From positions 1 through 46,160 of IMG/VR virus record IMGVR_UViG_3300046028_001430: a DNA stretch of 46,160 bases. One strand, 5' to 3'. A program made the translations under genes and the position numbers. This DNA is from a virus. The stretch's first letter is position 1, and every line of letters begins with the position of its first letter. Shown here in pieces: positions 1 to 46,160 of this stretch. The notes below the pieces were generated by a model. The model worked only from the letters and a program-made list of their open reading frames with translations. It ran no database searches and had not been told where the DNA came from.

Positions 1-476
1 ATTGGGCAATGAATGATTGCTACAGTACAACATACCCAAATCAAAGTTCATATCAAGCCTGGCGAGCTGGATTCCGTGAAGGTGTTAAGATGTGCTTGGA
101 TCGTGGCACAAAGCCAAGCCTTGGTGAATTTGAGCGACGTGTACACGCACGCAACTATGATCACTTGAGCATATGGCACAATGTGGGCATGGATGTAGAG
201 AATGGTGACTGGGCTATGTATGGTGCTAAACTAGGCACATATATGACCATGATTACGGATTGGGACTACAGAGAAGTACAGGACTTTGATGCACTGAATC
301 GTATCTGGGAGCAAAACAAAGTATTAAATCTAGTAGAAGAATGTAACGAAATGTCACATACATTAAGTGTAAAATTAGGATTGCCTGCTCCGCATTTTAC
401 AGCGGCGCAGAGTAGATTTTTCAAACATCACTACAAGAGCGTATTTAAGAACAAAGGTATAATGTCGAGAGAATGA
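1..476 (+). CDS. C-terminal part of a repeat-family protein (5' truncated)
   Basis: The frame is open from the window edge and the first ATG is at base 9, so the true start probably lies upstream. The visible part contains a block (SSYQAWRAGFREGVK, then ALNRIWE) that matches the C-terminal end of the 802-residue protein encoded at the far end of this operon (TPYQAWRSAFRECAK). The two proteins are therefore paralogues sharing a C-terminal domain, and this entry is most likely the last 150 or so residues of a longer protein. Its TGA stop overlaps the next ATG (ATGA), indicating translational coupling to the SGNH gene. No enzymatic motif is visible and the function is unknown; association with glycosyltransferases is inferred from neighbours only. 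Confidence 0.75.
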   Translation, partial: WAMNDCYSTTYPNQSSYQAWRAGFREGVKMCLDRGTKPSLGEFERRVHARNYDHLSIWHNVGMDVENGDWAMYGAKLGTYMTMITDWDYREVQDFDALNRIWEQNKVLNLVEECNEMSHTLSVKLGLPAPHFTAAQSRFFKHHYKSVFKNKGIMSRE

Positions 477-1345
477 GATTACACGATACTAATTTAGTAA
501 AGTATTTTTCATATATCCCAGAAGTTTGGCGAACTTATCCTGTTTATCCATATAATTTCATTGATCGAAATTCAAATACATTAGTGGTTACCATTGGTGA
601 CAGCTGGACATTTGGTGCTGATATTTGTCTAGATGATTATGCAATGTCTCAGGAAAGATTAGACAAGATGTATGGAAACATCGTTGCATCTAACTTGGGT
701 GCCGACTTCTTAAGCCTGGGACAGAGTGGTACTTGTAATTTATATATAATTAATAAAATAACAGAATTAGACACCCTTATTCCGCAATTGGATTATACTA
801 ATATTATAATCATATGCACATTTACCGAAGCATGTCGAACATTCGATGGACCGTTTGACAAACACAACGATTATGTCACGTGGTTTAGTAACCAAACATT
901 TGATTCAGTTGATAAGTTTGATTCTATTATAAAATATCATAATGGACTACAACAGGATTCAATAGTTGAATTAGCTGCAAAATATCAACACGTTAAAGTA
1001 ATAGTGGGTACTAACTTTGTTGATCCTATTGGCATGAATCCAGCTATAACAATCTTATCTAAAAGTTGGCTGCAGGTATACAGCGAACAAATAATTAATC
1101 AAGAATATCTCGGTCATTGTTATATTATGTCGCATTGGGTATTGGACAAACTGCCCGGAATCATTACTGGATTTAAACCAGATATAGATCGAACTTTATT
1201 ATTGCAGTGGATGTGTGGATTAACTGAATCAGCAATGACACGAAAACAATTAGTATCAGACTCCTGTTATTTTAGAGGAATCAATCATCCACTTGCTGAA
1301 GGTCATCGAGTATGGGCTGATTATCTATTAGAGCAACTGCAATGA
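473..1345 (+). CDS. SGNH/GDSL-type hydrolase
   Basis: A 290-residue protein with a block I motif GDSWTFG at residues 42-48, carrying the nucleophile serine, and a C-terminal NHPLAEGH segment near residues 271-278 that fits the block V histidine region of SGNH hydrolases. These enzymes are esterases or O-acetyl hydrolases, often acting on glycans, and some relatives transfer acyl groups. The aspartate of the usual DxxH motif is not obvious, so activity is inferred. There is no signal peptide, so it should act in the infected cell. It begins in an ATGA overlap with the preceding gene and ends in an ATGA overlap with a glycosyltransferase. It is one of five SGNH-like proteins in the window. Confidence 0.75.
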   Translation: MRLHDTNLVKYFSYIPEVWRTYPVYPYNFIDRNSNTLVVTIGDSWTFGADICLDDYAMSQERLDKMYGNIVASNLGADFLSLGQSGTCNLYIINKITELDTLIPQLDYTNIIIICTFTEACRTFDGPFDKHNDYVTWFSNQTFDSVDKFDSIIKYHNGLQQDSIVELAAKYQHVKVIVGTNFVDPIGMNPAITILSKSWLQVYSEQIINQEYLGHCYIMSHWVLDKLPGIITGFKPDIDRTLLLQWMCGLTESAMTRKQLVSDSCYFRGINHPLAEGHRVWADYLLEQLQ

Positions 1346-2307
1346 ATACGTATACACTACAATTAGAAAATGATCAGTTGCACAATATTACTCCATTTAT
1401 TAAATTCTGCCGTGATCACGAACATACAGATATTAAGTTAATTGTAAATCAAGAATCACATTGCTTGCAATTTTGTGGAGTGTATGCAATACTCGATTTA
1501 TTTACATTTACCTCAGTTACTATTGTCACTGCTAATGCTGTTGAATGCCACGATAGATATAGAATTGTTATTAATTGGGCATATTGGTTAAAACAATCTA
1601 GAAAATTTAAAACATCAAATGACTATACGTGGAATCAAACAAAAATATTTGGATGTTTTTACGGAAGACCTAGTGCACCTCGGGTTGGCATTGCAGGCCA
1701 TTTAGCGCAACATTATAATGACAAAAGTTTATTACAATTAAGATTTAACACAGACAGTGAAGACACACGCAAGTTAGTTGATATACAAAAACTATTTGCC
1801 TGGGATACAACTGGCGCAGCTAAATTAGATCAGTTAGTACAAAATAAAGAACAATATTTTCAACCTATACCTGCATACGAGTACACCACTGGTAGTTATG
1901 ATTACAATAGTGATCTTAATAATCTATACAAAAATATTTTTGTAGATATTGTAGTTGAAGCTACGACTTTAGGTAATACATTTTATCCTACTGAAAAGAT
2001 TGCACGTGCAATATTGTGTAGAAAACCTTTTATTGTCATGGCATCTAAATTTTATCTTGGCTATTTAAAACAAATAGGATTTAAAACGTTTGATGAATAT
2101 TGGCCCGAGCTATATGATAACGCAGATGGTAAAGCACGATATCTTGCTATCTTAGAATTAATTGATCGTCTGGCAAAATTATCAACAGCAGAGTTGGTAG
2201 AGTTAAATATTAAAATGCAACACACTATAGAATATAATCGTCAGTTATTAATAGCTCAACAATATAACAAGCAGGTTACAAGAATCATTCCGCATTATGA
2301 AAACTAA
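1342..2307 (+). CDS. Glycosyltransferase, GT-B / fucosyltransferase-like C-terminal domain
   Basis: A 321-residue protein whose second half carries the pattern typical of GT10-like and related viral glycosyltransferases: an acidic residue in VVEATT (about 203-208), TEKIARAILCRKPFIV (217-232) and GFKTFDEYW (246-254), followed by a YD pair. In that fold this region binds the nucleotide-sugar donor. The N-terminal half is divergent, with FYGRPSAPR near 107-114. It overlaps the SGNH gene before it by ATGA and the first radical SAM gene after it by 11 bases, so it belongs to the same transcript. Donor and acceptor cannot be deduced. A transferase acting on a cell-surface or virion glycan is the most likely role. 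Confidence 0.65.
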   Translation: MNTYTLQLENDQLHNITPFIKFCRDHEHTDIKLIVNQESHCLQFCGVYAILDLFTFTSVTIVTANAVECHDRYRIVINWAYWLKQSRKFKTSNDYTWNQTKIFGCFYGRPSAPRVGIAGHLAQHYNDKSLLQLRFNTDSEDTRKLVDIQKLFAWDTTGAAKLDQLVQNKEQYFQPIPAYEYTTGSYDYNSDLNNLYKNIFVDIVVEATTLGNTFYPTEKIARAILCRKPFIVMASKFYLGYLKQIGFKTFDEYWPELYDNADGKARYLAILELIDRLAKLSTAELVELNIKMQHTIEYNRQLLIAQQYNKQVTRIIPHYEN

Positions 2308-3691
2308 AAGCGACTTTATGTCAACGGCAGAAGAAATGAAGGACAAGTTAGGTCCTGCACTCTGCTTGGCTAAATGGCAACAGGTAAGTCTACACTTGCC
2401 TACAGGACTTACTAATAGTTGCTATCATCCACCGTTACATGAAATTGATAGTGCACCGCTAGTGTTTAACCCGGGTGCCTTACACAATACAGCACATAAA
2501 AAACAACAGCGTAAACTTATGTTAGAGCAACAACGTCCAACAGAATGTAGCTACTGTTGGAGTGCAGAAGACAATAAGCAACTAAGTGATAGACACTATC
2601 GTAGTGGTGAGCCATGGGCAGCTGAACACTACGAAACTATAGTAAATGCACCTTGGGATCAAGACGTTGTACCAAGTTATGTTGAAGTAAACTTCAGTCA
2701 CGGCTGTAACCTAGCCTGTAGCTATTGCAGTCCACAGTATAGTACAGAGTGGGGCAAAGATATTGACCGATGGGGAGCATATCCTACTAGCACTCCACAC
2801 AATGCACCTGAACATTTTGAAGGCAGACGTAAGCCTATTCCTGTACGTGCGGAAAATCCCTATGTAGAAGCATTTTGGCGTTGGTGGCCAGAACTGTACG
2901 GCAGTTTAAAACACTTCCGTATGACGGGTGGCGAACCCCTGATGGATAAGAATACGCATCGTGTGTTTGATTACATACTTGCCCTGCCTAAGAGTGATCT
3001 ACACGTTGACGTAACCAGTAACTTTAGTGTGGATAGTAATCTGTTTAAGAAATACATAGATAAAGTTAAGCAACTATGTGAAGGTGAACGCATTGAACAT
3101 TTTATGCAGTATGTTAGCCTAGACACAGGCAACAGCGAGCATGCAGAATATATTCGCGACGGTCTACATTATTTTAGATGTATGTCTTATGCGCATCAAT
3201 TTCTAACTGACATTCCTTATCGCAATAGTCTAACGTTTATTATCACAATGAATAATTTAAACATACTAGGATTGCGACAATTACTTGAATCGATATTAGA
3301 GATGCGTAAAAAATACAGTTCGACCTATCAACGTGTATGGTTTGATACACCGTTGTTACGCAGTCCAACATATCAAAGTTTACAAATATTACCAGCAAGT
3401 TATGTTCGCATATTAGAAGATGTTGTTACCTTTATGCGAGCAAATCAGGCAGACGAAACAGCTGATAACTTCGAAGGCTTTAAAGATTATGAAATACAAC
3501 GTATGGAACGTAATGTTGAATGGATGAAACAAGGTTGCGAACTTGCCGCAGACTATGTTACAATACAAAGAGCAGACTTTTATAAGTTCTTCAATGAATA
3601 CGATAAACGCAGAGGATTAATATTTTTGGAAACGTTCCCACAAATGAAAGAGTTTTGGCAGGAGTGCAAATATCATGCCGAAAATAGCTAA
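2297..3691 (+). CDS. Radical SAM protein with N-terminal twitch domain (module 1)
   Basis: A 464-residue protein. The SAM-binding 4Fe-4S motif is C137-x3-C141-x2-C144 (CNLACSYC), and the SAM-contacting glycine motif GGEP is at 211-214. Ahead of the barrel lies a cysteine set C23, C42, C84, C87 that fits an auxiliary-cluster twitch domain placed N-terminally, as in the N-twitch radical SAM family common in phages. The reaction is unknown; such enzymes generate a 5'-deoxyadenosyl radical and modify peptides, sugars or cofactors. It is the closest relative of the next gene (shared H-N-T-A/P-x-K-K region and CSYC). Alternative starts at 2318 (MSTAEE) or 2336 cannot be excluded because no strong ribosome-binding site precedes 2297. 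Confidence 0.88.
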   Translation: MKTKSDFMSTAEEMKDKLGPALCLAKWQQVSLHLPTGLTNSCYHPPLHEIDSAPLVFNPGALHNTAHKKQQRKLMLEQQRPTECSYCWSAEDNKQLSDRHYRSGEPWAAEHYETIVNAPWDQDVVPSYVEVNFSHGCNLACSYCSPQYSTEWGKDIDRWGAYPTSTPHNAPEHFEGRRKPIPVRAENPYVEAFWRWWPELYGSLKHFRMTGGEPLMDKNTHRVFDYILALPKSDLHVDVTSNFSVDSNLFKKYIDKVKQLCEGERIEHFMQYVSLDTGNSEHAEYIRDGLHYFRCMSYAHQFLTDIPYRNSLTFIITMNNLNILGLRQLLESILEMRKKYSSTYQRVWFDTPLLRSPTYQSLQILPASYVRILEDVVTFMRANQADETADNFEGFKDYEIQRMERNVEWMKQGCELAADYVTIQRADFYKFFNEYDKRRGLIFLETFPQMKEFWQECKYHAENS

Positions 3692-5051
3692 CGAAACAGA
3701 TTTAGAATATAAGCGCAGAGTAATTGACATTAAGTCAGAATCATTCTGCGCGGCTAAATGGTATAACGCTACTATATGGTTAGGGTCAGGACAGACTACC
3801 AGCTGTCATCACCCATTGCCGCATGCTATTGACCTAGAAGCAATTAAAACTAATCCCAGTGCTATCCATAACACTCCGCAAAAGAAATTAGAGCGTAAAC
3901 AGATGCAGGTAGGTGATCGTCCTAGCGGATGCGAATACTGCTGGAAGATTGAAGACATGTATAAAGATCCTAAGTATGATGGGGTTGATGTACCAACTCC
4001 TATTAGTGATCGTGTGTACAAAACTGTAATTTATAACGATGAGGATTTAAACTATGCATACAATTTACCTTCGGATCAAGATGTTAACCTCCGGACTTTG
4101 GAAATCGCCTTTGACCGCACTTGTCAGTTTGCTTGTAGCTACTGTAACCCTGCATTTAGCACTACTTGGGTTAAAGACATTCGGAATAACGGTGCCTACA
4201 CCGATTTGGTGTCGGATGGACGTAACCACTTTACTCATACTCATGATAGCAATCAATTGTTTAAGCTCGATGAAGTTAATCCTTATGTCGAAGCGTTCTT
4301 CAAATGGTGGGAAACAGACCTGCACAAGACGTTAAAAGAACTGCGCATCACAGGTGGCGAACCGTTAATGTCAGGATACACCTGGCGTCTAATAGAATGG
4401 TTTCAAAAGAACAAAGGACAAAGTACTACACGTCTTGCTATCAATAGTAATTTAGGATTTGAGAAAGATAAATTAGAGAGGTTATTAGATGCTACACAAG
4501 GTATCGAATTGGATTTGTACACTAGCAATGAATCGTGGGGCCGTCATGCAATGTATATACGTGATGGCTTGGATTGGGATCAATGGGTTAGCAATGTACA
4601 GTATCTATTGGATAGCAAGAAACTGCGAGGCCTACATGTTATGTGTACCATCAATGCTCTATGCTTACTAAGCCTTACTGATTTGTTATGGATGATAGTA
4701 AAACTTAAACGCACTTATGGCAAGGATGCAATTAACTTTAGTCTAAACATCTTACGATTCCCTAGTTTCCAAAGTCCGTTGATCTTGCCTATGGAGATAC
4801 GTGAACAAATGGCCGAAGACCTACAACAATTTGGCGAAGCGGCACACAGTGAACTACACGAATCTGAATATAATCAATTGACTAGATTGATTGAGTACTT
4901 ACAGACTGTAGACAGCCCACACAGTGGAGCACTATCACGTGAGATTTTACAACGTGACTTTAAGAACTTTTATCAGCAATACGACCAGCGGCGTGGTCTA
5001 GACTTTAAATATACATTTACACAATTAGCGGACTGGTACGACACACTATGA
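3675..5051 (+). CDS. Radical SAM protein with N-terminal twitch domain (module 2)
   Basis: A 458-residue paralogue of the preceding protein. The radical SAM motif is C150-x3-C154-x2-C157 (CQFACSYC) with GGEP at 227-230; putative twitch cysteines are C25, C44, C86 and C89. Both proteins share a CAAKW/CLAKW opening, a C-x-HP motif and an HNT-x-x-KK stretch, so they appear to be a tandem duplication that has diverged strongly. An AGGAG sequence about ten bases upstream supports the start. It overlaps the gene before by 17 bases and ends in an ATGA overlap with the next gene. The substrate is unknown. Retention of all motif cysteines argues that this copy is active, not a relic. Confidence 0.88.
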   Translation: MPKIANETDLEYKRRVIDIKSESFCAAKWYNATIWLGSGQTTSCHHPLPHAIDLEAIKTNPSAIHNTPQKKLERKQMQVGDRPSGCEYCWKIEDMYKDPKYDGVDVPTPISDRVYKTVIYNDEDLNYAYNLPSDQDVNLRTLEIAFDRTCQFACSYCNPAFSTTWVKDIRNNGAYTDLVSDGRNHFTHTHDSNQLFKLDEVNPYVEAFFKWWETDLHKTLKELRITGGEPLMSGYTWRLIEWFQKNKGQSTTRLAINSNLGFEKDKLERLLDATQGIELDLYTSNESWGRHAMYIRDGLDWDQWVSNVQYLLDSKKLRGLHVMCTINALCLLSLTDLLWMIVKLKRTYGKDAINFSLNILRFPSFQSPLILPMEIREQMAEDLQQFGEAAHSELHESEYNQLTRLIEYLQTVDSPHSGALSREILQRDFKNFYQQYDQRRGLDFKYTFTQLADWYDTL

Positions 5052-7606
5052 GCGATGAGCCAAGCAAGAAATTAACAGTACATCATAAAAATCACAATTA
5101 CAATACTCGTAAACCTGTGTATATACATGAAGATGATTTAACAGAAGATCATACATATAAATTAATAGAAAGTAAACATTTCTGTATGATACCATGGACA
5201 CACATGCACAGTATCCCTGACGGTCGTGCATACCCTTGCTGTCTGGGTGAAATGCATTTGCCAATTGGCAACTTTAAAGAAAACACCATGGCCGAAGTAT
5301 GGAACGGCACTCCATATAAACAGATGCGCATAAACATGCTTGAAGACAAGCCGAGTAAAGAATGTACTCGTTGTTACGAACAAGAAGACAACGGGTTCTT
5401 TAGTATGCGTAACAGTCAAAACAAAAACTTTGGCCATCATATTGCCCTGGCAGATAAAACTAATGCCGATGGCAGTTTAGATGACTTTAAACTACGCTAC
5501 TATGACATACGCTTCTCTAATCTATGTAACTTCAGTTGCCGCACCTGCGGTAGCTTGTTCAGCAGCAGTTGGTTTGCGGAAGAAACTAAACTGTTTGGTA
5601 AATTAAATCATCCGCAAATTATGTTTTCTGGTAAAGATAAAAATGATATGTGGGAACAGATGCAGGAGCATATTCCGTACCTCGAACAGATATACTTTGC
5701 TGGTGGCGAACCACTGATCATGGAAGAACACTATCGCATCTTAGAAGAACTAGTGCGTCGTGAAATGTTCCATGTTAGACTAGTCTATAACACAAACTTT
5801 AGTCATATGCGTCTTAAAGATAAGATGGTATTTGAGTATTGGAAACTGTTTGATGTGGTAAGTGTAGGTGCTAGTTTAGATGATTCATATCTTCGTGGAG
5901 AATACATTCGCAAGGGTCAAGACTGGGCAGAAACAGTAGAAAATCGTCGCAAAATGATTGAAATTTGCCCCAATGTTGACTTTTATGTTAGTAGTACAGT
6001 CAGTATACTCAATGCCTGGCATTTAACAGAATTCCATAAAGAATGGGTCGAGCTTGGCCTGATTAAAGCCAAGGATTGGAACGTAAACATTTTACAGAGT
6101 CCAGAGCGTGATCGTATTGACGTGTTGCCTATACAATTTAAAGATCGTATTAAGCAACGAGTCGAAGAACATATTGCATGGCTAGAACCACAGGATCAAT
6201 TACAGCGAGCAGTGTCCGGTTATCGAGCTATTATCACATTTATGTATCAAGATGATAAGAGTCATTTATTAAAAGAATTCTTTAAGGTCAATGATCAAAC
6301 AGACGAGATGCGTAAGGAAACTTTTGAAGAAGTATTCCCTGAGTATCAAGAGTTGCGTGATCATTTAGGCATTAACAAGACGCATGATAATATCTGTATG
6401 TTACCCTGGGTTAGTATAGAAGCAAGTCCAGTGGGTACAGCTCGTCCATGTTGTCTAGCCAAAGACGAAATTACCAAGAGTGATGGTACTCCGTATAAAC
6501 TTAGAGAAAGTTCATTGGCTGAGATTTATAATAGTGAATACATGCAGGACCTGCGCCAACAATTCCGCCGCGGTGAAAAACCAGCGACGTGTAATCGTTG
6601 TTGGAGTGAAGAAGATGCTGGTATAGTTAGTAAACGTATCAACAGTAGAATTAGACTTAAAGAGTTTTATCCTATTGTAGACTGGCGTAATGATACACCT
6701 GATCAACTATGGTTCATTGATCTTAAACTGGGTAATATTTGTAATCTTAAATGTCGTATCTGCGGCAGTTGGAGCAGTAGTAAATGGGCCAAGGAAGAAA
6801 TTGACTACGAAGCTATAAAATATAAAGACGTGGAAGGATATGACCGTAAGCAACACGGAGCATACATGTTCCTACAAGAAGGTACGTGGCCCAGAGACAA
6901 TGATATATTTTGGGATAACTTAAAAGCACTACTGCCAAACATTAAGTATTTTGAATTCACTGGTGGTGAACCATTCTTAATTGAAGAACACTTTAAACTA
7001 TTGCGTTATGCAGTGGAGCACGGTTACAGTAGTCGTATTGATATACATTACAATACCAACGGCACTGTGTATCCTAACGATGAAGAAGTTGCCCTATGGA
7101 GTAAATTTAGAAATGTTGAAATTGCAGTTAGCATTGACAACACCGAAGCACGTTTTGAATATGAACGTTATGGCGCAGTGTGGGAAGAAGTAACAGCCAA
7201 TGTTGTGAAATTTAATGCCATGCGCACTGATTTAATTGCCACACAGGTCTGCATGACTGTGAACATACAAAATGTTTATTATCTACCTGAACTATGTGAT
7301 TGGGTCAATACCCAGGATTTTGACATGGTGCATTTTAATATGCTACATGACCCACATGTTATGTGTATTAACCGTATGACACCTGCGGCGCAACGATTAG
7401 TTATAGATCGATTAACTGCTTATCCATTCACAGTTAAACATCGTGTTGAGATCGATAAAATAATTCAGTTTATTGAAAACGGCTCGGGCAGTGATGGCAC
7501 TGAATTCCTACGTAAGATGCAGGAAACTGATCAATACCGTAATCAAAGCATGTTAACCACACATAGAGAAATTGCACTAGCAATGGGATATCATGACACC
7601 ATCTAA
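5048..7606 (+). CDS. Double radical SAM protein: two twitch + radical SAM modules fused
   Basis: An 852-residue protein built from two complete modules. Module A has twitch cysteines C46, C64, C65, C106 and C109, the motif C160-x3-C164-x2-C167, and GGEP at 219-222. Module B begins near residue 445 with C450, C468, C469, C515 and C518, then C565-x3-C569-x2-C572 and GGEP at 639-642. Each module alone has the length of the single-module proteins beside it, so this is a fusion or in-frame duplication. Both active sites look intact, which would give one polypeptide two SAM clusters and two auxiliary clusters. The order CxxPW, PCC, CxRC, CNxxC is the same in both halves. Substrate unknown. Confidence 0.9.
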   Translation: MSDEPSKKLTVHHKNHNYNTRKPVYIHEDDLTEDHTYKLIESKHFCMIPWTHMHSIPDGRAYPCCLGEMHLPIGNFKENTMAEVWNGTPYKQMRINMLEDKPSKECTRCYEQEDNGFFSMRNSQNKNFGHHIALADKTNADGSLDDFKLRYYDIRFSNLCNFSCRTCGSLFSSSWFAEETKLFGKLNHPQIMFSGKDKNDMWEQMQEHIPYLEQIYFAGGEPLIMEEHYRILEELVRREMFHVRLVYNTNFSHMRLKDKMVFEYWKLFDVVSVGASLDDSYLRGEYIRKGQDWAETVENRRKMIEICPNVDFYVSSTVSILNAWHLTEFHKEWVELGLIKAKDWNVNILQSPERDRIDVLPIQFKDRIKQRVEEHIAWLEPQDQLQRAVSGYRAIITFMYQDDKSHLLKEFFKVNDQTDEMRKETFEEVFPEYQELRDHLGINKTHDNICMLPWVSIEASPVGTARPCCLAKDEITKSDGTPYKLRESSLAEIYNSEYMQDLRQQFRRGEKPATCNRCWSEEDAGIVSKRINSRIRLKEFYPIVDWRNDTPDQLWFIDLKLGNICNLKCRICGSWSSSKWAKEEIDYEAIKYKDVEGYDRKQHGAYMFLQEGTWPRDNDIFWDNLKALLPNIKYFEFTGGEPFLIEEHFKLLRYAVEHGYSSRIDIHYNTNGTVYPNDEEVALWSKFRNVEIAVSIDNTEARFEYERYGAVWEEVTANVVKFNAMRTDLIATQVCMTVNIQNVYYLPELCDWVNTQDFDMVHFNMLHDPHVMCINRMTPAAQRLVIDRLTAYPFTVKHRVEIDKIIQFIENGSGSDGTEFLRKMQETDQYRNQSMLTTHREIALAMGYHDTI

Positions 7607-8678
7607 TACATTTTGTTCAGCACCATGGATGAATAGGTATATTAATCCTATCGGTGAAATGTCACCTTGTTGTTTTACTACTAATATTGAAACTGAAGCA
7701 GACATAGCAGGTCTTAAACAATCATTTATAGACGGAGAACAAGCCCTAGCTTGTAAGTATTGCTGGCATAACGAACAGCATGCGATGCCTAGCCCAAGAC
7801 TTGATTTCAATGCCGCCGCTGGTGGTAAACTATCATTTGATGACGATGTATATTCTACGGCAGAAGTTAATCAGTTGTCGATTAACATAGGCAATTATTG
7901 TAATGCCGAATGTATCATATGTAATGGTATGTCTAGTAGCAAACGAAATAATTGGTTAAAGCATCATAATAGTAAATTTCATAAAATTCATACTATACAA
8001 CGTGCTAACGATAACATTGATGATTTACCGTACTTGAACATCAAGACGCTGACTTTGCTCGGTGGCGAACCGACTATACATCCATCTACTTATAAAATTT
8101 TAGATTACTATATTAATAAAGGAATCTCAAAAAATATTTCTATTAGTCTAAATACAAATGCAAGTAAATTAGATCCGAGTCTATTAGATAAATTAAAATT
8201 ATTTGACATCCTGTCGATTACCCTGAGCATAGACGGCACCGGGTCATATTTTGAATATCAGAGAAGACCAATTAAATGGAAAATTGCAAAACAGGTAGCC
8301 GAACAATGGATGACTGCCGCCGACAATATTGTAATAAATTATGTTGTCACAGCAGTTAGTATATGGGGCTTTAATGAATTTCTCACATGGTTTTCTACAT
8401 TGCCACAGTATGTATTAGATAAAAAACCTACGGTAATTTTAACTCCTGTGGGAAATAATCCTTGTTTATCACTAGCTGTATTAAACGACGAACAACGAAC
8501 TAATTGGATTGATCAAGCAACTGATCACCCACTTAAACAACAGATAATTAATATCATTAACTCTACGGTATATGATAAATCATTGTTACCTCAACTAGCT
8601 GACAAAGTCAAACTTGAAGATACCACGTCGAAAATAAAATTTGCAGATATATTCCCCAATTGGGATTTAAATGGATAA
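7593..8678 (+). CDS. Radical SAM protein with N-terminal twitch domain (module 5)
   Basis: At 361 residues this is the shortest of the series. Putative twitch cysteines are C8, C26, C27, C54 and C57; the radical SAM motif is C103-x3-C107-x2-C110 (CNAECIIC) and GGEP is at 157-160. The N-terminal region between C27 and C54 is compressed relative to the other modules. The start lies 14 bases inside the double-module gene, and the end overlaps the next gene by 8 bases. Its local base use looks more AT-rich (many Lys, Asn and Ile codons) than the fused gene before it, which may reflect a separate origin; this is an impression, not a measurement. Function unknown. Confidence 0.87.
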   Translation: MTPSNTFCSAPWMNRYINPIGEMSPCCFTTNIETEADIAGLKQSFIDGEQALACKYCWHNEQHAMPSPRLDFNAAAGGKLSFDDDVYSTAEVNQLSINIGNYCNAECIICNGMSSSKRNNWLKHHNSKFHKIHTIQRANDNIDDLPYLNIKTLTLLGGEPTIHPSTYKILDYYINKGISKNISISLNTNASKLDPSLLDKLKLFDILSITLSIDGTGSYFEYQRRPIKWKIAKQVAEQWMTAADNIVINYVVTAVSIWGFNEFLTWFSTLPQYVLDKKPTVILTPVGNNPCLSLAVLNDEQRTNWIDQATDHPLKQQIINIINSTVYDKSLLPQLADKVKLEDTTSKIKFADIFPNWDLNG

Positions 8679-9960
8679 ACCGCAAACACTTTGTCTAGCA
8701 CCTTGGGTACATACATATCTTAGTCCGCAGACTGAGCGACGTATGTGTTGTGCTAGTCGCGAGCCTGCGCAGAACTTTGAACAGTATATAGATACCAAGG
8801 CCGGCACTGGTAAGTATATTCCTATTACACTTGAAGAACATTGGAATAGCGAGCACATGAAGTCAGTGCGCCAGCGTATGATGGCAGGTGAAACACTACC
8901 TGAGTGCGAAGTGTGCAATGACAAATTGTTAAACACATCCGTTTACCGTAGTTATTTTGATAGCATGTTTGGTCATAAGTATGATAGTATATGGGACACA
9001 ACAGACGCAGACGGTGCTACCACAATGCGCCCAGTCAGTTGGGATTATCGATTTAGCAATCTATGTAACTTCAAGTGTCGTATGTGCGGTGATATGTTGT
9101 CTAGCGCATGGGAAACTGAACAGAGACAACACAACATGATCAACTGGAGTAATCCAAAGAATAATTGGATGCTACCAGAAATAAGAGATCAAATATCAGC
9201 ATTCCAAGACAATCAAATTGAAAAAGAGTTTGCTGAAGCTGTTGAAAATCATCAAGTAGAAGAAGTATATTGGGTAGGTGGAGAGCCACTAATGTATGAA
9301 CAACATTGGCGTTATATGCGACGCATTGTTGAATTAGGAGATGGTAAAAATGTCTATGCTCGTTACAACACAAACCTCAGCCGTGTCACTTACCGTGGGG
9401 CCAATCTGTATACTGATATTCTTAGTGGGCTACGTGATTGGCAGATATGTGCAAGTCTTGATGGTACGCAAGAAATTGGAGAATATATTAGAACAGGACT
9501 TGACTATAATTCATGGCTTACAAACTTCCGTGAAGGAGTTAGAATTGCAAGTCACAGACGCCAAATGCGAATTGACTTCACTCTCACACTGCCCGGCATG
9601 TTTGAAGTCACAAACATTACCCAGCTTGCTGAAAAAGAAAACGTAGATATCTTGGCTAAGGTTGTTTTTAGCTTTAGCCCTGATATTATCCTTAGTCCAC
9701 TTGCACTCCCACGCGAGTTATTACATCCATGGTTAGATGAGCTAATCCCACAAACTTCTGGAGCAATGCAGGATATACTTGTGCAGTTAAAATCACGACC
9801 AACGTTTGACGAGCAATGGCCCGATATATACAAAGTAAGTCTTGCAGAGGGCAAGGCTCGTGTGCTACGACTAGAAAGTATACGTAATGATACACTTACA
9901 CTAGCAGACATATTAAAAGAGAGACCGGCTGTATATGAATGGTACCAAAACATTGCTTGA
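8671..9960 (+). CDS. Radical SAM protein with N-terminal twitch domain (module 6)
   Basis: A 429-residue protein. Twitch cysteines C8, C26, C27, C79 and C82 precede the motif C132-x3-C136-x2-C139 (CNFKCRMC) and a GGEP loop at 203-206. It resembles the first module of the fused protein most: RFSNLCNF is shared, and both have a W-N-x-x-x-x-K-x-x-R segment between the cysteine pairs (HWNSEHMKSVRQ here). It is the last of the consecutive radical SAM genes and overlaps the next, non-radical-SAM gene by 26 bases. The N-terminal CLAPW motif is the usual signature of these phage enzymes. Substrate unknown. Confidence 0.88.
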   Translation: MDKPQTLCLAPWVHTYLSPQTERRMCCASREPAQNFEQYIDTKAGTGKYIPITLEEHWNSEHMKSVRQRMMAGETLPECEVCNDKLLNTSVYRSYFDSMFGHKYDSIWDTTDADGATTMRPVSWDYRFSNLCNFKCRMCGDMLSSAWETEQRQHNMINWSNPKNNWMLPEIRDQISAFQDNQIEKEFAEAVENHQVEEVYWVGGEPLMYEQHWRYMRRIVELGDGKNVYARYNTNLSRVTYRGANLYTDILSGLRDWQICASLDGTQEIGEYIRTGLDYNSWLTNFREGVRIASHRRQMRIDFTLTLPGMFEVTNITQLAEKENVDILAKVVFSFSPDIILSPLALPRELLHPWLDELIPQTSGAMQDILVQLKSRPTFDEQWPDIYKVSLAEGKARVLRLESIRNDTLTLADILKERPAVYEWYQNIA

Positions 9961-11035
9961 TCAACTTGAAATTGATCTAAAGAATGATGCAACAGGAGAA
10001 TTACTGACAGTATATATTGATGTATTTGACAGTTCGCTCGGCCGTAAATGGTTATCGGCATTAAACAATCTAATAGAAAAGAACTATCACCTTGAGAAGA
10101 ATTTTTGTTTTCATGGATTTGTTGAATCTGAACGTAATGCAGAATATATAACTGATCAAATTAATCAATCAATTGCAGCAATTAATCAGGCAAATCTCGG
10201 CTATCATATCAACGATCATTTCACGGTGGCTAATACCATAGTGCCGGGAGAGATTGGCGAATTTCTCGAAGGCGGAAAACTAGTACACGATAAATTAAAT
10301 CAACTACATAGATATTTCGAAGATCTGCAGGGAGTTAGCGGTCACATGTCGGGTTATTACAATCAAGCTGATGACAGTACAAAATGGCATATCCGACAGT
10401 TAAATTTATTATGTCACGAATACGAATCTCTAGTACTAAGCATGCGCAAAGCTGTGCATGCACCCGAATGGCGTCGTCCTAGTCAATTGATGTGTTGGTT
10501 AAATGCACCACGCTTTGTATTAGACGCGGACGATTTTGAATTATTTGGAATTGAAAGTTTAAATCGTCCGGCTGGCGGCGTATTTGTAGGAGTTAATAAA
10601 GCTATTGGCAAACATCATTATGAAGTCTTTCGTGATGAAGGCGGTGCAGGCCATAGGATTGATGAATTGACTACATCAGCAATGCGCTCGCAAACAGAAG
10701 CAGCAGGTGATTTTGATATTGAATGGGCAATTAGTCCGGGCCAGTACGATTGGATGAAAAAAGAATTAGCAGATTTTACTCAATGGTTAATAGACAATGG
10801 ATTCGACCCCGACGATAAATCATTAACTATAGGACACCCACAGGTAGGACAGGTTGATCTACAGCGAACATTCGGATCACAAGACCATAATGTAATATGG
10901 TCACAACTGGGCCTACATCTAAACGTATATAAGTTGAGAACTAGTCAAGCGTCTGCCATTTATGAATATAATTGGTCAGATTCTGATTATCGAGATCAAC
11001 AGATACTACAGATTAAACGAGGACAAATAGCCTAA
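9935..11035 (+). CDS. Conserved phage protein of unknown function next to radical SAM array
   Basis: A 366-residue, mostly soluble protein with no signal peptide. It matches no enzyme family I can name. Visible features are a His/Glu-rich middle (KLVHDKLNQLHRYFEDLQG near 273/3 of the frame, then RQLNLLCHEYESLVLSMRK), a GVNKAIGKHHYEVF segment and a C-terminal stretch GHPQVGQVDLQ. Similar proteins, as I remember them, occur in marine T4-like phages beside radical SAM and glycosyltransferase genes; that is recall, not a search. It is translationally coupled to the radical SAM gene before it (26-base overlap) and shares one base with the next SGNH gene (TAATG). A partner or substrate of the radical SAM enzymes is possible but unproven. 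Confidence 0.7.
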   Translation: MNGTKTLLDQLEIDLKNDATGELLTVYIDVFDSSLGRKWLSALNNLIEKNYHLEKNFCFHGFVESERNAEYITDQINQSIAAINQANLGYHINDHFTVANTIVPGEIGEFLEGGKLVHDKLNQLHRYFEDLQGVSGHMSGYYNQADDSTKWHIRQLNLLCHEYESLVLSMRKAVHAPEWRRPSQLMCWLNAPRFVLDADDFELFGIESLNRPAGGVFVGVNKAIGKHHYEVFRDEGGAGHRIDELTTSAMRSQTEAAGDFDIEWAISPGQYDWMKKELADFTQWLIDNGFDPDDKSLTIGHPQVGQVDLQRTFGSQDHNVIWSQLGLHLNVYKLRTSQASAIYEYNWSDSDYRDQQILQIKRGQIA

Positions 11036-11853
11036 TGATTTTATTATCCGGCGGCGATAGTTTTACCTATGGTAGTGAACTTGCTGATGGAGTGTCGCCA
11101 CATGACCCTAACGGTACAGAACCAGCATACCCGATTGTCAGTCAGAGTACTTTTCCTGCACTACTAGCTCGAGACTTTGGTATGCACTATGAATGTGCAG
11201 CCTACCCGGGATTTAGTAACAGTGCAATTCGACGTACTGTAATGAATAGCTGTGAAAGTCTGTTAGACGTAGGGTTGGTAATAGTAACATGGACATTTCC
11301 TGGTAGATACGAATTTAGATTTGATTATAACACAGGAGAACGATGGGGTAACTGGTATAATTTAAACCCTTGGTCTATAATAGATAATGTAGAAGACATA
11401 AAAAAAGAATTTAAAACTGATAATACAACAATATTACAACATCATACTAATCATTTGCTACGAGCCAAACAAACAGGCACAGCAGATTTTGCTAAAACAT
11501 TTTACAAACATGTTGGTTCAACTGCCTATTGGGAAACATACAATTCACTAGTAGAAATAATTATGTTACAGCAATACCTACAGTTAAAAAAGATACCATA
11601 TATATTTTCCATGGTTGATGAAGCATTGTTAAATAACTGTACATATCTAATGAATGATGAAAATATAATAACATTGTATAATCAACTTGATTTCGATCGA
11701 TGGGCAACCTTTCCGAATAATCAAGGATTTTTTACATGGGCTCGAGATTTTAAATATCCATTTGCCACAACTCATCCATTAGAACCAGCGCACATTGATG
11801 CTGCAAAGTATATTCGGGAGAACTACAATGAATTGGTTAAAGACTTTATATAA
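11035..11853 (+). CDS. SGNH/GDSL-type hydrolase
   Basis: A 272-residue protein with a block I motif GDSFTYG at residues 7-13 and a C-terminal THPLEPAHIDAAKYI segment providing the block V histidine. A GFSNSA segment near residue 60 suits the block II/III oxyanion region. It has no signal peptide. Esterase, deacetylase or acyltransferase activity on a glycan is the usual role of the family. It starts in a TAATG overlap with the conserved unknown before it, and a 33-codon reading frame starts inside its last 26 bases. A second, shorter SGNH protein follows immediately after that small gene, and the two share GDSFTYG. Confidence 0.75.
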   Translation: MILLSGGDSFTYGSELADGVSPHDPNGTEPAYPIVSQSTFPALLARDFGMHYECAAYPGFSNSAIRRTVMNSCESLLDVGLVIVTWTFPGRYEFRFDYNTGERWGNWYNLNPWSIIDNVEDIKKEFKTDNTTILQHHTNHLLRAKQTGTADFAKTFYKHVGSTAYWETYNSLVEIIMLQQYLQLKKIPYIFSMVDEALLNNCTYLMNDENIITLYNQLDFDRWATFPNNQGFFTWARDFKYPFATTHPLEPAHIDAAKYIRENYNELVKDFI

Positions 11854-11929
11854 CAGAATTAAATTAGAAATAACTTATCGTAAAAAATTAAAAGCATTAC
11901 GTAAGCGTGATCCATTTATCTATAAGTAA
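11828..11929 (+). CDS. 33-residue basic microprotein
   Basis: A short reading frame (MNWLKTLYNR...KRDPFIYK) starting at ATG 11828 inside the end of the SGNH gene and stopping at TAA 11927-11929, whose last A is the first base of the next ATG. It exactly fills an otherwise empty 75-base gap and is coupled at both ends. The peptide is very rich in Lys and Arg with an amphipathic look, and ends in RDPFIY. From memory, small proteins ending in (K/R)RDPFIY recur in marine phages; I cannot verify this here. Its role is unknown; nucleic acid, membrane or enzyme binding would all fit the charge. Confidence 0.65.
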   Translation: MNWLKTLYNRIKLEITYRKKLKALRKRDPFIYK

Positions 11930-12579
11930 TGCGAATATTAACCATTGGCGATAGCTTTACCTACGGCGATGAACTAGTTGATATTCAGCAGGCATGGCCG
12001 TATGTATTACAAAATAAGTTATCCTGTGAGTTAACAAATTTAGGAAAGCCTGCTACAGGTAATACCAGCATGGTTCGAAATGTAGTAGAACATGCTAGAG
12101 ATTATGATTTAATTATCGTCGCCTGGAGTCATTTTGCCCGTATTGAATTTGCCGACGAGCATGGCATTTTTGATACATGGCCCGGACATCGTGGCGTGGC
12201 GTTTACTAATAATATTGCATATAGAATGGAGTTGTTAAATTATATAAATCGTCACCACAACGATGAATATTTGTATAAACAATATCTATTGAATATAATT
12301 TTATTACAAACTTATGCAGATCACCTAGGCAAAAAATTGCTTATGCTTAATACGCAGATTAATTGGAATAAACTATCAGAAGATTCATACATGGAAAAGT
12401 TTGCATCTACGATTAATCGAATCGATACTCAATATTTTATTGGATGGCCAAATGAATCGATGATGGAGTGGACATTTGGCACTCCCAAAGGACCAAACGG
12501 TCACTTTTTAGCAGCAGGACATACAATAGTAGCGGATAAAATTTATGAATATATTAGGCATCTCGGCTGGGTTTCATGA
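11929..12579 (+). CDS. SGNH/GDSL-type hydrolase
   Basis: A compact 216-residue SGNH protein: GDSFTYG at residues 7-13 (nucleophile serine), a GNTSM motif in the block III position, and a C-terminal GPNGHFLAAGH segment supplying the block V histidine. It is shorter than the other SGNH proteins in the block but keeps all recognisable blocks. The start is fixed by the TAATG overlap with the microprotein gene. It overlaps the carbamoyltransferase by 35 bases. Presumably it hydrolyses or transfers an acyl group on the same glycan or metabolite handled by the neighbouring carbamoyltransferase; this is inference from context. Confidence 0.75.
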   Translation: MRILTIGDSFTYGDELVDIQQAWPYVLQNKLSCELTNLGKPATGNTSMVRNVVEHARDYDLIIVAWSHFARIEFADEHGIFDTWPGHRGVAFTNNIAYRMELLNYINRHHNDEYLYKQYLLNIILLQTYADHLGKKLLMLNTQINWNKLSEDSYMEKFASTINRIDTQYFIGWPNESMMEWTFGTPKGPNGHFLAAGHTIVADKIYEYIRHLGWVS

Positions 12580-14044
12580 CGCAGCTGTAACAGTCATTCA
12601 AAATGACGAAATTGTATTTGCTGGGCATAGTGAACGCTACAGCAAAATTAAACATGACCCAAACTTATGTTCAAGTTTACTAGCAGATGCAATTTTAGAA
12701 TCGGGTGCATATCCACATCAAATAGCCTACTATGAAAGACCTTGGGTTAAGAAGACACGTCAACTCTACGCTGGCCAATACAGTGAGCTAACCAAAGGCT
12801 GGAGTGTACGCAATATGATTTCCAAGGCTGCACCGTGGTTCAATCATCGAGACATTCCACTTAAAACATACAATCATCATTTAAGTCATGCGGCCGCAGG
12901 CTTTCAAACAAGTCCGTTTGACAATGCAACAGTTGTGGTAATTGATGCTATCGGTGAGTGGGACACTATTAGTATTTGGACAGCAAAGTATGTCAATGGT
13001 AAGGCACAATATACAAGAGTATGGCGCCAATTATACCCACACAGTATCGGCTTGATGTACAGTGCGTTTACCAAAGAAGTTGGACTTAAACCCTTAGACG
13101 AAGAATACATTCTAATGGGCATGGCTGGTTGGGCACAAAAAAATACAGGACGATTGAGTGACGAACTTTCTAATTGGTTAGTTGATCACGAGTTTGATCT
13201 GACATTAAAACACAATCTACATATCGGCCTGCCCGAGAATGACATGCGAGCTCGCTGGAACGACTTCGAAATTGCCGCGGCAGCTCAGACATTAGCGGAA
13301 CAATTGATACATAATATTATGTACAAGGCAATGAAGTTAGCACCTAACCGTAATTTAGTATATGCTGGTGGCGTTGCTCTTAATTGTAGTGCTAATAGAG
13401 ACTTGGGAGAATACTTTGATGAAATATGGATTATGCCTAATCCTGGTGATGCTGGTAGCAGCCTTGGAGCGGCGGCCTTGGCACACGGGGGTCGACTTAA
13501 TTGGAATAATGCTTTTCTTGGCCATAATATTAGTGGCCCTTATCCTGTCACCGATGTTGTCTCCGAATTAATGACCAATAAGATCGTTGGTGTTGCTAGC
13601 GGTCGTGCAGAATTTGGACCAAGAGCATTGGGTAATCGTAGCCTATTGGCGGACCCGCGCGGTCATGATATTAAAGATCGAGTTAACTTAATTAAACATA
13701 GACAAAAGTTTAGACCTTTTGCTCCTATCATACTTGAAGAATTCGCCGATGAATATTTTGAAATGCCCAACGGCTTTGCCACAAGCAGATATATGCAGAC
13801 AACTGCAAAATGCTTGCGTCCTGATGAATTTCCTGCTATAATACATGTTGATGGTACAAGTCGAGTACAGACTGTTCCACGAGATGGCAGTGGTATACGT
13901 GAACTATTATGCTTATGGTATACTTGGACGGGTTGCCCGATGTTGCTTAATACAAGTTTAAACATCAGAGGCGAGCCCATGGTAAATGATCGCGCTGACG
14001 CAGATCGCTTTGAAGAATTATACGGAGTTCGTGTTTTATCATGA
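12545..14044 (+). CDS. Carbamoyltransferase, NodU/CmcH family
   Basis: A 499-residue protein with the family landmarks: an N-terminal ILGISAGFHDAAV phosphate-binding start, HHLSHAAAGF at 111-120 (metal and carbamoyladenylate site), the YAGGVALNCSANR motif of the ASKHA-fold middle, and the C-terminal YrdC-like domain signature GRAEFGPRALGNRSL around 356-372, ending with LLNTSLNIRGEP. These enzymes transfer a carbamoyl group from carbamoyl phosphate, via carbamoyl-AMP, to a hydroxyl on a sugar or nucleoside-like acceptor. It is at the short end of the family (550-600 is common) but both domains appear complete. It lies between an SGNH gene and an APS-kinase-like gene, consistent with tailoring of a glycan. 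Some phage relatives carbamoylate modified nucleotides, so DNA modification is an alternative. Confidence 0.88.
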   Translation: MNILGISAGFHDAAVTVIQNDEIVFAGHSERYSKIKHDPNLCSSLLADAILESGAYPHQIAYYERPWVKKTRQLYAGQYSELTKGWSVRNMISKAAPWFNHRDIPLKTYNHHLSHAAAGFQTSPFDNATVVVIDAIGEWDTISIWTAKYVNGKAQYTRVWRQLYPHSIGLMYSAFTKEVGLKPLDEEYILMGMAGWAQKNTGRLSDELSNWLVDHEFDLTLKHNLHIGLPENDMRARWNDFEIAAAAQTLAEQLIHNIMYKAMKLAPNRNLVYAGGVALNCSANRDLGEYFDEIWIMPNPGDAGSSLGAAALAHGGRLNWNNAFLGHNISGPYPVTDVVSELMTNKIVGVASGRAEFGPRALGNRSLLADPRGHDIKDRVNLIKHRQKFRPFAPIILEEFADEYFEMPNGFATSRYMQTTAKCLRPDEFPAIIHVDGTSRVQTVPRDGSGIRELLCLWYTWTGCPMLLNTSLNIRGEPMVNDRADADRFEELYGVRVLS

Positions 14045-14442
14045 GAATATTAATTTGTGGTCTGCCAGGCTCGGGTAAAACTACACTAGCACATGCATTA
14101 TCAACATTGATAGATTGTATATGGTACAATGCTGATGCAGTTAGAAGCAAGTATAATGATTGGGATTTTTCTGAAGAAGGCAGACTACGTCAGGCAACAC
14201 GTATGAAAAAGTTAGCCGATGACAGCAACGGTCACATTGTATGTGACTTTGTTGCTCCTACCAAAGAGATACGTGATATCTTTGATGCTGACTATGTTGT
14301 ATGGATAGATACAATTAAACTAGGTAGATTCGAAGATACAAATAAAGTATTTGAGCCACCGGAGCATTACGATATACGGGTAACAGAACAAGATGCCGCA
14401 CGTTGGGCAGCTATTATTGCCAAGGAAATAAATGAAGCCTAA
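14041..14442 (+). CDS. P-loop kinase resembling adenylylsulfate kinase
   Basis: A 133-residue P-loop protein with Walker A GLPGSGKTT at 7-15. The pattern YNADAVR followed by D-W-D-F-S-x-x-G-R resembles the D-G-D-N-x-R / GFS-x-x-x-R pattern of APS kinases (CysC), and VVWIDT plus FEPP near the end also fits that family. It is 40-60 residues shorter than cellular APS kinases, so the lid may be reduced. A sulfate-activation role (forming PAPS) would suit a glycan-tailoring cluster, but no sulfotransferase or ATP sulfurylase is visible in the window, so it may phosphorylate another small substrate. It overlaps the carbamoyltransferase by 4 bases (ATGA) and the deaminase by 11. Confidence 0.65.
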   Translation: MRILICGLPGSGKTTLAHALSTLIDCIWYNADAVRSKYNDWDFSEEGRLRQATRMKKLADDSNGHIVCDFVAPTKEIRDIFDADYVVWIDTIKLGRFEDTNKVFEPPEHYDIRVTEQDAARWAAIIAKEINEA

Positions 14443-14854
14443 ACACCAAACAGCACACATGCGAGCCGCACATATCTACGCTGAACTAAGCACAGCACGT
14501 AGACTTAAAGTGGGCGCACTTGTAGTTAAAGATGATAGAATTGTATCAATTGGCTACAACGGTATGCCCAGTGGATGGGACAACAACTGTGAATATGATT
14601 TAGAAGATGGAAATATTAAAACTAGACCGGAGGTATTACATGCAGAAACTAACGCACTTGCGAAATTGGCTAGAAGTACTGAGTCTGGTCTTGATGCTGA
14701 TTTATTTGTTACTCATAGTCCTTGCTTGGATTGTGCCAAGCTCATATATCAGAGTGGTATTAAACGAGTATTCTATGCTACTGCTTACCGCGATAATTCC
14801 GGGATTAATTTCCTTAAATCTTCGGGTATTGACGTAGAGCAACTAGATGTTTGA
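14432..14854 (+). CDS. Zinc-dependent cytidine/deoxycytidylate deaminase family protein
   Basis: A 140-residue protein with the zinc and catalytic motif HAE at 70-72 and PCLDC (C98, C101) of the CDA fold, together with GYNGMPSG at 41-48, which is characteristic of dCMP deaminases of the ComEB/T4 Cd type. The expected reaction is dCMP to dUMP, feeding the thymidylate synthase encoded on the other strand. It lacks the N-terminal extension and extra zinc site of T4 Cd. Its position among sugar-tailoring genes, away from thyA and the DHFR gene, is unusual but may be incidental. It overlaps the gene after it by 8 bases. Confidence 0.82.
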   Translation: MKPKHQTAHMRAAHIYAELSTARRLKVGALVVKDDRIVSIGYNGMPSGWDNNCEYDLEDGNIKTRPEVLHAETNALAKLARSTESGLDADLFVTHSPCLDCAKLIYQSGIKRVFYATAYRDNSGINFLKSSGIDVEQLDV

Positions 14855-17255
14855 TGTGTTCTACACGGGCCCAAAGCCTGGCTTATTTCCATTTGAACTG
14901 CCAGCTGATACACTAGCGGAAGCTGCTAGTTTAAGTCGTACTAAGTTTTTTTGGTTCGTCGATGGACAAAATGATTACACAGGATTTGATTTTAATTTTC
15001 AGGCAGTGCCTTGGGAAGAACATCAAATACACACATGGCCAAATCAATGGCAGGTTGACGGAGGTGTATATTTTGCTAACAAATATACTATACAAGATCG
15101 TATACATAATTACCATTCAGACACCTATACACATCGACTACCCAACTTAGATTATTGGGATTATCGTGACTGTGACCCTGCTAGTGTAGATCAACGGTGG
15201 GCACCAGATCCATTGGATCCTCCTTACATCTATCAGTTTCCTGTTAAGTGGGGGCGCGAGCAAGTAGATGGACCACGGTATTGCGTACCAGGTGCCGCAG
15301 AAGTAAAATACCTATACGACTTTACAGCAGAGTTTAATCCACAGTTAGAATTATGGACTGTACCAGAAGAAATTAATGCTGAAGATATTGATTTTACCTG
15401 GCGACCTGATCCTGACCATCCTCCTTACATCTATCACTTTAGTTCAGAGTTCCAAGTGAGTTCTGGATTAACCTATACAGTGCCTGGTGCAGTCGATGTC
15501 AAGTTTGTGGACATGATGCCCACTAAGACGGGCAATGCTATACAGGTCTTGGACATATTCTTTATTGATAAAAGCAATGCCAGCGCGGCTGTGCGTTATG
15601 AAATGTTAGTAGATGAATATCCGCATGCACAAAAGATACGCTATGCCAATTCAATGATGGATACTATTGCTCGATGTGTTACACGCAGTAAGACCAGTAA
15701 GTTTTGGATAGTCAGTAGTGAAAACATTTACACAGACTTTAACTTTAGTTGGCACGCTGAACCTTGGCAAGGCCACATGATGCATGTGTTTGGATCACAG
15801 CATCAAAAGTGGAGCGATACCTACTTAATTAATCGCAGTGAATTTACTCGCTGTAGGGCGTGGGCTCGGAATCTAGAAGAGTTTCCTAATCTGCATTTTG
15901 TCACAGATCAGCCTGTGTATATTCCTGATGACCTGCATGACATATACTTTGTTGATCACGGTAATGACAATGATCAACTTGAACAACTGCAAAAGAAACA
16001 CCCCGATATCAAATCAACTCGTTATGTTGATAACTACCTCGATACCTTTAAGCGTATTATGTCAACTGCTTCAACAGAACATGTATGGATAATCAGTAGC
16101 CTATGTGATTATACACGCTTTGACTTTAGTTGGCAACCGGAACCCTGGCAGAAAGAAATGATACATGTGTTTCCTAGTGCTAACCAAGCTCGTGGTGATA
16201 CATTCTATATACATGTTGAATCATTTAAACAACAGATGGTTGAACTTGCTCTGTTAGATTGGTTCAACGTTATTAACTACTGTGAAGAACAGCGTGTTCC
16301 AAGACTACCTATGCCCGTGCATACTTACCAAGGAGATAATTTAATCACTGCGGTTAGCGAACACGAGTTTAAACATCCATATACTTGGTTTTGTAAACGA
16401 GATCGTGGTATAGTGTATAACCCTAGCATTTGGTACGCAAAAGATAAGAAAATCGTCTCGTTTACGCCCGATAATAGCTATGTTTTGGCACCGAGAGAGG
16501 CCAAAAACTATATCAGTACACAAGTATACTATTATCCATATATTGATAAAATACCGACGTTTTATAGCCCTCAACAGGATATTATTTTTATCAGTTATGA
16601 CGAAGTTGAAGCCGATGCTAACTGGGCCAAGCTAGGTAGTAAATATCCTAATGCTAAAAGACTGCATGGTGTAGAGGGAATGGAAAATGCTCTACGTGCG
16701 GCTGCTGAATTAAGCGAAACTGAATGGTACTACGCTGTATTTGCTAAAACAGAAATACATCCTGGGTTTGAATTTGATTTTAGTCCTGATTACTTTCAAT
16801 TGCCCAAGCATTATATATTCTATGCACACAATGAAGCCAACGGATTAGAGTATGGTTATGCAGGAGTTATATTATACAATGTTAACCTTGTTAAGACTGT
16901 GACTGAATTTGGTATTGATTATACTATGAGTGCACCGCATGCTGTTATACCTAAACTAAGTGCTATTGCACATATAGGCGCAACTCCGTATCAAGCCTGG
17001 CGCAGTGCATTTCGTGAATGTGCAAAACTTGCACAGATACATGAAGAAACTGGCTGTATTGAAACTAAACATAGACTACACACATGGACAACCACAGCCC
17101 GTGGGCCTAATGCTGAATGGATATTAAAAGGTGCCAACGATGGTGTTGCCTTTTATTCAGCCAATAAAAATTCCCATCAAACACTTAAACAAGCATTTAG
17201 ATGGGAATGGTTAGCTAGGCAGTTTGCGGAATTGTATCCCGAAGTTGATCGATAA
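14847..17255 (+). CDS. 802-residue internally repeated protein, possible glycosyltransferase-associated
   Basis: A long protein built from repeats. A unit with the pattern (F/V)W(F/I)V-x-S...DYT-x-FDF-x-W...PW-x-x-x-x-(I/M)H-(V/T)-(F/W) occurs at residues 34-79, 285-330 and 413-458, with a more divergent copy at 627-678. A second unit, DP-x-x-PPYIY, occurs at 121-150 and 187-214. The segments before the repeats (DIFFID...YPHAQKIRY..., DIYFVD...HPDIKSTRY...) add about 45 residues of similarity. The C-terminal domain (YQAWRSAFRECAK, 715-727) is shared with the first gene of the window. No catalytic motif is certain; the alternation of short hydrophobic strands and acidic residues could be a degenerate GT-A-like fold. 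It closes the plus-strand operon and overlaps the convergent epimerase gene by 41 bases. Confidence 0.7.
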   Translation: MFDVFYTGPKPGLFPFELPADTLAEAASLSRTKFFWFVDGQNDYTGFDFNFQAVPWEEHQIHTWPNQWQVDGGVYFANKYTIQDRIHNYHSDTYTHRLPNLDYWDYRDCDPASVDQRWAPDPLDPPYIYQFPVKWGREQVDGPRYCVPGAAEVKYLYDFTAEFNPQLELWTVPEEINAEDIDFTWRPDPDHPPYIYHFSSEFQVSSGLTYTVPGAVDVKFVDMMPTKTGNAIQVLDIFFIDKSNASAAVRYEMLVDEYPHAQKIRYANSMMDTIARCVTRSKTSKFWIVSSENIYTDFNFSWHAEPWQGHMMHVFGSQHQKWSDTYLINRSEFTRCRAWARNLEEFPNLHFVTDQPVYIPDDLHDIYFVDHGNDNDQLEQLQKKHPDIKSTRYVDNYLDTFKRIMSTASTEHVWIISSLCDYTRFDFSWQPEPWQKEMIHVFPSANQARGDTFYIHVESFKQQMVELALLDWFNVINYCEEQRVPRLPMPVHTYQGDNLITAVSEHEFKHPYTWFCKRDRGIVYNPSIWYAKDKKIVSFTPDNSYVLAPREAKNYISTQVYYYPYIDKIPTFYSPQQDIIFISYDEVEADANWAKLGSKYPNAKRLHGVEGMENALRAAAELSETEWYYAVFAKTEIHPGFEFDFSPDYFQLPKHYIFYAHNEANGLEYGYAGVILYNVNLVKTVTEFGIDYTMSAPHAVIPKLSAIAHIGATPYQAWRSAFRECAKLAQIHEETGCIETKHRLHTWTTTARGPNAEWILKGANDGVAFYSANKNSHQTLKQAFRWEWLARQFAELYPEVDR
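15217..15436 (+). repeat. Direct repeat of 19 bases inside the repeat-protein gene
   Basis: The 19-base word ATCCTCCTTACATCTATCA occurs identically at 15217-15235 and 15418-15436. It encodes the PPYIY core of the second repeat unit. Exact identity over 19 bases in an otherwise diverged repeat suggests recent duplication or gene conversion within the gene. Confidence 0.9.
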
Positions 17256-18201
17256 AATCCTGCGCTAATAACCAATCAAGATATGCAGGAATGCCCTGTT
17301 CGATATCCCATACAGGTGTATAGTCTAGCATGTGTTTAATCTTATCGCTGTTAAGTGTATCGCGATTAGGATAAAACGCATCATGTGGTTTAATAATAAT
17401 TTCACCACCTAATCTTTGTTGTACAAGTTCAGCGGCTTCTAAAATAGTGCGCCCACGGCCACGTGTACAGTTAAAGATTTGATTAACTGCTGCCGGATTC
17501 AATGCGGCTTCTGTAAAATACCCTGCAACATCTTCTACAAAACTAAAATCTAGTCGATTATCTGGACCCTGTACTGTGATAGCACCATTGCGCAATGAAC
17601 CTGCAGCCATTTGACTTATAACACGTACTACCATATCGCGTGTACCATACAAAGCACTTGGTCGCATAATAACATATTCTAAGTCATGATCCTGTGCCCA
17701 GATCTTAACCATACGCTCACCTTGCAATTTGTAACTACCGTATAGGGTTAATGGATCACAGTCAGCAGTTTCATCCGGTGCGGCAGTTTTAAATTCACCG
17801 TAGACCATACTACTAGACGCAAATACAAGTCGTTTAACGTGATGTTGTGTGCAATTTAATAATATGTTAGCAGTAGCACTAACCATGTTATTGGCGGCAT
17901 CAACAGGATTACGGTGCACCATCTTAGCATTGGGATATGTTGCCACATGAATAACAACATCTGGTTTAAAATCATTAAACACACCATTAATAAACAACTG
18001 ATCTTCGATGCGTCCTTTGAATACTTGGTCGGCATCAGCTAGTGCAATACGCTGTGCCAGTACTGGGTTATATTCCCAGTCTGGAAATGTATAGTATTGA
18101 TGATAGCAGTCCACTACACCGATAGTATGTCCTAATGCTTTGAGTTTACTACTGGTATGACTACCAATAAAGCCGTGTCCGCCTAAAATTAATATTTTCA
18201 T
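17215..18201 (-). CDS. NAD-dependent epimerase/dehydratase (extended SDR)
   Basis: A 328-residue protein with an N-terminal Rossmann motif GGHGFIG (7-13), an ASSSMVYG segment carrying the active-site Ser/Thr, and the catalytic pair Y-x3-K in YGSYK. This is the fold of UDP-glucose 4-epimerase and related dehydratases/epimerases, which act on nucleotide-activated sugars in the cytoplasm. It is a diverged paralogue of the epimerase at the other end of the six-gene sugar cassette (both have ASSSMVYG/SSSMVYGDF and VIRPSA.YG). It is the last gene of the minus-strand transcript and its 3' end overlaps the end of the plus-strand repeat-protein gene by 41 bases. Substrate unknown. Confidence 0.88.
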   Translation of the reverse strand: MKILILGGHGFIGSHTSSKLKALGHTIGVVDCYHQYYTFPDWEYNPVLAQRIALADADQVFKGRIEDQLFINGVFNDFKPDVVIHVATYPNAKMVHRNPVDAANNMVSATANILLNCTQHHVKRLVFASSSMVYGEFKTAAPDETADCDPLTLYGSYKLQGERMVKIWAQDHDLEYVIMRPSALYGTRDMVVRVISQMAAGSLRNGAITVQGPDNRLDFSFVEDVAGYFTEAALNPAAVNQIFNCTRGRGRTILEAAELVQQRLGGEIIIKPHDAFYPNRDTLNSDKIKHMLDYTPVWDIEQGIPAYLDWLLAQDFIDQLRDTIPQTA

Positions 18202-19256
18202 TTGAATGTCCTTAATGCATTAGTGATAGTGTTAATTTCTTCATCGGTTAATGTGTGTTGACAGGGTATGCCTAGACTACGTTCACTTAACCATGTGCTA
18301 TTATGTAATACAACATCACACAGATATAATTCTTCTTCGTGTACCAGTGGTTGGTAATACACTTGACTATCAACTCCGTGGGCTGTTAAATGATCTCTTA
18401 ATTGCTGTCTAACTTCTAAATCTGCACATCGAATAATAAATTTATGCCAGGTATGTTGACCTCTAGTAGTGGGAGCAATTAGTCTATCACTGGTAATGTT
18501 TATTATAAACTCTTCTGCTATGGATTGTCTACGGTCACGCCATTGTTGATGATGATCGACACAACACAACACCTGTGCCGCTTCTAGGCTACTCATCATA
18601 CTATTAGCACCAGCAGTAATAGCCACATCGCTATTGATGTTCTTACCATGTGTGCGCCACTTACGTGCCCACACAGCAAATTCATCATCATCTGTTAGTA
18701 TTGCACCGCCACTGCCAAATGCTGGAATTGTTTTTGTTGGACTAAAGCTAACTGCACTGGCTATACCCTGGGCAAGACTACTACGACCTTGTCTATCAAA
18801 CGTTTCTATGCTTTGTGCAGCATCCATAACAAACGGAATGTCTAGGTCAGCTATCTTATCATAATCTTGTGCTAGTCCAAACAGGTCAACACCTACAATA
18901 CCATTTAATCCGCCAATGTCATTTAGTTTTACATGATAGTTAGCATCCACATCAAGGAATATAGGAACTAGTCCGGCTCGTTCGATGGCATTAACTGTGG
19001 CAATAAATGTATAGCTAGGTACACCTATAAGAGATTCTTCAGGGAAATGGTACTCTAAAATGCAACGTAAGGCGTCTGTACAGCTAGCAACTGTGATAGC
19101 ATGCTTGCGACCACTATAATCGCATAACCACTGCTCTAACGCTAAAGTGCTAGGACCTTTTTGAGCCCATCCTTGACTGGCAACTAGATCCATACCGGCA
19201 AGTGCGGCATGTCTGATCTCAGACCAGATACGATCTAATTGAAATAGCTTGATCAT
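18198..19256 (-). CDS. DegT/DnrJ/EryC1/StrS sugar aminotransferase
   Basis: A 352-residue PLP-dependent aminotransferase of the nucleotide-sugar type. The PLP lysine is K175 in SFSPTKTIPAFGSGGAI, and D145 in MDAAQ pairs with the pyridine nitrogen. These enzymes convert keto-sugar nucleotides to amino sugars. It overlaps the epimerase gene by ATGA and the PIG-L gene by 4 bases, making a tight three-gene unit that can form an aminated and then deacetylated sugar. A second member lies in the same cassette with a similar but distinct active-site segment, so the two probably act on different intermediates. Confidence 0.9.
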   Translation of the reverse strand: MIKLFQLDRIWSEIRHAALAGMDLVASQGWAQKGPSTLALEQWLCDYSGRKHAITVASCTDALRCILEYHFPEESLIGVPSYTFIATVNAIERAGLVPIFLDVDANYHVKLNDIGGLNGIVGVDLFGLAQDYDKIADLDIPFVMDAAQSIETFDRQGRSSLAQGIASAVSFSPTKTIPAFGSGGAILTDDDEFAVWARKWRTHGKNINSDVAITAGANSMMSSLEAAQVLCCVDHHQQWRDRRQSIAEEFIINITSDRLIAPTTRGQHTWHKFIIRCADLEVRQQLRDHLTAHGVDSQVYYQPLVHEEELYLCDVVLHNSTWLSERSLGIPCQHTLTDEEINTITNALRTFK

Positions 19257-19894
19257 TTAATACAACGATACCGAACTTCGAAAGATTCTGCATAGGTACT
19301 ACCCAACATCTGTCCACGTAGTGCAGATTGGCCTTTGATATTGTGCAGTAATGTATCACTAAAGTAGCTATCATAACATTGGATAGCTTGAATTTTTGTA
19401 TCGATGTATGGAGCAATGTCTACAAATATATTAGGTACGAATTCCTTGTTACGATTAGTATAAGGTCCGCCTTCCATGCACCATAGTTCGCCTTGATAAC
19501 GACGTAGACTACTGTTGACGATATGGAAAGTATTTACATGATCCTGATGATGATCGCCCGGGCTGTGTGTGATGACTAAATCATACTCTTTGCCCTGCAT
19601 GTAGGAATCAAGTTGTTCTACAGTGGCACTATCCCATTCCAATACAGGGCGACCAGTTGCATCTAATCGATTATTGAGAAAGGTAAACTTAGTACCAATG
19701 ACCCGTTCACTTGCTGAATATTCAGCAACCATTTTATCCTTGTCACGCCACACGCTTGGACGCGGCACATTGTCATTACGTGCTACTACAATATCAAATT
19801 CTGCACCTTGATCACGGAATTTTAATAACGTACCCAAGCAACCTAATTCAATATCATCTGGATGTGCGCCCACTGCTAAAATACGTTTATACAT
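19253..19894 (-). CDS. PIG-L/LmbE family deacetylase
   Basis: A 213-residue protein with the zinc-binding motif AHPDDIE at residues 10-16 and a second metal motif SPGDHHQDH near residues 110-119. The family removes N-acetyl groups from GlcNAc-containing lipids, mycothiol precursors, bacillithiol precursors and sugar nucleotides. No signal peptide is visible, so it acts in the cytoplasm, probably on the amino sugar produced by the neighbouring aminotransferase or on a lipid- or nucleotide-linked GlcNAc. It is coupled to genes on both sides by short overlaps. Confidence 0.88.
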   Translation of the reverse strand: MYKRILAVGAHPDDIELGCLGTLLKFRDQGAEFDIVVARNDNVPRPSVWRDKDKMVAEYSASERVIGTKFTFLNNRLDATGRPVLEWDSATVEQLDSYMQGKEYDLVITHSPGDHHQDHVNTFHIVNSSLRRYQGELWCMEGGPYTNRNKEFVPNIFVDIAPYIDTKIQAIQCYDSYFSDTLLHNIKGQSALRGQMLGSTYAESFEVRYRCIK

Positions 19895-20750
19895 TTAATT
19901 TCCTTGACATTAATTCTACCGTTTGTGTTACTCTTAACATATGATCCATATCTGCTCTTGGCTTATCACCACTATCAACACAGCGCATAAAGTCTTGTAT
20001 CTGCGCTTCTAGTGGCGACTGCTTGGGATTAAGCTGCACCACCGAAGTCTTTGCTTCTTTAAGATTGCCCTCGGCATACCCGCCTTCAGTAATATGCAAC
20101 GCTGTGTCATCTAACCATATCTGGCATTCATCACAGGTAATAACAAATTCTCTAACTTTAGTAGGCCACTGCCATCCTAATATTATTGTAGCACCTTTAT
20201 TAGGATATGTCAATCCAAATTGTGCATAATCATATTGCGGACTATTATTTAAATGAGTACCGTTCCCGTCAATAGTCAGCGGTAAACTATTGGTTAACTT
20301 ATCGATTACACTGATATCATGCGGAGCCAAGTGCCAGGCTAGATCTATATTAGTCTGTAGTCTACCCCAATTTAGTCTGCGACTTTCTACGTGACGCACA
20401 TTTAATGTTGACACAAGTTTTAACATATATTCTATGTTTGGTTGGAATAAAAGTATATGACCAGCTTGGTAGACTAGGTCCTGTGATCTAGCTAGCTCAT
20501 TTAATTCTTGTTGTTCCGCTACGCTCATACAAGTAGGTTTCTCGCACAATACGTGAATGCCCTGTTCAAGATACCATTTGGTCATTGTGTAATGTTGATC
20601 GGCTGGTGTGGCAATAATAACAGCATCTAATGTTTTATTCTGCCAACTGTCGCCGTTCTTAATATCCATGATGACAATAATAGCCTGATTACTAGCACTA
20701 TTAACAATTTTGCTACCCCAATAACCTGCACCTGCTATGCCTAGTTTCAT
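19887..20750 (-). CDS. Gfo/Idh/MocA family oxidoreductase
   Basis: A 287-residue protein with an N-terminal dinucleotide-binding GAGYWGSK (6-13), an ATPADQHYT segment and the family hallmark CEKPT near residue 95, where the lysine is catalytic. Relatives such as WlbA oxidise the 3-position of UDP-GlcNAcA and generate the keto-sugar used by DegT aminotransferases. It lies directly beside such an aminotransferase, with an ATGA overlap, which fits sequential oxidation and transamination. The protein is shorter than the usual 330-350 residues; the C-terminal domain looks reduced. Confidence 0.87.
   Translation of the reverse strand: MKLGIAGAGYWGSKIVNSASNQAIIVIMDIKNGDSWQNKTLDAVIIATPADQHYTMTKWYLEQGIHVLCEKPTCMSVAEQQELNELARSQDLVYQAGHILLFQPNIEYMLKLVSTLNVRHVESRRLNWGRLQTNIDLAWHLAPHDISVIDKLTNSLPLTIDGNGTHLNNSPQYDYAQFGLTYPNKGATIILGWQWPTKVREFVITCDECQIWLDDTALHITEGGYAEGNLKEAKTSVVQLNPKQSPLEAQIQDFMRCVDSGDKPRADMDHMLRVTQTVELMSRKLNV
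20185..20213 (-). promoter_or_regulatory. Possible sigma-70 promoter inside the oxidoreductase gene
   Basis: On the minus strand TTGACA (20213-20208), a 17-base spacer and TACAAT (20190-20185) lie within the oxidoreductase coding region, about 290 bases upstream of the PIG-L start. The spacing and sequence match the other promoters of this block except for one base in the -10 box. Because it is coding sequence it could be chance; confidence is lower. Confidence 0.35.
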
Positions 20751-21802
20751 TTGAATTCTCTTTTAACAGTAGTGGCAATTAATTCAACTTCACTATCAGT
20801 TAGAAACTGATGTGTAGGTATGGCTAAATTCATTCGACTATAATATTCTGTATTAGGCAACTGAGCATTGATATTATATGCAGGCTGTTTGTAGGCAAGA
20901 TTGCTGTAATATCTACGTGATTCGATATCTTTTGCTTTAAGTGCGGCTTCGATTTGTTCTGACTGTTCACTTAATACAATATATTGATGCCGTACATTGT
21001 ACCCTTGCGCAAATTGCGGAATAACCTCAAACAAGTTTTTAAATTGTTCGTCGTAGTATGCAGATATTTCTCTGCGACGACTGTTCCATTGATCTAAATG
21101 TGGTAATTTGTTATCAAGTAATTCTGCTTGTATACTGTCCAATCGACTATTATATCCTACATGACTGACATTGAATTTACTTTCTTGTCCGTGATTGCGT
21201 AGCTTTTTAATAGTAGCGGCATAGTCTGCATTGTTAGTAGTAACTGCACCACCATCACCCAAGCAACCTAAATTCTTAGTAGGATAGAAACTAAAGCAGG
21301 TTAGATCAGTAACACTGCCAACCATGCGATCTTTATATCTGGCACCAGTGGCCTGTGCCGCATCGCTGATAGTAGCTACTGGAAACTTAACCTTATCCCA
21401 ATCACATGGCTGACCAAACAGATCCACACCGATTATGGCCTTGGTACGACTATCTACAGCAGCCAAGGCATCATCCATGTTCATGGTTAGATATTGATCA
21501 ACATCAACTAGGCGTATCTCTGCACCTAAGTTAGCAATAACTTCGTATGAGCTTAACCAAGTAAGTCCTACAGTAATAACATTGTCGCCGGGCTTAACAC
21601 CTACTGCATCTAAACTTAATCGTAGTGCGTCTGTGCAATTGCCTACGGCAATAGCATGTTCTGCTTGTGTATAAGCGGCAAAGTTGCTTTCAAAGTCGCG
21701 CACTGCTTTGCCTAAAATAAAGTCCTGTCTAGTTAATGTGCCTGCACATAATTTATCTAAACTATGTTCGCGCTCATAATGAAAATCACTTAATTTAATC
21801 AT
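20747..21802 (-). CDS. DegT/DnrJ/EryC1/StrS sugar aminotransferase
   Basis: A 351-residue aminotransferase with the PLP lysine K176 in SFYPTKNLGCLGDGGAV and D147 in SDAAQ. GNCTDALRL near 54-62 is the phosphate-binding loop. It is related to but clearly distinct from the aminotransferase two genes downstream. The order epimerase, aminotransferase, oxidoreductase in this half, against deacetylase, aminotransferase, epimerase in the other, looks like two sugar pathways joined or one pathway with two amination steps (a diamino sugar). It is coupled to its neighbours by 4-base overlaps. Confidence 0.9.
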   Translation of the reverse strand: MIKLSDFHYEREHSLDKLCAGTLTRQDFILGKAVRDFESNFAAYTQAEHAIAVGNCTDALRLSLDAVGVKPGDNVITVGLTWLSSYEVIANLGAEIRLVDVDQYLTMNMDDALAAVDSRTKAIIGVDLFGQPCDWDKVKFPVATISDAAQATGARYKDRMVGSVTDLTCFSFYPTKNLGCLGDGGAVTTNNADYAATIKKLRNHGQESKFNVSHVGYNSRLDSIQAELLDNKLPHLDQWNSRRREISAYYDEQFKNLFEVIPQFAQGYNVRHQYIVLSEQSEQIEAALKAKDIESRRYYSNLAYKQPAYNINAQLPNTEYYSRMNLAIPTHQFLTDSEVELIATTVKREFK

Positions 21803-22761
21803 ATTTTATAATACTCAGAATTAATAAACCAGTTATAATATTTGTAAAAACCTTGTTCTACATCTACTGTAGGTGTGTAGCCTAAATCTTGTTGAGCACG
21901 GCTAATATCTAATTGACCGCGTTTAGGAAAACTCAAATCTCGTGGACCAACTACTAATTGCCCTTGACCGGCAATTTTAATAGCAAGTTCGGCAGCATCT
22001 TTAAGTGTCCATTGACGTTGCTCACTGCGTGTGATATTATAGATGTTACCATTGGCCTTATCAAGTGTTGCGGCCAATACAATACCTTGAGCAGTATCTT
22101 CTACATAGGTAAAGTCCAGAACTTCATCTGGACCATGCACCTTAAGAGTCTGACCTCGCATGGCAGCCAGCATGAACTTACTGACCACACGGTCTTCGAC
22201 ATCCCACTCACCATATACAGCACTAGGACGAATAATCACATGCTCAAAGCATCCACGTCGACTATAGTCTTCTACAAGTTTCTCGCCCATGTATTTCATA
22301 ATACCATATTGGCCCTGCGGAGTACAATGAGCTGATTCTGTAACATCTGAGGTAAAGTCACCGTATACCATACTAGAACTTATATAGACAAACTTTTTAA
22401 TATTATGTTCTTTGCTTAATTCTAGTAGGTTGATCAACCCAGTAGTCATAACTTCACTGGCTAGTGCAGGATCTTGTTCTACTACTTTTTGTCTAGGAAA
22501 GCTGGCCATATGAATAATCACATCTGGCTGTTCAGTAGCAAACAAGCTGTTTAATCGTGTTTGGTCACGTATATCAATTTTATACGTTTCGCTGGTGTAG
22601 CGAGTGCGTCTGTGCGCAGCCAAGTATATAATCTCTGCAGTAGGGATAAAACCGTAGTTAGTAAATGTGTCTACTACAACACATTCATGACCTAGTGCTT
22701 CTAAGAAACGTGTAACATTGTGCCCAATAAAGCCAGCACCACCTGTGATAAGATATTTCAT
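21799..22761 (-). CDS. NAD-dependent epimerase/dehydratase (extended SDR)
   Basis: A 320-residue SDR with TGGAGFIGHN (6-15) as the Rossmann glycine motif, ISSSMVYGDF carrying the active-site serine, and the catalytic Y-x3-K in YGIMKYMGE. It is a paralogue of the epimerase that ends the cassette. Its ATG overlaps the TGA of a 53-residue gene just upstream (ATGA), which fixes the start. It is the first enzyme gene in the direction of transcription, so it may act first on the nucleotide sugar. Specific substrate unknown. Confidence 0.88.
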   Translation of the reverse strand: MKYLITGGAGFIGHNVTRFLEALGHECVVVDTFTNYGFIPTAEIIYLAAHRRTRYTSETYKIDIRDQTRLNSLFATEQPDVIIHMASFPRQKVVEQDPALASEVMTTGLINLLELSKEHNIKKFVYISSSMVYGDFTSDVTESAHCTPQGQYGIMKYMGEKLVEDYSRRGCFEHVIIRPSAVYGEWDVEDRVVSKFMLAAMRGQTLKVHGPDEVLDFTYVEDTAQGIVLAATLDKANGNIYNITRSEQRQWTLKDAAELAIKIAGQGQLVVGPRDLSFPKRGQLDISRAQQDLGYTPTVDVEQGFYKYYNWFINSEYYKI

Positions 22762-22919
22762 CTACCGCGGCCCGCTGATTTTTTAGTAGGCTTGTTACTA
22801 GCAACTTTACCTTTAGGTGTGCCCTTGCCAGTATCAACGGTTAAGTTGGTATGAGTGATGTTTTGTTCTGCTTGTTTCTTTTCTAATGCCTGCTTGACTA
22901 AATCTTTAAGTGATGCCAT
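22758..22919 (-). CDS. 53-residue basic hypothetical protein
   Basis: A short frame beginning MASLKDLVKQALEKKQ and ending in a Lys/Gly/Ser/Arg-rich tail (KPTKKSAGRGR). It fills the only apparent gap between the 98-residue gene and the epimerase. AAGGAA six or so bases before the ATG is a good ribosome-binding site, and its TGA overlaps the epimerase ATG. The N-terminal half should be a short helix and the rest disordered. No family recognised; binding to nucleic acid or a partner protein is possible. Confidence 0.7.
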   Translation of the reverse strand: MASLKDLVKQALEKKQAEQNITHTNLTVDTGKGTPKGKVASNKPTKKSAGRGR

Positions 22920-22939
22920 TGTTCTATTCCTTAGATAGT

Positions 22940-23236
22940 TTATAAAAATCTTAGTGCATAATCTGTATATTGTATTTGAGACACGTCACCGTAGAATACA
23001 ATTTGTTTTAGATCGAGCATATAATTATCGTCAGCAGCCCACTGTAACTTTACTCCGTTGTCTTCTACCCATTGTGCCTGCGGCGTAAGATTAAATTTTT
23101 CTGCCACCTTACGAAATATTTCGTATTCACTGGCTTCATTATTAGGCACTGAGCCGATGAAAAATCGAACACGTCGAGTGTTTTCAGTCTTAGACTGCCA
23201 TTGGTGCTGATATTGGTGCAAGTGAGTTATAGCCAT
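22940..23236 (-). CDS. 98-residue hypothetical protein downstream of thyA
   Basis: A small protein beginning MAITHLHQYQHQWQ, with no signal peptide or membrane segment and no recognised motif. It starts 47 bases inside the end of thyA in another frame; a GGAAG sequence lies about 14 bases upstream, which is far for a ribosome-binding site, so reinitiation after thyA is more likely. The C-terminal region (LDLKQIVFYGD, then IQYTDYALRF) has alternating hydrophobic residues suggesting beta strands. Function unknown. Confidence 0.6.
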   Translation of the reverse strand: MAITHLHQYQHQWQSKTENTRRVRFFIGSVPNNEASEYEIFRKVAEKFNLTPQAQWVEDNGVKLQWAADDNYMLDLKQIVFYGDVSQIQYTDYALRFL

Positions 23237-24068
23237 CTAGTCTAAAGTCTTCCATGGTAAATTTAGTAATATCAGTAACAGCTGGATTGATCCAAAGTTG
23301 TGGTGCAGGTAAGGGTTCACGTGATAGTTGTTCTTTTACCTGATCTACATGATTCAAATATATGTGTGCGTCACCGAGTACGTGAACAAACTCGCCTACC
23401 CCAAGGCCACACACTTGGGCTACCATATGCGTTAGCAGGCTGTAGGACGCTATATTAAAAGGCACGCCTAAAAACATATCGCATGATCGTTGATACATTT
23501 GACACGACAACTTATTATCTGCACTTACGTAAAACTGTGCAAAACAATGACACGGTGGTAGAGCCATAGAGCTTAATTCTCCCGGATTCCACGCAGTTAA
23601 TATGTGTCTACGTCCATACGGATCTGTTTTGATATTGTGAATAAGTTCTGCTAATTGATCTATTTCTACTGGCTCACTTTCACTCGAGCTAACCCAACGT
23701 TTTAATTGTGTACGCCAGTGACGCCACTGTACACCGTATACACGACCTAGATCACCCGGAAACTTAGCATTGGGTTTCCAATATGGTGATGTTGCATTGT
23801 CTGTCCATATAGTACGTTTACCACTATCGCGTGTACCGTGTAGTATTTCTGCTAGTCTGCGTTCATCACCACTACCTTCAATAAACCAAAGTAGTTCACT
23901 GAGACAGGCTTTGAATGCTAGTTTTTTGGTAGTAACAGCTGGAAAGCCCTTGCTCAAGTCATAGCGTTGTTGCATACCAAATATGCCAATTGTGCCAGTG
24001 CCTGTGCGATCTTCTCGTACAGTGCCATTATTTAAAACTGTATGTAATGCGTCAAGATATGTTTTCAT
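23190..24068 (-). CDS. thyA: Thymidylate synthase
   Basis: A 292-residue ThyA-type enzyme that methylates dUMP to dTMP with methylenetetrahydrofolate. The catalytic cysteine is in ALPPCHCFAQ, the dUMP-phosphate arginines are in YGRRH and QRSCDMFLGVPFN, and the C-terminal APMAV closes the active site. The N-terminal EDRTGTGT loop is standard. Phages use it for precursor supply during replication. The DHFR gene, needed to regenerate folate after this reaction, lies two genes upstream, with an SGNH gene between. A consensus promoter lies about 100 bases upstream, inside that SGNH gene. Confidence 0.96.
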   Translation of the reverse strand: MKTYLDALHTVLNNGTVREDRTGTGTIGIFGMQQRYDLSKGFPAVTTKKLAFKACLSELLWFIEGSGDERRLAEILHGTRDSGKRTIWTDNATSPYWKPNAKFPGDLGRVYGVQWRHWRTQLKRWVSSSESEPVEIDQLAELIHNIKTDPYGRRHILTAWNPGELSSMALPPCHCFAQFYVSADNKLSCQMYQRSCDMFLGVPFNIASYSLLTHMVAQVCGLGVGEFVHVLGDAHIYLNHVDQVKEQLSREPLPAPQLWINPAVTDITKFTMEDFRLDGYNSLAPISAPMAV

Positions 24069-24747
24069 GTGTAATTAGATATTCAAAAAGTTTTCGATGG
24101 GCATGCCGATTTGGGTGTCTTCCGTCGGGCCAAAATAATTCTTTATTATCAAAAATTGAGTCCTGTAATGTTTTATTATATATTAGATTGTCCAAGCTGT
24201 CAACATCGAAATGCCGCCAGGATTGATCGATCCAGTCCGAAAACCAAATTTTAGGATGAATAAACGCGGGCATTAACAATTCGGGTATGCTGGGAATAAC
24301 AGGAGATAAATTTGTATACTGTTCAATTAATTCTAGATTTAATTTGCTACATCCGCCTAGGCATATAATTTTTTTATCAAATGAATTTAATATTTTATAG
24401 GTATTATCTATTAGACTATTCTGTTTGGTAAGTAAATTCTCAAATGTATCAACCCATTTATCTCCATATGGACGTAGATCGCGGATAGGATCTGTTTGAA
24501 ACCATATAATATGATCGTAGCATCGTAACTCTAATTGTTGTAATTTTACTAATATTTCTTTATTAGATGCACCACCTTGGGAAATATTAGTAACAGCATG
24601 ACCTAGTTCTAATAGATAGTACTCTAAACCACGGTGAGTAATAATATAAGACTCATCTAATTCATCACCATCTTCCCACTTCCGTTCGCCGGCTCCCCAC
24701 CCCCATTCGCCACACCCCCACGAATCGCCTGCAATTAATATTTTCAT
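24052..24747 (-). CDS. SGNH/GDSL-type hydrolase-like protein
   Basis: A 231-residue protein with GDSWGCG at residues 7-13 (block I), GGASN in the block III position and DGRHPNRHAH near the C-terminus, a clear block V DxxH-type motif. All catalytic elements of an SGNH hydrolase are therefore visible, better than in most of its relatives here. It sits between the DHFR gene (TAATG overlap) and thyA (17-base overlap), an odd place for an esterase. No signal peptide. Substrate unknown; it may be part of the same glycan-tailoring programme, and its coding region also carries the thyA promoter. Confidence 0.78.
   Translation of the reverse strand: MKILIAGDSWGCGEWGWGAGERKWEDGDELDESYIITHRGLEYYLLELGHAVTNISQGGASNKEILVKLQQLELRCYDHIIWFQTDPIRDLRPYGDKWVDTFENLLTKQNSLIDNTYKILNSFDKKIICLGGCSKLNLELIEQYTNLSPVIPSIPELLMPAFIHPKIWFSDWIDQSWRHFDVDSLDNLIYNKTLQDSIFDNKELFWPDGRHPNRHAHRKLFEYLITHENIS
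24175..24203 (-). promoter_or_regulatory. Consensus sigma-70 promoter for thyA, inside the SGNH gene
   Basis: TTGACA (24203-24198), exactly 17 bases, then TATAAT (24180-24175) on the minus strand. The start point would fall near 24168, giving a leader of about 100 bases before the thyA ATG at 24068. The elements lie in the coding sequence of the SGNH protein (encoding VDSLDNLIYN), so they are constrained by both functions. Confidence 0.65.
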
Positions 24748-25250
24748 TATTTAAAAAACATTACTCGATCCCACGTTTCGTAGGTGCAGTTGTCACCGGG
24801 CTTAACTGATTTAATTTGAAAGCATGCCAGCATACTTTCCAACTGAATACGTGTGTCAGTAAACCAAGCACCTTTGATTCGTGTAAGTAATACTCTATCA
24901 ACAATACTTTCTGTTGCTTCGTATAACTGTCGACCACCAATAACATACACATCTTTAGAGGGATTATCCTTTTGTAACTGTAGTATATTCTCTACAGGGT
25001 TACTAGGAATCCATTTAACCAGGTGTTGATATTGTTGTGCTACATGTCGGCTACTAACAACATAGTTTTCACGATTGGGCAATGGCTTAGGCATCTTAGG
25101 ATCATCCCAAGTGTTACGACCCATGACTACAATATTACCTGTAGTGTGTTGAGCAAACCAACGCATATCTTCTTTATTATGTGGCCAAGGCAAGGTACCT
25201 CTGTTACCAATACCTCCAGTATTGGTAGAAGCTAAAATTGATATAATCAT
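24747..25250 (-). CDS. Dihydrofolate reductase
   Basis: A 167-residue DHFR reducing dihydrofolate to tetrahydrofolate with NADPH. Visible family features are ILASTNTGGIGNRGTLPW (substrate-binding loop with the conserved W), VVMGRNTWDD (cofactor binding) and YVIGGRQLYE. The length is typical of bacterial and phage enzymes. It works with thymidylate synthase, which oxidises the folate. The start overlaps the preceding stop as ATGA, and its TAA overlaps the SGNH ATG. Confidence 0.95.
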   Translation of the reverse strand: MIISILASTNTGGIGNRGTLPWPHNKEDMRWFAQHTTGNIVVMGRNTWDDPKMPKPLPNRENYVVSSRHVAQQYQHLVKWIPSNPVENILQLQKDNPSKDVYVIGGRQLYEATESIVDRVLLTRIKGAWFTDTRIQLESMLACFQIKSVKPGDNCTYETWDRVMFFK

Positions 25251-25603
25251 AGGTTCTTAAGTACCTTGTCTGTCTCGGGTTGAACAGCGCCAACTACTTT
25301 ATCAATGTCAATAAAGAAGTCTACAGTTTCAATATACTCGTCTAGGTCTTGAAACTTAGCATTGAGCAAATCTTCAATATCATCTGGGTCCTGTCCGTCA
25401 TCGAGTAATTGTTTAACATCAATTGAAAGGTCAGTGCCATCAACGAGCTTAACGATAATACGTTGTAGCACGGTAACTGGCACTTCCTTTTTATCAACGT
25501 CTCTAACAATATCTTGCCAACGTTTCTTAACACTCATGTTAAGTTTCTTGCCTGGTGTAGCTTTACGCCGCGGCTTTTTTGGTTGTGGTAGGTTTTCTGG
25601 CAT
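25247..25603 (-). CDS. Conserved phage protein of unknown function (acidic, helical)
   Basis: A 118-residue protein with a basic, proline/lysine-rich first 22 residues and an acidic remainder (VKLVDGTDLSIDVKQLLDDGQDPDDIEDLL...). An internal start at MSVKKRWQ (25537) is possible: neither ATG has a strong ribosome-binding site. From memory, similar proteins are widespread in marine T4-like phages without a known function. It overlaps the gene before it by 41 bases in another frame and the DHFR gene by 4 bases. Confidence 0.7.
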   Translation of the reverse strand: MPENLPQPKKPRRKATPGKKLNMSVKKRWQDIVRDVDKKEVPVTVLQRIIVKLVDGTDLSIDVKQLLDDGQDPDDIEDLLNAKFQDLDEYIETVDFFIDIDKVVGAVQPETDKVLKNL

Positions 25604-26264
25604 TTGTTTTCTTCGCAGGAGTTGTTGTTGTAGTTGCTTTTGCTACTTTTGCCTTAGTTACCTTAGGTGCTAGTGCGTTTGCTTCTTCTTTTAATCTTTT
25701 AGCTTCAGCCAATAAACTCTTAGCTTCAGATTCCATTTTATTGGCCTGTGCTATGCGTTGATTTGCAATATCAGCATCGGACAATACACCATCTGTGTTA
25801 ACACTAGCTGATGTAGTATTTACACTTTCTGCCGTAGTTCTTGCCGGCTCACCTAACTCTCTACCTTCCCATCTTTGCCCTTGATCTGCCTTGGCTAATT
25901 TTTCAGTTGCGGCTTCACCTTTAGCAATTTCATTTAGTAAAGTGTTTAATTCATCTAAGCGTACTGAACTAGCTGAAGTTGGTGTTACAATAACTTGGTT
26001 AGTTGGTACTTTTGACATCAACCCACCGCGGTGAATTGTAGTTAAACAATTTTGACCATCTGCCATAGTATGACGGAATAGTGCATCAGCAAAGTCATTG
26101 GCCTGTTGACCAATGTCGCTTTCTAACACCTTCATTAATTCATCATGAATGCGCATTGGTAATGTTTCACTGTAGATCACTAAACACATGTGATCTTCGT
26201 CCGGTACTTGTCTATATGCAATAACAACTCGCTTGTTATTGTGTCTACCTACGTGCTTAATCAT
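25563..26264 (-). CDS. Conserved phage protein with basic Ala/Lys/Thr tail
   Basis: The start is placed at MIKHVGRHNNKR because AGGAGT lies six bases upstream; a longer frame to 26309 lacks such a site. The 233-residue product has an N-terminal globular domain of about 120 residues (PDEDHMCLVIYS..., FRHTMADGQN..., QVIVTPTSASSVRLDELN), then a coiled-coil-like helix (IAQANKMESEAKSLLAEAKRLKEEANAL is the region near residues 165-195) and a low-complexity Lys/Thr/Ala tail. The N-terminal domain resembles, from memory, a conserved unknown of marine phages. The tail resembles histone-like or DNA-binding extensions. Function unknown. Confidence 0.75.
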   Translation of the reverse strand: MIKHVGRHNNKRVVIAYRQVPDEDHMCLVIYSETLPMRIHDELMKVLESDIGQQANDFADALFRHTMADGQNCLTTIHRGGLMSKVPTNQVIVTPTSASSVRLDELNTLLNEIAKGEAATEKLAKADQGQRWEGRELGEPARTTAESVNTTSASVNTDGVLSDADIANQRIAQANKMESEAKSLLAEAKRLKEEANALAPKVTKAKVAKATTTTTPAKKTNARKPTTTKKAAA

Positions 26265-26268
26265 AGTA

Positions 26269-26520
26269 TTACTCCTGTGCAGCAGTTTCTGGTTTAGAAA
26301 TTGCACCAACGCTGTCTAAAAATGCAATTAATTTATTGTATAACGTGCCAACGTTGGCTAACTCTTCGGCCCGATATGCGCCGCGTTGTGAGGTAAGTTG
26401 GATGATTTGTGCAACAAGAACTAAATCTTGAATTGTTAAACTTGGTACTTGTGGTTGTTGTGTTTCGTTAGATTCAACAGGCGTTGAATTTTCTGTTGCG
26501 GTTGTTTCTGCTTTGGCCAT
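26269..26520 (-). CDS. Conserved small phage protein (LTSQRGAYRAEEL type)
   Basis: An 83-residue protein: a Thr/Glu/Gln-rich leader of about 28 residues and a helical C-terminal domain with LTIQDLVLVAQIIQLTSQRGAYRAEEL split over residues 28-54, followed by VGTLYNKLIAFLDSVGA. This helical pattern is, as I recall, common in T4-like marine phages, where the function is unknown. The ATG is preceded by AAGGAGAAC. It lies four bases upstream of the next gene. Confidence 0.72.
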   Translation of the reverse strand: MAKAETTATENSTPVESNETQQPQVPSLTIQDLVLVAQIIQLTSQRGAYRAEELANVGTLYNKLIAFLDSVGAISKPETAAQE

Positions 26521-26580
26521 TAAAAAGTTCTCCTTGGGATAACTTTATTTACCATGGTCTTAACAGGTGGAAATATTTTA

Positions 26581-26871
26581 TTACCACATAATATTAGATT
26601 GATTAAGTTGAGGTAGAAACAAGGCAAAATAACTAGCTTCACTAGCCAATTCAAATGCGATGCAATATTGTCGTGCGATAACACCAGACTCTTGCTTGAC
26701 ATCAATCTGTCCAGAGTAGAAGCGTCCTTCTAAGTTCTCATAGAGCCAGTCAACCAGATCCTTGTCTTGTACAGCAAGGTCGAATATTACAGGAGTAAAG
26801 TGAGGCGGGCAATGACTAAGTTGTCTTAGTCCGTGTACATTGAGTGGGTTAGGTTCGTTATGTTTTAACAT
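26581..26871 (-). CDS. 96-residue hypothetical protein
   Basis: A soluble protein (MLKHNEPNPLNVHGLRQL... WLYENLEGRFYSGQ...) with no recognised motif apart from an aromatic-rich core. The start is fixed by a TAATG overlap with the 56-residue gene upstream. An overlapping frame at 26520-26705 is rejected as a shadow. The W-L-Y-E-N-L-x-G-R-F segment resembles, from memory, short conserved proteins of marine phages. Function unknown. Confidence 0.7.
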   Translation of the reverse strand: MLKHNEPNPLNVHGLRQLSHCPPHFTPVIFDLAVQDKDLVDWLYENLEGRFYSGQIDVKQESGVIARQYCIAFELASEASYFALFLPQLNQSNIMW

Positions 26872-27041
26872 TATTTTAACTGCATAATACGACTAATTTC
26901 TGCGTGGGCTTCTGTGCAGTCTAACTGTTCTTCAAAAATATCAGCCCAGGTTGTTTCTTCCATCATATTGTATGCTGGAGTTGAGATAACATGTTTGTAT
27001 GTAATGGACCAAACTCCCCAAGTGTTTTCATTTGGATTCAT
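26871..27041 (-). CDS. 56-residue acidic hypothetical protein
   Basis: A short frame beginning MNPNENTWGVWSITYKHV and ending SRIMQLK. It fills the gap between the HIT gene and the 96-residue gene. AAGG nine bases upstream of the ATG serves as a ribosome-binding site and the TAA overlaps the following ATG (TAATG). The composition is acidic, with one predicted helix at the end (WADIFEEQLDCTEAHAEISR). No family recognised. Confidence 0.72.
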   Translation of the reverse strand: MNPNENTWGVWSITYKHVISTPAYNMMEETTWADIFEEQLDCTEAHAEISRIMQLK

Positions 27042-27051
27042 TTATTTTTCC

Positions 27052-27507
27052 TTAATCTCTAGCATCGCCAAAGTCACTATACCATTTATTTACTTCGTCG
27101 TAGGCATCACCGATTCCTTTGCTCTTATAATTACCCAAGTGAGGAATAACATTACGCACACCACCACGTGGATCAGTGACATCACCCTTGCGTCGAGGAA
27201 TCATATGTACATGTGGCCAAGCAACTGTTTGTCCGGCCGCTTCACCAACATTAATGCCAATGTTATATCCATCACAGTTACCTTCGGCAACCATACGTTG
27301 TCCTTGCGCAATGGCATCAGCTACTGCGTCGGCTAACACATCTACGGTATTATACTTAGGCACAAACAGCAGGTGCCCGTAGCTGACAGGAAAGCCATCT
27401 TTAAAAATAGCAATGTGAAAGTCTTCTTCTACTAATGTAGTCCACGGTGCTTGTTCGGGTGTACATTCGCTTAATTCATAGGGCAATGATTCAATTATTT
27501 TTGTCAT
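27052..27507 (-). CDS. HIT-family protein, first motif histidine replaced
   Basis: The start is placed at MTKIIESLPY (27507), where TAGGAAAA precedes the ATG; the longer open frame to 27741 overlaps the next gene and lacks similarity. The 151-residue product has the HIT fold signatures SYGHLLFVP (residues 42-50) and GQTVAWPHVHMIPRRKGD (92-109). Aligned to the usual H-x-H-x-H motif, the first histidine is W97, while the presumed nucleophile H99 and following H101 remain. HIT proteins hydrolyse or transfer nucleotides from dinucleoside polyphosphates and similar substrates. Related W-x-H-x-H forms exist as far as I recall. The role in infection is unknown. Confidence 0.85.
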   Translation of the reverse strand: MTKIIESLPYELSECTPEQAPWTTLVEEDFHIAIFKDGFPVSYGHLLFVPKYNTVDVLADAVADAIAQGQRMVAEGNCDGYNIGINVGEAAGQTVAWPHVHMIPRRKGDVTDPRGGVRNVIPHLGNYKSKGIGDAYDEVNKWYSDFGDARD

Positions 27508-27517
27508 AGTATTTTTC

Positions 27518-27964
27518 CTAAAATGGTATTGCACTGTAATCAACTTCGTCGTCAATATCGTACTCTTCTTCAAGATGCAAGCGCCATTCGTCAACACTGG
27601 TACATCCGACAGTGCCTTTAACTTCACGACCAGTTTTAATGGTGCGTAGTAATTGCCGATTACGTTCGACTTGTTCTTTTTCCTTACGTTTCTTATCATT
27701 GCCAAGTTTAAGCATCTCTTCGTAGCCGCGAGCCCATTCAACGCCAGTTAACCAGGTATTGATCTCCTCAAGTGTACCTATAAAGATATCGGCATCACGA
27801 CTGTAGTGTGGTAAACAATCTTCCTTAGGTTTTAAACAGATATAACTTATAATGTTGTTAGCACCATAGTTATAATTAGCTGAAGAAGAAAACTTAAACC
27901 CAAGCTCTTCTGCTCGAGCTTCTACACGTTTCATACGCTGTACATCATCCCAACCTAAGGCCAT
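27518..27964 (-). CDS. 148-residue hypothetical protein
   Basis: Begins MALGWDDVQRMKRVEARAEELGFKF; the middle contains a strongly charged helix (EMLKLGNDKKRKEKEQVERNR region, split around residues 83-103) and the end is acidic (EEEYDIDDEVDYSAIPF). No membrane segment or catalytic motif. Its ATG shares four bases with the stop of the gene upstream (ATGG/TAATGG arrangement at 27964). It appears to be a conserved structural or regulatory small protein of the phage; no function assigned. Confidence 0.65.
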   Translation of the reverse strand: MALGWDDVQRMKRVEARAEELGFKFSSSANYNYGANNIISYICLKPKEDCLPHYSRDADIFIGTLEEINTWLTGVEWARGYEEMLKLGNDKKRKEKEQVERNRQLLRTIKTGREVKGTVGCTSVDEWRLHLEEEYDIDDEVDYSAIPF

Positions 27965-28422
27965 TATCGTTTTTCCAATTCTTTTATGAAGTCTTCAGCA
28001 AGCATACCAGAACTTGCGCCTTTATAGTTAGGATCATCACCGGCACTCCAACTTGGACCCCACATAGGAGTTGGTTTAGAAGTAGTTGGTGTACCGATCG
28101 GACCAAACGGACTGCCCGGATTGTATGGTGGTGTAAATGGTTCAACTTGACGCTTTTGTTGATCCCATTTAATCTTGTTTAGATCATCTTCTAAACGACC
28201 TAATCGTTGATTAAGATTGCGCATATCCTCAAACACACGTGCTAGCGGACCGTTGCGTAGCATTTGATCAGGATGTTCTGATGTACACAGCACAGTTATA
28301 GTCATAAGCGCACGTAAGGAGTCCTTAATGCGTTGATCGTCTGACTCTAGTGCAGAATCAATGACTCGAATAATCTGTTCAAGATCAAAGTCTTTTTGGT
28401 CTTTTAGCCTACCTGTACTCAT
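27964..28422 (-). CDS. 152-residue hypothetical protein with Pro/Gly-rich C-terminus
   Basis: An N-terminal helical region (FDLEQIIRVIDSALESDDQR, LRALMTITVLCT) is followed by a coiled-coil-like segment (MRNLNQRLGRLEDDLNKIK) and then a Pro/Gly-rich, probably disordered stretch (TPPYNPGSPFGPIGTPTT) before a final short helix. I recall similar proteins in marine T4-like phages, without assigned function. It is coupled by one-base overlaps on both sides. Confidence 0.7.
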   Translation of the reverse strand: MSTGRLKDQKDFDLEQIIRVIDSALESDDQRIKDSLRALMTITVLCTSEHPDQMLRNGPLARVFEDMRNLNQRLGRLEDDLNKIKWDQQKRQVEPFTPPYNPGSPFGPIGTPTTSKPTPMWGPSWSAGDDPNYKGASSGMLAEDFIKELEKR

Positions 28423-28757
28423 TACTCAACCACCTCTAACTTAGGTTTGGTTTTAAGTCGAGTTACATTCTTTGGCTTTTCTGGAGTAGCAGGTCTATAG
28501 TGGGTTGCTACTTCCACAATAGGAAAAACCCAAGAATTCTCTTCTTTATTATCACCAAAGAAGTATTCTAACAATTTCTTACCAAACCCTTTACGGTTTG
28601 GCACAGCCATAACCATTATTTTACCCGACAATTCATTATACTGTTCGGTGGTGATGTATTTGTACTTCCATAGATAAGCAAGTGTGTCGTGTGTAGCACT
28701 AGACATTTGCTCTGCTAACTCTGTAGGACTATAACTAAAACTTTGATATACTGACAT
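28422..28757 (-). CDS. 111-residue hypothetical protein
   Basis: Begins MSVYQSFSYSPTELAEQM; the central part is helical with aromatic residues (LAYLWKYKYITTEQYNEL), then NRKGFGKKLLEYFFG, and the tail is Lys/Pro-rich (KPKNVTRLKTKPKLEVVE). It directly follows the VWA gene with a TAATG overlap and so may be part of the same operon and process. No recognised domain. Confidence 0.65.
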   Translation of the reverse strand: MSVYQSFSYSPTELAEQMSSATHDTLAYLWKYKYITTEQYNELSGKIMVMAVPNRKGFGKKLLEYFFGDNKEENSWVFPIVEVATHYRPATPEKPKNVTRLKTKPKLEVVE

Positions 28758-30031
28758 TAATTGGATCCTTTCGATAAATCATAATAAGCTGTAATACCAA
28801 ACGGCGCTTCGATACTAGTAGTACCGTGTATTACAAATAATGTGTCTGCGTAACTCTCGTCACCCCAACCACCACCTGGGTAACCATCTGTAAACATAAT
28901 AAACAATTTTGGCGCAATTTCATTTTCACGCATAAATTCCCAATTACATTCAAAGTCTGTACCACCGCCACCTTGTAATTCGTAAGTGTCAATGTCGTCA
29001 ATGTTATCTGGCGTGAATTTTTCGTAACCATAAACATCTGTATCAAATGACCATACATCAAGTTTAAAGTCGTCAAACGCCTCCATAATACCTTTAACTT
29101 CACTTAAGATATCACGCAACATACCTTCACTCATACTGCCCGACGCATCAATGCTAACACTAACATCAATTGTTTCTGCAAAGTTGCTACCTGGCAAAAT
29201 TGCATCTAAATGTTGCCCTTTTCTATTCATACGTGCCCAGGTAAAGTCAGCACGTACTAAACTCTGTACCTGTTGTCTAATCAGTTCACGCCAGTTTAGT
29301 TGTGGGTTTGTTAGCTTATTAATCAAACGTTTAACACCCATTGGCAAGTTACCTGCACCTGCCGCTTCTGCCGCTTGTAGTACAGCTTCGCGTATTTCGT
29401 CACGCAATGCTTTCTTTTCTTCAGCAGTCATTTTAGCAGGGCGACCATCTTTGCCCTCGCCGTTGCCGTCACTATCGCCTTCACCAGCATCGTCATCATC
29501 ATCTAAGTGTTCATCTAACAATTGTTTAAGCAAATCATTAACGTTAATTTTTTCAGCGTTTTCATACAGCAAGTCATACACTTCTTCTGAGCTCATTCCT
29601 GCATATTTTTTATCATACAAAATCGGCACACTTGTAATTTTCTCACCGATCTTGCTGTTAATTAAATCAGCATTAACACAATAGTCTGCCGCAACGTTAT
29701 ACAATTGCGCATCTCTATCTTGTCTACGTCCCATGTGATCGTAAACTACATGCAACACTTCATGCCCAACTAAAAACTCCACTTGTTTCTGTGGCAGTTT
29801 GTTTACAAATTCACTGTTATAGTAAAAATTACGTCCGTCTGTAGCCGCAGTACTACACCACTCATCAGCGTTAACTAATTTTAAGCGTGTTGCTAAGTTG
29901 CCAAAAAATGGCGCCTTAAGCAATAGCGCAATACGTGCCGTAATAAGTTTTTCACGTACAGCCGCATCAATACGTGCGTCTGTTACTGTTACAACTTTTT
30001 TCTTTTCTGCGCTAGTTGTTGCTGTTGCCAT
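28757..30031 (-). CDS. DUF2201-type protein: putative metallopeptidase plus VWA domain
   Basis: A 424-residue protein. The N-terminal domain has HEVLH at residues 90-94, a zinc metallopeptidase motif. An acidic, Asp/Gly-rich linker spans about 176-196. The C-terminal domain is VWA-like, with the MIDAS start DASGS at 295-299 and a later GGGGTD. Such proteins pair with MoxR AAA+ ATPases, which act as chaperones remodelling protein complexes or metal centres; the ATPase gene is two genes upstream. The pair resembles CobS/CobT-like sets of marine phages. A consensus promoter lies 32 bases before the ATG, and AGGAGCAGGT gives ribosome binding. The target of the complex is unknown. Confidence 0.88.
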   Translation of the reverse strand: MATATTSAEKKKVVTVTDARIDAAVREKLITARIALLLKAPFFGNLATRLKLVNADEWCSTAATDGRNFYYNSEFVNKLPQKQVEFLVGHEVLHVVYDHMGRRQDRDAQLYNVAADYCVNADLINSKIGEKITSVPILYDKKYAGMSSEEVYDLLYENAEKINVNDLLKQLLDEHLDDDDDAGEGDSDGNGEGKDGRPAKMTAEEKKALRDEIREAVLQAAEAAGAGNLPMGVKRLINKLTNPQLNWRELIRQQVQSLVRADFTWARMNRKGQHLDAILPGSNFAETIDVSVSIDASGSMSEGMLRDILSEVKGIMEAFDDFKLDVWSFDTDVYGYEKFTPDNIDDIDTYELQGGGGTDFECNWEFMRENEIAPKLFIMFTDGYPGGGWGDESYADTLFVIHGTTSIEAPFGITAYYDLSKGSN

Positions 30032-30062
30032 TACCTGCTCCTAATTGTTTACTATAACAGCT

Positions 30063-30091
30063 ATTATACATTCAAATGTGGTGTTTGTCAA
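30063..30091 (-). promoter_or_regulatory. Consensus sigma-70 promoter of the VWA gene
   Basis: TTGACA (30091-30086), 17 bases, TATAAT (30068-30063). Its -35 box overlaps the stop codon region of the upstream 103-residue gene. The sequence just before the -35 (CAGCACTTGACAAA) is shared with the MoxR promoter. Confidence 0.85.
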
Positions 30092-30399
30092 GTGCTGTGT
30101 GCCAAGGTGAAGAATGCCAATGCTTCTTCCGTTACATAAATTCTTAATAGGTGGTGATCAGATTGCCAAGCCCACTTTGGAGTTTGGTGGGTAAGACTGT
30201 TTATTCGATGACACTTACCAAGTTCGGCGCTTGGACCAAACTTCTCCCAAAACCAAACACGGTGTTTGAGAAAATTTAATTCGTTATCTGATATATTACT
30301 AAACCCACGTCGAACATAAACATTATAATTTATATAATGATTAAACAGTTCGTGACCAGTATGTCTACGGTCCATCTTAGTTATTTTGAAATCACTCAT
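30088..30399 (-). CDS. 103-residue hypothetical protein between MoxR and VWA genes
   Basis: Begins MSDFKITKMDRRHTGHELFNHYINY and is rich in Trp, His and Tyr (VWFWEKFGPSAELGKCHRIN, HQTPKWAWQSDHHLLRIYV). No motif recognised. It lies between an intrinsic terminator and the VWA promoter, so it should be expressed mainly by read-through from the MoxR transcript, or from a promoter I did not recognise. No strong ribosome-binding site is evident. Function unknown. Confidence 0.6.
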   Translation of the reverse strand: MSDFKITKMDRRHTGHELFNHYINYNVYVRRGFSNISDNELNFLKHRVWFWEKFGPSAELGKCHRINSLTHQTPKWAWQSDHHLLRIYVTEEALAFFTLAHST

Positions 30400-30406
30400 C
30401 GAATGT

Positions 30407-30429
30407 AAAAAGCCCCTTGCGGGGCTTTT
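30407..30429 (-). terminator. Intrinsic terminator after the MoxR gene
   Basis: On the minus strand GCCCC-GCAA-GGGGC followed by TTTTT, with flanking A/T pairs extending the stem to nine base pairs and a GNRA-type GCAA loop. It starts six bases after the MoxR stop codon. The symmetric A/T flanks would also allow termination of plus-strand transcripts. Confidence 0.92.
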
Positions 30430-30434
30430 CCTTA

Positions 30435-31532
30435 TTATGCTACTGCCGCTACTACGTACTTGCCAAAGCGTTTGTGGAACTCATCAAAGTTTTTCAACTT
30501 GTTAGGCACAAAAGGCAAGTTAAAAGTTGTTAACGCTACACGTGCGCCCATAACAGTAACTTCTGTTGTAAAGTTTTCCATCATAAACTTAAAGAAGTAA
30601 TCTGCCATAGTGTGCCATTTAGCATTATCTTCCTTGCCAATCTTAGTGTACGCATCTTTCAACTCGTAACACATACTCATTGTCAAACTGTACATAGCAC
30701 TAATTTCTTTAACAGCAAGTTCTGTAACCTTGCCATTTAAAATGTCTGTTGGGTTAGGCATTTTAGCAGAAATCTTTCTATGCGCCATAAACTTAACAGC
30801 AGTACCTTCACCAATAGTACCTGCTACAATATCTGTAGTAGTGCTATCTGCCATGCCGTCGTCTAACAACTCACTAACAAACGTCCAGCTACGAGGTGTT
30901 GCAAAACTACGACTTGAACTTTTTGGATCAAAGTCATACAAATCTTGTTTAGCAAAACTAATGTAACCAATAACGTCTTTGTTAATGCGATTTTCAGTAG
31001 CCCATTGTAACCAGCTATCAAAGTCTACACGCATTTCTAAATGCACAAACCTGTTAGCAAGTGGACTTGGCATTCTGTAGCTAACACCTTTGTCACCATC
31101 CCTGTTACCTGCCGCTACCAACACAACGTTATCAGGCAGTTTATACTTGCCTACACGTCTGTTCAATACAAGTTGATAAGCAACTGCCTGCACACTCGGC
31201 GCCGCACTGTTCATCTCATCTAAAAACAATACCACAATCGGATATTGTGCAGCCATTTCTTCTGTGGGCAAATCAATTGGCGGAGCCCAATCCATCACGC
31301 CCAAGTCTTTGTTAAAGTAAGGAATACCACGTATGTCCGTCGGGTCCATTTGTGCCAAGCGTAAGTCAATCATCAACCCGCCCATGTCCTTAGTAATACC
31401 TTCTACTAATTCACTTTTACCAATACCTGGAGGACCCCATAAAAATAATGGGCGTTGTTTTGTAAAGCAACGTAAAATTGCCGCCTTTGCTTCTGTTGCT
31501 GTAACAGTTCTATTTTCAGTCATTGCCGCCAT
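30435..31532 (-). CDS. MoxR-family AAA+ ATPase
   Basis: A 365-residue ATPase with Walker A GPPGIGKS at 33-40 and Walker B VLFLDEMNSA at 101-110, followed by sensor 1 VLVAAGNRDG. MoxR-type ATPases work with VWA proteins to activate or remodel protein complexes; the VWA partner is encoded just downstream. GGAAGGA eight bases before 31532 supports this start over a second ATG at 31523. It has its own consensus promoter and an intrinsic terminator directly after the stop, making a defined transcription unit. From memory, marine T4-like phages carry a similar gene annotated as CobS-like. Confidence 0.9.
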   Translation of the reverse strand: MAAMTENRTVTATEAKAAILRCFTKQRPLFLWGPPGIGKSELVEGITKDMGGLMIDLRLAQMDPTDIRGIPYFNKDLGVMDWAPPIDLPTEEMAAQYPIVVLFLDEMNSAAPSVQAVAYQLVLNRRVGKYKLPDNVVLVAAGNRDGDKGVSYRMPSPLANRFVHLEMRVDFDSWLQWATENRINKDVIGYISFAKQDLYDFDPKSSSRSFATPRSWTFVSELLDDGMADSTTTDIVAGTIGEGTAVKFMAHRKISAKMPNPTDILNGKVTELAVKEISAMYSLTMSMCYELKDAYTKIGKEDNAKWHTMADYFFKFMMENFTTEVTVMGARVALTTFNLPFVPNKLKNFDEFHKRFGKYVVAAVA

Positions 31533-31573
31533 TTTAAATCCTTCCTAATTAATTATTAAATGTAACAAAACAG

Positions 31574-31602
31574 ATTATACTATCAAATTCTTGTTTTGTC
31601 AA
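31574..31602 (-). promoter_or_regulatory. Consensus sigma-70 promoter of the MoxR gene
   Basis: TTGACA (31602-31597), 17 bases, TATAAT (31579-31574), about 42 bases upstream of the ATG. It lies in the gap after the 54-residue membrane-protein gene. Confidence 0.88.
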
Positions 31603-31609
31603 GTGCTGA

Positions 31610-31774
31610 TTAATCACCAACAATACCTGCGGCAATTTCCCAAACTACCCAACCAACAGCAAAGTTACCTAATAGGTCATGTAACGCCGATCCATTCTCA
31701 CCAAGTAATCCTAATGTTACATAACCGATGATTAACATTATTGAAATTAAAATACGTTGTAAATTTTTACTCAT
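31610..31774 (-). CDS. 54-residue small membrane protein
   Basis: A short frame MSKNLQRILISIMLIIGYV... ending AAGIVGD. It has a basic N-terminus, a hydrophobic segment at about residues 8-23 and a second at about 36-52 (FAVGWVVWEIAAGIV), separated by a polar stretch with NGSALHD, so it is probably a two-pass hairpin or a single-pass membrane protein. The ATG overlaps the stop of the LPD29 gene (TAATG). It fills an otherwise empty 225-base gap. A role such as host membrane modification or superinfection exclusion is only a guess. Confidence 0.72.
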   Translation of the reverse strand: MSKNLQRILISIMLIIGYVTLGLLGENGSALHDLLGNFAVGWVVWEIAAGIVGD

Positions 31775-32184
31775 TACGCAAACTCCTTTTCTTTTGTGCA
31801 GGTATATGGCTCATCCCATTCACCTACGTTTAAATGAATGTAATAGGCAATGTGGAAATAATCTATTTGCGAATCACTTTTATCAAACCAAGCACGACCA
31901 CCGGCACGAGCCGGGGCACACTTGATAATTTCTAATACCTGTTCAAAGAACGCTTCGTACTTGCCATAGTTATATAAATGATATTCGTTAATTTGAACAT
32001 ATTTACGTTTAGTAGGTAAATGACCATCGTCAAACACTTCAGCAAAGTCAACTGGACCTTGTTTAATAGTTACATCAACTGAACTGCCCGCATAACCTTT
32101 ACGTACACCAAATTTGAATTTAGGAAATGTTGCTTTAAGTTCGTCACGTATTGCTTTTACATCTTGTGCGCTAATATAAGCCAT
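31774..32184 (-). CDS. LPD29 domain protein
   Basis: A 136-residue protein matching the LPD29 family: YISAQDVKAIRDELKATFP at the N-terminus, FKFGVRKGY, a DVTIKQGP strand and the C-terminal DYFHIAYYIHLNVGEWD. LPD29 domains were described as parts of large polyvalent proteins of phages and conjugative elements; stand-alone copies are common in phages. The biochemical role is unknown. AGGAGT seven bases upstream and a consensus promoter 34 bases upstream define the start of a two-gene unit with the small membrane protein. Confidence 0.82.
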   Translation of the reverse strand: MAYISAQDVKAIRDELKATFPKFKFGVRKGYAGSSVDVTIKQGPVDFAEVFDDGHLPTKRKYVQINEYHLYNYGKYEAFFEQVLEIIKCAPARAGGRAWFDKSDSQIDYFHIAYYIHLNVGEWDEPYTCTKEKEFA

Positions 32185-32217
32185 TTATTACTCCTGTGTT
32201 GTTAGTGTATGTGTAAC

Positions 32218-32246
32218 ATTATACAGTCAATTTACCAAAATGTCAA
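32218..32246 (-). promoter_or_regulatory. Consensus sigma-70 promoter of the LPD29 gene
   Basis: TTGACA (32246-32241), 17 bases, TATAAT (32223-32218). It lies between the stop of the HD-hydrolase gene and the LPD29 start. Confidence 0.88.
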
Positions 32247-32249
32247 CCG

Positions 32250-32780
32250 TTATTTGCCATCCAATTTAGCAAGTCCAGCCGCTAGTGTAGCTTTAGCACG
32301 AGCCAACAGTGTTGCATCACCGTCAGTCATTACTTCAAGCATTGCGGCTTTCTCTTTAAGGTACACCCTGGCAAAGCCCGGATCATGCTCAACAATACTA
32401 GCAGTGTTTGACAACAAGTCAGCAAGTTTGATTGTTTTAGCATCGGCACACGCACTAGCAGTGTGTGCTAAATCAATAGCCTTGCGCACTGCTCTGTTAC
32501 CGTCGGCGGTAGTACTAACATCAGTCAAGTCTGCTACGTACATTGCAACAATTGGACCAAACTCTGCACGGATAGCCTCGATAGTAACACCAGTATCTTC
32601 TACGGTGTCATGCAACCAAGCGGCCGCTAGCATTTCGTCTGTGTGGGGAACAGTGGCAACAATAGCCGCAACTTCGGCAGGATGAACAATGTAGTCTTCA
32701 CCTGTGTATTTTCGTTTATGACCGATTGCGCGATGCGCATGTGCAGCAAATGCTCTTGCTCTGCTTACTAATGATGACAT
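32250..32780 (-). CDS. HD-domain hydrolase, small alarmone hydrolase type
   Basis: A 176-residue single-domain HD protein close to the hydrolase domain of RelA/SpoT and to Mesh1-type small alarmone hydrolases. Visible are H33 in YIVHPAEVA, HD at 57-58 in AAWLHDTVEDT with the downstream E61-D62 pair required for (p)ppGpp hydrolysis, and D121 in KLADLLSN. No synthetase, TGS or ACT domain is present. The predicted reaction is removal of the 3'-diphosphate from (p)ppGpp, which could keep the host from a stringent response during infection; action on another nucleotide is possible. AGGAGT precedes the ATG and a near-consensus promoter lies 26 bases upstream, so it is a single-gene unit. Confidence 0.85.
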   Translation of the reverse strand: MSSLVSRARAFAAHAHRAIGHKRKYTGEDYIVHPAEVAAIVATVPHTDEMLAAAWLHDTVEDTGVTIEAIRAEFGPIVAMYVADLTDVSTTADGNRAVRKAIDLAHTASACADAKTIKLADLLSNTASIVEHDPGFARVYLKEKAAMLEVMTDGDATLLARAKATLAAGLAKLDGK

Positions 32781-32805
32781 GTTTGACTCCTAACTATTAA
32801 GTGCT

Positions 32806-32834
32806 ATTATACACTCTTAATAGGTAAAAGTCAA
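32806..32834 (-). promoter_or_regulatory. Near-consensus sigma-70 promoter of the HD-hydrolase gene
   Basis: TTGACT (32834-32829), 17 bases, TATAAT (32811-32806) in the gap between the lipoprotein gene and the HD gene. One mismatch in the -35 box. Confidence 0.82.
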
Positions 32835-32837
32835 TCG

Positions 32838-32948
32838 TTAATTTGGATTATTATATGAGGAGGCGTGTCGACAGTTAAAACACGTATTAAATTTTGCACA
32901 ACCACTGAGAACTGCAACTGCTACTGCCATTGCAATAAGATACCGCAT
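32838..32948 (-). CDS. 36-residue small lipoprotein
   Basis: A short frame MRYLIAMAVAVAVLSGC followed by 19 polar residues including three more cysteines or histidines (FNTCFNCRH). The LSGC lipobox places the lipidated cysteine at residue 17, so the mature part is only about 20 residues anchored in a membrane. AAAGGA about seven bases upstream gives a ribosome-binding site. It follows a secreted-protein gene by 12 bases and shares its promoter. It could be a spanin-like, exclusion or envelope-modifying lipoprotein; the CxxC pair also suggests metal or disulfide use. Function unknown. Confidence 0.72.
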   Translation of the reverse strand: MRYLIAMAVAVAVLSGCAKFNTCFNCRHASSYNNPN

Positions 32949-32960
32949 ATAGGTCCTTTC

Positions 32961-33254
32961 TTAGTTGATTTGAACTAAAACACGACGATAACAAGCACAA
33001 TTACCATCATAAATGTTCTGATATTGGTAGATTGGTTCGTTGTTAGCTGGAACATAACTTGGTAGTGGTGTATACTGTGGTTGCTGTACCACTACAGTAC
33101 GAGGTTGTGCAATAATATAACCTAGTGTACCACCAACAATTAATGGAAGTAATACGTCATTACCGTTGCTATGATAGTATCGATTGTAATAACCATCTGC
33201 GGCTGCAGTGGTGCTAAGTGATAATAACAGTGTTGCTAGTAATAGCTTCTTCAT
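32961..33254 (-). CDS. Secreted protein with signal peptide
   Basis: A 97-residue protein with a clear signal peptide (MKKLLLATLLLSLSTTAAADG; cleavage expected near AAA-DG). The mature part has a glycine-containing hydrophobic segment VLLPLIVGGTLGYIIAQ (about 34-50), then a Pro/Gln/Tyr-rich stretch and two cysteines (NCACYRR). It is probably periplasmic or outer-membrane associated. GGAGTAAGAC before the ATG and a perfect promoter just upstream support expression. With the lipoprotein gene it forms a two-gene envelope unit. A glycine-zipper-like membrane role is possible; no family recognised. Confidence 0.75.
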   Translation of the reverse strand: MKKLLLATLLLSLSTTAAADGYYNRYYHSNGNDVLLPLIVGGTLGYIIAQPRTVVVQQPQYTPLPSYVPANNEPIYQYQNIYDGNCACYRRVLVQIN

Positions 33255-33278
33255 GTCTTACTCCTTATTAATGTCTAT

Positions 33279-33307
33279 ATTATACTATTAAAGTTCTTGA
33301 TTGTCAA
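33279..33307 (-). promoter_or_regulatory. Consensus sigma-70 promoter of the secreted protein/lipoprotein unit
   Basis: TTGACA (33307-33302), 17 bases, TATAAT (33284-33279), with the -35 box inside the end of the upstream 109-residue gene. Start point predicted near 33272, 18 bases before the ATG. Confidence 0.9.
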
Positions 33308-33617
33308 GATATTGTTGTAGGTTGTTAGCATGTAGGCTTAACATCATAGCATCACGGTCGCTGACAATGTGTATGGTCTTACGATTTTGTACGTAATACG
33401 GCTCCTTAAACCAACGCTCTAGCTGTACAAACGTTTTAGGACGTATATCGTGACTAAGTTCAAACTTATAGAATTTAACATGTTTACGTACTTCCAAATA
33501 GGCTCTTTGGGTCAATCGTAAACTGTTGTGATTAGTTGGATTATACCACCAACTGCTAGGACTTACTGAGTATGGAGTTAAAGCGTAAAACTTAGCCTGC
33601 CATTCTGCTTGTAACAT
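33288..33617 (-). CDS. 109-residue conserved hypothetical protein
   Basis: A soluble protein with YKFELSHDIRPKTFVQLERWF (split near residues 50-70), PYYVQNRKTIHIVSDRDAMML and a final HANNLQQYLDN helix. From memory this pattern recurs in marine T4-like phages. No catalytic motif recognised. It starts 3 bases after the stop of the next upstream gene; its last codons overlap a promoter. Confidence 0.68.
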   Translation of the reverse strand: MLQAEWQAKFYALTPYSVSPSSWWYNPTNHNSLRLTQRAYLEVRKHVKFYKFELSHDIRPKTFVQLERWFKEPYYVQNRKTIHIVSDRDAMMLSLHANNLQQYLDNQEL

Positions 33618-33619
33618 GA

Positions 33620-33907
33620 TTATGGATAGATGATATCGCCAGCTTTAAGTAGTACAACTGAAAACTTTTCTGACTTAAACAGCGTATTAAGTTTCTTAGC
33701 GAGATTGATTGCGTGACCGGGGTTACTAAATGACACTTTCTTGTATTTTGGACCAGGGTAGGCTACAAGTATGTTTTGCGTTTTTAGATTGATTGGTTGA
33801 TTGTCAAAGAAGACTGCCCAGATACCTTCTGAATCCAGAATCTGATCACTCTTGTAATTTGTTTTATTAACATGCTCTAATAGTACTGTCGGCTTTGGTC
33901 TTGACAT
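33620..33907 (-). CDS. 95-residue conserved hypothetical protein
   Basis: Begins MSRPKPTVLLEHVNKTNYKS; contains EGIWAVFFDNQPINLKT, KKVSFSNPGHAINLAKKLN and a hydrophobic C-terminus VVLLKAGDIIYP. AAGGATAC before the ATG is a plausible ribosome-binding site. No membrane segment is long enough to be certain. Resembles conserved small unknowns of marine phages by memory only. Confidence 0.65.
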   Translation of the reverse strand: MSRPKPTVLLEHVNKTNYKSDQILDSEGIWAVFFDNQPINLKTQNILVAYPGPKYKKVSFSNPGHAINLAKKLNTLFKSEKFSVVLLKAGDIIYP

Positions 33908-33956
33908 AAAGTATCCTTGCTACGTTTATTTATGCCAATTAACTACATATATAATT

Positions 33957-34178
33957 CTAAAAACCTCCGCCATCCATCTCAATATTAACTACTGCTTCGG
34001 CTTCTTCTGCTTCTTTAATAGCAGTTAATGCTGCAATTTGTGCTAGTAATTCAAATATATCGTTGTGTAAATTTCTAACATCTGTGGCAGATAGTGTTAG
34101 ATCTTTACTGTTAGTTTGATTCATTACCTTAACTCGGTTGTTAAATGCCTTTAAATGCAGGCTAAGTTGATTCTCCAT
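33957..34178 (-). CDS. 73-residue conserved small phage protein
   Basis: The start is placed at the ATG of MENQLSLHLK, preceded by GGGGG six or so bases upstream; starts at 34181 or 34190 are also open. The product has a helical core (LSATDVRNLHNDIFELLAQIA is the region around residues 28-48) and an acidic end closing with EMDGGGF. That C-terminus is, as I recall, typical of a conserved pelagic phage family of unknown function. It overlaps the upstream gene by 17 bases. Confidence 0.68.
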   Translation of the reverse strand: MENQLSLHLKAFNNRVKVMNQTNSKDLTLSATDVRNLHNDIFELLAQIAALTAIKEAEEAEAVVNIEMDGGGF

Positions 34179-34728
34179 CATGACCCCCATTTGCTATTTT
34201 TAATTGAATATTTCGTTCTTCTTGTGTTTTGAATGGACCTTGATATGGATACCTATTTAAAGTAATTAATTTTGGACAATAGCTTTTTACCCATCCATTA
34301 TTAAACTGTACAATATAGTATCCTGCACAGAAGAAACTCTTACTTTTGCTACCTTTAGTAAACACTGGCAACTTATGTTGTACGTCCCATAAAGCATTTT
34401 GCGGTTTATTTTCGCAAGGGTATCCGTATACTTCGTGGGTTTCTTTTGCTACTTTAGTTACTTTGGTTTTATCAATAATAATGTTATATCGATCGCTTAA
34501 CAGTTTTAGACTACTAAACTGTTCACGCTGGCCGTCATGTACTAATGTAACACCTTTGTTACCGTCATTGGCAAGAATAGTAGCAACTTTGGTACCGTCA
34601 CTTTCAACTACCCAACATTTATTCTTTACAATGGTTCGTGCTAATAAATTAAATACTGGTCCTTCACAACTATCTGCACCTACGCAGGTTTTTTCAAATT
34701 GACAAAAGCGTTTATACTGTTCCGACAT
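34162..34728 (-). CDS. 188-residue conserved hypothetical protein
   Basis: The start at MSEQYKRF is favoured by GGA seven bases upstream; an ATG at 34740 is also in frame. Two N-terminal cysteines and two more (CQFEKTCVGADSC) could bind metal. The C-terminal half contains YGYPCENKPQNALWDVQHKLP, FFCAGYYIVQF and SYCPKLITLNRYPYQGPF (broken here into parts). I recall relatives in marine T4-like phages without known function. It overlaps the DUF3307 gene by 17 bases. Confidence 0.68.
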   Translation of the reverse strand: MSEQYKRFCQFEKTCVGADSCEGPVFNLLARTIVKNKCWVVESDGTKVATILANDGNKGVTLVHDGQREQFSSLKLLSDRYNIIIDKTKVTKVAKETHEVYGYPCENKPQNALWDVQHKLPVFTKGSKSKSFFCAGYYIVQFNNGWVKSYCPKLITLNRYPYQGPFKTQEERNIQLKIANGGHDGEST

Positions 34729-35077
34729 AGATAATTCCAATATATGTTAAGTAATGCAGTCCTTGATCTGCACCCATCCAAACCCAAAACATGCGATCTG
34801 TGGTGCTTAGGCCCTTATTTAGTTGTTGTTTTGCCCAATCGATGTGATAGTGTAGAACAAAGTCTAAGAACGCTAGACCAATAATAACGTTAGCATGATT
34901 GACAAAGCACACTAGGATTAAGAATGTCCAGCTAGCATGCACTAATGAGTGATGAATACCACCCGTGGCACCGTATATACCTTTTTCACGCAGCATGTAA
35001 TCATACTGCATAATAAAATCAGCAATAAAATGTTTAATGCCAAACAATGCCAATAAGACAAAGACGGTAGTAGTCAT
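34712..35077 (-). CDS. DUF3307 family membrane protein
   Basis: A 121-residue integral membrane protein with the DUF3307 pattern: KHFIADFIMQ at residues 15-24, GGIHHSLVHA near 39-48, DFVLHYHIDWAK near 72-83 and DQGLHYLTY close to the end. Three or four hydrophobic segments are visible. The conserved His and Asp residues in the membrane could bind metal. Function is unknown; the family occurs in phages and bacteria. It follows queD with two bases between them, so it belongs to the queD transcript. Confidence 0.82.
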   Translation of the reverse strand: MTTTVFVLLALFGIKHFIADFIMQYDYMLREKGIYGATGGIHHSLVHASWTFLILVCFVNHANVIIGLAFLDFVLHYHIDWAKQQLNKGLSTTDRMFWVWMGADQGLHYLTYIGIIYVGTV

Positions 35078-35079
35078 AG

Positions 35080-35631
35080 TTAGCCTCTAATAAAAGTACT
35101 GCGTGACTTAGGAGTTTCCCACCAATCAATACGATCCACGGTTACATTTAACTTTTTCATCTTAGCGTCGACTAACTCTGCCATCCAGCTGGATAAGTTT
35201 TCGCTAGTAGGAACAAAGTCTACAATAAAGAAACCTTCGTAGTATTCATACTCCGGTGTGTTCGGTTCCAAGTCACTCAAATCAAGCGTACTACCTGCGT
35301 ATTGATCTGTTTCTGGAATATACACTGGAATCATTGCACGTGTGCCAATTAATTGACCAAACAATGGGTCATTAACATCCAGCATAAACTGATGATCAAT
35401 ATATTCATTAATCCATTTCTTCAACCATTCTAAATGACGAAAGTCTGTTACCATACCTGTTGCATCTAATGTGCCAGTCGGGCTCTTTAAGAACACTTGC
35501 ATCTTGCCCTCGTGTCCATGTAAATGTCTGCAAGCGCATTTCAAATCTGCAGCATACTCGCCATTTAATTGCTGGCTCCACACCCGATGACCGTAGCAAA
35601 ACTCGAACGTCTTATCTATTACATGTGCCAT
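35080..35631 (-). CDS. queD: 6-carboxytetrahydropterin synthase (QueD)
   Basis: A 183-residue T-fold enzyme converting 7,8-dihydroneopterin triphosphate to 6-carboxy-tetrahydropterin, the second step of preQ0 synthesis. Zinc ligands are H15 in FCYGHRV and H38/H40 in HLHGH; the catalytic cysteine is C34 in the C-x3-HGH motif; GMVTDFRHL (59-67) and PTSENL are standard. It is longer than bacterial QueD (about 120) because of an insertion around residues 90-135. FolE and QueE, the flanking steps, are encoded in the same strand block. It has its own promoter. Confidence 0.9.
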   Translation of the reverse strand: MAHVIDKTFEFCYGHRVWSQQLNGEYAADLKCACRHLHGHEGKMQVFLKSPTGTLDATGMVTDFRHLEWLKKWINEYIDHQFMLDVNDPLFGQLIGTRAMIPVYIPETDQYAGSTLDLSDLEPNTPEYEYYEGFFIVDFVPTSENLSSWMAELVDAKMKKLNVTVDRIDWWETPKSRSTFIRG

Positions 35632-35656
35632 ATTATTTTCTCCATATTGTTATATT

Positions 35657-35685
35657 AGTATACATATTTTTTAATTTATTGTCAA
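35657..35685 (-). promoter_or_regulatory. Sigma-70 promoter of queD
   Basis: TTGACA (35685-35680), 17 bases, TATACT (35662-35657), in the 98-base gap between the DnaQ-like gene and queD. One mismatch in the -10 box. An imperfect palindrome CCTATAATTTTACAGG lies just upstream at about 35700-35715. Confidence 0.82.
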
Positions 35686-35729
35686 ACTCTAATTCAGTGC
35701 CTATAATTTTACAGGCCAGTATAAGATAA

Positions 35730-36314
35730 CTAGATAATTTTAGCATCATGTAATAAGTTTTCAAGCCCACGTTGTCGCTCTAAGAACTTAAAGAATAGTG
35801 CGAGAGTATTAACTGCATCAATGTCTGCTCTGTGCGCTGTGCCTTTGAACTGTAGTTTAAACGTGCCCATAGCACTAGCAAGCCCGCCACTAGGATTCTT
35901 GCCACGTGCAAACATCATAAACGTATAGAACGTTTTACAATCAATCCAACGACGACCGAAGTGTGGAAAGTCTGCATAATTTTTACAGAACTCATCTAAC
36001 AGTTCTCTACTATCACCACCACCCCAAGTGATTGGGTTGATCCAAGTGTTATGTTGTTTGATTAAGTCACTGAGTTCACGTGCAACTGTAGCATGACTTA
36101 CACAGTTTAATCTAATATCGTGATCAGTAATACCAGTCAAATCGATAATAAATTGATCAATCGGCTCGTTTGGATCGATATACCATTTCTTAGTTATGTA
36201 ATTTTCAAACTTATCATTGGCACTGCCAATGGCAATACCAACCTGAATGATCTTACCACTGGGTTGGTTTAATTCTAAGTCTAGTGCTAAAAACTTCTGT
36301 GATTTATCTATCAA
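35730..36314 (-). CDS. DnaQ-like 3'-5' exonuclease (DEDDh)
   Basis: A 194-residue exonuclease of the RNase T/DnaQ superfamily. Exo I is DLELNQ (D12, E14), Exo II lies in WGGGDSRELLDEF, and Exo III is HRADIDA, whose His marks the DEDDh subtype. The fold processes single-stranded DNA or RNA 3' ends. As a stand-alone phage gene next to a FEN-type 5'-3' exonuclease, it may serve replication proofreading, repair or RNA turnover. It starts ten bases after the stop of the exonuclease gene and shares its transcript. Confidence 0.87.
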   Translation of the reverse strand: MIDKSQKFLALDLELNQPSGKIIQVGIAIGSANDKFENYITKKWYIDPNEPIDQFIIDLTGITDHDIRLNCVSHATVARELSDLIKQHNTWINPITWGGGDSRELLDEFCKNYADFPHFGRRWIDCKTFYTFMMFARGKNPSGGLASAMGTFKLQFKGTAHRADIDAVNTLALFFKFLERQRGLENLLHDAKII

Positions 36315-36324
36315 AATTTACTTT

Positions 36325-37344
36325 CTAATTAATTAAATGATACAATGTTACTGCTTGCGCAGGATAACTAGCACACATCCATTCTGCCATGTTGCTGGCA
36401 TTGTCGCTTAGTTTAACTAGGTCATACTTGCCGCAGAACTTTAAGAACTGCGCACCTACCATAGGACGATTAAGTGCAGTTGCATTAGCTTTGATAGTTT
36501 CTTCTATCATAAGTTTATACTCTTTAGGCTGTGCTGCTAAGTCTACTAACGTAACGTTACGATTGTAGTCATCTAGCACACGATGCTCATCACCGTTATG
36601 ATCAGTCCAACGTTGTAGCATTAGGTTATTCCAAGCATAACCTTGTTTGTCTTTGTCACCAAACGCTTCTTCTAGACCTACTTTGTTCTTAGTGCCTTTA
36701 GTACGTACACCGGGATACGCACTAAAGATATTATCAGTAGGGTCGCCACGTACACATTTTTCAAATAAGATGAACTTAGGATCTGGAATCTTTTTAGGTT
36801 CTTTAGTTTTCTTGTCTATAACAAGTTTACCTTTCTTATCGTATATACCGGTAAGGGTGTGTAATTCATCACTAATACCGTTGTATTGATTAACGTTATC
36901 ACTTAATAATTGATAAAAGTCCGTGTCACTTGACACAATAGTGTGATGGTCAGTTGGATGTGTTTGTATCCACCCTGCTACCAAGTCATCTGCTTCTAAG
37001 TTAGCATGTTGTAATACAGTGCAATTAGTCCGTTCAGCTAAGAACGTCTTCATAGCGTCAAAAGCGTCCCAGAACATTTGCTCTTCTTCTTGTTCTGCTT
37101 CAGTCTTGGCAGCACGTGCCACAGCGCGATTGGCTTTATACGGAGTATAAAAGTCTTTGCGCCAACTACGACCTTCTAGACACACGATAACGTGGTCTGC
37201 TTTTTGATCGCGCCATGCTTTGTTAATTGATGCTAGGGTAACGTGTATAGCAAAGCCTAACTTATCCCAGGTATCGCTTTGTCTATGTGCGCTGTGTCTA
37301 GCACGGAAAAATGTGTTTGCTGCATCTACGATTAAGTATCTCAT
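36325..37344 (-). CDS. 5'-3' exonuclease, T4 RNase H / FEN family
   Basis: A 339-residue nuclease with the metal-binding aspartates of the family: D7 in IVDAANTFFRAR, the E117/D119/D120 cluster in LEADDLVAGW and SSDTDF at 138-143, followed by a helix-hairpin-helix-like region (GDPTDNI). These enzymes remove RNA primers and 5' flaps during lagging-strand synthesis. The start codon is only six bases from the -10 box of a consensus promoter, so its mRNA should be leaderless; the CATGAG context has no ribosome-binding site apart from read-through of the upstream gene. Confidence 0.92.
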   Translation of the reverse strand: MRYLIVDAANTFFRARHSAHRQSDTWDKLGFAIHVTLASINKAWRDQKADHVIVCLEGRSWRKDFYTPYKANRAVARAAKTEAEQEEEQMFWDAFDAMKTFLAERTNCTVLQHANLEADDLVAGWIQTHPTDHHTIVSSDTDFYQLLSDNVNQYNGISDELHTLTGIYDKKGKLVIDKKTKEPKKIPDPKFILFEKCVRGDPTDNIFSAYPGVRTKGTKNKVGLEEAFGDKDKQGYAWNNLMLQRWTDHNGDEHRVLDDYNRNVTLVDLAAQPKEYKLMIEETIKANATALNRPMVGAQFLKFCGKYDLVKLSDNASNMAEWMCASYPAQAVTLYHLIN

Positions 37345-38069
37345 GTAGTTATTATACTTTCATTTATGATTTTTGTCAAGTGATTTGCCCATGCTTGATG
37401 TGCATCTGCACCATAATGATAACTTGTTGGGGTAACAGGTGTGTAACCCTGTGATTTTAATAAATTAAAAAATGAACCAGCATGGGTGTATGGTTCATAA
37501 TATGAATTACACCATGACAATTGGGTAGAAGTAGTCAACCCACTAAAGGTATTAAAGAATAAATGTGGTATGCTTTCAGCAACTAATCGCTGATGCAAAT
37601 TCCATATTGCTTCTTGAGCTTGATCACAGTATTGTTGTACACTATGTCTATCCAATACCCAATGCTTATAAGCTAGTACTGCATCATCGGACAATCCATC
37701 GGTGGACATGTTTGCGCTAAACTGATGCCAATATCCATCAATGAAAAACTCTTCGCGTTCCCAAGTTGCCCAACCGATTATTATTAAATCTGGATTAGGA
37801 TTGGTTTCTAAATATTCGTAGGTTGTTCGTAGCATACGTTGATTGCTACTGCCACTTTCGGCTTGACAGACAAGGGTAGCATTGTATTGATCTGCTATTC
37901 GTTGCCCATAACTAACTTTGACATTATCGGGGTGTGGAACCCTACCAGCTGCAGTCTGCGTACGGTCATAATGATCCCAACCCATAGCTGGATCATCGGA
38001 TAAAAAACAGTATGCATTGGCCGCTTCTGCTCCTGCACTGTGGCTGTCACCGTTTACATATACTATCAA
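37341..38069 (-). CDS. SGNH-like protein, DUF6071 type
   Basis: A 242-residue protein beginning MIVYVNGDSHSAGAEA, with GDSHSAG at 7-13 as block I, ESGSSNQRM as the block III region and IIIGWATWEREEF in the middle; the C-terminal YHYGADAHQAWANHL carries a possible block V histidine. From memory it matches the phage family DUF6071. The reaction is unknown; ester hydrolysis or acyl transfer is expected from the fold. It overlaps the gene upstream by 4 bases and its 3' end contains the exonuclease promoter. Confidence 0.75.
   Translation of the reverse strand: MIVYVNGDSHSAGAEAANAYCFLSDDPAMGWDHYDRTQTAAGRVPHPDNVKVSYGQRIADQYNATLVCQAESGSSNQRMLRTTYEYLETNPNPDLIIIGWATWEREEFFIDGYWHQFSANMSTDGLSDDAVLAYKHWVLDRHSVQQYCDQAQEAIWNLHQRLVAESIPHLFFNTFSGLTTSTQLSWCNSYYEPYTHAGSFFNLLKSQGYTPVTPTSYHYGADAHQAWANHLTKIINESIITT
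37351..37379 (-). promoter_or_regulatory. Consensus sigma-70 promoter with leaderless geometry
   Basis: TTGACA (37379-37374), 17 bases, TATAAT (37356-37351), followed by AACTAC and then the exonuclease ATG. A start point 6-8 bases after the -10 falls on or beside the A of the ATG. The promoter lies within the last 40 bases of the upstream SGNH gene. Confidence 0.85.
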
Positions 38070-38542
38070 CTTACTTCCGTTCTACCATTGCCCAGATCAC
38101 GTCTACGTTCATTGCGTTTTGATGGATCGGCTTGATCTTGTTCGTATGATTCTGTGATTACATTGCGACATATTGCTTTGAACCAATTATCTACAATATC
38201 AGCATCTGTTCGACCTTGATAGCCTGCACGTATTAAGTTGGCTACAAATTTATCATTCCAATCTAATTCAAATGCACCATTACCTGGATCATCGGGATCT
38301 AAATCCATACTTAATATCTTTACCCAAGGTTCGCCATTTTTAGTAGCAAGTTTTTTGTCTGGATCTTCTACTACTTTCTTTTTACTAGCACGTGGCTTTT
38401 TAGGTTTAATAGCCGCTGGATCTGCACTAGCAACCTTGGGTGTTTTAACCTGTGTACGTTTCTTGCCTTCGGTTATAGGCGCAATCTTACCTGTTTCAGG
38501 CTGAGCTATATTTGTTAATACATTTTTAATTTTATTCCACAT
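38066..38542 (-). CDS. Conserved phage protein with Lys/Pro-rich N-terminus
   Basis: The start at MWNKIKNVLTN is chosen because GGGGGAAAT lies just upstream and the frame begins two bases past the queE stop. Of 158 residues, the first 70 or so are basic and low-complexity (TPKVASADPAAIKPKKPRAS), and the rest is a compact domain (PWVKILSMDLDPDDPGNG, DWNDKFVANLIRAGY, VDNWFKAICRNV, YEQDQADPSKRN). I recall this C-terminal domain as widespread in marine T4-like phages. Function unknown. Confidence 0.72.
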   Translation of the reverse strand: MWNKIKNVLTNIAQPETGKIAPITEGKKRTQVKTPKVASADPAAIKPKKPRASKKKVVEDPDKKLATKNGEPWVKILSMDLDPDDPGNGAFELDWNDKFVANLIRAGYQGRTDADIVDNWFKAICRNVITESYEQDQADPSKRNERRRDLGNGRTEVS

Positions 38543-38543
38543 A

Positions 38544-39392
38544 CTATTTCCCCCAACTGTTGCCCCAAAGATCAACATGTAATCTTGGGCTGTAATAATA
38601 ACCGCGTAGCATTGCTTCGTCTGCTATATGAAACTTGTTACCATCATACACACTAACAACACCACCAACTGGCATAACATAAACTACGCCTGTAAAGCCT
38701 GCAGCCCTGTATGCTGCCACAGCACGATCAACTTCATCAAAGTCATTGGGCGTTTCGATAACAAACTTGAGATAAGTTGTACCAACCTTTTCATAGCTTG
38801 CTACAATCTCAGGTTTAATAGCATCTTCCCAAGTTTCACCGCTAGCACTTAACTTTGGACTTACACTAAATGTAATTTCACGTGCTTGTCTTTTCCATAG
38901 TTTCAAGTATGCGGCAAAGTCATCATGCAATGCCTGGGTGCCATTTGTTTCAAATGTTAAGTTAAGCAAGTTAAACATGTCATCATGTGCTAACAACTTA
39001 GGAAATGACCGTTGCCATCCTAATAGTGGCTCACCACCTGTTATAACTAAATGTACGTTGTTGCCATTAGCCTGTTGCCAATTGTTATTGGGCACAACAT
39101 CTAGCATCTGCTTGACTGTTTCGTCTATGGATAACAATGGACTTAAACTTTTAAAGCGTGGATCCCAACTAGCATAGCTATCACAGCCTGTATTAACAAG
39201 TGGCAGGTCGTTGTAGGTTTTGTACTGCTCAACTTTAACTACATTACGTTCTGTACTAATCTCACCACGTGGCATACCAAAGCCGCCGCAGGTAAAGTTA
39301 CAGCCAAATGTACGTAGAAACAACGACGGGACACCAATAAAGCGTCCTTCGCCCTGCGCACTATAAAATATCTCACTGACTTTTAATTTCAT
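38544..39392 (-). CDS. queE: 7-carboxy-7-deazaguanine synthase (QueE), third cysteine displaced
   Basis: The start at MKLKVSEIFYSAQGEG (39392) is fixed by a TAATG overlap and GGGAAAG upstream. This 282-residue radical SAM enzyme converts carboxytetrahydropterin to 7-carboxy-7-deazaguanine. SAQGEGRFIGVPSLFLRTFGCN (split over residues 11-32) and VITGGEPLL are diagnostic. The cluster cysteines are unusual: C31-x3-C35, but the third is C70 in GCDSYASW, which aligns with the CDSxxTW of ordinary QueE, so about 32 residues are inserted inside the cluster loop. I recall the same variation in marine phage QueE. It acts after QueD in the same block. Confidence 0.88.
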   Translation of the reverse strand: MKLKVSEIFYSAQGEGRFIGVPSLFLRTFGCNFTCGGFGMPRGEISTERNVVKVEQYKTYNDLPLVNTGCDSYASWDPRFKSLSPLLSIDETVKQMLDVVPNNNWQQANGNNVHLVITGGEPLLGWQRSFPKLLAHDDMFNLLNLTFETNGTQALHDDFAAYLKLWKRQAREITFSVSPKLSASGETWEDAIKPEIVASYEKVGTTYLKFVIETPNDFDEVDRAVAAYRAAGFTGVVYVMPVGGVVSVYDGNKFHIADEAMLRGYYYSPRLHVDLWGNSWGK

Positions 39393-39886
39393 TATCTTTC
39401 CCAAGGGTAAACAATCCAAACATCTTTTTCTGCTTTATTGATAGATACTGCACAGTAATCAACACAGCGACTAAATTTACTAGACAAATTATCAACTAAT
39501 ACAGCTATTTTAACATTATTCCCCCAAACTTGCAACCAGTGTGCATCGGATGGATGGCAGCTATTTTGCCAATCGTTAGTAATCCAATCTAACGTAGCAC
39601 CAGTATCGTTAATGTCATCTACAATAAGAATGTTTTTACCATTGTATGCATCTTCTGCCATCCATAAATTACTTTCTGGACCGTTATCACTGTCGCGTAG
39701 ACTAACCTTAAGTGTTTCCATAGGAATACCTAATGTATTACTCATGATAACAGCAGGTATTAGCCCTCCACGAGTAAGACCAACAATGTAGTCTGGACGC
39801 CAATTATCTTTATACATTTTAAATGAGATATCATTAACCATCTCATGAACGTGTACATAATCATAATACTTTTTATTAATATCCAT
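39392..39886 (-). CDS. Phosphoribosyltransferase
   Basis: A 164-residue type I PRTase with the PRPP-binding motif ILIVDDINDTGAT near 98-110, the flexible-loop region LKVSLRDS and the PPi loop YIVGLTRGGLIP near 34-45. The pattern is nearest to xanthine-guanine or hypoxanthine phosphoribosyltransferases, which salvage purine bases. Because it sits directly upstream of queE, use of a deazaguanine base is conceivable but there is no direct evidence. Its TAA overlaps the queE ATG, and AAGGAAG lies upstream of its start. Confidence 0.83.
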   Translation of the reverse strand: MDINKKYYDYVHVHEMVNDISFKMYKDNWRPDYIVGLTRGGLIPAVIMSNTLGIPMETLKVSLRDSDNGPESNLWMAEDAYNGKNILIVDDINDTGATLDWITNDWQNSCHPSDAHWLQVWGNNVKIAVLVDNLSSKFSRCVDYCAVSINKAEKDVWIVYPWER

Positions 39887-39903
39887 AGTTCTTTACTTCC
39901 TTA

Positions 39904-41943
39904 TTAAAATGCCTTGACTAAACTTAGCCCAACTACGTTGTTTGATACACCACTTTGGTTTAGGTAATTCATTTGGTGTTCACCGTAGGCAATTACGTTC
40001 ATTGATGCAGTGCGATATTTGTAGTATGCGCCAACATCGTATTCATTTACAGATGGAGTAATGCTAACTTTTTCCTTAGAATAATTAACAGTACCGTTGG
40101 CATTATATCCTGTTGGTATATCCACATTAACCGTGCCTTGATAGACTGTAACTGGTTGACTTAAGGTAGCACCGTAGCTGTGTGCATCTTGCGACCAATC
40201 TAATCCAACATTCCAACTGTAGCTTTGAGTTGCACTTACATTAGTAATCAACCCAGTGGACTGCATATTAGTTTCGGTTTGTCCTAACCAAACACTACCA
40301 AATGCACTCATATGTTTATTTAGGTCATAATGTCCAGTGAAGTTAGAAAATGTAGTAAAACTACTCTGTACTTGTCCTAACGCACCACTAATACTATTAC
40401 CTACCCAAGTGTTTTGTTCATTTAACATACCAAAACCAACACGCACGTTAGCCCTGTCATTTAACTTGGTAGTCTTACCAATTTCAGCTAGGCCTAAAGA
40501 CGCAACATCGTTGGCACTGAACTTAAAGTCGTATTCGCCAGACTGTAGTTTGGCATTAGCTGTGTAAAAGTTTAACTTATTATACGGATTAAATTCCTCG
40601 TAGAAGTTAGCTTTGGTATTTGGGTTAAAGTCGGCTCTAGCACGTTTTGTATTTGCGGCCTTGCTCATGTCAACATAGTAATCACGTTCAAAATCATCAG
40701 TAACCATAACACTGCTTAATTTACTGCTGATTGCTGTTAACCCGCTGGATGTATTGGTACTGAACCCGCCCGACAATGCAATCTTATTAACCCTGCCAGT
40801 AGTGGGAATGCCTAATGCACCCACAGGTCGAGTGGCACGTTCTAAGTCAAGTAGGCCTTGACCGTGTATTTCTTTATTATAACCTGCAATATTCTTATTA
40901 GCCGTTACCATTAACAGTTTAACAATATTTTCAGCCTTCATAGTCGGCCACATTTGATTGATAACTGCAACACTGCCAGATACTACAGCCGCCGCTTGGC
41001 TAGTGCCTGTTTGTATATTATATGCATCACCAGTCTTACTTGCTGTGAACGCATTACCTGGCGCTAAGATATAGAAATCACTTACCCGATATAGATCCTT
41101 ACACTGTCCGTTAACTACACTCCGACATATACTGCCTGCTCGGTTACTATAACCAGCAACAGCATCCTTATCAACGTCCCATGCACCTGCAATAATAACG
41201 CGACCGCCTAGAATTAACTTACCGTTAGCATCTGTGGCTGTGGCCAACGTACCCGGTTGCTCTGCATAAGCTCGTCCGCTATTACCGGCACTGTTGACTA
41301 ATACCATGTTAGGACTTAATGCTGCGGCCCAGGTGTTAGGATTTTCATTCATAAAAAATCTACCAACGTATCTCGGATCTTTGTTGGCCCAGGTTACGCC
41401 GTCACTTAACCTATACATATTTTTAAGATATGCCGCATCATAGGTATAGTTTGCTGAGATGTTAGCTACAATTGCACCAAGATCGCTGCCCCATTTTAAT
41501 GCATTACGTGCCTGAGTAAAGTTAAACGCAGTATTATCTGTTACTTTAGCAATAGCCAATTGTGCATCTGGTGCAACACCAGCCATACCAATACCATCCC
41601 AATTACCTGCGGCAATGCCAGCAAGTCCAGTACCATGTCCCTGTACATCAACTATGCCATTTTTACTTTTGATAAAGTCTCGAGTAGCAAATATACTACC
41701 TGCAAACTCTCGATGGTTGGCGTTAATACCACTATCGATAATAAGAATTAAACTACCTTTACCTGTATAACCACGTGCCCATGCGGAACTGGCATTGATC
41801 TCTTTGAGAAAATCGTCACCAGTTTTGCCTTTGGCAATAGTGTCAGCGGTATATTCGCTGGTGTTATAGGGAGTTAAGTTTAACGTTTCGGCATTAGCAC
41901 CAACCGATGCCGCTAACAATAACGATAATATAGTACGTTTCAT
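39904..41943 (-). CDS. Secreted subtilisin-like serine protease with autotransporter-like C-terminus
   Basis: The start at MKRTILSLLL is chosen because AAAGGA precedes it; the longer GTG frame to 41982 would overlap the promoter. The 679-residue product has a signal peptide (cleavage near ANA-ET, residue 18), an S8 domain with catalytic D70 (LIIDSGIN), H103 (GHGTGLAG) and S315 (GTSQAAAVVSG), and oxyanion N221 (SAGNSG). A linker leads to about 240 C-terminal residues with alternating aromatic strands that end in KAF, as in outer-membrane beta-barrels. This is the layout of S8 autotransporters and is rare in a phage. It may act at the host surface or be virion-borne. Transfer from a bacterium is likely. 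Confidence 0.88.
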   Translation of the reverse strand: MKRTILSLLLAASVGANAETLNLTPYNTSEYTADTIAKGKTGDDFLKEINASSAWARGYTGKGSLILIIDSGINANHREFAGSIFATRDFIKSKNGIVDVQGHGTGLAGIAAGNWDGIGMAGVAPDAQLAIAKVTDNTAFNFTQARNALKWGSDLGAIVANISANYTYDAAYLKNMYRLSDGVTWANKDPRYVGRFFMNENPNTWAAALSPNMVLVNSAGNSGRAYAEQPGTLATATDANGKLILGGRVIIAGAWDVDKDAVAGYSNRAGSICRSVVNGQCKDLYRVSDFYILAPGNAFTASKTGDAYNIQTGTSQAAAVVSGSVAVINQMWPTMKAENIVKLLMVTANKNIAGYNKEIHGQGLLDLERATRPVGALGIPTTGRVNKIALSGGFSTNTSSGLTAISSKLSSVMVTDDFERDYYVDMSKAANTKRARADFNPNTKANFYEEFNPYNKLNFYTANAKLQSGEYDFKFSANDVASLGLAEIGKTTKLNDRANVRVGFGMLNEQNTWVGNSISGALGQVQSSFTTFSNFTGHYDLNKHMSAFGSVWLGQTETNMQSTGLITNVSATQSYSWNVGLDWSQDAHSYGATLSQPVTVYQGTVNVDIPTGYNANGTVNYSKEKVSITPSVNEYDVGAYYKYRTASMNVIAYGEHQMNYLNQSGVSNNVVGLSLVKAF

Positions 41944-41973
41944 ACACATCCTTTGAGGGTTAAGCGTATACAC

Positions 41974-42001
41974 ATTATACACTAATTTACAGAAAAGTCA
42001 A
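41974..42001 (-). promoter_or_regulatory. Near-consensus sigma-70 promoter of the protease
   Basis: TTGACT (42001-41996), 16 bases, TATAAT (41979-41974), between the 112-residue gene and the protease. Leader of about 25 bases ending in AAAGGATGTGT before the ATG. Confidence 0.82.
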
Positions 42002-42009
42002 CCGCTATA

Positions 42010-42348
42010 TTAGCGCATATACTCCATTGTAACAATTTTACTCAATGATTCTGTAAAGTCTGCATTCTCTTCGATGATGTACAGTTTGATGCGTTCTTGG
42101 TCGTGCTTATCATCGTAACGTGCGGCTTCAACAATCTTCCCACCATTCGCACCATATACTTTAAATGTAATTACTCCGTCATCATCGTAGTTATGTGATA
42201 CACGTTGCTGTGATGGTGTCTTATTCCCACTGCCAATCTTCTGACCAAACTTTTTACGCTGTCTATTTGAACTTGGTTCTGGTACACATTCTTCGTACGC
42301 ATCTAATCGCCATTCATCTACTAGTCGAGTTAACCATCTTTTAAACAT
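42010..42348 (-). CDS. 112-residue conserved hypothetical protein
   Basis: The start at MFKRWLTRLVDEW is supported by AAAGGAATAG upstream. It has a basic linker (SSNRQRKKFGQKIGSGNKTP), then a small domain with ITFKVYGANGGKIVEAARY and YIIEENADFTESLSKIV, ending MEYMR. From memory this C-terminal domain is shared by marine phages; no function. It overlaps the stop of folE by about 10 bases in another frame only if the longer upstream ATG is used; with this start the two genes are separate. Confidence 0.68.
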   Translation of the reverse strand: MFKRWLTRLVDEWRLDAYEECVPEPSSNRQRKKFGQKIGSGNKTPSQQRVSHNYDDDGVITFKVYGANGGKIVEAARYDDKHDQERIKLYIIEENADFTESLSKIVTMEYMR

Positions 42349-42358
42349 AACTATTCCT

Positions 42359-43042
42359 TTATCGAACTTTGCAGCTGTTGACAATATTCATAAATTCTGC
42401 ACGTACACTTGATTCAGTTTTAAAACAACCGCCAAGTTTTGATGTAACTGTTGAACTTCCTACATCCTCTACACCCCGCGACTTAACGCAATAATGTTGT
42501 GCATCTAATACAACCCCGATATGATCTGTTTCGAGAATGTATTGTAGTGCGTGATAAATTTGTTCAGTTAATCGTTCTTGTATTTGCGGACGCTTGCTAA
42601 AATATTCGACTACACGATTAATTTTACTTAATCCTAACACTTTATGATTCGGAATATAACCTACTGTAGCCACCCCATCAATAACAACAAAGTGATGTTC
42701 ACAATTTGATTGGACATTGACATTGCGTTCAATTACCATCTCATCGTATTTCATTTTGTTTTCTACTGTGGTGCACTTTGGAAATGCTTCGTAATCGAGT
42801 CCCCAAAATATTTCGTTAACATACATTTTAGCAACACGTTTAGGAGTTTCTACTAAACTATCATCAGTTAAATCTAACCCTAATGTTTGCATAATTGCGG
42901 TAAAATGCTGTTCAATTTTATCAATCTTATCTTTACGATCAATATCATTTGAAATAGTTGGAGTTTCTACTCCCATTTTAACTAAGTGTTCGTGTACTGC
43001 TTGTCCCAAGACGGGATCTGTTTTTGTTTTGTTGTATGACAT
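42359..43042 (-). CDS. folE: GTP cyclohydrolase I
   Basis: A 227-residue FolE converting GTP to 7,8-dihydroneopterin triphosphate, the entry to both folate and preQ0 synthesis. Zinc ligands are C114 and H117 in SNCEHHF and C185 in HYCVKSRGVED; GYIPNHKVLGLSK at 128-140 is diagnostic. The length matches bacterial FolE. With QueD and QueE it gives the first, second and third steps to 7-carboxy-7-deazaguanine. The 105-base leader contains a promoter, a 15-bp inverted repeat and a small hairpin, hinting at regulated expression. Confidence 0.94.
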   Translation of the reverse strand: MSYNKTKTDPVLGQAVHEHLVKMGVETPTISNDIDRKDKIDKIEQHFTAIMQTLGLDLTDDSLVETPKRVAKMYVNEIFWGLDYEAFPKCTTVENKMKYDEMVIERNVNVQSNCEHHFVVIDGVATVGYIPNHKVLGLSKINRVVEYFSKRPQIQERLTEQIYHALQYILETDHIGVVLDAQHYCVKSRGVEDVGSSTVTSKLGGCFKTESSVRAEFMNIVNSCKVR

Positions 43043-43117
43043 GATAACCTTCCTTTGTGATGGTTTAAATTGTGAATTTTGCTACCTTTATGTAGCACTA
43101 ATATTTATCTTACATTA

Positions 43118-43146
43118 AGTGTACGTGAAATTATTATACGTGTCAA
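43118..43146 (-). promoter_or_regulatory. Possible promoter of folE
   Basis: TTGACA (43146-43141), 17 bases, TACACT (43123-43118). The -10 departs from consensus at two positions, but the spacing is right and the site is flanked and partly covered by a long inverted repeat, so it may be regulated. Confidence 0.5.
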
Positions 43147-43169
43147 ACTATTTGATAATAATTTCACGT
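43123..43169. repeat. Perfect 15-bp inverted repeat over the folE promoter
   Basis: ACGTGAAATTATTAT (43123-43137) is matched exactly by its inverse ATAATAATTTCACGT (43155-43169) with a 17-base loop. It covers the end of the DegT-like gene and the spacer of the folE promoter. In RNA it forms a long hairpin; no T-run follows, so it is not a standard terminator. It could be an operator or an mRNA-stabilising 3' hairpin. Confidence 0.9.
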
Positions 43170-43732
43170 AGGTCCGGATATTCATGGTATTTAGGTGATT
43201 GATCTACTGAGGGTAATTTTTCTAGTGCTTGTTCGGCTTCTTCTATAGTTGGGCGATAGTGATACCCAACTTCAAATACTTTTTGTGATTCCCACGGTGT
43301 TATCCTTAGGTCTCTACCATCGCTACGTTGACGTATTAATGACTCATATACCCGTTGATCATCTAATAGGATAGCGCCACCACGACCAATCTCTAGCGGC
43401 TTGCTGTAGCCAAAGCTCAAACACTGCATCTGTCCACTACGATACATACCTGTACGTAGTAATCTTGCACTATCCCATATCCGTGTACCAAGTATAGGAT
43501 ATTCTCCAACCCATTCATTATCGGGCACTAAACCATATGAAATGCCTAATTTATGCATGGTCATTGGCACACTAAGGTAGGTAAATGCCGTAAAACGACA
43601 CCGTTTTACCTTGTCGTAACGTAGACACAGTTCTAGTGCATGTGTACATGAATCTGTCATAACAACAAAAGGTGCGCCCGTAAGCTCACCTAATGCTCGT
43701 TCAAACTGGTATATTGGATCAAATGCTGACAT
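43148..43732 (-). CDS. Miniature DegT-like aminotransferase family protein
   Basis: A 194-residue protein that looks like a shortened DegT/DnrJ sugar aminotransferase: TDSCTHALEL (26-35) matches the cofactor-phosphate loop, IWDSAR (85-90) contains the D87 equivalent, and LSFGYSKPLEIGRGGAI (105-121) contains the K111 equivalent of the PLP lysine. About half the family's usual 350-400 residues is missing, mainly the C-terminal domain. I recall similar short forms in cyanophages, so it is probably a stable variant, not a fragment. Whether it still transaminates is uncertain. It overlaps the glycosyltransferase stop by one base (TAATG). Confidence 0.75.
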   Translation of the reverse strand: MSAFDPIYQFERALGELTGAPFVVMTDSCTHALELCLRYDKVKRCRFTAFTYLSVPMTMHKLGISYGLVPDNEWVGEYPILGTRIWDSARLLRTGMYRSGQMQCLSFGYSKPLEIGRGGAILLDDQRVYESLIRQRSDGRDLRITPWESQKVFEVGYHYRPTIEEAEQALEKLPSVDQSPKYHEYPDLREIIIK

Positions 43733-44829
43733 TACTTAATATTCTTTAATAGTTCAGTTGCCGAAAAGAAATCATGATGTAAACTACGTGCCTGCTGTGG
43801 AACTAACTTAGCATATTCATCATAGTCAGTCATGAACTCTACAATCTTATCACATAATGCTTGCTTATTATGTAAGAAACTACTGTAGGATTCAGTCCAT
43901 TCACTAGGATAGCGCCATATCTCAGCATACATCTCTGTATAACTTAGTCTATCTGGTACCATTGGAATAGCATCAGTGAGTGCACCTTCGTACATACTAA
44001 TACCCAATGTTTCTTGTAGGTTGGCACTGAATACTATCTTAGCTTCGCCTAGTAAAGTATGATACCCTGCTTTTGTCAAGTTCTGTTCTTGACATACAAT
44101 CCATTCATACTGTGGTAGTGCGGCCGCAAGTTCTTTAAATATCTCAACCTGCTTCTCTGGTGCTACGCGATGTGGAAATAAAATCAAATCACGTTTGGTA
44201 GTCTTATAAGGTGTAATAGTTTCTGGCATATATTCCATAGGCCAACCACTGCGTACAATCTTATCTGTTAAGGTACCTGCACGTAGTTCTGCTAGGTCTT
44301 CATCAAACCACGGATTTTCAGTAGGATAATCATTTAATAGATTAGTAAAGAACATCTCGATATGAAAATCAGTGGCAAAGTAGTTATAGTCAACTGCATG
44401 AAAGAAACTCTTTTCAGCATGTCTAACCCACGGAGCATCACCGATAAGACGTCCTAGGAAGTCTTGCGGATCATAACTGCCAGCATGCCAAAGTGCATGT
44501 ATAGTTACAGGAATACCCAGTAGCTCACTCATATATTTAAGATTGATGATGCCAGGATGCCATGCATCGGTAAAGATGAAATGATCTCCTTTGACAATCC
44601 TACCTTCTGTGAATAATCTTGCTATTTGCTCAACTTGACTAGCTTTGTAGATATTTGTGCCACCAAAGTTCAAGAAAGCACCCGGAGTAGTAGCCGCTGG
44701 GATATCATGAGGTCCTGCAATAACATAAACTTCATGTCCATGTTCCTCGAGCAACTTAGGTACATGAGACTTCCACTGTCCCGTGTACCTAGTTTCGACT
44801 GCTTCTAGATCAACTAGATAAACAGTCAT
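43732..44829 (-). CDS. Glycosyltransferase, GT-B fold (GT4-like)
   Basis: The start at MTVYLVDLEAVETR (44829) lies one base after the upstream stop; the longer frame to 44949 overlaps that gene. The 365-residue product has DLILFPHRVAPEKQVEIF (residues about 228-245) and, further on, FSANLQETLGISMYEGALTDAIPMV, matching the E-x7-E region of GT4 retaining transferases. It transfers a sugar from a nucleotide donor; acceptor unknown. The mini DegT-like protein follows, suggesting a shared glycan pathway. Confidence 0.82.
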   Translation of the reverse strand: MTVYLVDLEAVETRYTGQWKSHVPKLLEEHGHEVYVIAGPHDIPAATTPGAFLNFGGTNIYKASQVEQIARLFTEGRIVKGDHFIFTDAWHPGIINLKYMSELLGIPVTIHALWHAGSYDPQDFLGRLIGDAPWVRHAEKSFFHAVDYNYFATDFHIEMFFTNLLNDYPTENPWFDEDLAELRAGTLTDKIVRSGWPMEYMPETITPYKTTKRDLILFPHRVAPEKQVEIFKELAAALPQYEWIVCQEQNLTKAGYHTLLGEAKIVFSANLQETLGISMYEGALTDAIPMVPDRLSYTEMYAEIWRYPSEWTESYSSFLHNKQALCDKIVEFMTDYDEYAKLVPQQARSLHHDFFSATELLKNIK

Positions 44830-44830
44830 G

Positions 44831-45061
44831 CTATCTACGTCCTTGATAGCCTGGAGTTTGTCCTTGTTGCTGACGCCATTGTTCACGACGTTTGCGTTTT
44901 TCCTGCCATTCTTTGTACGCTGGGCTAACATACAAATCAGCCTCATCATACTTGATCATGTGGAAACGACAGTAGTTGCACCATGCATCTAAATCGTTGT
45001 AGATTTGTCTTACTTCAGGCTTCATAGTAAGATACTTTTTAAGCCAAACTGGATTTGCCAC
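44831..45061 (-). CDS. 76-residue conserved basic protein
   Basis: Begins MANPVWLKKYLTMKPEVRQI and has a helical middle (YNDLDAWCNYCRFHMIKYDEADLY, broken around residues 21-44) with a CNYC pair, and an Arg/Gln-rich, probably disordered tail. I recall close relatives in marine T4-like phages. Function unknown. It lies one base upstream of the glycosyltransferase ATG. Confidence 0.72.
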   Translation of the reverse strand: MANPVWLKKYLTMKPEVRQIYNDLDAWCNYCRFHMIKYDEADLYVSPAYKEWQEKRKRREQWRQQQGQTPGYQGRR

Positions 45062-45073
45062 GGAAAATTCTCC

Positions 45074-45502
45074 TTAAATAGTGACAGACTGCAAGGGACG
45101 AGTACAATTGTACTCAACGGAACATCCATTCTCGCCATCTTCGGATACTTCTATCCAAACATCGCGATTGGGATATTTTATAGCGATTTGCATATACAAA
45201 TCATCTGATATCATTTCACAACTCTTATAATCTAACTGTAATGTAGTATTTACATACAGTGCTTCTAACCAACGTTTAAATTGAATAAATTCAATATCGC
45301 GGTCATTGTGCGTAACTTCAATTGCCACTCTAAAATGGAATATATGACGATGCGGTGATGCTAAAAAAGCAACATCTGCTAGTGTTGGTTCATTAGCCGC
45401 CGCAGGATAACAATGTATACCTTCACGTTGGAAAGTTACCCATATCTTTTTCTTGGCAGCCTGCATAACTCTATCTATTTGTTCACGTTCTGCTTGTATC
45501 AT
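45074..45502 (-). CDS. T-fold-like protein resembling a degenerate QueD
   Basis: The start at MIQAEREQIDRV (45502) is set by a TAATG overlap. The 142-residue protein has HRHIFHFRVAIEV followed by DRDIEFIQFKRWLEALY, and near the end a Cys/Ser-Cys-Glu then a long strand (SCEMISDDL, VWIEVSEDGENG). The order (H-x-H, paired strands, D/E-F plus helix, S/T-x-E plus helix, final V-x-V-x-E strand) is that of the QueD/PTPS T-fold, but the zinc histidine set and the catalytic C-x3-HGH are not complete. It is probably a divergent T-fold protein without normal QueD activity. From memory it is conserved in marine phages. Confidence 0.6.
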   Translation of the reverse strand: MIQAEREQIDRVMQAAKKKIWVTFQREGIHCYPAAANEPTLADVAFLASPHRHIFHFRVAIEVTHNDRDIEFIQFKRWLEALYVNTTLQLDYKSCEMISDDLYMQIAIKYPNRDVWIEVSEDGENGCSVEYNCTRPLQSVTI

Positions 45503-46020
45503 TATTTGATCTCTGTATCTTGAGTATATTGATCCCAATAGGTAAATTTGTCCTTACCCATTAGACTTTGAAGGTGATGTGTCCACACACCGGGATTGGT
45601 AGCTCCCCATGTTATATCATCTAATTTAATTGTTGCATTATAATTAAGTTGATTGATATATGGTAATTTAACACTAATCATTGGCACAAATCTAGCATAT
45701 TCTGAATAACCACTCTCAATAACACCTTCGATGTGTTCGACTCCAAAATCTAATGCTACCCAAAAGCCTGCATCTAAACAGCCTTTGATAACTTCATCCC
45801 AGGCTGAATATTCTTCATTAGTTACTGCTTGAGGATTAAAACTTTGGCTAGTACCAAAATAAATTTGTGTTACCAGCTGTGTTCGTGCTTGCTCTAAAAT
45901 TTCTGCCAACGGTGGAGTACCCACTACAAACAAAGTTTTCATACCATAACATATTGTATGCTCTACTTCATATCCTGTAAAATATACTACTTCCTGACGT
46001 TCTTCTGTGTTTAATCCCAC
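45502..46020 (-). CDS. 172-residue conserved phage protein (GTG start)
   Basis: Starts at a GTG that lies ten bases inside the previous gene, with GAGG about nine bases upstream. The product has YFTGYEVEHTICYGMKTLFVV (split), IYFGTSQSFNP, CLDAGFWVALDFGVEHIEGV and FVPMISVKLPYINQLNYN. It has several beta-rich stretches and no catalytic motif I recognise. From memory it belongs to a family conserved next to the previous protein in marine T4-like phages, so the two may act together. Confidence 0.7.
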   Translation of the reverse strand: MGLNTEERQEVVYFTGYEVEHTICYGMKTLFVVGTPPLAEILEQARTQLVTQIYFGTSQSFNPQAVTNEEYSAWDEVIKGCLDAGFWVALDFGVEHIEGVIESGYSEYARFVPMISVKLPYINQLNYNATIKLDDITWGATNPGVWTHHLQSLMGKDKFTYWDQYTQDTEIK

Positions 46021-46160
46021 TTAATGTATCCTCTACTGTAGCCTGCTGGTCTATTAACGCCATCTGCAAATGCAGATTGCCACTCTGTCTTTCTATTATA
46101 CGACTTTGTCCAGAACTTGTCAACAGTTAATTGACCAGAAGCAACCCAATCACGTGCTAA
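46011..46160 (-). CDS. 3' end of an upstream gene (partial)
   Basis: An open minus-strand frame enters from the window edge and ends at TAA 46013-46011, giving a last 49 residues LARDWVASGQLTVDKFWT... and closing GYSRGYIKWD. It overlaps the next gene's GTG start by ten bases. No family recognised from the fragment. A consensus promoter lies inside it. Confidence 0.65.
   Translation of the reverse strand, partial: LARDWVASGQLTVDKFWTKSYNRKTEWQSAFADGVNRPAGYSRGYIKWD
46095..46123 (-). promoter_or_regulatory. Consensus sigma-70 promoter inside the partial upstream gene
   Basis: TTGACA (46123-46118), 17 bases, TATAAT (46100-46095), about 75 bases before the GTG start of the 172-residue protein. 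It would drive the whole run from that gene to the mini DegT-like gene. Confidence 0.75.

Follow-up and report, generated by a model that had tools for sequence, protein, structure and literature searches.

The window analysed here, a stretch of 46,160 nt from a viral record (IMGVR_UViG_3300046028_001430), carries at positions 2297-9960 of its plus strand five consecutive genes that encode six N-twitch radical SAM modules. These are M1 (2297-3691; 273.5 bits against NCBIfam NF033640), M2 (3675-5051; 286 bits), M3a and M3b, which are fused in a single ORF of 852 aa (5048-7606; 393 and 334.5 bits), M4 (7593-8678; 197.5 bits) and the highly conserved M5 (8671-9960; 285.3 bits). All six exceed the curated cut-off of 170 bits for NF033640 (N_Twi_rSAM), and the 14 well-known genomes scored as controls all remain below it. 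In a six-way alignment every module keeps, without exception, the C-x3-C-x2-C cysteines, the GGEP motif and a set of four N-terminal cysteines, and the other five modules share 21-27% identity with M3a. This bears out the earlier description of six intact modules in five genes, diverged from each other yet complete in their motifs. Cluster binding and SAM cleavage by the modules are predicted from these motifs. Overlaps of 4-17 nt between neighbouring array ORFs, and of 11 and 26 nt with the ORFs on either side, make translational coupling of the array plausible.

We found the order M1-M2-M3a-M3b-M5 to be exact in 62 of the 63 viral contigs spanning the array, with the 63rd departing from it solely through the 42% identity cut, an author-chosen threshold used to label orthology among genes called by our own ORF script. 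The 63 loci represent 58 distinct M1 sequences with identities of 66-100%, several of the contigs being nearly identical to the window. Because the loci are the best-scoring part of the relatives (the best 80 of 488 for M1 and the best 80 of at least 600 for M5), these locus counts describe close relatives. Among the 63 M1-brought loci showing both M3a and M3b, 16 carry them as one fused gene and 47 as separate genes, and in some loci the row of core modules is interrupted by accessory modules and further genes. A relative of M4 (at least 42% identity) occurs in five of the 63 array loci, and three distinct modules only in the relatives' module set reach that identity; M4 is thus an optional extra, and the count of six made in the earlier note holds for the window but not for the conserved core, which consists of five modules.

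Counting distinct sequences with a score of at least 100 and a length above 1000 nt, all 549 core modules of related contigs retain both CxxxCxxC and GGE, and 546 of the 549 retain the N-terminal four-cysteine pattern, which is not chance; among 57 accessory modules the corresponding numbers are 57, 57 and 51. Comparing the window with its relatives, we obtain dN/dS ratios between 0.03 and 0.15 for 20 of 21 pairs; in many pairs dS exceeds 1, and one is saturated. M5 is 72-86% identical to 27 phage homologues. In the tree, a single edge divides each core module from the rest, with support of 0.953 for M1 and of 0.962 for M2, the latter edge also enclosing four genes of loci L189 and L190. Judged from the sequences, the six modules are old paralogues under purifying selection. 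Divergence, kept motifs, low dN/dS and the core-module tree together rule out a recent tandem duplication followed by decay. The earlier note had named very recent copies with decayed motifs, or homologues scattered and never together, as grounds for abandoning its proposal, and had asked whether module order is conserved in other phages; what we observe is an ordered array of motif-complete modules that is conserved as a unit.

The genes flanking the array are likewise recurrent. At the window's edge, the plus strand carries the C-terminal part of a GT-A-like protein (family f6; 9-476), which is 298 aa in full, starts outside the window and is seen full-length in locus L104 (7284-8180). It lies upstream of M1 in 65 of 66 loci, and 10 of 26 family members show sub-threshold similarity to Pfam Glyco_tranf_2_3, with an E value of 0.001 at best. 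It is followed on the same strand by an optional SGNH-like protein with a GDS motif identified by eye (473-1345; upstream of M1 in 6 of 66 loci) and by a protein of family f3 (1342-2307), which we take to be GT-like from its C-terminal motif. This family lies upstream of M1 in 24 of 66 loci and downstream of M5 in 44 of 65, and has neither a Pfam nor a PDB match. Downstream of the array, still on the plus strand, we find a 366-aa companion protein without a clear fold match (f5; 9935-11035), present in 65 of 65 loci and with 48 invariant columns in an alignment of 46 sequences, then two SGNH-like proteins of a family (f2) found in 50 of 65 loci (11035-11853, with conserved GDS, N and H blocks; 11929-12579, with the same blocks and a weak DUF6071 match, E 0.0011). 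Next come an O-carbamoyltransferase (f7; 12545-14044; PF16861, 3.2e-47; PF02543, 1.7e-39) in 65 of 65 loci, a small P-loop kinase-like protein (14041-14442; APS_kinase/AAA_18) in 45 of 65, and an 802-aa protein (14847-17255) in 49 of 65. Piecewise comparison reveals diverged internal repeats in this last protein, and its C-terminal domain (aa 578-729) is a relative of f6 (E 3.6e-19). The minus strand then holds Pfam-assigned enzymes of sugar-nucleotide type (17215-22761), comprising two epimerases, two DegT aminotransferases, a PIG-L deacetylase and a Gfo/Idh protein; they are loosely linked to the array (the family at 20747 in 16 of 65 loci, that at 21799 in 14 of 65) and possibly serve as its sugar supply.

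The earlier account of the bracketing genes stands for the carbamoyltransferase and the repeat protein; its SGNH and glycosyltransferase names at 473-1345, 1342-2307, 11035-11853 and 11929-12579 come from motifs read by eye and have no such Pfam match. PDB sequence profiles returned nothing useful for f6, f1, f3 or f5, and hhalign found no link between f6 and f1. The f5 model (AF2, pLDDT 87.4) aligns with a cyclophilin-like fold at Z 7.4 and rmsd 3.4 over 141 residues, a range expected without a true relative, and has no Foldseek match at E <1. The glycosyltransferase assignments are weak, with f6 below Pfam cut-offs, a transferase-family match in one of 25 f1 members and none for f3, and we count this against the glycan reading proposed below.

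With f6 as the probe, 75 of 77 loci proved to have radical SAM genes downstream, and where the sequence reached far enough in the other direction, 90 of 90 loci have tail-fibre genes (f4/f9) upstream; these f6 loci are the best 80 of at least 597 plus 13, were found with a profile built from array-bearing loci, and lie in part on contigs already counted among the array loci. Family f4 resembles a virion structural PHROG, with a Peptidase_G2 IMC domain in one of two members tested, and the annotation of phage PA5oct records ESI-MS/MS detection for the relatives of f15 (gp357), f4 (gp358, gp359) and f9 (gp360). Of 17 array-phage records, 14 contain the T4-type major capsid protein Gp23, though the 46-kb window record, a fragment, does not; the Fe-S carrier family PF01521 occurs in 8 of 17. 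In a crude hydropathy scan with an author-chosen cut of 1.9 over 19 residues, 5 of 1471 genes within 10 kb of 80 arrays pass, against 10 of 70 genes in four bacterial loci, which suggests an absence of membrane enzymes near the phage arrays. The array neighbourhood is a tail-fibre module accompanied by apparently soluble sugar-type enzymes.

Relatives of the M1/M2 type also occur in Bdellovibrionota, in loci with Wzm/Wzt exporters and, in two of four, a carbamoyltransferase. A bacterial M5 relative lies between glmU and glmS, and, also in bacteria, relatives of f6 and of the 802-aa protein precede a module. The glmU-glmS setting is found in one of the eight M5 neighbourhoods read, and of ten module-bearing bacterial genomes only two contain the f6 family and one, weakly, f5; we count these low frequencies against the glycan reading. 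Across 50,697 records of isolated phages, f6, f5, one f1 and f10 gave no tblastn match at 1e-5, M5 matched at 22-24% only, in 18 Vibrio phages, and the M3 protein matched in six records.

We propose that this ordered row of five radical enzymes and its sugar-type helpers, which many large uncultured bacterial viruses carry directly behind their tail-fibre genes, probably decorates the virus tail or the host surface by adding an uncommon chemical group. Our tentative preference, short of an even chance, is for a soluble multi-step pathway that would produce a carbamoylated, radical-modified glycan for a virion adhesin. The glycan reading is supported by the carbamoyltransferase, whose nearest PDB entries are decarbamoylnovobiocin carbamoyltransferase and GdmN, with TobZ further down, and by the Wzm/Wzt and glmU-glmS settings of the bacterial relatives. 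The pathway genes would be expressed together with the tail genes, if the inferred timing is right; f6, the f1 pair and the GT-like f3 would build a short glycan on the upstream-encoded fibre protein f4 or f9. Each of M1, M2, M3a, M3b and M5 would then alter a different position of the glycan by means of a 5'-deoxyadenosyl radical and an auxiliary 4Fe-4S cluster in its own N-terminal part. Capping of the glycan would fall to the carbamoyltransferase and the SGNH-like enzymes, and f5 would act as an obligate partner. At the level of sequence, the modules, their order, the constant partners, purifying selection and the tail-module link are established; we infer that all enzymes work on one product, that this product is a glycan and that it ends on the virion. 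Of the multi-step tailoring pathway suggested earlier, the general idea is supported, as are the diverged, motif-complete modules and the co-conserved array, but a DNA-modification product is disfavoured.

The same genes could instead remodel a host surface polysaccharide (O-chain or capsule) and block superinfection, borrowing the host's lipid carrier and exporter. The Wzm/Wzt loci and the nearby sugar-nucleotide enzymes are consistent with this, and in the excerpts of PMC7029224 the glycosyltransferases of the same pelagimyophage region are read as host O-chain alteration, which we also count against the virion reading; few membrane-like genes surround the arrays by hydropathy alone, however, and fibre genes precede every f6 locus that could be scored, so that we consider host-surface remodelling unlikely. 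Slightly less likely still, in our view, is that the radical SAM enzymes are RiPP-like maturases forming cross-links or epimers in a virion protein, the sugar-type genes being separate. A PqqD-like gene beside M1/M2-type genes points to peptide substrates, and such a gene adjoins N-twitch modules above the Pfam cut-off in five Bdellovibrionota loci (L228 and L230-L233, the latter four chosen for co-located PqqD and NF033640 matches; of the other PqqD matches, neighbours were checked for L228 only) and below it in L227. PqqD (PF05402) is found in none of the 17 phage records, which may be fragments. The M5 model (AF2, pLDDT 87.7) has SkfB (Z 11.5) and SuiB (Z 11.3) as its nearest structural matches, though MoaA, BlsE and anSME tie with them and no one substrate class is singled out. 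Phosso and Atu_ph07, which carry relatives of f15 and f4, have radical SAM genes with SPASM similarity accompanied by a protein of about 300 aa, XYS97446.1 in Phosso, with a CHxSCHASCHxSRSRR-type tail; near the arrays, a crude C-terminal scan returned six scattered ORFs with a repeated Cys-rich tail, which we judged to be chance and rejected as precursors, and the f9 C-termini looked at have no CHxS-type repeat. A peptide pathway would also leave the constant carbamoyltransferase unexplained. The PqqD-like neighbours and the peptide-maturase-like genes of these cultured tail-module relatives are counted against the glycan reading.

Very unlikely, we believe, is a hotspot gathering unrelated radical SAM cassettes with no common product. 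The insertions between core modules would fit it, as would the different cassettes that the excerpts of PMC7029224 report for two closely similar pelagimyophages, but order and partners are fixed across contigs with M1 identities down to 66%, and each core module is set apart by one tree edge. We regard as highly improbable that the locus hypermodifies DNA or nucleotides, with the carbamoyltransferase acting on 5-hydroxymethylcytosine. A precedent is given in PMC8670742, which describes 5-carbamoyloxymethylcytosine as the product of a phage-type carbamoyltransferase that is found together with genes for dCMP deaminase and for members of the thymidylate synthase family. The window holds ThyA at 23190 and, at 14432, a gene judged by eye to be dCMP-deaminase-like, whose family recurs in 24 of 65 loci. 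Furthermore, with TobZ numbering mapped onto the phage family by motif spacing, the position of W408 is V in 78 copies, I in 5 and A in 1, never W. In contrast, of the 95 copies 84 could be read at the positions of G421 and R423, and all 84 have G and R there, against C and T in the printed 5hmC enzyme (our count from the sequence in PMC8670742 and motif spacing), and ThyA matches thymidylate synthase models above the cut-off. With two of three classical carbamoyltransferase residues kept and ThyA fitting these models, a DNA-modification product is disfavoured; PMC8670742 also places the carbamoyltransferases of unmodified contigs next to glycosyltransferases.

Returning to the virion glycan, a bolder version is a phage-adhesin assembly line in which five sequential N-twitch enzymes edit glycan or fibre side chains on the tail fibre, an idea we hold to be rather unlikely. 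If true, it would give the fibres a binding chemistry not otherwise encountered by host receptors or competing phages. The assembly line would have stayed together as a unit while T4-like phages from many habitats diverged, would have been exchanged with predatory Bdellovibrionota, and would have its parallel in a second, peptide-type radical system located in the same tail module in Phosso and Atu_ph07. More generally, if our reading is right, a widespread chemical modification of phage particles (or host surfaces), introduced by radical enzymes that lack an assigned reaction, would be escaping standard proteomics and glycomics, and phage tails would be tied to the surface-polysaccharide loci of predatory bacteria. 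The function of NF033640 becomes testable, with a conserved M5, constant partners and named candidate substrates.

In comparison with known systems, all six modules belong with NF033640 by score, N-terminal four-cysteine region and canonical radical SAM motifs, but that is a sequence family named without a reaction, and five fixed phage paralogues lie outside its definition. The radical SAM domain fold is shared with SkfB, SuiB, MoaA, BlsE and anSME (Z 10.7-11.5). SPASM/twitch enzymes typically carry their auxiliary clusters C-terminal to the radical SAM domain, whereas the array cysteines lie N-terminal. The carbamoyltransferase resembles the NodU/TobZ/NovN type in both Pfam domains and in two of the three classical residues that were compared, and differs in sitting in a tail-linked block. 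The Phosso and Atu_ph07 jumbo-phage cluster likewise lies downstream of f15 and f4 relatives, but is not N-twitch (best NCBIfam matches PapB and DynA, below the cut-off) and has other accessory genes. Also related are the large T4-like environmental phages, for which the excerpts of PMC5332604 and PMC7029224 describe radical SAM cassettes beside tail fibres and glycosyltransferases, 12 radical SAM genes in one phage and Fe-S carrier genes in the same genomes; as far as these excerpts can be compared, they lack the five-enzyme order, constant partners and bacterial relatives, and we found no description of the fixed-order core with its partners in the literature searched. Radical SAM cassettes in this T4-like region were thus previously reported; the five-enzyme core together with its partners may be new.

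We found that the plus strand of the window carries, at 2297-9960, six N-twitch radical SAM modules in five overlapping genes (M1, M2, M3a, M3b, M4 and M5, with M3a and M3b fused in one M3 protein), each above the curated cut-off of the NCBIfam family NF033640. Among the 19 columns that are invariant in the six-way alignment are those of four N-terminal cysteines, the C-x3-C-x2-C set and GGEP, which bears out the earlier note in its claim of six complete modules, each with its own N-terminal cysteines, and in it the other modules share 21-27% identity with M3a. The Pfam SPASM model matches the N-terminal region and clears its cut-off just in the M3 protein; the usual domain order is the opposite, and the order in these modules is therefore swapped. 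In the predicted structure of M5 (pLDDT 87.7), the radical SAM domain is closest to SkfB, SuiB, MoaA, BlsE and anSME, whose scores differ by less than one Z unit.

Next, we examined viral relatives, found on records of up to 374 kb, using the M3 protein (17 loci), M5 (best 80 of at least 600) and M1 (best 80 of 488) as queries; the window, an IMG/VR virus record of 46,160 bases, is probably a fragment. Of 17 array records, the window record among them, 14 have Gp23 and 8 have the Fe-S carrier family PF01521; the window record has neither. Array order was counted in 63 of the 80 M1 loci (58 distinct M1 sequences), leaving out 17 without both M1 and M5. Of these 63, 62 show exactly the core order M1-M2-M3a-M3b-M5, and the sole exception, L128, has M3b at its expected place, slightly below the 42% identity cut set here for orthology. 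Counting that M3b, 17 loci contain one to three modules under the cut, and an M4 relative above it occurs in five. Both M3a and M3b are seen in a set of 63 loci that differs by one locus from that used for array order; 16 of these have the two modules fused and 47 have them apart. In a FastTree phylogeny of 154 modules, a single edge sets each core module apart from the other four (support 0.798 for M3a, 0.95 for M3b, 0.953 for M1, 0.962 for M2 and 1.0 for M5), the CxxxCxxC and GGE motifs are intact in all 549 distinct core modules of relatives, and 20 of 21 window-to-relative module pairs have a dN/dS of 0.03-0.15. Given the exact order, separating edges, kept motifs and low dN/dS, the modules are therefore not recent copies with decayed motifs, and their homologues stand together in other phages rather than scattered, the two outcomes that the earlier note had named as speaking against it. 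Three loci (L019, L020, L022) have a second array, which is longer (8-10 modules) and includes relatives of M1, M2 and M5 at 40-47%.

The flanks are similarly constant. Downstream of M5, in 65 loci reaching far enough, a 366-aa family and a carbamoyltransferase are each found in all 65, followed by an SGNH-like family (50), an 802-aa protein (49), a small kinase (45) and the GT-like family f3 (44). The model of the 366-aa protein (pLDDT 87.4) had no clear structural match, with cyclophilins at Z 7.4 at most. Upstream of M1, in 66 loci, we find GT-like f1 (66), f8 (66), GT-like f6 (65), tail-fibre gene f9 (65), f10 (64) and tail-fibre gene f4 (59); f4 is similar to a virion structural PHROG, and of two members tested, one carries a Peptidase_G2 IMC domain. 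With f6 as probe in place of a radical SAM gene (93 loci), N-twitch modules lie downstream in 75 of the 77 loci with at least 3 kb there, and fibre and f1 genes lie upstream in 90/90, from which we infer that fibre genes, GT-like genes and radical SAM array are one conserved block. The two exceptions, L245 and L246, lack a radical SAM gene within 6 kb downstream of f6 yet retain f1, f6, the fibre genes and a number of SGNH-like genes, which makes them natural variants for comparison. Elsewhere in the window, two epimerases, two DegT aminotransferases, a PIG-L deacetylase and a Gfo/Idh oxidoreductase (17215-22761, minus strand) look like a nucleotide amino-sugar pathway, and 42359-43042 encodes a GTP cyclohydrolase-like protein (phrog_2197, E 4.1e-76).

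For bacterial relatives, a single scan of genome contigs yielded 20 loci. Five of these (L185-L188, L195) look like phage contigs in MAGs, given their phage tail genes, and two others, L189 and L190, belong to Bdellovibrionota and, as judged by eye, carry ordinary chromosomal genes; their modules are nearest M1, M2 and M3a, and in L190 also M3b and M5. Three bacterial genomes, G018, G019 and G020, have 8, 8 and 19 modules over cut-off. Of 116 genomes from the order of G019, 108 give an NF033640 match at E 0.001 and 58 exceed its cut-off; the 14 control genomes all give weak matches, none of them above it. Eight of the 116 have an M5 relative (31-47% identity), and all eight neighbourhoods were read. 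In one (L226:8244-12832) the relative lies between GlmU and GlmS genes, both above equivalog cut-offs, a placement that hints at UDP-GlcNAc chemistry; in L228 genes for a carbamoyltransferase, an ABC ATPase and a PqqD-like protein lie close to it; in L227 an M2-type gene is preceded by a PqqD-like gene below the Pfam cut-off; the remaining five offered no clear clue. In four further Bdellovibrionota loci, picked for their co-located PqqD and NF033640 hits (L230-L233), an M1/M2-type gene adjoins PqqD, Wzm- and Wzt-like genes are present in all four (assigned in L230 against the PDB and in the other three by similarity to L230), and a carbamoyltransferase in two. One locus, L209, has relatives of f6 (43%) and of the 802-aa protein ahead of a module. 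The f6 profile matches 2 of 10 module-bearing bacterial genomes and that of the 366-aa family one, weakly, which counts against a tight link. In G020 (Bdellovibrionia), 13 of the 19 modules fall within about 30 kb (L204-L205, C1:738000-777000), in a cluster with an amidinotransferase nearest to inosamine-phosphate amidinotransferase.

A glycan is the product suggested by the carbamoyltransferase, by the SGNH-like and GT-like genes and by the bacterial contexts. By hydropathy, 5 of 1471 genes near phage arrays encode membrane-like proteins, compared with 10 of the 70 genes examined from four bacterial loci, and this near absence, with the tail-gene context, points to use of the pathway inside the cytoplasm, the site of virion assembly. 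Because of the glycan-type genes, the tail context and the few membrane-like proteins, we tentatively prefer a modified glycan on a virion adhesin. The published reading, modification of the host surface, we consider rather unlikely. Direct protein modification by the radical SAM enzymes draws some support from the bacterial PqqD partners and from the peptide-type radical SAM enzymes of phages Phosso and Atu_ph07, and we hold it to be unlikely. DNA modification is disfavoured, with two of three carbamoyltransferase residues checked, and ThyA, speaking against it.

Published work describes a 183-kb T4-like genome that has 12 radical SAM genes as well as an A-type carrier (PMC5332604), a host recognition cluster containing radical SAM cassettes, tail fibres and glycosyltransferases (PMC7029224), and moaA/nifB/pqqE family genes listed for a vibriophage (PMC3468402); in the open-access literature searched we came across no account of the five-enzyme order, of its constant partners or of the link to Bdellovibrionota. 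Among 50,697 phage records, isolate phages gave no tblastn match to f6, the 366-aa protein, one f1 or f10. Relatives of the tail genes f15 and f4 are present in cultured jumbo phages, and in PA5oct the annotation gives ESI-MS/MS detection for gp357 (f15 relative), gp358 and gp359 (f4) and gp360 (f9). In Phosso and Atu_ph07, for the latter of which 131 virion proteins are reported (PMC6102473), several radical SAM genes follow the f15 and f4 relatives within about 1-2 kb. Interspersed with these is a gene for a protein of 306 or 296 aa (L326:18628-19548 and L328:19392-20282, respectively) ending in a CHxSCHASCHxSRSRR-type C-terminus, which makes it a candidate for RiPP-like modification of the virion in phages available in culture. 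The radical SAM enzymes of these two phages, unlike the window modules, are not N-twitch: PapB and DynA, both peptide maturases, are among their best NCBIfam matches, which fall below cut-off, and one enzyme scores above the threshold for the SPASM domain model TIGR04085.
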